DNA of 26,357 nt, from positions 1-26,357 of the IMG/VR virus record IMGVR_UViG_3300007734_000955; one strand, given 5' to 3'. The position numbers and the translations under genes are program-made. How positions within the stretch are numbered: the stretch's first letter is position 1; every line of letters begins with the position of its first letter. This document shows, piece after piece, positions 1-26,357 of the stretch. Source of the stretch: a virus. The notes beneath the pieces were generated by a model, which saw only the letters and a program-made list of their open reading frames with translations, was not told where the DNA came from and ran no database searches.

Positions 1-2
1 AA

Positions 3-755
3 TATCTCAAACGAGAAGGCATCATATCACCAAATAAACCAACAACACACAATCCATCTTTAAAAATGGCAAATGAAACATATGCTGGAGGATACATACT
101 TGAACCAGTGCCAGGCTTGTACTTTGATGTTATAGACTTAGACTTTACATCACTGTATCCTTCAATTATCAAGTCTTTAAACTTAGGCATTGAAACATTA
201 GTAGGCAGAATTAAAGTAGATCATAATCCAACATATGAACAAAATCACTCATTGGAAAAGCTCAAACAAAGAGATCCAAATGAAATAGTAAATATTGAAA
301 AGTTAAACAAAGAAAATTATACTCTTAAATCAACCAAAATAAAATTAGGAGACTTAATTGACATAGTTGAAAAAAACAACTTTACAGTAGCAGCGTCAGG
401 AGCCATGTTTAGAACTGATGAACAAAGTATTTGTTCTACTATTTTACAAGGCTGGTTTGAAAAACGAGAACATTATCGAGCACTAAAGAAAAAAGCAGGT
501 AAAGAAGAGGATTGGGCAAATTATAAATTATATGATTTATTTCAACATGCATTTAAGATCTTACAGAACGCAATGTATGGTACATATGCTAAAAATGGTT
601 GGAGGTATACTGATGGTCATTTGATTTGTAGTGCAGCCATAACTAATAGTGGACAGCGCCTCACTATGTCTACTATAGATTTTGTAAATGATAAAATAAA
701 CAATGAATATTTACAATTAAACAAAGAAGAATTAATATTTAAGTTTAATCTTTAA
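3..755 (+). CDS. 43A: Family B DNA polymerase, N-terminal-side fragment of a split gene (5' end outside window)
   Basis: This is the polymerase-domain part of a T4 gp43-like replicative DNA polymerase. The frame is open to the window edge, and the sequence before the ATG at 66 still reads as polymerase, so 66 is not the true start. Counting from that internal Met, motif A (DFTSLYPSII) begins at residue 26 with its metal-binding Asp. Motif B (KILQNAMYG) spans 164-172 with the conserved Lys, Asn and Tyr-Gly. The reading frame stops at 755, before motif C. Motif C is found about 1 kb downstream in a separate gene (1783-2667). The last residues, roughly QLNKEELIFKFNL, lie in a tandem repeat and may be partly foreign. 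Split gp43 genes are known in some T4-like phages, where the two proteins work together. I expect the same here but cannot show it. Confidence 0.9.
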   Translation, partial: YLKREGIISPNKPTTHNPSLKMANETYAGGYILEPVPGLYFDVIDLDFTSLYPSIIKSLNLGIETLVGRIKVDHNPTYEQNHSLEKLKQRDPNEIVNIEKLNKENYTLKSTKIKLGDLIDIVEKNNFTVAASGAMFRTDEQSICSTILQGWFEKREHYRALKKKAGKEEDWANYKLYDLFQHAFKILQNAMYGTYAKNGWRYTDGHLICSAAITNSGQRLTMSTIDFVNDKINNEYLQLNKEELIFKFNL

Positions 756-896
756 TATGTATAACATATACTACAAATATGAAAAAATCTGAATTACGTC
801 GAATATTTACAATTAAACAAAGAAGAATTAATATTTAAGTTTAATCTTTAATATGTATAACATATACTACAAATATGAAAAAATCTGAATTACGTC
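705..896 (+). repeat. Perfect 96-bp tandem duplication at the polymerase split point
   Basis: Positions 705-800 and 801-896 are two identical, directly abutting copies of a 96-base unit. The unit contains the last codons and stop of the polymerase fragment, an inverted repeat (ATATGT-ATA-ACATAT, at 755-769 and 851-865), and the first seven codons of the gene that starts at 875. In copy 1 the start at 779 runs into the second copy and stops after about 19 codons, so only the copy-2 start gives a full protein. The absence of any mismatch suggests a recent duplication or an assembly artefact. Confidence 0.95.
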
Positions 897-1360
897 AAAT
901 TATTAAAGAAGAAATATCTAAAGTATTAAATGAAAATATAAGTGATGATGGAATTGATCCTAATGATCTTGAATTATTTCGTGGTGGTGAACTTGAAGAA
1001 TTTAAATTTTTTTCTTCCTCAACAATTAAATCTTATAAAAATATAGGTAAAAATGTTCCTAGAGATGTAATCACCCAATTTTTATATCAATATAGAAATG
1101 ATCCTAAATTTAATTCTTGGATATATAATGAATATTTTGAGAGAGCTAATGATGAATTAGAACTAGGATTTGATGAAACAGATGAAATTAGTAGAATGGC
1201 TATGTATGATGATGAAAGTTGGAGAAGAGCTTTTGCTAATCAAGTTATAAAACAAACTCAAGAAAAAATAGGAAAAGGTTTTAAAGGAAGTGATGAAGCT
1301 GAATATCGAGTTGTTAGAATTATCATTAAAAAAGCATACGACGATAATAATCCATTTTAA
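875..1360 (+). CDS. Small acidic protein with possible capsid-targeting leader, inserted between polymerase halves
   Basis: The product has 161 residues and I do not recognise a domain in its body, which is acidic and rich in Asp, Glu and Tyr. The N-terminus MKKSELRQIIKEEISKVLNE is a short basic/acidic amphipathic helix. It is closely matched by the frameshifted gene at 1441 (MKIPELRQLIREEV). In T4, internal head proteins carry a short N-terminal capsid-targeting sequence that the gp21 protease removes after (L/I)xE. Here IKE and LNE fit that pattern, so delivery into the prohead is a reasonable guess, not a demonstration. The start is the second of two identical starts created by the 96-bp duplication; the leader is ACTACAAATATG with no Shine-Dalgarno. 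Its position inside the split polymerase marks it as an insertion. Confidence 0.8.
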   Translation: MKKSELRQIIKEEISKVLNENISDDGIDPNDLELFRGGELEEFKFFSSSTIKSYKNIGKNVPRDVITQFLYQYRNDPKFNSWIYNEYFERANDELELGFDETDEISRMAMYDDESWRRAFANQVIKQTQEKIGKGFKGSDEAEYRVVRIIIKKAYDDNNPF

Positions 1361-1361
1361 A

Positions 1362-1406
1362 TTTCCGAGTTTGAATCCAAATATTAAAAAATTCTTTGCT
1401 TTCTAA
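1362..1406 (+). pseudogene. Relic of a DNA polymerase 3' end (15 codons)
   Basis: Read in frame from 1362, this gives FPSLNPNIKKFFAF and a stop. The end of the intact polymerase C-terminal gene (2623-2667) gives FPPLNPNVGKFFAFN and a stop. The DNA also aligns, including the A-rich stretch after the stop codon (TAAAAAAAATACATAT against TAACTAAAAAAAACATAT). The copy is diverged and has no start or upstream polymerase sequence in frame, so it is a fossil. It shows that a polymerase 3' end once lay immediately upstream of the next gene, and that the split arose through recombination or replacement and not by a clean single insertion. Confidence 0.85.
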
Positions 1407-1415
1407 AAAAAATAC

Positions 1416-1431
1416 ATATTTATAACAAAAC
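1416..1431 (+). promoter_or_regulatory. ATATTTATAAC-AAAAC element, possible promoter
   Basis: This 16-mer differs at one base from the elements at 9352 and 12630, both of which sit just before homing endonuclease genes. It lies 9 bases before the start at 1441. It may be a phage promoter core. On the opposite strand it reads as the T4 late motif TATAAATA, which is the wrong direction for these genes. Confidence 0.4.
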
Positions 1432-1440
1432 TTAATAGAA

Positions 1441-1697
1441 ATGAAAATACCAGAATTAAGACAACTAATCCGCGAAGAAGTGCGAGAGGCTATCAACAAT
1501 AAAAATACTAGCGCTAAAAAGGCACATATGAAATAAAATATTTCACAGATGATGCAGGTAATAGAATATACTATGTAGAATTAGATGGAATAAAATTTGG
1601 TGACAACTATTCTGGAGATGGTACAATTCCAAGCGGCCCTAATGCCCCAACTCCTACAGCTGTTTTAAAACAACTATTAGGAACAGAGTATAAATAA
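1441..1697 (+). pseudogene. Frameshifted small gene with the same leader-type N-terminus
   Basis: The ATG at 1441 opens a 31-codon frame, MKIPELRQLIREEVREAINN..., that stops at 1534-1536. Another frame without a start codon continues from 1518 to a stop at 1697 and reads as normal protein (for example TDDAGNRIYYVELDGIKFG). Adding one A to the A5 run at 1516-1520 would join both into a protein of about 85 residues. The N-terminus copies the leader of the 875-1360 product with (L/I)xE-type sites. So this looks like a second leader-bearing small protein broken by a single-base deletion. A sequencing error or frameshifting during expression are alternatives; no classic slippery heptamer is present. 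A terminator follows. Confidence 0.7.
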
Positions 1698-1732
1698 AGT
1701 ACCTTACTAAAATAAAATAAATTTTTAAATTA

Positions 1733-1761
1733 AGAGCTTGGAAAACCAAGCTCTCTTTTTT
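1733..1761 (+). terminator. Rho-independent terminator upstream of polymerase C-part
   Basis: A perfect 9-bp stem (AGAGCTTGG / CCAAGCTCT) with an AAAA loop is followed by C and six T. It closes the inserted block and isolates the second polymerase gene, which therefore needs its own promoter or a processed or read-through transcript. The hairpin overlaps a TTG that could be misread as the polymerase C-part start. Confidence 0.9.
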
Positions 1762-1776
1762 ATATTTAAACAAATA

Positions 1777-1785
1777 AAAGTTATG
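1777..1785 (+). promoter_or_regulatory. AAAGTTATG start-region motif, polymerase C-part
   Basis: The last three bases are the start codon at 1783. The longer form AATAAAAGTTATG is present. This fixes the start at 1783 and not at the TTG at 1738 inside the terminator. Confidence 0.6.
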
Positions 1786-2667
1786 CAAAACATTATCATA
1801 AGTGATACTGATAGTCTATATATATGTTTAGGTCCTATCCTAGAACATATGAAATCTCAAGGTATTGAAATTAACGATATTAACAAAAATGAAATCATAT
1901 TAAAGTTAGCAAATCAAATACAAGAGGAATCAAATGCTAACTTAAACAACATCAGTGAACGTTTATTCAACATTAAACCCAACACTCACTACTTCCAGCT
2001 CAAACAAGAGGTAATTTGTGCTGGAGTACTTACAACAGGCAAAAGAAGGTACGCAATGTATGTTACCAACAAGGAAGGAGTAGACGTTGAAGAATTAGAC
2101 ATGAAAGGCATTGAGTTGATGAAGTCCAACATGAACAAACTGTTTAAAAAGTTTGGTGAAAATTTTATTAAGGACATACTGTTTGGAAAACCACAAGAAG
2201 AAATAGACAGTTCAATTGTTAACTTTTACAAGTCACTTAAAACACTAGATCCTAAAGTATTAGGCAAACCAATGGGAGTAAAACAAATAACAAACTATCA
2301 AGTAAAAGCAACAACAGGAGAAATATTTAGTAGATTTAAGTTGAAAGCACCGTTCAACACAAAAGCAGCTGTAAGATACAATGACTTGTTAAAGTTTAAA
2401 AAGTTAGACAAAAAATATGAAAGTATAATTGAAGGTGACAAATTGTTTATCATCAACTTAAAACAAAATCCATTCAACATAGAAACAATTGGCATTCCAA
2501 ATGCTCAAGTGCCTCCTGAAATTGAGGAATTTGTAAAGACATACATTGACGTTGAGGAAATATTTAACTCATTGCTAGCCAGCAAATTAAAGAGTATATA
2601 TAGTGATCTTTCTTGGAATTTTCCACCTCTCAATCCAAATGTTGGAAAATTCTTTGCCTTTAACTAA
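1783..2667 (+). CDS. 43B: Family B DNA polymerase, C-terminal fragment (motif C, thumb)
   Basis: This is the second half of the split T4 gp43-like polymerase, 294 residues. Motif C (ISDTDSLY) with its two catalytic Asp lies at residues 6-13, directly after the start, so the gene break falls precisely between motifs B and C. The TGKRRYAMYV segment corresponds to the conserved KKRY region that contacts primer-template DNA, and the rest is thumb. The start at 1783 is chosen over the TTG at 1738 because 1738 lies in the terminator stem. Catalysis would need this protein to assemble with the product of the gene ending at 755. The Asn codons here include many AAC, like the other replication genes. 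Confidence 0.9.
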   Translation: MQNIIISDTDSLYICLGPILEHMKSQGIEINDINKNEIILKLANQIQEESNANLNNISERLFNIKPNTHYFQLKQEVICAGVLTTGKRRYAMYVTNKEGVDVEELDMKGIELMKSNMNKLFKKFGENFIKDILFGKPQEEIDSSIVNFYKSLKTLDPKVLGKPMGVKQITNYQVKATTGEIFSRFKLKAPFNTKAAVRYNDLLKFKKLDKKYESIIEGDKLFIINLKQNPFNIETIGIPNAQVPPEIEEFVKTYIDVEEIFNSLLASKLKSIYSDLSWNFPPLNPNVGKFFAFN

Positions 2668-2681
2668 AAAAAACATATATT

Positions 2682-2690
2682 AAAGTTATG
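2682..2690 (+). promoter_or_regulatory. AAAGTTATG start-region motif, sliding clamp
   Basis: Leader is TATATTAAAGTTATG, 20 bases after the polymerase stop. It shares the 9-mer but not the AATA extension. Confidence 0.55.
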
Positions 2691-3428
2691 ATTTCAAAAG
2701 TAGAATTTCAAGCAGTTATAAACAAATACTATTTAAACGGCCTTATAGAAGGAGTTAAATGGGATGTAAAAAGTAACAATCTAAACATTAAATTTACTGC
2801 TCCAACTAGAGAAATGATTGGAGAAATAAACTACAGTAACTTTAACTTAGTAGACTCATCAGTTGGAATAAGCAACACAACTCAACTTCTTAAACTCATA
2901 GGAATTTCAAGTGGAGAAATAATGTTAGACTACATTAAAAATGGTAAAACATTTACTAAACTTATCATTGCAGACAATCAATTCACTGTCAACTATGCCT
3001 TAGCAGACATATTAACTGTTCCAAAAACTGGAGCGTTTAATGGTTCTAACATATTCAATTTAGAAACAGAATTAAATGGAGAAATTATAACTGCCCTAAT
3101 AAAAGCAAAATCTGCCTTGTCTGAAAGTGAAACAGTTGTGTTTAAACCAACCACAAGCATAGATGGAGACTTTCAACTTGAACTTACATTTGGAGGAGAC
3201 ATTGAATATGCAAATAAAGTATCTTACTTCATGACTAACTTTACACAAAAAGATGTGTCATCTGACTTTACTTTAAATTTTAGTTCAAACTTGTTGAAAG
3301 AAATACTGTCAGCAAATAAAGACGCTGTTAAAGCAAAAATGAGCATTAACTTAGAAGGACTGTTAAAGCTGTCATTTGAAACAGATAATATAAAATCAAT
3401 TTATTACATTGTTAAAAAAGACACATAA
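2688..3428 (+). CDS. 45: Sliding clamp (T4 gp45-like)
   Basis: This 246-residue protein is probably the trimeric processivity clamp that tethers the polymerase to DNA and, in T4, also activates late transcription. T4 gp45 has 228 residues. Support comes from its place directly after the polymerase and from the alternating beta-strand and short-helix pattern, with a clamp-like ending (LLKEILSANKDAVKAKMSIN, then strands to KSIYYIVKK). Sequence similarity in this family is low and there is no catalytic motif to check. The stop overlaps the next ATG by one base (TAATG), suggesting translational coupling. Confidence 0.75.
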   Translation: MISKVEFQAVINKYYLNGLIEGVKWDVKSNNLNIKFTAPTREMIGEINYSNFNLVDSSVGISNTTQLLKLIGISSGEIMLDYIKNGKTFTKLIIADNQFTVNYALADILTVPKTGAFNGSNIFNLETELNGEIITALIKAKSALSESETVVFKPTTSIDGDFQLELTFGGDIEYANKVSYFMTNFTQKDVSSDFTLNFSSNLLKEILSANKDAVKAKMSINLEGLLKLSFETDNIKSIYYIVKKDT

Positions 3429-3640
3429 TGTTTACATTAACTACACAAATTATAAATTGGGAAGACAGTTTATACATTATCAAACGCATTCTTAAAGAAA
3501 CGTCAATTAAGGAAAAATTTGTACAAGAATACAAGGACTACATTTGTGCTGACACTGTGTTGAAAAAAAATGGAATGTACTACTTTATTGAAAAAATAAT
3601 TGAACTTCAAATAATTGAAGAAGAAGTTAAGCTTGATTAA
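3428..3640 (+). CDS. Small unknown protein coupled to the clamp gene
   Basis: A 70-residue protein translated from a start that overlaps the clamp stop by one base. I do not recognise it. It is mostly helical by composition, with an ending rich in Ile and Glu (IIELQIIEEEVKLD). The segment LKKNGMYYFIEK faintly recalls the KKGLYYIVHFKE region of the T4 translational repressor RegA, which is encoded in the T4 replication cluster. RegA has 122 residues, so I do not make that call. It probably belongs to the replication operon. About 60 AT-rich bases follow, including TATTTATC at 3658-3665. Confidence 0.7.
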   Translation: MFTLTTQIINWEDSLYIIKRILKETSIKEKFVQEYKDYICADTVLKKNGMYYFIEKIIELQIIEEEVKLD

Positions 3641-3695
3641 ACGATATAAATTTAATATATTTATCACAGTAAAATAAGTTATACATTTAAAAAGT

Positions 3696-3704
3696 AAAGT
3701 TATG
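3696..3704 (+). promoter_or_regulatory. AAAGTTATG start-region motif, groES
   Basis: Leader is AAAGTAAAGTTATG, with the start codon at 3702. Confidence 0.55.
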
Positions 3705-3992
3705 AAGTTAACAGCTGTATTTAACAGTATCATTGTCAAACCCAAAACAGAAGAAGAAACTACTTACGGAAACATTATTGTTCCTGACTTAGGAAAGGAA
3801 AAATCTCTAATAGGCACTATTGTGTCTGTAGGTCCTGGTTACTACTGCGCAACAGGAGAATTTGTAGCTTCAACATTAAAAGTAGGTCAAAAGGTAATTT
3901 TGCCTCAAATGGGACCAACTAAAATTGAATTTGAAGGAGAGGAATACTACGGAACAGCAGAAAATCAAGTAATCGCAATTATAAACGACTAA
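3702..3992 (+). CDS. groES: Phage GroES-type co-chaperonin
   Basis: A 96-residue protein, the usual GroES length. It caps the GroEL ring and supplies the mobile loop that docks on the apical domains. The GroES pattern is clear: SIIVKPKTEEETTYGNIIVPD near residues 9-29, with the mobile loop in the middle, then GTIVSVGPG at 38-46, VGQKVILP at 62-69, and a C-terminal TAENQVIAIIND. It is much closer to bacterial GroES than to T4 gp31, which replaces GroES in T4. Only 9 bases separate it from groEL and both have the same start motif, so the pair is one operon. Confidence 0.92.
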   Translation: MKLTAVFNSIIVKPKTEEETTYGNIIVPDLGKEKSLIGTIVSVGPGYYCATGEFVASTLKVGQKVILPQMGPTKIEFEGEEYYGTAENQVIAIIND

Positions 3993-3995
3993 AAC

Positions 3996-4004
3996 AAAGT
4001 TATG
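3996..4004 (+). promoter_or_regulatory. AAAGTTATG start-region motif, groEL
   Basis: The motif fills most of the short gap after groES and ends in the start codon at 4002. Confidence 0.55.
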
Positions 4005-5630
4005 AACAAAAACATTGAATTTGGTTCTGAAGCAAGAAAAAAACTTGTTAGCGGAATCAACAAGGTAGCCAACGCAGTTACCTCAACATTAGGACCAAAT
4101 GGTCGAAATGTCATTTACACTGAATACGGTGAAGTGAGAAGTACAAAGGATGGAGTTACAGTTGCAAAACAAATTTCAGACCTAGAAGATCCAATTGAAA
4201 ATTTGGGCGTTCAGATGATTAAACAAGCATCTATCAAAACCGCTAACAACGCAGGTGACGGAACAACTACTTCAACCTTACTAGCACAAGCAATCATTAA
4301 TGAAGGTTTGTCTTACTTAGACAAAGGAGCAAATGCGGTAGAAATTAAAAGGGGCATTGACTCAGCTGTAAAAGAAGTAGTAGTATGTTTACGCAAAGAA
4401 GTGTCTAAAGACATTACTTCAGAAACTCAACTAGAACAAGTAGCCACTATTTCTGCAAACAACGATCCTGAAATTGGAAAGTTAATTGCCGCAGCAATGG
4501 AAAAAGTAGGTCGTGAAGGAGTAGTTCACATTGAAGAGTCTAAAAGTGGAGAAACATATCTTGAAACAGTAGAAGGAATGCAATTCGACAGAGGATATAA
4601 GTCACATTATTTTGTCACAGACAACAACTCAATGAACTGTACCTTAGAAGAACCATACATTTTGATTGCTGATAAGAAATTTACTCAAGCCAAAGACTTA
4701 CTACCTATTTTAGAAGGCATTTCAAGCCAAGGAAAATCATTGTTGATCATTGCTGAAGACATTGAAGCAGAAGCATTGTCAACATTAGTAGTAAATAAAA
4801 TCAGAGGCACAATTAAAGTAGCAGCAGTAAAAGCTCCTGACTTTGGAGATCGTAGAAAGTTAATTCTTGAAGACGTTGCTACAATGACTGGTGGACAAGT
4901 GTTTAGCAGTGAAAAAGGCATGAAGTTAGACAAGTTTTCTTGGGATTGGTTAGGAAGTGCTCGTTTAGTTACAATTACTAAAGACCAAACAACAATTGTT
5001 GATGGTAAAGGAACAGTTGAAAAAATTGAAGAAAGAATTGATGAACTGCAAATACAAATTGACAAGTCAACAGTACCATTTGAAAAAGAAAAATTACAAG
5101 AACGTTTAGCAAAGTTTATAGGTGGAGTAGCAATTATTCATGTTGGAGGAAATAGTGAATTAGAAATGAAAGAAACTAAAGACAGAGTAGATGATGCTTT
5201 ACACGCAACAAAAGCAGCCATTGAGGAGGGCATAGTACCAGGAGGAGGAGCCGCATTGTTATACGCTAGAGAAGCCATTACTGAAAAAGAAATAAAATTT
5301 GGCTCAGACATTCACATTGGTAAAAAAATCGTTTACAAAGCATGTGCCGCTCCATTTATGAAAATTTTAACAAACGCTGGACACACTGAAGGAGAATGTT
5401 ATGGATTGATTAATGGTTTAGGTAGTGATGACAATTGGAAAGGATACAACATTAAAAGTGGAATATTTGTAGACATGAAAGAGGCAGGCATCATTGATCC
5501 AACTAAAGTAACAAGAAGTGCTTTAGAAAATGCAGCATCAGTTGCTGGAGTAGTATTGTTAACTGAAGCATTAATAGTAGAAGTAAACAATGACAAAAAA
5601 GAAGAACCAGGTATACCTGGAATGTACTAA
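4002..5630 (+). CDS. groEL: Phage GroEL chaperonin, full length
   Basis: The product has 542 residues, essentially the size of cellular GroEL (about 545), and should form the ATP-driven folding ring. Signature segments are intact: STLGPNGRNV and KDGVTVAKQI in the N-terminal equatorial domain, the ATP-site GDGTTTSTLLAQ, apical VEGMQFDRGY, and DALHATKAAIEEGIVPGGG with the catalytic Asp. It also keeps a short version of the GGM tail, ending GIPGMY. Nothing suggests inactivation. A phage that carries both chaperonin parts probably uses them for its own abundant proteins, such as the capsid protein, or because host GroEL fits poorly. The Asn and Asp codons match the replication genes, so it does not look like a recent acquisition. 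Confidence 0.95.
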   Translation: MNKNIEFGSEARKKLVSGINKVANAVTSTLGPNGRNVIYTEYGEVRSTKDGVTVAKQISDLEDPIENLGVQMIKQASIKTANNAGDGTTTSTLLAQAIINEGLSYLDKGANAVEIKRGIDSAVKEVVVCLRKEVSKDITSETQLEQVATISANNDPEIGKLIAAAMEKVGREGVVHIEESKSGETYLETVEGMQFDRGYKSHYFVTDNNSMNCTLEEPYILIADKKFTQAKDLLPILEGISSQGKSLLIIAEDIEAEALSTLVVNKIRGTIKVAAVKAPDFGDRRKLILEDVATMTGGQVFSSEKGMKLDKFSWDWLGSARLVTITKDQTTIVDGKGTVEKIEERIDELQIQIDKSTVPFEKEKLQERLAKFIGGVAIIHVGGNSELEMKETKDRVDDALHATKAAIEEGIVPGGGAALLYAREAITEKEIKFGSDIHIGKKIVYKACAAPFMKILTNAGHTEGECYGLINGLGSDDNWKGYNIKSGIFVDMKEAGIIDPTKVTRSALENAASVAGVVLLTEALIVEVNNDKKEEPGIPGMY

Positions 5631-5642
5631 AATATGCCACTA

Positions 5643-5663
5643 GGAGATTAATCTTTAGTCTCC
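5643..5663 (+). other. Stable hairpin downstream of groEL
   Basis: GGAGATTAA pairs with TTAGTCTCC around a TCT loop, a 9-bp stem with one G-T pair, 12 bases after the groEL stop. No T-run follows, so it is not a typical terminator. It could protect the 3' end of a processed chaperonin mRNA or attenuate readthrough. Confidence 0.6.
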
Positions 5664-5696
5664 GGGTAATATGTATAATCGAATAAAATATCGATT

Positions 5697-5804
5697 ATGG
5701 ATTATCAAAAAACAAGGACAAGCATAAAATCAATACTAAAGACACTTACTTTAGTAAAACAAAACGAACAAATATTAAAAAAATTACAAAATGGAAAATT
5801 TTAA
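5697..5804 (+). CDS. Possible 35-residue basic peptide
   Basis: A short frame between groEL and the next gene encodes MDYQKTRTSIKSILKTLTLV followed by KQNEQILKKLQNGKF, a basic amphipathic helix. It overlaps the start at 5791 by 14 bases, which would allow coupling. A 7-bp hairpin (ACTAAAG / CTTTAGT, 5735-5755) lies inside it. No family is recognised, and the frame could be chance in a 160-base gap. Confidence 0.3.
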   Translation: MDYQKTRTSIKSILKTLTLVKQNEQILKKLQNGKF

Positions 5805-6324
5805 TTTAAAAAAATTCTTAGTAGAAAATAAACTAACTACCAACTCCAAGTTATTGGAAGCAGAAAGAGCAGTACCAACTCCAGAAGAAGCAGCTGCATT
5901 AGCAACAAAGGCAGTAGGTAGATTGGAAAATGATCCCGATATAAATAAAGCTGCAGATGCTATAGCAAAAAATCCCAAAGCATTAGAACAACTAAAAAAT
6001 GTATTAGCAAAAGCAGGAATCAATCCCACTGAACTATCAGAAACTATAAATAGGGCTGTTGTACAGAAGTTAGCTTTGGTAATGGCAAAGAAGTCGCAAG
6101 AGGTAGCAGAAGGGGCAGATTATGGAGGGCCAATTTTTCTAGGACTTGTAGGAGGAGGAGTACTGGGAAGTATTCTTGACTCTGTGGGAGATGTTGTATA
6201 TAGTGCTCACAATATTATTATGGGAGCGCCAAATCCTTCTCATATGACAGCGATAGTATTAGGAGCAGCAGCAGGAGCTGTATTAGCAGCTATTGCTAAA
6301 AAGGTGTTCGACGGTATGTCATAA
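5791..6324 (+). CDS. Membrane-segment protein with leader-like N-terminus
   Basis: The product has 177 residues. The N-terminus MENFNLKKFLVENKLTTNSK followed by LLEAE resembles a leader and contains LxE-type sites (LLE at 21-23) of the kind the T4 prohead protease cuts. Residues 25-105 are Ala- and Lys-rich helices. The C-terminal part holds two hydrophobic Gly/Ala-rich stretches (about 112-135 and 151-170) that could cross or insert into a membrane. No family is recognised. A small virion-associated or injected protein would fit, as would a membrane-acting one; both are inference. A strong terminator follows at 6353, ending the chaperonin unit. Confidence 0.8.
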   Translation: MENFNLKKFLVENKLTTNSKLLEAERAVPTPEEAAALATKAVGRLENDPDINKAADAIAKNPKALEQLKNVLAKAGINPTELSETINRAVVQKLALVMAKKSQEVAEGADYGGPIFLGLVGGGVLGSILDSVGDVVYSAHNIIMGAPNPSHMTAIVLGAAAGAVLAAIAKKVFDGMS

Positions 6325-6352
6325 AATTAAATAAAATTAAATAAAAATAAAG

Positions 6353-6380
6353 AAAGGCTTGTTTATTCAAGTCTTTTTTT
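6353..6380 (+). terminator. Rho-independent terminator
   Basis: AAAGGCTTG pairs with CAAGTCTTT across a TTTATT loop (9 bp, one G-T pair) and runs into an unbroken T-tract ending at 6380. It ends the transcription unit containing groES and groEL. The next 90 bases to 6473 contain no convincing gene and probably the promoter of the next unit. Confidence 0.88.
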
Positions 6381-6472
6381 GTACCTTAGAATGTCAATCA
6401 GTTACGTACAAATATGAGTAGCAATATACTATTAGGTTTTATAGAAAATGATTAAAGAAAATAAACTTAAAA

Positions 6473-6709
6473 ATGGAAATTGAACATAATATTTTAATTG
6501 CAACAAGATTTGCCCCTGGTGATAACTGGATTTTGATAGATGATAAGATTATACATAAGTCTTTAACAGAAGCATTAGAAGCATACTATCAAAAAACTCA
6601 AACAGCTTATGACTTTAAACTGTCGCCTTTAAAAGGAGAAATATACATCATCACAAATGAAATTGTAGCTCCTGAACCGCCTAAAAAATTTAACATTTAC
6701 GGAGACTAG
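6473..6709 (+). CDS. Small unknown protein
   Basis: A 78-residue protein opening a new unit after the terminator. It reads as one compact alpha/beta fold (NILIATRFAPGDNWILIDDK, then a helix, then GEIYIITNEI), ending in a Pro-rich tail (APEPPKKF). No catalytic motif or family is recognised. Leader is AAACTTAAAAATG, A-rich without Shine-Dalgarno. Confidence 0.7.
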   Translation: MEIEHNILIATRFAPGDNWILIDDKIIHKSLTEALEAYYQKTQTAYDFKLSPLKGEIYIITNEIVAPEPPKKFNIYGD

Positions 6710-6750
6710 TTTGGCTTACAAAATTCTTTAACATATATTTAATTAAAATA

Positions 6751-6759
6751 AAAGTTATG
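6751..6759 (+). promoter_or_regulatory. AAAGTTATG start-region motif
   Basis: The longer AATAAAAGTTATG form is present before the 100-residue gene at 6757, and CATATATTTA at 6732-6741 could be a promoter core just upstream. Confidence 0.55.
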
Positions 6760-7059
6760 AAAATTGTACTAAAAGAAAACGTCCAAAAAGAAATAGAACG
6801 TCTCAATTTATTGTATGGAGAAGAAAACTCTTTAGAGTATGATAATTGGAATAAAATGTCTGAATTAGAAGTGTTAATCACAGACGCAGGAATGTATGCT
6901 GATGGAGCATATGAACAAAATGAATTTGATGATTTAAATGAATGGTGTAAAAGTGTAGGTCCTATGGAATATAACCAAACATATTTAAACACTCATCCTA
7001 ATGCTGTAAGAAGTAAAATAAACAAAATGTTGCGTAAAAACATAATTGAAATACTATGA
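6757..7059 (+). CDS. Small acidic unknown protein
   Basis: A 100-residue protein, acidic in the middle (ADGAYEQNEFDDLNEW) with a basic C-terminal helix (RSKINKMLRKNI). Largely helical by composition. I recognise no family. It carries the same start motif as the replication genes, so it was probably co-regulated with them and may act early. It overlaps the next gene by ATGA. Confidence 0.75.
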   Translation: MKIVLKENVQKEIERLNLLYGEENSLEYDNWNKMSELEVLITDAGMYADGAYEQNEFDDLNEWCKSVGPMEYNQTYLNTHPNAVRSKINKMLRKNIIEIL

Positions 7060-7292
7060 TAAAAATAATTAAATGGTTGTCTCACAAGATGGGATTTAAA
7101 ATAGCAATGATCAAAATTGGAGGCAAAATACCAGGCATCACAATTGATGGTGACAAGGAATTGCTTAGATATGTTGACATCACAGGATATACTTCTAAAA
7201 AAGATCCACTTAAAAGAAATTATCCAAAGTTTGTAGAACCTGAACCAATTAAACCATTAACAGTTGAACAATTAAAAGAGTTAGGATTATGA
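7056..7292 (+). CDS. Small basic unknown protein
   Basis: A 78-residue basic protein that starts inside the previous stop codon (ATGA), so translation is probably coupled. The first part is strand-rich (GFKIAMIKIGGKIPGITIDG) and the end is a Pro-rich linker into a short helix (PIKPLTVEQLKELGL). No family is recognised. Confidence 0.7.
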   Translation: MIKIIKWLSHKMGFKIAMIKIGGKIPGITIDGDKELLRYVDITGYTSKKDPLKRNYPKFVEPEPIKPLTVEQLKELGL

Positions 7293-7314
7293 AAGTAATA
7301 CCAAAAATAAAAAT

Positions 7315-7584
7315 ATGAAAAATCCAGCTAACGAATTAGAAGAATTATTTGCGAAAATGTCGGCTCAACAAGTGTATGATAAGTATATTAGGCCATTAAA
7401 AAATAATCCAGATTATGAATTACCAGAAAAAAGAGCTATGTTATTTTATGCTAAAAAACATCCTGAAGGATATGATATAAGTAACATAGTAATTACTTCA
7501 CTTGATGAAGATTATTGTATACCATTAATTGAATCTGTAATGAATTCTGAGGATTTTGCAGGATGGCCATTCGGAAATAAATAA
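7315..7584 (+). CDS. Small unknown protein
   Basis: An 89-residue helical protein. Its Asn and Asp codons are mostly AAT and GAT, unlike the replication genes, which suggests a later arrival. It ends EDFAGWPFGNK. No motif or family is recognised. Leader is AAAAATAAAAATATG. Confidence 0.7.
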   Translation: MKNPANELEELFAKMSAQQVYDKYIRPLKNNPDYELPEKRAMLFYAKKHPEGYDISNIVITSLDEDYCIPLIESVMNSEDFAGWPFGNK

Positions 7585-7605
7585 AAAGTTATAAAAAAAT
7601 AAATC

Positions 7606-8151
7606 ATGAAATCAAATTTAACAGAAAAATTATTGTCAATATGTGGAAACTCAAGGGAGGGTTTTAGCATTAACAATTCAACAGAAGAACAACGTGTTCA
7701 AGTAGAAGTAGAACTTATCAAACACTTTGAATTTGATAAAATTGTATGGATGGACTTACCTACAGGACTAACAGAAGATAAACAAACAGCAATATCTGCA
7801 AAGTCTTTAAAAATATCAGACTCAGACAATCCAACTTACAAACATAAAGTAGGATATGTTTACACAATATCATTTACTCCAAAAATGTATGATCCAGGAG
7901 AAATGTACAAACCAGTAAAAGATGGTTGTGTGTTTGGTCCTATTATATACAATCCAGAAACATTTGAGCCAAAACAAAGTATTACTATATCTTGGTCACC
8001 TGAGTTTCCTCAAGACATTGATGCTCCAGTAAGAACATTAGAAGACGATAAACAAATGGTTCGTGATATGTTAGAAAAGGTACTAGACAATCCTGAAGAG
8101 TATAGACCAAAAGGATACATAGGATGTCTTTTAAGATTCACAGCAATATAA
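7606..8151 (+). CDS. Unknown protein, 181 residues
   Basis: An unrecognised protein with a mixed alpha/beta pattern. A central strand-rich region (KVGYVYTISFTPKMYDPGEM, then SITISWSPEF) is followed by an acidic helix (EDDKQMVRDMLEKVLDNPEE). An AAAAAGTTATAA sequence about 20 bases before the start looks like a displaced version of the AAAGTTATG motif, but the start codon is the later ATG after AAATAAATC. No catalytic residues can be named. Confidence 0.75.
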   Translation: MKSNLTEKLLSICGNSREGFSINNSTEEQRVQVEVELIKHFEFDKIVWMDLPTGLTEDKQTAISAKSLKISDSDNPTYKHKVGYVYTISFTPKMYDPGEMYKPVKDGCVFGPIIYNPETFEPKQSITISWSPEFPQDIDAPVRTLEDDKQMVRDMLEKVLDNPEEYRPKGYIGCLLRFTAI

Positions 8152-8156
8152 AAATA

Positions 8157-8165
8157 AAAGTTATG
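8157..8165 (+). promoter_or_regulatory. AAAGTTATG start-region motif
   Basis: The AATAAAAGTTATG form sets the start of the next gene at 8163, excluding an in-frame upstream ATG at 8124 that lies within the previous gene. Confidence 0.6.
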
Positions 8166-8381
8166 ACTCAAAATGCCTATATTGAAGTAATGCAAGACCG
8201 TTTAGACTGGTGTGTTGAAAAAGAACGTTATGAAATGGCTGCTAAATTAAGAGATTTAATTATATATGAAAGCACAGATGATAAGAAATTTAAACACCAA
8301 TATTATCTTAATTTGCTTAAAAAATATGCTCCTGAATGTCCTGAGTTTTATGAGACAATGAAGAAGAAATACAATTTTTAA
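8163..8381 (+). CDS. Small protein with a UVR-like helical motif
   Basis: The product has 72 residues. The stretch LDWCVEKERYEMAAKLRDLI (residues 14-33) matches the pattern of the UVR motif, a helical hairpin used by UvrB, UvrC and the Clp adaptor McsA for protein contacts. The rest has no recognisable domain. A small adaptor in the replication cluster would be a sensible role, though it is inference. It ends 9 bases before the clamp-loader gene and shares its start motif. Confidence 0.75.
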   Translation: MTQNAYIEVMQDRLDWCVEKERYEMAAKLRDLIIYESTDDKKFKHQYYLNLLKKYAPECPEFYETMKKKYNF

Positions 8382-8384
8382 ATA

Positions 8385-8393
8385 AAAGTTATG
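8385..8393 (+). promoter_or_regulatory. AAAGTTATG start-region motif, clamp-loader ATPase
   Basis: AATAAAAGTTATG begins in the previous stop codon and ends with the ATG at 8391. In T4 the equivalent gene 44 is a classic target of RegA at its start region. Confidence 0.6.
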
Positions 8394-9320
8394 TCAAAAA
8401 GGTTACACACAATATTAAATGAAAAGTATCGTCCAGACACTTTAGAAGGATACATTTGTAAAGATGAAGTGAAAGCTAAATTTCAAGAATTCATTGACAA
8501 ACAAGACATTCCACACCTCCTATTTGCAGGAAAACCAGGCGCAGGAAAAACAACACTTGCAAAAATATTAGTCAACAACATTGACTGTGACTTTCTTTAC
8601 ATAAATGCTACAGATGAGAGAAGCATAGACATTATGAGAGACAAAGTAGGAGCATTTGCTGCTGCTGGTAGCTTTGCACCACTCAAAATAGTGATATTGG
8701 ATGAAGCAACTCACATTTTACAAGCAGGACAAGTCATTTTGTTAAACATGATGGAAACATATTCTTTAACTACTCGTTTTATTTTAACAGGAAACTATGC
8801 AGAACGACTTATAGAACCTTTAAGAAGCAGATGTCAAGAATTTGACTTGTCTCCCCCAAGTAAAAAAGTAGTGGCACAACATGTTAGCATTATCTTAGAC
8901 AAAGAAGACATTGAATATGAAATTCCTGATTTAGTCACTATTGTAAACAAGTTTTATCCTGACTTTAGAAAAATCATCAACAACTGTCAAAAGTACACTA
9001 TTGATGGAACTTTAACATTAGACAACTCAATAAATGAATCTAATGACTATCAAGTAAAAATACTAGAAGAATTAAAAAAACCATCTACTAAGTCGTTTAA
9101 TGTTATAAGGCAAATTGTTGCAAATTCGGAAGTAGATGACTTTGAAAGTTTATATAAATTTTTATACAATAAATTAAATGAATATGCTAAAGAAAATGAA
9201 GGTACAATTATATGTACTTTGGAGGAACATATGTATCACGCTCATTTTGTTTTGGACAAAGAGATAAATATTATGAGCACTATTTCTCGTGTATTGGAAA
9301 TCATTTCTACTAAAAAATAA
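8391..9320 (+). CDS. 44: Clamp loader large subunit, AAA+ ATPase (T4 gp44-like)
   Basis: A 309-residue AAA+ ATPase (T4 gp44 is 319) that loads the sliding clamp. Motifs seen: the N-terminal EKYRPDTLEGY typical of clamp loaders, Walker A GKPGAGKTT at 47-55, Walker B KIVILDEATH at 99-108, sensor 1 TGN at 133-135, and the SRC arginine-finger motif at 146-148. Its usual partner is gp62, probably the gene at 11005; in T4 these two genes are adjacent, here they are separated by a homing endonuclease and small genes. Asn codon usage switches abruptly near 9026, from mostly AAC to all AAT up to the stop, the end next to the homing endonuclease. Confidence 0.93.
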   Translation: MSKRLHTILNEKYRPDTLEGYICKDEVKAKFQEFIDKQDIPHLLFAGKPGAGKTTLAKILVNNIDCDFLYINATDERSIDIMRDKVGAFAAAGSFAPLKIVILDEATHILQAGQVILLNMMETYSLTTRFILTGNYAERLIEPLRSRCQEFDLSPPSKKVVAQHVSIILDKEDIEYEIPDLVTIVNKFYPDFRKIINNCQKYTIDGTLTLDNSINESNDYQVKILEELKKPSTKSFNVIRQIVANSEVDDFESLYKFLYNKLNEYAKENEGTIICTLEEHMYHAHFVLDKEINIMSTISRVLEIISTKK

Positions 9321-9351
9321 TTGAACGTTTGTTTCCTTATCCATTTTGACA

Positions 9352-9367
9352 ATATTTATAATAAAAC
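9352..9367 (+). promoter_or_regulatory. ATATTTATAATAAAAC element before HNH endonuclease
   Basis: Identical in all 16 bases to 12630-12645 before the GIY-YIG gene. The ATG follows immediately, so if this is a promoter the mRNA would be leaderless or nearly so. Confidence 0.45.
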
Positions 9368-10075
9368 ATGGATTATCAAAGAATATACAGTCAAATAATA
9401 GAACGTGCTAAAATTCGTCAAATACAAGGTTATAAAGAAAAACACCATGCCATACCTAAATGTTTAGGTGGATCAAACAATAAAGAAAATATAGTAGAAC
9501 TAACAGCAAGAGAACATTTTTTATGTCATCGTTTATTGGTTGAAATTTATCCTAAAAATGAAAAACTAAAATATTCTTTATGGTTAATGGCTACAGGAAA
9601 ACGAAGATGGAAAACAGCAGAATCTTATTGTATTAGTAGTAGAACATATGAATCTGTAAAATTAGAATTTTCTAAATTAATGAAAACCAAAAAAACAAAT
9701 TTAGGTAAAACATTTTCAAAAGAAACTAAATTAAAACAAAGCTTATCTCATTTAGGAAAAAAAGATAGTGAAGAAACTAAAAAGAAAAAAAGCCAAATTA
9801 AATTAGGACATGTAAAAGATAATGAATGGAAGAAAAATCTTTCTGAATCAGCATCAAAATCTTTCGGACGACCTATTTTACAAAAAGATCTTAAAGGTAA
9901 TGTAATTAAGGAATGGGAAACAGGTAAAAAAGCATCAACTGAGTTAGGATTAAGTTACATGGCTATCAATGCATGTTGTGTTCAAAATGAAAAACACTTA
10001 CCAAGAAAAAGAGATAAATTAAAAATTGGAAAATACGTTTCCCTTAATTATATTTGGGAATATAAAAAAATATGA
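9368..10075 (+). CDS. Free-standing HNH homing endonuclease
   Basis: The product has 235 residues. The HNH/His-Me core runs about 22-62: HH at 26-27, Asn at 41, His at 50 and 54, within HHAIPKCLGG and LTAREHFLCH. Basic Ser/Lys repeats of NUMOD3 type (for example TFSKETKLKQSLSHLGKK) follow, then a NUMOD1/helix-turn-helix-like C-terminal DNA-binding module (RPILQKDLKGNVIKEWE and a helix pair). It is selfish: it cuts alleles lacking it and spreads by repair. It sits between the clamp-loader ATPase and the next gene, which starts within its stop codon (ATGA). Asn codons are nearly all AAT (I count one AAC). Confidence 0.9.
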   Translation: MDYQRIYSQIIERAKIRQIQGYKEKHHAIPKCLGGSNNKENIVELTAREHFLCHRLLVEIYPKNEKLKYSLWLMATGKRRWKTAESYCISSRTYESVKLEFSKLMKTKKTNLGKTFSKETKLKQSLSHLGKKDSEETKKKKSQIKLGHVKDNEWKKNLSESASKSFGRPILQKDLKGNVIKEWETGKKASTELGLSYMAINACCVQNEKHLPRKRDKLKIGKYVSLNYIWEYKKI

Positions 10076-10530
10076 AAAATAATAAACATCAAATGCTGTA
10101 CGCAGCAAATAAATTAAGAGATATTTTATTATCAATTGAAAATATTCTTGAGGGATATGAAGGTATAGAAGGTAATAAAAACTATGTAAAGTATTGTCAA
10201 AGCAAAGTAAAGCAAGCTAATGAAGATGATGCTACATTGAAGCAAATTTATGATGATACATATAATGTAGATATGGCAAAACGAAAAGCTATAAATGTTG
10301 CACCACTTTATAAAATAGTAGAGAAGTATTTTAAAATATTGGATGACATTGATACAGCTAGTGATATGTTTAAACCAAAATGGTGTAAAATTACTAAAGT
10401 TGTATCTTATCTTGAACAACTTCGTTGGATTTATTGTATTGTTGAAAATGAAAGAAATGAAAATGGTGACATGATAATAAATGGAGAGTGTTTTAAAAAA
10501 GAGGAACGTATATTTTTATCATTAACATAA
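10072..10530 (+). CDS. Unknown helical protein
   Basis: A 152-residue protein overlapping the homing endonuclease stop by four bases. It appears wholly helical (for example LRDILLSIENILEGYEG and LYKIVEKYFKILDDID) and has three Cys without a metal-binding spacing. No family is recognised. It may have travelled with the endonuclease, since the two are coupled and both are AAT-rich, or it may be an ordinary phage gene downstream of the insertion site. Confidence 0.7.
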   Translation: MKNNKHQMLYAANKLRDILLSIENILEGYEGIEGNKNYVKYCQSKVKQANEDDATLKQIYDDTYNVDMAKRKAINVAPLYKIVEKYFKILDDIDTASDMFKPKWCKITKVVSYLEQLRWIYCIVENERNENGDMIINGECFKKEERIFLSLT

Positions 10531-10536
10531 TAAACT

Positions 10537-10777
10537 AACAATCAAATAAACAAAAAAAAAATGAGCCAAGAACAATTAAAAATGAAAATGGAAACATTAG
10601 AAGAATTAGAACAACGTTTAGCTGAAGTTAATAAAAAGAAAAACATTGCTGTACGAGCAATGGAGTACGAAAACGCTGCTAGACTCAGAGAAGAAGAAAG
10701 AACACTATTAAAATTAATCGAAGAAAAACAATCAAATAAACAAATATGAGCAACGAACAATTAAAAATGAAAATGGA
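10537..10777 (+). repeat. Direct repeat spanning two leaders and gene starts
   Basis: The segment AACAATCAAATAAACAAA-...-ATGAGC plus the following codons for QLKMKM occurs at 10537-10592 and again at 10727-10777. Differences are a longer A-run in the first copy and a few bases in codons 3-4. The repeats precede and open two otherwise unrelated genes, 10561-10749 and 10746-11003. Confidence 0.8.
10561..10749 (+). CDS. Small coiled-coil protein with UVR-like motif
   Basis: A 62-residue, highly charged helical protein, predicted coiled coil over most of its length. AMEYENAARLREEE (33-46) matches the UVR pattern, as in the gene at 8163. Its first 10 residues (MSQEQLKMKM) are nearly the same as those of the next protein (MSNEQLKMKM), a result of the local DNA repeat. 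The function is unknown; a protein-protein adaptor is possible. It overlaps the next gene by ATGA. Confidence 0.7.
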   Translation: MSQEQLKMKMETLEELEQRLAEVNKKKNIAVRAMEYENAARLREEERTLLKLIEEKQSNKQI

Positions 10778-11003
10778 CATCACTCAGTCCACTCCCATTC
10801 TTTCAGAAGATGGAAAACCAATACTACTAGCTGAAGGAGCGGTTTTAAGAAAAATGAGTAAATTTCTAGCAGGAACAGCTGAGGATGCTTTAATTCCAAT
10901 TCCTGTTATGTATAATGTTAGCACTAACAAGATTCTTTTAGACATGATTCCTAAAGAAATTAGAGATGATTATAAAGACATTGGTTTTACTTTAGGAAAA
11001 TAA
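10746..11003 (+). CDS. Small unknown protein
   Basis: An 85-residue protein. After the repeated N-terminus it has a strand-helix pattern (PILSEDGKPILLAEGAVLRK, then IPIPVMYNVSTNKILLDMIP). The spacing EDGKPIL...GAVLRK...KILLDMIP looks conserved-family-like, but I cannot name the family. It precedes the likely clamp-loader small subunit by one base. Confidence 0.7.
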   Translation: MSNEQLKMKMDITQSTPILSEDGKPILLAEGAVLRKMSKFLAGTAEDALIPIPVMYNVSTNKILLDMIPKEIRDDYKDIGFTLGK

Positions 11004-11004
11004 T

Positions 11005-11451
11005 ATGACAAAAACATCTAGTAAAGTAAAGACATTTACCATCTTTGATTTTCTTAAAGCAATCATTGACACAAAACCAAATTGGGACACATTTGGACCT
11101 GAACAAAGAAAAGTGTTTAACATATACATGATTCATAAATTTTTAAGCATGAATCCAAAGTATGTTGACATTGCCAACTACATTCAAAAGTTAAACATTC
11201 AAGATCCTAAAAAATTGTATGAAGTGTACTGTTTTATGATTCCACAAAGTAAAAACACTTACTCTCCTTACATTAAGTCAACTGTTAAAAAAACCTTGCC
11301 ACCTGAAGTGCTTCAGCATGTTTCTGAATATTTTAAATGTTCAACAGTTGAAGCAGAAGAATACATTCAAATTACAGATGATAAATGGCTGGAAAATGTT
11401 TTGCTAAGTAAGGGAGTTGACGAAAAACAAGTTAAAAAATTAATCAAATGA
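11005..11451 (+). CDS. 62: Probable clamp loader small subunit (T4 gp62-like)
   Basis: A 148-residue helical protein. It fits the gp62-like pattern of an N-terminal IFDFLKAI helix, a region about keeping phage working as NIYMIHKFLSMNPKYVDIAN, a central YCFMIPQSKNTYSPYIK resembling the conserved PK(x)R-type segment, and a C-terminal YFKCSTVEAEEYIQI helix pair. T4 gp62 is 187 residues and cyanophage versions are shorter. It would complete the loader with the ATPase at 8391. No catalytic residues exist in this family, so the call rests on pattern and position. It overlaps the next gene by ATGA. Confidence 0.6.
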   Translation: MTKTSSKVKTFTIFDFLKAIIDTKPNWDTFGPEQRKVFNIYMIHKFLSMNPKYVDIANYIQKLNIQDPKKLYEVYCFMIPQSKNTYSPYIKSTVKKTLPPEVLQHVSEYFKCSTVEAEEYIQITDDKWLENVLLSKGVDEKQVKKLIK

Positions 11452-11663
11452 TAAAATACACAGAATACACTCCCGATTCAATTGTTCAAACAATTGTAGA
11501 AAAATTTGTTGACAGAGCTAAAATGGGAGAAAAAAAATACGGTGTAACATTAGACAGAGTTGACTTATCAATTGAAGACTTTATTGAACATGCCTTGCAA
11601 GAACATATGGACGCCATTTTATATCTTCAAAAAGTAAAAACAATGTTAAAATCTAATGGCTAA
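11448..11663 (+). CDS. MazG-like nucleotide pyrophosphohydrolase-type small protein
   Basis: A 71-residue protein resembling small phage proteins of the MazG/all-alpha NTP-pyrophosphatase group: RAKMGEKKYGVTLDRVDLS followed by an acidic helix, EDFIEHALQEHMDAILYLQK. The E/H/D residues of that helix would be in the place of metal ligands. It is much shorter than full MazG, so it may be only a half-domain that dimerises, or a related non-enzymatic family. Catalysis is not shown. It overlaps the nuclease gene by eight bases. Confidence 0.5.
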   Translation: MIKYTEYTPDSIVQTIVEKFVDRAKMGEKKYGVTLDRVDLSIEDFIEHALQEHMDAILYLQKVKTMLKSNG

Positions 11664-12603
11664 AAACAAAATTCCTTCCATCATAAAGAAAATACAGGCA
11701 TACAAGCCAACAGCTGTAGACTATGCTTTTCAAAAGAGCATATCTTACTCACAACTGTCAATGTTTTTATCTTGCCCTAAAAAGTGGTCTTTACAGTATA
11801 AGGAAGGACATAAAATACCTAGTTTTTCTATCAACATGACTTTTGGCACTGCAGTGCATGAAACACTGCAAAATTACCTGTCTGTGATGTACAATGAAAG
11901 TGGAGTAAAGGCAGATGCTATAAACATAGAAGAATACTTTGAAGAAAGATTTAGAGAAAACTATGCAAAGGGCTATAAGGACAATAAAAATGTTCACTTC
12001 AGCAGTCCAAAAGAAATGAGAGAATTCTATGATGATGGTTTAGCCATTTTAGACTTCATCAAGAAAAAGAGAAGTGAATATTTTAGTTTGAAAGATTGGC
12101 ATTTAGTAGGAATTGAAATGCCCATTGTTATTGCGCCAAATAAAACGCATAACAACGTTTTATTCAATGGATTTATTGACTTAGTCTTATACCATGAACC
12201 TACAAATCAATTCATTATATACGACATAAAAACTAGCACTCGTGGATGGAAAGACAAAGAAAAGAAAGATGAAGTTAAACAATTTCAAATATTGTTGTAC
12301 AAGTCATTTTTTAGTGAACAGTTTGGAGTAGATGAAGAAAACATAGATGTTGAATTTTTTATAGTAAAAAGAAAAATATGGGAAGAAAGTGAATTTCCTC
12401 AAAAACGCATTCAACAGTTCAACCCTGCAAATGGCAAAACAAAAGTTAAAAAAGCCAAAACAGCATTGGGCACTTTTATAGAAGAAACATTTAATCTTGA
12501 TGGTTCATATAAGACTGTAAGTCACCAAGCAACACCGTCAAAATGGGCTTGTGCATATTGTCCTTACCGCCAACTAAAATCATTATGTTCAGAAGGAATA
12601 TAA
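11656..12603 (+). CDS. RecB/Cas4-like PD-(D/E)XK nuclease, probable Fe-S type
   Basis: The product has 315 residues. SYSQLSMFLSCPKKW (about 30-44) is the usual N-terminal signature of RecB-family nucleases; GTAVHE (65-70) supplies the His. FIDLVLYH with Asp175 and YDIKTS with Asp190 and Lys192 form the catalytic core. Four Cys (C40, C299, C302, C311) match the one-plus-three arrangement that holds a 4Fe-4S cluster in Cas4 and AddB. It probably degrades or trims DNA ends in recombination-dependent replication. No CRISPR or Cas genes are nearby. It overlaps the MazG-like gene and is followed by the GIY-YIG endonuclease. Confidence 0.82.
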   Translation: MAKNKIPSIIKKIQAYKPTAVDYAFQKSISYSQLSMFLSCPKKWSLQYKEGHKIPSFSINMTFGTAVHETLQNYLSVMYNESGVKADAINIEEYFEERFRENYAKGYKDNKNVHFSSPKEMREFYDDGLAILDFIKKKRSEYFSLKDWHLVGIEMPIVIAPNKTHNNVLFNGFIDLVLYHEPTNQFIIYDIKTSTRGWKDKEKKDEVKQFQILLYKSFFSEQFGVDEENIDVEFFIVKRKIWEESEFPQKRIQQFNPANGKTKVKKAKTALGTFIEETFNLDGSYKTVSHQATPSKWACAYCPYRQLKSLCSEGI

Positions 12604-12629
12604 TTACATAGATTTTTTATATTTTTGTA

Positions 12630-12645
12630 ATATTTATAATAAAAC
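12630..12645 (+). promoter_or_regulatory. ATATTTATAATAAAAC element before GIY-YIG endonuclease
   Basis: Perfect repeat of 9352-9367. The preceding bases are also alike (ATTTTTGTA here, ATTTTGACA there), so similarity extends to about 25 bases. The start codon is 7 bases downstream. Confidence 0.45.
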
Positions 12646-12651
12646 ATAAAT

Positions 12652-13455
12652 ATGAAAAATCTAGGAATTTATAAAATAACGAGCCCTAGTGGTAAAGTTT
12701 ATATAGGACAATCAACTGAGATAGATAATAGATGGAAATATTATTCAAAAGTAAAATGTAAAGATCAACCTAAACTTTATAATTCACTTAAAAAATACAG
12801 TTGGGAAAAACATATGTCTGAAGTTATAGAAGAATGTTTAGTTGAACAATTAGATGAAAAAGAAATATTTTATAAACAACAATTTATAAATGAATTTGGT
12901 TGGAATAAAGCATTATTTTGTCATTTAATTGATGGAAAAGGAGGATATAAAAGTCAAGAAACTAAAGATAAAATAAGTAAGGCAAATAAAGGAAGAAAAC
13001 ATTCTACAGAATCATGTTTAAAAAAATCAATGTCACTTATGGGAAGAATTGAATCTGAGGAAACTAAAAAATTAAAAAGTAAAAGCAATATGGGTGTAAG
13101 TAGAGGTAAAGGTATTCCTAAATCAAAAGAACATATACTAAAAACTAGTAAAAGTTTACGAAAACCTATCCTCCAATATGATTTACAGGGGAATTTTATT
13201 AAAGAATGGGAAGGGAGAATTGAAGTTAAAAAAATACTAAATTTAGATGTAAATTCATGTATAAACAAAAAGGCCAAAACATCAGGAGGATACATATGGA
13301 GAAAAAAAACAGATCCACTTCCTCCTAGGTTTGATTTAGAAATGTTTTTGACAAAAAAAGATAAAGGAGTTAAAAAACATATGTCTAAACAACATAAAGA
13401 AAACATAGGAAAAGCCTTAAAAGGAAGAAAAATAATATGGAATACCAAACCTTAG
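12652..13455 (+). CDS. Free-standing GIY-YIG homing endonuclease
   Basis: The product has 267 residues. GIYKITSPSGKVYIGQS (5-21) is the GIY-YIG signature, with Arg27 (DNRWKYY) in the place of the catalytic Arg and an acidic EKEIFYKQ segment further on for the Glu. Basic NUMOD3-type repeats (SQETKDKISKANKGRKHS and similar) follow, then the module KPILQYDLQGNFIKEWE and a NUMOD3-like tail near the C-terminus (HKENIGKALKGRK). The KPILQ module nearly copies that of the HNH enzyme at 9368 despite a different catalytic domain. It is inserted just after the RecB-like nuclease gene. No inactivating lesion is visible. Confidence 0.92.
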   Translation: MKNLGIYKITSPSGKVYIGQSTEIDNRWKYYSKVKCKDQPKLYNSLKKYSWEKHMSEVIEECLVEQLDEKEIFYKQQFINEFGWNKALFCHLIDGKGGYKSQETKDKISKANKGRKHSTESCLKKSMSLMGRIESEETKKLKSKSNMGVSRGKGIPKSKEHILKTSKSLRKPILQYDLQGNFIKEWEGRIEVKKILNLDVNSCINKKAKTSGGYIWRKKTDPLPPRFDLEMFLTKKDKGVKKHMSKQHKENIGKALKGRKIIWNTKP

Positions 13456-13525
13456 TAAAGATTTATACAATGAGGCGATTTTAAAGTAGAATACATATAT
13501 TTATATATAACCAATATATACTACT

Positions 13526-13693
13526 ATGGATGAAATACTCACATCAGTAAAAGTTAACAAAGAAATATTTGACACTTTTAAAATAGAATGCATTAAACGT
13601 AAATTTTCTTTAAATAAGCTTGTAAATCGAGCAATGGATTTATATCTTAACTCAGAAGAATTTAGAAAACAAGTTACCAATCACAATAAATAA
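13526..13693 (+). CDS. Ribbon-helix-helix DNA-binding protein
   Basis: A 55-residue protein with an Arc/MetJ-like layout: a short strand (TSVKVNK) followed by two helices (EIFDTFKIECIKRK, then SLNKLVNRAMDLYLNSEE). Such proteins dimerise, insert the strand pair into the DNA major groove and usually repress transcription. Start is the ATG at 13526 after ACTACT. An AT-rich ATACATATATTTATATATAA lies about 15-35 bases before it and may be both promoter and operator. It sits just before the glycosyltransferase block, so it is a candidate regulator of that block. Confidence 0.65.
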   Translation: MDEILTSVKVNKEIFDTFKIECIKRKFSLNKLVNRAMDLYLNSEEFRKQVTNHNK

Positions 13694-13709
13694 ACACTAA
13701 ACAAGTTAT

Positions 13710-15155
13710 ATGAATTCAAGTTTTGCCTATTTGCCTCAAAATGAGAGGAAAAAAATCATGCTCATTTGTGACGACATTCGAGTACACTCAGGAGTAGCAA
13801 CTGTTGCTCGAGAAATGGTTCTTAACACAGCCCAACACTTCAACTGGATACAAGTTGCAGGAGCACTAAACCATCCAGACAAGGGTAAAAAATTAGACAT
13901 TTCTCAAGACACTAATCTTAACACAGGATTGACAGACAGTTCAATTGCCATTTATCCAGTAGATGGATATGGTGACGCTAATTTAATTAGACAACTTATT
14001 AAAATTGAAAAACCTGACGCTGTATTTTTAATCACTGATCCAAGATATTTCATTTGGCTGTTTCAAATTGAAAATGAAATTAGAAGAAAAATTCCCATTG
14101 TTTACTTAAACATTTGGGACAACTATCCAGCTCCAATGTACAACAGACCATACTATGAAGCATGTGATGCATTGTTAGGCATTTCTAAACAAACTGTAAA
14201 CATCAACAAGTTAGTGTTAGGAGATAAAGTAAAAGATAAAATAATTGAATATGTGCCTCATGGATTAAATCATGATTTATTCAGACCTTTTTCCAATGAG
14301 GAAAAGAAAAATCCTGAATATGTTAAATTTAAAAATGAAATGTTTAAAGGAAAAGAATATGACTTTGTTTTATTTTTCAACTCAAGAAACATTCGCAGAA
14401 AACAAATTCCAGACACTTTACTAGCATATAAATTGTTCATTGATGAATTGCCTAAAGAAAAAGCAAAACGTTGTGCTATAATGTTACACACTCAAATATG
14501 TGACGACAATGGAACAGATTTAGCAGCAGTAAAAGAATACTTATTTAGTGACGATGAAAAATACAACATTTTGTTTTCACCAGGAATGTTAAATCCTCAA
14601 CAAATGAGCTATTTATACAACTTAACAGACGCTCAAATATTGTTAACAAGCAATGAAGGTTGGGGATTAGCATTAACAGAAGCCATTTTATGTGGAAATG
14701 TAATTGTAGCAAATGTAACAGGAGGAATGCAAGACCAAATGCGTTTTGTAAAAGATAAAAAATGGATGGAATTAGACGCTGATTTTCCTTCCAACCACAA
14801 TGGCACAGTTAAAGAACATGGAGAATGGGCCTTTCCAGTATTTCCAACTAGCAGATCAATTCAAGGTTCTCCTATTACTCCATACATTTGGGACGACAGA
14901 TGCACAGCTGAAAATGCAGCATTACAAATTAAAGCAGTTTATGACTTAAGTAAAGAAGAACGTAAAGCAAGAGGATTGAAAGGTAGACAATGGGCTTTAA
15001 GTGATGAAGCAGGATTAACAGGAGAAAAAATGGGTCAAAGAATCATTAAATATTTAGACATTTTGTTTTCAACTTGGAAGCCAAGAGCAAAATTTGAACT
15101 TATCAACACCAAAAATGTAGAAAAAAGAGTATTAAATCATAAAATTATATATTAA
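13710..15155 (+). CDS. GT4-type glycosyltransferase (GT-B fold)
   Basis: A 481-residue retaining-type glycosyltransferase, likely cytoplasmic. The N-terminal Rossmann lobe opens with KKIMLICDDIRVHSGVATVA. The C-terminal lobe carries the EX7E motif in SNEGWGLALTEAILCG, whose glutamates bind the sugar nucleotide. No membrane segment or signal peptide is seen, so the acceptor is probably a protein, DNA or a soluble glycan. Asn codons are a mix of AAC and AAT, closer to the replication genes than the later members of the block, so this may be a resident gene. Start after AACAAGTTATATG, a near match to the AAAGTTATG motif with the ATG displaced by two bases. Confidence 0.85.
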   Translation: MNSSFAYLPQNERKKIMLICDDIRVHSGVATVAREMVLNTAQHFNWIQVAGALNHPDKGKKLDISQDTNLNTGLTDSSIAIYPVDGYGDANLIRQLIKIEKPDAVFLITDPRYFIWLFQIENEIRRKIPIVYLNIWDNYPAPMYNRPYYEACDALLGISKQTVNINKLVLGDKVKDKIIEYVPHGLNHDLFRPFSNEEKKNPEYVKFKNEMFKGKEYDFVLFFNSRNIRRKQIPDTLLAYKLFIDELPKEKAKRCAIMLHTQICDDNGTDLAAVKEYLFSDDEKYNILFSPGMLNPQQMSYLYNLTDAQILLTSNEGWGLALTEAILCGNVIVANVTGGMQDQMRFVKDKKWMELDADFPSNHNGTVKEHGEWAFPVFPTSRSIQGSPITPYIWDDRCTAENAALQIKAVYDLSKEERKARGLKGRQWALSDEAGLTGEKMGQRIIKYLDILFSTWKPRAKFELINTKNVEKRVLNHKIIY

Positions 15156-15835
15156 TGAAATTATTAAAATTATTATTAGAAATATACAAAGAAGAATATA
15201 ATTTAAATTTAACAGAAGGTTTAATTAAAACTACAAATATAGGAAAAACTCTAAACATTTTAGAAAAAAAATATTCTTCAAAATTTATATTTTCTAAATC
15301 TAAAAATTCATTTTCTATTAAGACTTTTAGTACTGACATAAATGCTTTAAACAATGGAATTATTAAAGATGCAAATAATTTAGGATGGTTTCCTTCATAT
15401 GTAGAAACAGAAGAATACACAGGTAAATGGAATGAAAAATATTTTAAAGAAGGTGAAATTAAGTTAAGATTTGAAGCCAAATTTGATGAAGAAATAGTTG
15501 AAAACATACCGGATATTTTATACCATATTACTCCAACTCAAAATGCTGATAAAATTTTAAAAATAGGACTAGTTCCTAAATCAAGATCAAAAGCATCATA
15601 TCATCCTGACAGAGTTTATTTATCTAAAGATTTAAAAGATGTAGAAAATTTAGGTGAAATGTTTTTTCAAAAAACAGGAATAAATGATTGGACAATATTA
15701 AAAATAAAAACAGATATGGTTCCTGGGGATTATTTAAAACTATATACTGATCCTAATTATAAACAAGGATATTATACATTAAATAACATACCTTCACAAG
15801 CAATAGAAAAAATTAAAGATATAAACATTAAATAA
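15155..15835 (+). CDS. Possible ADP-ribosyltransferase-fold protein with leader-like N-terminus
   Basis: The product has 226 residues. The C-terminal half has the pattern of the Tpt1/KptA and DarT-like ART fold: ILYHITPTQNADKILKIGLV (121-140) with His124, then HPDRVYLSKDL (150-160), and a closing GYYTLNNIPSQAIEKI. The first 110 residues are a separate domain I cannot name. The start, MKLLKLLLEIYKEEYNLNLT followed by EGL, is helical with an LTE site, loosely like the leaders at 875 and 1441. T4 packages an ART (Alt) into its head with a cleaved leader. A head-packaged effector here is a hypothesis. AAT-rich and placed between two glycosyltransferases, it looks inserted. Confidence 0.55.
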   Translation: MKLLKLLLEIYKEEYNLNLTEGLIKTTNIGKTLNILEKKYSSKFIFSKSKNSFSIKTFSTDINALNNGIIKDANNLGWFPSYVETEEYTGKWNEKYFKEGEIKLRFEAKFDEEIVENIPDILYHITPTQNADKILKIGLVPKSRSKASYHPDRVYLSKDLKDVENLGEMFFQKTGINDWTILKIKTDMVPGDYLKLYTDPNYKQGYYTLNNIPSQAIEKIKDINIK

Positions 15836-15840
15836 AATTT

Positions 15841-17178
15841 ATGAATAGTAAAAATACATGCGTAATCTACGCACCAGTAGATACATTATCAGGTTACGGT
15901 TCTCGATCTCGAGACACAGTTAAATCAATCATTGAATTGAAAAAAGATGAATGGGATTTTAAAATTATACCTTGCAATTGGGGAAACACTCCAAATGGAT
16001 TTATTGAAGACAATCCTGAATGGCATTTTTTAAACAAATATCTTTATCCACAACAACTTACCACTCAGCCAGATGTTATGATTTGGATTACTGTGCCAAA
16101 TGAATTTCAAAAAGTAGGAAAATACAACATTGGCATAACTGCAGGTTTAGAAATAAACATGGTACCTGCTGAATGGATTGAAGGAATGAACAGAATGGAC
16201 TTAACATTAGTGTCATCAGAACATTCTAAAAAAGCATTTTTAGCGTCTAAATTTCAAAAAGTAAATGACACAACAAAACAAGTAGAAAGTATTGTTGAAA
16301 TGAAAACACCTATTGAAGTAATATTTGAAGGTGTTGACACAAACATTTACAAACACTTAGAAGTGCCTAACAAAAAAATAGGCAACCTAGATTCAATTTC
16401 TGAAGATTTTTGCTACTTGTTTTTAGGACATTGGCTTCCAGGTGACTTAGGAGAAGACAGAAAAAATGTAGGACTGCTAATTAAAGCATTTATAGAAACA
16501 TTTAAAAATAAAAAAGTAAAACCTGCTCTTATTTTAAAAACATCTTTAGTAGGTTCATCATACATGGAACGTGATGAAATTTTAAAAAGAATTGAACAAA
16601 TTAAATCAACATGTGCCACTGTAGACATGCCTAACATTTACTTGTTACATGGAGAATTTACAGATGAGGAAATAAATGAATTGTACAACCATCCAAAAGT
16701 AAAGGCAATGGTTTCACTAACTAAAGGCGAAGGATTTGGAAGACCACTACTTGAGTTTACTCAAAGTAAAAAGCCAATTATAACAACAAATTTCAGTGGT
16801 CATTTAGATTTTTTAAAGCCAGAATTTACAACTTTAATCAATGGTGTTTTAACGCCTGTTCATCCAAGTGCTGCAAACAATATGTTGTTGAAAGAAGGTT
16901 CATGGTTTTCACCTGACACAGGTCAAGTAGGATTTTACTTAAAAGACATGTTTGAAAATTATAAAAATTATGTTGATGGAGGAAAAAGGCAAGGATTTTA
17001 CTGTAAACAAAATTTCTCATTTGAAAAAATGACTGAAAAAATGTCTGAGTATCTTAAACGCATTCCTGAATTTCCAAAACAAATACAATTAAAATTACCT
17101 CAACTTCGTAAAATAGAGTTGCCTTCTTTAAAGAAAATTGAACATAAAAATTTAGAAAATATTACAAATCCAAAATAA
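15841..17178 (+). CDS. GT4-type glycosyltransferase (GT-B fold)
   Basis: A 445-residue glycosyltransferase with an N-terminal lobe starting NTCVIYAPVDTLSGYGSRSR and a C-terminal lobe with the EX7E motif in LTKGEGFGRPLLEFTQSKK. The C-terminal 30 residues are a Lys/Leu/Pro-rich tail (about 410-445) with tandem-like LPQLRKIELPSLKKIE repeats, perhaps for binding a partner. No membrane segment. It is distantly like the 13710 enzyme in layout but not a recent duplicate. It directly follows the possible ART gene. Confidence 0.85.
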   Translation: MNSKNTCVIYAPVDTLSGYGSRSRDTVKSIIELKKDEWDFKIIPCNWGNTPNGFIEDNPEWHFLNKYLYPQQLTTQPDVMIWITVPNEFQKVGKYNIGITAGLEINMVPAEWIEGMNRMDLTLVSSEHSKKAFLASKFQKVNDTTKQVESIVEMKTPIEVIFEGVDTNIYKHLEVPNKKIGNLDSISEDFCYLFLGHWLPGDLGEDRKNVGLLIKAFIETFKNKKVKPALILKTSLVGSSYMERDEILKRIEQIKSTCATVDMPNIYLLHGEFTDEEINELYNHPKVKAMVSLTKGEGFGRPLLEFTQSKKPIITTNFSGHLDFLKPEFTTLINGVLTPVHPSAANNMLLKEGSWFSPDTGQVGFYLKDMFENYKNYVDGGKRQGFYCKQNFSFEKMTEKMSEYLKRIPEFPKQIQLKLPQLRKIELPSLKKIEHKNLENITNPK

Positions 17179-17179
17179 A

Positions 17180-17719
17180 ATGGAACGATTCGATGAATCC
17201 AGATTAATAGAAATTTTATTTATGGAGGATTGTAAATTATTAAGAAAAGGTTCTTTATCAGAATATTACGAAAGAGCTAATACTCAACTATTAGAATTTC
17301 TTAATCCTAGTCTATCATATCCATATGAAGTAGTTGATAGAGATAAAGGCCAAAAAATGTATAAAGTAAAACATGAAGAAGATCCTACATTTGTTGTAAC
17401 TCTAAAACGTGAAGGAATAAATAATAATCATTATTGGGTTATAGATTTTTATTTTCCTGAAACAGAAAAAGGATATGAAAAACAACAAGGACTAAGAGGA
17501 GAAAATTATTTAGACACATTGTGTAAAATCTTCAAAGATGAAATTTTACCTTACCTAGAAAAGTCAGAATATGGAACTTTGTATTTCAAACCATATACTA
17601 ATGATAGTGATGGTGGAGTAAGAAAAAAAGTATTTAGAAAAATAGTAGATAAATTTCTTCCTAAAGATAAGTTTGGTTTTGAAGAGAAAGATAATAATTT
17701 TATAATAAAAAGAAAATAA
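17180..17719 (+). CDS. Unknown protein, 179 residues
   Basis: An unrecognised protein, one base after the previous stop. The N-terminus is helical (MERFDESRLIEILFMEDCKL), the middle is strand-rich (PTFVVTLKREG, HYWVIDFYFPE), and the C-terminal part has TLYFKPYTNDSDGGVRKKVF followed by a helix. The last segment looks like a conserved functional site, but I cannot assign it. Asn and Asp codons are mainly AAT and GAT, so it fits the accessory class, as does the gene at 15155. Confidence 0.7.
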   Translation: MERFDESRLIEILFMEDCKLLRKGSLSEYYERANTQLLEFLNPSLSYPYEVVDRDKGQKMYKVKHEEDPTFVVTLKREGINNNHYWVIDFYFPETEKGYEKQQGLRGENYLDTLCKIFKDEILPYLEKSEYGTLYFKPYTNDSDGGVRKKVFRKIVDKFLPKDKFGFEEKDNNFIIKRK

Positions 17720-17738
17720 ACAAACAAAACAAAAAAAT

Positions 17739-18200
17739 ATGAAAGACAACTTAATTATATGTAAACACTGCTCCTCAGATGCATGCTATGTTGTAGAAAA
17801 CTCTACGTCAATAAAAACATATTCTTGCTTTGGATGTGGATTCACAACAAACTCTTTAATGAAAGAAGGAGAGGAATTTTACACTCAACAACTAGAAGTA
17901 CTACCTGAACTTTACAAAGATTCAACATTTAAAGATGAAGACAACTTAATATGGATGCCTACTACTATAAACGTACCACAACAAGGTATGGTATTTTACA
18001 ATGGCACATCTAAAGAAAATGCTAAATGGGCAGGAGTAAAAGCTGTTGAAGTAACAGAGGAGGAAAAAGCAAAATATCCAATTAAAAGCAAACCAGGAGA
18101 ATTTTACAAATGGAGAATGGACATGACAACTATGAAGTCTTTTGAAATGAAAGATTTTATAAGTGCTTTAGAATATATAAATGTATTTAACAACTTGTGA
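17739..18200 (+). CDS. Zinc-ribbon protein
   Basis: A 153-residue protein with an N-terminal zinc ribbon: CxxC at Cys8 and Cys11 (ICKHCSS) and again at Cys30 and Cys33 (SCFGCGF). The remainder has two or three strands and a helix, including MVFYNGTSKENAKWAGVKAV and a charged KSKPGEFYKWRMDM, with no recognised enzyme motif. The ribbon could bind nucleic acid or a protein. Downstream lies a homing endonuclease region, and TTGTGATC at the stop is repeated at 18207-18214, possibly a trace of that insertion. Confidence 0.75.
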   Translation: MKDNLIICKHCSSDACYVVENSTSIKTYSCFGCGFTTNSLMKEGEEFYTQQLEVLPELYKDSTFKDEDNLIWMPTTINVPQQGMVFYNGTSKENAKWAGVKAVEVTEEEKAKYPIKSKPGEFYKWRMDMTTMKSFEMKDFISALEYINVFNNL

Positions 18201-18229
18201 TCCTTTTTGTGATCTTTATAAACTCTACA

Positions 18230-18240
18230 ATATTTATAAT
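18230..18240 (+). promoter_or_regulatory. ATATTTATAAT element before third homing endonuclease
   Basis: ATATTTATAAT matches the core of the elements at 9352 and 12630, but the ATG at 18243 is only two bases away. If it is a promoter, transcription would start inside the first codons, so it may instead mark the edge of the mobile unit. Confidence 0.35.
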
Positions 18241-18242
18241 CG

Positions 18243-18389
18243 ATGGGAAGAATTAAAAAATATTTAACACCTGAAGAAAAACAGGCAGCTAAAACTAATG
18301 CTTCCAAAAGATATTATTGGAAAAATAAAGAACAAGAAGATGAAAAAGCAAGACAGCGGTATAATAAAAAAAGAATGTCAAACTTGTAA
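18243..18389 (+). pseudogene. N-terminal part of a homing endonuclease, out of frame with the rest
   Basis: A 48-codon frame begins MGRIKKYLTPEEKQAAKTNA and ends in a basic Arg/Lys/Tyr-rich helix, a familiar N-terminus of phage homing endonucleases. It stops at 18387-18389 while the zinc-finger part of the next frame is already under way. Removing one A from the A7 run at 18366-18372 would read RYNKK straight into ECQTCNIKF and give one enzyme of about 243 residues. So the gene is probably frameshifted, or the base count in the run is wrong. Confidence 0.6.
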
Positions 18390-18972
18390 TATAAAATTTA
18401 TTTCTTTTTTAAGTGATAAAAGAAAATTTTGTAGTAGAAAATGTTTTGAAAGAAGGAGAAAAAATTCTATATGTAAAGGATGTGGTGTAGAATTTTATAT
18501 TCCTGGAGAACCTAATATGAAATACCATGATCAAAGTTGTTATCATAAAACTGGAAACAAAGGAGTTTATAAAATAGGACATACATTGAATCAAGGTAAG
18601 ACACATTCTGATGTTACTAAGGATAAAATGTCTTTAACCCATAGGATCAACAGAAGTCTTCTTGTAAAAGGAACTATTCAATTTCCAAATTTTAATCATA
18701 TAGCATGTCAAATTATAGAAGAATATGGTAAACAAAATGGGTATATATTTCAGCACGCTTTAAATGGTGGAGAGTTTTATATAAAACAGCTTGGATATTG
18801 GGTTGATGGTTATGATAAAGAAAAAAACATAGTTATAGAATATCAAGAAAAATGGCATTTAACTCCTAAACATATAGAAAAAGATAAAAAACGAAAAGAA
18901 GAAATAATTAAAACTTTGAATTGTAAATTTATTTATTTATATTATAATAATAAAATAGAAATATGGGAATAA
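18340..18972 (+). CDS. Vsr/EDxHD-like homing endonuclease with zinc fingers
   Basis: From the ATG at 18340 this encodes 210 residues. Two treble-clef-type zinc clusters lie at Cys13/16/31/35 and Cys45/48/67. The C-terminal nuclease core WVDGYDKEKNIVIEYQEKWH followed by HIEKDKKRKEEI matches PD-(D/E)XK enzymes of the Vsr/EDxHD type, with Asp, Glu-x-x-Glu-Lys, His, Asp and Arg in order. The natural start may be at 18243 in another frame, so the protein may be N-terminally damaged while its catalytic half is intact. It is AAT-rich. It overlaps the next gene by 10 bases, so the downstream gene start lies within its last codons. Confidence 0.75.
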   Translation: MKKQDSGIIKKECQTCNIKFISFLSDKRKFCSRKCFERRRKNSICKGCGVEFYIPGEPNMKYHDQSCYHKTGNKGVYKIGHTLNQGKTHSDVTKDKMSLTHRINRSLLVKGTIQFPNFNHIACQIIEEYGKQNGYIFQHALNGGEFYIKQLGYWVDGYDKEKNIVIEYQEKWHLTPKHIEKDKKRKEEIIKTLNCKFIYLYYNNKIEIWE

Positions 18973-19598
18973 AGGTGTCATATGGGATTACAGTTTGTAA
19001 TGAGCTGGAGGAAATAATACGACTACTTGATTTTCTTCTTACTAATAAACGAAAACAAGATGAAATTGTTGTGTTAATGGATACAACAAAAGCTAATGAA
19101 CAATTAATATCAACACTGCGTCATTATGAAATGTACAACCTGGATCACATGGTTGTATTTCCAGGAGAGTTTGCAGGACACTTTGCTGATTGGAAAAACA
19201 AATTAACATCTTACTGTTCAGGAGATTACATAGTAAATATTGATGCAGATGAATATCCACACCCAGATCTTATAAAAGACATACCATCAATACTAGAAAC
19301 TAACCCTCATGTAGAGGTTTTTTTAGTGCCTAGAGTAAATACAGTACAAGGTCTAACTCAAGAACATATTGATAAGTGGGGATGGTATGTAAATCAAGAT
19401 GGATGGGTAAACTTTCCTGATTTTCAATGGAGAATTTATAAAAACAAACCTGAAATAGTTTGGAAAAATAAAGTACATGAAGTGCTTACTGGGTATAAAG
19501 ATTTTTCTTATCTTCCATCAGATGAAACTTATGCATTGATGCATCCAAAAACAATTGAAAAGCAAGAAAAACAAAACAATTTTTATGATACATTATGA
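18963..19598 (+). CDS. GT2-type glycosyltransferase (GT-A fold)
   Basis: A 211-residue inverting-type glycosyltransferase. It starts with a Rossmann strand and loop (VSYGITVCNELEEIIRLL), has EIVVLMDTTK, and the metal-binding DxD in YIVNIDADEYPHPDL. A typical C-terminal acceptor region follows (FQWRIYKNKPEIVWKNKVHE). It is short for GT2 but covers the core. The start sits within the homing endonuclease stop region. The stop overlaps the methyltransferase start by ATGA, opening a tightly coupled run of eight genes to 25694. Confidence 0.85.
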   Translation: MGIKVSYGITVCNELEEIIRLLDFLLTNKRKQDEIVVLMDTTKANEQLISTLRHYEMYNLDHMVVFPGEFAGHFADWKNKLTSYCSGDYIVNIDADEYPHPDLIKDIPSILETNPHVEVFLVPRVNTVQGLTQEHIDKWGWYVNQDGWVNFPDFQWRIYKNKPEIVWKNKVHEVLTGYKDFSYLPSDETYALMHPKTIEKQEKQNNFYDTL

Positions 19599-20326
19599 TC
19601 TCAGAACTATTTTCTAACGAAGACGGAAATTTTATTGTTTTCCCAAATGACGCTATAGCCCAACATATTAAATCAAGAAGATCTTGGGAACCACATTTTA
19701 AACAACTTATAGATATTTTTATTAAACCTGGAGATACTGTTATTGATTGTGGAGCAAATTTTGGTTACAACTCAGTATTAATGGGTAAAAAACTTAACAA
19801 TAAAGGTTTATTAATAGCTTTTGAACCCCAAAGAATAATATATCAACAATTGAATGGTAATTTAATTATAAACAATATATTTAATTCTATTACTTACCAA
19901 TCAGCATTAGGGAATAATAATGAACCCACAACCATGACTTCTGTTAACTATGACTCAACATGGATAAATATTGGAGACACATCTATTGGAGATGGAGGAG
20001 AAGAAGTAAGTGTCTATAAATTAGATGATTTTATTTTAGATAATGTAAATTTTATAAAAATAGATGTTCAAGGATATGAATTATTTACTCTTGAAGGAGC
20101 TAAAAATTTAATTGCAACATATCTTCCTGATTTGTTTATTGAGATTGAACCTCATCAATTAATAAAATTTGATATAAGTAGTGATCAATTAATAGATTAT
20201 ATAAAGTCATTTGGATATAAAATTTTTAAAATTAATAATGAATATCCGTGTGATCATATTTGTACTGTTAATAATATAGATAAAATAGAACTATTAAAAA
20301 AGATTTTACCATTAATTGAAGTATAA
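19595..20326 (+). CDS. FkbM-family SAM methyltransferase
   Basis: The product has 243 residues. SAM-binding motif I is VIDCGANFGYNSVLMGKK (about 50-67), followed by FEPQ and the FkbM signature FIKIDVQGYELFTLEGA. FkbM enzymes O-methylate sugars and polyketides, so here it probably methylates a sugar hydroxyl of the glycan made by its neighbours. ATGA overlap with the upstream glycosyltransferase. Asn codons are almost all AAT. Confidence 0.88.
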   Translation: MISELFSNEDGNFIVFPNDAIAQHIKSRRSWEPHFKQLIDIFIKPGDTVIDCGANFGYNSVLMGKKLNNKGLLIAFEPQRIIYQQLNGNLIINNIFNSITYQSALGNNNEPTTMTSVNYDSTWINIGDTSIGDGGEEVSVYKLDDFILDNVNFIKIDVQGYELFTLEGAKNLIATYLPDLFIEIEPHQLIKFDISSDQLIDYIKSFGYKIFKINNEYPCDHICTVNNIDKIELLKKILPLIEV

Positions 20327-20327
20327 T

Positions 20328-21248
20328 ATGAAAACAGTTTTGTTTTTTGACCCTAATTTAAATGAAAGAGGAACTAGTATAGCCACATATGATTATGCTC
20401 ATTTTAATGAAACTATTTTAGGAAATAAATCTATTATTGTATCATTAAAAACGTCAGAATTAAAAAGTTATGAAAAATTTAAAAATAGATTTCCAACATT
20501 ATTGTTTGACTCATTTAAAGATATTCAAACTTTTCCTTGTGATTATTTTTATTCTTTAAAATATGGATTTAATGATAATCAATCACATTTAGATGCTAAA
20601 AATCTAGTTCATGTAGTATTCCCATCATATGATCCACATGGTAGTGTTTATGCTTATGTTTCTGAATGGTTAGCTAAAAATCATGGGGGTAATTCCCCAT
20701 ATGTCCCTCATATGATAAATTTACCTGATGTTAAAGAAGATTTTAAAGAGTTTTTTAATATTAAAGATAAATTAGTAATAGGATGGTATGGTGGAAGTAA
20801 TTTTGAAATACCTTTTGCCCAAAAAGCTGTTACAGATATAGCTAAAATTAGAAAAGATATTATGTTTCTTTTTATGAATCAAAAACCATTTTGTGATATA
20901 GATAATGTTTTATTCATTGAGGGTACTACAGATCAAGAACAAAAAGTAGTTTTTATAAATACATGCAATGCTATGATTCATGCTCGTGAAAGAGGAGAAA
21001 CATTTGGTTTAGCAATAGGAGAATTTTCAACTAAAAACAAACCTGTAATTACATATTTTAATTCCGAAGAACGTAATCATATAAATGTATTAAGAGATAA
21101 AGGGATGTATTACAACGATTATGGCTCATTATGTAATATATTATCAAATATTCAAAAATCAGATATAGAAAATAAAGAATGGAATTGTTACCAAAATTTC
21201 ACCCCAGAAAATATAATAAAACAATTCGATAAAGTATTTTTAATATGA
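20328..21248 (+). CDS. GT4-like glycosyltransferase (GT-B fold)
   Basis: A 306-residue protein. The start is the ATG at 20328, one base after the upstream stop, in preference to an in-frame TTG at 20316. IGWYGGSNFEIPF starts the C-terminal lobe and HARERGETFGLAIGEFS contains the EX7E motif for the sugar nucleotide. The N-terminal lobe is short. I count only two AAC among about thirty Asn codons, in contrast to the replication genes. ATGA overlap with the next gene. Confidence 0.8.
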   Translation: MKTVLFFDPNLNERGTSIATYDYAHFNETILGNKSIIVSLKTSELKSYEKFKNRFPTLLFDSFKDIQTFPCDYFYSLKYGFNDNQSHLDAKNLVHVVFPSYDPHGSVYAYVSEWLAKNHGGNSPYVPHMINLPDVKEDFKEFFNIKDKLVIGWYGGSNFEIPFAQKAVTDIAKIRKDIMFLFMNQKPFCDIDNVLFIEGTTDQEQKVVFINTCNAMIHARERGETFGLAIGEFSTKNKPVITYFNSEERNHINVLRDKGMYYNDYGSLCNILSNIQKSDIENKEWNCYQNFTPENIIKQFDKVFLI

Positions 21249-22105
21249 AAATATTATATATAACTAACCATCAGAGTATCCGTAAATCAGGTGGATTCAT
21301 AAATGATTATCTAAATGATATTGTTTTTTATGGCTTAACTGAATTAGAAAATATTGAAGTAGTAGATAGCACTCCTATTGTTCATTTATATAAAGAAAAT
21401 CAAGACAAAATCCCACAAAATTTATTATGGGGTAAAGGTTTTACTTCTACTTATCTTATATATAAAGATAATGTTGATAGAACTAATATAGAGGAAAAAA
21501 TTAAAGACAAATACTTTGACTTAATAATTTACGGGACATTAAATAGATGTTTAGATTACTATGATATAGTTTCTAAAACATATCCTAACAATAAAGTATT
21601 TTTAATTGATGGAGCAGACGACACATCTATACATCCTCTTAGCAATACTCACCCCTATTTTAAACGAGAATTAATATCAAACGAATTTATTCCTATTCAT
21701 TTTGCAATACCAGAATGTAAAATAGCTTTAAATCAATTAGACAAAACTCAAGAATATGGCACTATAATTCCAGGACAAGACGGATATAAATTTGATATAG
21801 AACAAGAATACTATAACGACTATAATAAATCTTATTTCGGTGTAACTATGAAAAAAGCAGGATGGGATTGTATGAGACATTATGAAATACTAGCTAACAA
21901 TTGTATTCCATATTTTGTAGACTTACATGAATGTCCTAAAAATACCTTAACTAATCTTCCAAAAGAATTATTATTAGAGGCTAGAGAATTAGCTTTTAAT
22001 TTTGATGAGCAAAAATATTTTGATACATTAAAAGTATTACATTCATATACTAAAGAAAATTTAACCACCAAATCACTAGCCAAATATATTTTAAATTATG
22101 TATAA
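21245..22105 (+). CDS. Glycosyltransferase-like protein
   Basis: A 286-residue protein that starts as a Rossmann-type strand-loop (MKILYITNHQSIRKSGGFIN). It contains YFDLIIYGTLNR and a C-terminal YFGVTMKKAGWDCMRHYEIL region ending NNCIPYF, which resembles the nucleotide-sugar lobe of GT-B enzymes, in the manner of exostosin-like or GT1-like proteins. No EX7E motif. Its place in the cluster supports the call, but the donor and acceptor are unknown. Overlaps the next gene by eight bases. Confidence 0.6.
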   Translation: MKILYITNHQSIRKSGGFINDYLNDIVFYGLTELENIEVVDSTPIVHLYKENQDKIPQNLLWGKGFTSTYLIYKDNVDRTNIEEKIKDKYFDLIIYGTLNRCLDYYDIVSKTYPNNKVFLIDGADDTSIHPLSNTHPYFKRELISNEFIPIHFAIPECKIALNQLDKTQEYGTIIPGQDGYKFDIEQEYYNDYNKSYFGVTMKKAGWDCMRHYEILANNCIPYFVDLHECPKNTLTNLPKELLLEARELAFNFDEQKYFDTLKVLHSYTKENLTTKSLAKYILNYV

Positions 22106-22748
22106 AAACAACCTCCAAGAATCTGAAGTTCAACGTAATTTAAACAGTATTATCAAACGATATAATATCATTAATTATTTAATTGAAAAATATAAATTAA
22201 TTAATTATCTTGAAATAGGAGTATTTAAAGGAGAAAATATTAGAGAAATAAAAGCTTTTCATAAAGACGGAGTAGACCCGGGAGTAGAAGGATATACACC
22301 ACCAGAAGTAAATTATCCAATGACTTCAGATGCGTTTTTTGATTTGATTAAAGATCATGATGAAATAAAATACGACATTATATTTATTGATGGGTTACAT
22401 CATGCTGATCAAGTAGCAAAAGATATTAAAAATACTTTAAATCATGTAGTAGATGGTGGATTTATTGTATTACATGACTGCAACCCAGTAAGTTACGATG
22501 CACAATTAATTCCTAGACAAACAATAGCGTGGAATGGAGATACTTGGAAAGCGTTTGTTGATTTTAAGGCACGTTACCCAAATATGGAATGTAGTGTTAT
22601 AGATACAGATTTTGGAGTTGGAGTGATTAAAGTAGGAGAAAAAACCTGCACTTTACAAGAAAATATTTGGGAATGGGGGTATTTTGGTAAAAACAAAAAG
22701 CAATTATTAAACTTAATTACTTGGGATGAATTTAAAGCAACTTATTAA
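22098..22748 (+). CDS. SAM-dependent methyltransferase (Methyltransf_24 type)
   Basis: The product has 216 residues. YLEIGVFKGENI (38-49) is the SAM-binding motif I, and YDIIFIDGLHHADQVAKDIK followed by VDGGFIVLHDCNP is the class signature of this family, which is common next to glycosyltransferases in polysaccharide and phage clusters. It probably methylates a glycan or, less likely, a small molecule. Its 3' end overlaps the next gene by 23 bases, an unusually long overlap suggesting coupled translation. Confidence 0.82.
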   Translation: MYKNNLQESEVQRNLNSIIKRYNIINYLIEKYKLINYLEIGVFKGENIREIKAFHKDGVDPGVEGYTPPEVNYPMTSDAFFDLIKDHDEIKYDIIFIDGLHHADQVAKDIKNTLNHVVDGGFIVLHDCNPVSYDAQLIPRQTIAWNGDTWKAFVDFKARYPNMECSVIDTDFGVGVIKVGEKTCTLQENIWEWGYFGKNKKQLLNLITWDEFKATY

Positions 22749-23520
22749 TAAATCAATTTATGGAGTTGTAGGATATATTTCATCTCAAAATGATTTAGAT
22801 CTTTTAGAACAATATATTCTCTATAATCTACCAGTTTTAAAAGAATTTAAAAAAATAGTAGTCGCTAATAATTATAAAAACTACCATGAATTTGTAGAAG
22901 AAAATACTCAAATATGGAAAACATATTTTCCTAATTGTATTATTATAGATTCAAAAACAAATCGAGGTCATAATTTTGGAACAGCGGATTTAGATGATAT
23001 GGTTTTTGATTACTGTAAAGAAAACAATATTGAATGGTTATGTAAATCAGCTATTGATATCATATTACAAGAAAAAATATTAGATAAAAAAATTGAAGAA
23101 GCTGATTTTTATTATTTAAATGGAATTGGATATGGGGGAATGATTAAGTATAATTTTGATTCTAATCGAATTATAAATGAAGATTTTTATCCACAAACTA
23201 ATTTCTATTTTATAAATGTCTCTAAAACAAATTACTTAAATGATAAAGAACATATAAATGAAATTTACAACAAAGTCCAAACCATACCTGGCTATAATGG
23301 AAAAGCATGGGAATATGGATTTAGAAGTTGTGAGACATTACTAAAAGAATGTGTAGAAAGAAATAATCTTACAAAATACAATTTGATATCTGAAGAAAAA
23401 TACTTATATTTACTTCAAGTTATTAAAAAAAACAATATTCACGATTCAAGTCATAAAAATATAATGGTAGAAGGTATTTGCCATTTTCAACATAGTAATC
23501 AACAAATAATAGAAATATGA
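22726..23520 (+). CDS. Putative GT-A-like glycosyltransferase
   Basis: A 264-residue protein. The N-terminal strand IYGVVGYISSQNDLDLL, the middle KTNRGHNFGTADLDDMVFDY (the N-x-G...G-T-x-x-D region as in GT2 proteins) and EWLCKSAIDIIL in the usual DxD place suggest a nucleotide-diphospho-sugar transferase fold. The DxD itself is not clear, so activity is uncertain. It starts inside the methyltransferase gene and overlaps the next gene by ATGA. AAT-rich. Confidence 0.55.
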   Translation: MNLKQLINKSIYGVVGYISSQNDLDLLEQYILYNLPVLKEFKKIVVANNYKNYHEFVEENTQIWKTYFPNCIIIDSKTNRGHNFGTADLDDMVFDYCKENNIEWLCKSAIDIILQEKILDKKIEEADFYYLNGIGYGGMIKYNFDSNRIINEDFYPQTNFYFINVSKTNYLNDKEHINEIYNKVQTIPGYNGKAWEYGFRSCETLLKECVERNNLTKYNLISEEKYLYLLQVIKKNNIHDSSHKNIMVEGICHFQHSNQQIIEI

Positions 23521-24203
23521 AAACAATAATAACTTATGAAGGTCTAGTTCAAGATCTTATTGACAACAAAATTACAATGGTTGGCCATGACGAATTTAAA
23601 ACAATATTCCAACATTTTCCTAAAATATCTGAAGTAGAAGGTGATGTGGTAGAATGTGGTGTTTGGAGAGGTGGATTTTCAATATTTCTAAGCTATATCT
23701 TTCAAGATAAAAATATTTGGGTGTGTGATTCATATGAAGGATTCCAACCTATTGAAATAGCTAAACACAGTTATGGTAAAGAAAGACATACAAACCCTGT
23801 TACCCATAATTCTGTTGGTCCATTAGCTATTAGTTTAGAAGAAGTTCAATCACATTTTAAAACATATGGTTTAGGAGATGAAGAACGAATTAAATTTTTA
23901 AAAGGATTTGTTAAAGATACTTTACCAACATCAGGAATAGAACAAATAGCATTATTAAAAATAGACGTAGATGCATATTCAGAGACTTTAGAAGAATTAT
24001 ACGATAAAGTACAACCAGGTGGATACATTATATTTGATGATTCTTGTTTATACAAAACATTAGACGCTATTAAAACATTCTTTAAACAAAGAAACTTACC
24101 AGAATTCATAAATCACCCAGTAACAGATCAACCATTAAATATTAATACTAGGTATACAAATTCTGATTCAGGTTTGCCTTCTGGATGTTACATTATAAAA
24201 TAA
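23517..24203 (+). CDS. TylF/macrocin-type O-methyltransferase
   Basis: A 228-residue TylF-like sugar O-methyltransferase. Residues 41-53 (EGDVVECGVWRGG) carry motif I. VCDSYEGFQPIE follows, then FLKGFVKDTLP and the family hallmark LLKIDVDAYSETLEELYDKV with PGGYIIFDDSC, whose acidic residues bind Mg2+. TylF methylates deoxysugar hydroxyls on macrolides; relatives are common in surface-glycan clusters. The presence of three methyltransferase types argues for an O-methylated glycan. Confidence 0.9.
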   Translation: MKTIITYEGLVQDLIDNKITMVGHDEFKTIFQHFPKISEVEGDVVECGVWRGGFSIFLSYIFQDKNIWVCDSYEGFQPIEIAKHSYGKERHTNPVTHNSVGPLAISLEEVQSHFKTYGLGDEERIKFLKGFVKDTLPTSGIEQIALLKIDVDAYSETLEELYDKVQPGGYIIFDDSCLYKTLDAIKTFFKQRNLPEFINHPVTDQPLNINTRYTNSDSGLPSGCYIIK

Positions 24204-24204
24204 A

Positions 24205-24933
24205 ATGAAAATAATTTATAGAATATCAGACACCGGTTACAACAAAGTAAAACCAGACTACATTACAAACGAGTCTTGTTTAAAAAACTTTTGCAATGTA
24301 TTTTTTGAAAATATTTGGGATATTCATGTTATAGCAGATAACGTCTGTCAACAAACAAGAGACATGATTTGTAAGTACATAGACAAATCTCACATTACTT
24401 ATACTTCAGTAGGTCATGGAGCTGGTACATTCAACTTAGCTTTAGACATGACTTTGAAAGGAAAAGACGATGAAATAGTTTACTTTGTAGAAAATGACTA
24501 TATTCACTTGTCTGGTTCACCTCAAATTTTAGAAGAAGGATTTAAGTTAGGAGCACCATATGTAACCTTATATCTTCATCCTGACAAGTTTATGGCTCCT
24601 CTTCAAGGTGGAAATCCAGAAGTAGATCAAGATGGAGGATACACAACTAAAATATTTAGAGGTGAAAGTCAACTGTTTGGAATGTTCAACAGTACAACTA
24701 TGACATTTGCTGCTAAAGTAAAAACATTAAAAGAGGATGAAAGTATATTAAGAAAATACACAAGTGGAACCCACCCAGATGATTTTAAAATGTTTCTTGA
24801 ATTAAGAGATAATGGAAAAGCATTGTTGTGTCCTTTAAATACATTCAGTACTCATGGAGAGACAAATTGGTTGGCTCCTTTATATAAAGTAAAACAACAA
24901 GACCTAATCGAAGAATGGAGAAAACATCTTTAA
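24205..24933 (+). CDS. Putative GT-A-fold glycosyltransferase
   Basis: A 242-residue protein. MKIIYRISDTGY and the block EIVYFVENDYIHLSGSPQIL (about 89-108), where END takes the place of DxD, suggest a nucleotide-sugar transferase fold. THPDDFKMFLELR and FSTHGETNWLAPLYK form the C-terminal part. No catalytic assignment can be made beyond this. Its start follows the TylF stop by one base, and its Asn/Asp codons include more AAC and GAC than the preceding five genes, as in the replication core. Confidence 0.55.
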   Translation: MKIIYRISDTGYNKVKPDYITNESCLKNFCNVFFENIWDIHVIADNVCQQTRDMICKYIDKSHITYTSVGHGAGTFNLALDMTLKGKDDEIVYFVENDYIHLSGSPQILEEGFKLGAPYVTLYLHPDKFMAPLQGGNPEVDQDGGYTTKIFRGESQLFGMFNSTTMTFAAKVKTLKEDESILRKYTSGTHPDDFKMFLELRDNGKALLCPLNTFSTHGETNWLAPLYKVKQQDLIEEWRKHL

Positions 24934-25694
24934 TATCAGTAGTCATCCCCACCTACCAGTCACCAGATGTTTTAGACTTATGTCTTCGTTCTTGCATTGA
25001 AGGCCAAACCAACCAAAACCAAATCATAGTAGTTGTAGATGGTTTTTATGACATCAACAAAAATATGTTGGAAAAATACGCTGAATCAATTGATATTCTA
25101 AACATGGAAGATAATGTAGGCCTTTGTCGAGCTACCAACTTAGGCGTTTATAATGCAAAGCACGAGTTGATTTTAATAGTAAATGATGACAATGTATTTC
25201 CCAAAAATTGGGACAAAAATTTATTAAAAGATTACATTCCTAATGCAGTCATTTCTCCAAACCAAATTGAACCTACACCAAGCATGTTTTCTCAATTTCA
25301 CATAAGAGATTTAGGAAAATCAGTTGACACATTTGACTTAAAACGTTTTCAAGAATATGAAAAAGCTTTAAATGATGTAACATATGAAAAAAAGGTTGAA
25401 GAAACAGGATCTACACTACCTATTTTTATGTCTAAAGTAGACTATTTAAAAGTAGGAGGATGGGATGAAAATTATCAAGATGGTATGGTAGCAGATTGGG
25501 ACTTCTTTCTCAAATGTCAGCTATCAGGCTTGAAAATGCTTAGAACATACAGCGCTCATTTTTATCACTTTGCATCATTGTCTGTTAATGGAGACAAAAG
25601 AAGAAATGCTGAAGTACAAGGACATGAATATGCTAAGTATAAGTGGGGAACATACATTAAACACAACTCCCAAAACAACCTAAAATTTTTATAA
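24915..25694 (+). CDS. GT2 glycosyltransferase (GT-A fold)
   Basis: A 259-residue GT2 enzyme: SVVIPTYQSPDVLDLCLRSC at the N-terminus, DGFYDINKNM and NVGLCRATNLGV, then a metal-binding LILIVNDDNVFPKNW and the C-terminal GGWDENYQDGMVADWDFFLK acceptor motif with ADWD. All the key acidic residues are intact. No transmembrane segment is seen. It overlaps the previous gene by 19 bases and ends the coupled run; about 45 AT-rich bases follow, including AAATATTTATTA at 25708-25719. Confidence 0.88.
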   Translation: MEKTSLISVVIPTYQSPDVLDLCLRSCIEGQTNQNQIIVVVDGFYDINKNMLEKYAESIDILNMEDNVGLCRATNLGVYNAKHELILIVNDDNVFPKNWDKNLLKDYIPNAVISPNQIEPTPSMFSQFHIRDLGKSVDTFDLKRFQEYEKALNDVTYEKKVEETGSTLPIFMSKVDYLKVGGWDENYQDGMVADWDFFLKCQLSGLKMLRTYSAHFYHFASLSVNGDKRRNAEVQGHEYAKYKWGTYIKHNSQNNLKFL

Positions 25695-25740
25695 AATTAG
25701 GCTCTCAAAATATTTATTAGTATATTAAAAAGATAAAACC

Positions 25741-25923
25741 ATGCTAAAATTTAAGCCATACATTTATTACGCTAAAAGTGATAATAAAAAAGAAGTAATT
25801 GATAGAGTAGTAGCACCCAGTTACTACAGCGCCTTAGACTATTTTGTTTTTCGCAAACAACTTAATGAGGAAGAGTTTTTAAATTTATATGAGGTAATAG
25901 AATATGAAACTGGATCTAAATAG
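25741..25923 (+). CDS. Small unknown protein
   Basis: A 60-residue protein of strand-helix-helix pattern (KPYIYYAKSDNKKEVIDRVV, then SALDYFVFRKQ and EEEFLNLYEVIEY). It is probably the first gene of the next unit, as an AT-rich gap precedes it. It ends TAG, where most genes here use TAA or TGA. No family is named. It overlaps the next gene by 20 bases. Confidence 0.65.
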   Translation: MLKFKPYIYYAKSDNKKEVIDRVVAPSYYSALDYFVFRKQLNEEEFLNLYEVIEYETGSK

Positions 25924-26314
25924 TTTTGGAAAAAAACTTAAACTTTCTAAACGAGTTAAAAAGGTAAAAGTTTTAACTGAAAAAGAAATGTTTGTTGATT
26001 TGCTTTCCCGCATTGAAGAATGTTGGATAAGATCAAATTCACTGTATGATAAATTTAAAACCAACCTGCTTGAATATGAGGAGGACTTTTTTTTAATCAT
26101 TGAAGATTTACTGTTGTTGAAGTTTGGAGAATGGAAAACAGAACTTATGTTATGGTATATTTATGGAAGATTAAATGATAAAGGAGTAGTGCAACCACTT
26201 GTCCTCCACCACAAATCAAAACCAAATGAAAAAGTTTACCTTAAAAACATAGTTGAATTATGGGAATTTTTAAACCTACTAGAAGAACAAAAACGTAAAG
26301 ATGAAGAAAAATAA
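25904..26314 (+). CDS. Unknown protein, 136 residues
   Basis: A basic N-terminus (LKLSKRVKKVKVL) is followed by helices with many acidic and aromatic residues (YEEDFFLIIEDLLLLKFGEW, then LMLWYIYGRLNDKGVVQPLV). I have the impression of a widespread phage protein of unknown role, probably virion-related, but cannot support a name. It overlaps the next gene by 14 bases. Confidence 0.65.
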   Translation: MKLDLNSFGKKLKLSKRVKKVKVLTEKEMFVDLLSRIEECWIRSNSLYDKFKTNLLEYEEDFFLIIEDLLLLKFGEWKTELMLWYIYGRLNDKGVVQPLVLHHKSKPNEKVYLKNIVELWEFLNLLEEQKRKDEEK

Positions 26315-26357
26315 ATTGAAAAAAAATTGCATTATGTGTGAAGAACCAATTCACCCG
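26301..26357 (+). CDS. N-terminal part of a CxxC protein (runs off the window)
   Basis: The frame from the ATG at 26301 is open for 19 codons to the window edge: a basic start (MKKNKLKKN) and then CIMCEEPIHP, whose CxxC suggests one half of a zinc ribbon or zinc finger. The second Cys pair would have to lie beyond the window. The overlap with the previous gene fits the packing of the region. Confidence 0.5.
   Translation, partial: MKKNKLKKNCIMCEEPIHP

Follow-up and report, generated by a model that had tools for sequence, protein, structure and literature searches.

A T4-type DNA polymerase gene split ahead of motif C, with putative capsid-targeted cargo genes between its halves

In the Aeromonas phages 44RR2.8t and 25 (43A/43B), a T4-type family B DNA polymerase is encoded by two adjacent genes, one gap holding an endonuclease and the other none. 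The two gene 43 products of phage 25 co-purify and show activity, and invasion of an already split gene by the endonuclease has been argued, with the order of events left open (PMC2988022). Acinetobacter phage ZZ1 (gp43A/gp43B) has six small non-endonuclease ORFs between its halves. Other essential genes cut by a homing endonuclease are the mobE-split nrdA of Aeh1 and the mobA-split topoisomerase gene of T4, whose products reassemble (PMC2988022). The T4 internal proteins IPI to IPIII and Alt combine a short conserved N-terminal leader with a variable body and a gp21-type protease, the cleavage motif of gp21 being L/I-x-E (PMC9026906); the internal proteins are injected, and IPI counters a restriction enzyme (PMC3012670).

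We analyzed an IMG/VR virus record of 26,357 bases (hereafter the window, that is, the whole stretch of DNA) that opens with the 3' part of a T4-type polymerase gene. The host of this T4-like virus probably belongs to the Bacteroidota. Judged by the major capsid protein (57%), Flavobacterium phage immuto (Immutovirus) is the closest relative in culture. It has leader genes of our type C beside terminase/portal and a scaffold C-terminus with our type B motif; its genome gave no match to the C-terminal half of the window's polymerase. The gene is split near T4 gp43 residue 611, whereas the splits lie near residues 511 to 521, before motif B, in Aeromonas 44RR2.8t/25 and near residues 501 to 515 in Acinetobacter ZZ1, 90 to 110 residues upstream. 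The Aeromonas gaps contain no leader cargo genes, and the small ORFs of ZZ1 lack a leader. In contrast to nrdA of Aeh1 and the T4 topoisomerase gene, the endonuclease would be gone from the window, with putative cargo in place. The leader sequences differ from those of T4 IPI to IPIII and Alt, and the window's cassette, whose packaging is putative, lies inside a replication gene. T4-type gene 43 is already known to be split without an endonuclease (44RR, ZZ1), so the proposal in a first-pass annotation of this DNA that the locus is a possibly new kind of interruption is too strong; the position of the split and its cargo are the new variants here. Most novel is that the scar is reused for putative packaged cargo and was recently transferred, with no endonuclease now present.

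The account that we favor, and consider likely as a whole, is as follows. In an ancestor of this allele, a homing endonuclease would have invaded the loop that precedes motif C and split the polymerase, the N-half acquiring a new tail and the C-half a start codon. The scar would then have turned into an ordinary gene boundary which, like the junction behind the polymerase gene, hosts swappable cassettes (promoter-like motif, capsid-targeting leader, variable protein, terminator) that recombine through their conserved ends. The present occupant is a leader gene together with a block derived from a polymerase-clamp junction, and homologous recombination would finally have carried split and cargo into an intact polymerase like that of contig L010 (related contigs are given L numbers).

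The polymerase halves and the insert

Two adjacent ORFs on the plus strand, as are all features of the locus given below, jointly cover one family B polymerase with its catalytic residues complete. The N-half (frame 3 to 755, 5' end off the contig) contains motif A (DLDFTSLYPS) and motif B (KILQNAMYGT) and ends in EYLQLNKEELIFKFNL with a stop at 755; the C-half (1783 to 2667, N-terminus MQNIIISDTDS) contains motif C and the thumb. Motif A and motif C are thus on separate proteins, as the first-pass annotation had stated. Alignment with T4 gp43 places the first C-half residue at position ~611, just ahead of motif C. Intact relatives read ...NDKINTEIKEKKQNICISDTDS... at this site, and only a short variable loop is replaced in the window, so no catalytic residue is missing, in agreement with the gp43 alignment. 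In an AlphaFold model of an intact relative (mean pLDDT 49, of which only local secondary structure was used), the loop is flanked by a helix and the motif C strands. The exonuclease domain lies beyond the contig edge; the N-halves of relatives (~582 aa) include it. No third functional polymerase segment was found within the window, a relic at 1359 to 1412 being the sole other fragment, and the C-half had no match in bacterial genomes. The two halves probably assemble into a working enzyme.

Between the halves lie a tandem duplication, a leader gene, a polymerase relic, a broken leader gene and a terminator, all as first annotated; no endonuclease gene was found at the split site in the window. 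The N-half closes with a split-specific C-terminal tail (699 to 755) whose DNA is common to splits with endonucleases and splits with cargo and absent from intact genes. The two 96-bp copies (705 to 800, including a truncated leader ORF at 779 to 838, and 801 to 896) are 100% identical; no counterpart was present in the relatives examined, and the duplication may be an assembly error. The small leader gene g1 (875 to 1360; 161 aa, leader MKKSELRQIIKEEISKVLNE) encodes a putative capsid-targeted cargo protein; no relatives of its body were found in IMG/VR, Pfam or PHROGs, and an AlphaFold model of g1 alone (mean pLDDT 44) was not usable. The relic (FPSLNPNIKKFFAF followed by a stop) resembles the polymerase C-terminus (61% over 18 residues), and its DNA is 91% identical to the polymerase 3' end in contig L109. 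The second leader gene, g2 (1441 to 1697, leader MKIPELRQLIREEVREAINN), is frameshifted. A DNA match of the insert at 15176 to 15255 was judged to be AT-rich chance.

The intrinsic terminator (1733 to 1762) has a hairpin at 1733 to 1754 (9 pairs, 4-nt loop, T tract; region fold z = -2.8); other leader genes are followed by the same unit. It is followed at 1763 to 1785 by a TATATTTA element and the AAAGTTATG start context of the C-half. The same context precedes the clamp, groES and groEL genes, with 8 occurrences in the window versus 0.86 expected. The terminator itself is real, and because the C-half has its own start context and TATATTTA element, the description of this half as transcriptionally isolated is fair; the two halves may be made at unequal levels.

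Leader genes and cassette exchange

Four classes of leader are found on differing bodies, i.e., a conserved leader is joined to a variable protein. L-x-E or I-x-E is present at the leader end (residues 16 to 21) in 11 of 13 type A leaders. The triplet of g1 lies within VLNE at the leader end; g2 is an exception, with no clear cleavage triplet. Only residues 16 to 21 of type A are used here; an enrichment over all leader classes (26/32 versus 292/982 other ORFs) was set aside, since the triplet is itself part of the patterns used to find two classes and part of a third, which made the comparison circular. A gp21-type prohead protease is encoded by 9 of the 12 relatives searched, and leader genes occur within head clusters. 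The type B leader core FKRMQKLAGI has look-alikes at scaffold C-termini (FARMRELAGL; SRWQKLAGIIK), as if the cargo mimicked the scaffold tail for co-assembly. From these features we infer that the leaders target the capsid, as do those of the T4 internal proteins, and g1 would accordingly be packaged.

It could instead be that leader genes are not packaged and that their conserved N-terminus serves as a tag of another kind, in regulation or in recombination. The lack of a family match for g1 and the strong similarity of leaders at the DNA level, as expected of a recombination anchor, are consistent with such a tag. We nevertheless find this doubtful, although it is the best placed of the alternatives considered here, as the L/I-x-E triplet occurs in several different leader classes, leader genes lie in the head cluster, the type B motif is found at scaffold C-termini and a gp21-type protease is present. 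By their leaders, a large number of so far unrecognized proteins become candidates for packaging into the head in T4-like phages whose hosts are probably Bacteroidota.

Several further genes have leader-like ends. The 3' ends of the scaffold genes in L156 (8921), L157 (7277) and L161 (16868) encode a C-terminal peptide like the type B leader. A type C leader gene (MENFNLKKFLVENKLTTNSKLLE) lies at 5791 to 6324 of the window, and the same leader is the one found beside terminase/portal in immuto. The product of 15155 to 15835 has a leader-like N-terminus (MKLLKLLLE...NLTE) and a body weakly resembling Tpt1/ADP-ribosyltransferases (Pfam 0.079, PHROG 0.01), which recalls T4 Alt; L075 (5516) and L084 (5894) encode comparable bodies behind type D leaders.

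Upstream of g1 is the motif TATGTATAA (852 to 860, also at 756 to 764). The corresponding consensus TATKTATAA is found upstream of 17 of 32 leader genes versus 77 of 982 other ORFs (p = 1e-10). It is sometimes just 2 nt from the ATG and fits a promoter poorly. Its identification as a T4 late promoter was rejected, the spacing to the ATG being too variable and the motif being absent before scaffold and capsid genes. A scan for sigma-70-like promoters gave no excess over shuffled sequences (44 versus 39.6). In the window TATKTATAA occurs at 756, 852 and 1417, and it also precedes leader genes in relatives.

The segment from 1360 to 1785 (relic, g2, terminator and start region of the next gene) was imported from a polymerase-clamp junction. 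It is collinear with the L109 sequence behind the intact polymerase, up to the clamp start codon; the next gene is the clamp in L109 and the C-half in the window. The homology begins at AATTTCCG, at the g1 stop codon, and the g2 homologue in L109 is intact (85 aa). In many relatives the polymerase-clamp junction is occupied by leader genes or endonucleases. The leader DNA of g1 is mostly 84 to 94% identical to leaders of otherwise unrelated genes. Judged by such sequence matches, the spread of leader genes is a modular exchange via conserved cassette ends. Similar small-gene cassettes were reportedly described in T-even phages by Repoila and colleagues in 1994.

Relatives split at the same site

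Scans with both polymerase halves gave ~140 loci, many on shared contigs. The same split is present in about 20 related IMG/VR contigs, and most contigs have an intact gene, which answers the earlier call for relatives with an uninterrupted polymerase at this site. Besides the window, 14 contigs have a gap at the split site; in another 6 (L049 to L054), the halves are only ~12 nt apart. GIY-YIG-type ORFs occupy the gap in L015, L019, L084, L055, L138 and L140 (that of L019 matching NUMOD1 at 6e-7 and GIY-YIG at 0.0066, below the curated cutoff). L006 has a leader gene there along with an ORF judged HNH-like by eye, and L069 has a treble-clef/DUF723 protein. The gaps of L013, L014/L016 and L076 contain leader genes, that of L004 a different small gene and that of L005 tail fiber-like genes spanning 4.2 kb. 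One site in one gene thus provides a natural series of intact, endonuclease-split, cargo-split and bare-split alleles, on which one can test how essential enzymes are broken up by selfish insertions and what use is later made of the scars.

The N-half tails of the split contigs are related (EYLxLxKEELIxKFxL), L138 and L140 excepted, and the tail DNA of the window is 78 to 85% identical to that of the endonuclease-bearing L015, L019 and L084. Endonuclease-like genes at the homologous site are joined to the same N-half tail in L006 and L069 as well. Since the tail DNA is common to endonuclease and cargo splits, both types share an origin, and the split of the window is best read as an endonuclease scar that cassettes would have colonized later. 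The statement in the first-pass annotation that the insert is not a homing endonuclease is therefore correct for the window itself; as to cause it is misleading, the same site with the same tail carrying GIY-YIG-type ORFs in L015, L019 and L084. Among the closest split relatives (L004, L005 and L013), no endonuclease is left at the site, so that an endonuclease-first order rests on the shared tail and on L069. L138 and L140 have a GIY-YIG-type ORF at the polymerase site, but their N-half tail differs, which indicates more than one origin of splits; theirs is probably independent.

In a tree, splits are scattered among intact alleles, e.g., L015 and L084 beside the near-identical intact L139, and the window clusters with the split L004, L005 and L013, with the endonuclease-bearing L069 next out. 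Endonucleases are thus found at the homologous site in relatives while the site is intact in siblings. In the GIY-YIG-type splits, the C-half start codon overlaps the endonuclease 3' end. These two observations, the first being the pattern expected of homing, argue against the alternative that the split predates any endonuclease, having arisen by intercistronic insertion or by stop and start codons, with endonucleases and cargo invading later and independently. That order would agree with the bare splits of L049 to L054, with the short untranslated gap in the split gene 43 of 44RR and with the order left open for phage 25 (PMC2988022). We regard it as unlikely and favor an endonuclease as the probable first cause.

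A mosaic polymerase and recent arrival of the split

The polymerase of the window is a mosaic. Positions 3 to 422 and 1966 to 2565 are mostly 92 to 100% identical to the intact L008 and L010, with a few lower bins for L010 in sliding-identity comparisons, whereas positions 423 to 705 and 1786 to 1965 are 53 to 85% identical to these and ~73 to 100% identical to split phages. The interior of this tract (428 to 1965, edges approximate) resembles the split L004, L005 and L013, and its left edge is abrupt near 428. L010, a sibling with an intact polymerase, is 99 to 100% identical to the window over 8148 to 17103. Unless the record is chimeric, the mosaic identity indicates a recent import of split and cargo into an intact lineage, a conversion event caught in a near-identical pair. 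The insert is not a new kind of interruption that arose in this phage; it came by recombination from a split relative.

A chimeric record would mean that a co-occurring intact L010-like phage and a split phage were merged in assembly, the 96-bp duplication being a k-mer artifact. The perfect tandem copies, the abrupt edges of the mosaic, the frameshift in g2 and the environmental nature of the IMG/VR record could all be explained in this way. Misassembly would, however, require two chimeric joins flanking the split within one gene, the inner segment is identical to no contig compared, and same-site splits occur in about 20 other contigs from many samples, so we hold it to be quite improbable. 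Inteins are known next to motif C in other family B polymerases, and the insert has this position, but a self-splicing intron or intein remnant can be dismissed for practical purposes. The insert had no match to Rfam intron families (E up to 1), the C-half opens with a start codon of its own, the N-half tail runs into a stop, and inspection of the N-half, the C-half and g1 by eye revealed no intein blocks.

We also advance, tentatively and at somewhat less than even confidence, the possibility that an endonuclease scar in an essential replication gene has become a permanent site for exchangeable proteins that are packaged in the capsid and injected, and that ordinary recombination, without any endonuclease, spreads the split allele and its cargo into intact lineages.

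Elsewhere in the window, phage groES and groEL (3702 to 5630) follow soon after the clamp gene, an order common to several relatives. Three more homing-endonuclease-like ORFs (HNH-like, GIY-YIG and zinc finger type, by eye) are found at 9368 to 10075, 12652 to 13455 and 18298 to 18972, between replication and other genes, and genes that by eye resemble those of glycosyltransferases and methyltransferases form a long run from 13710 to 25694.
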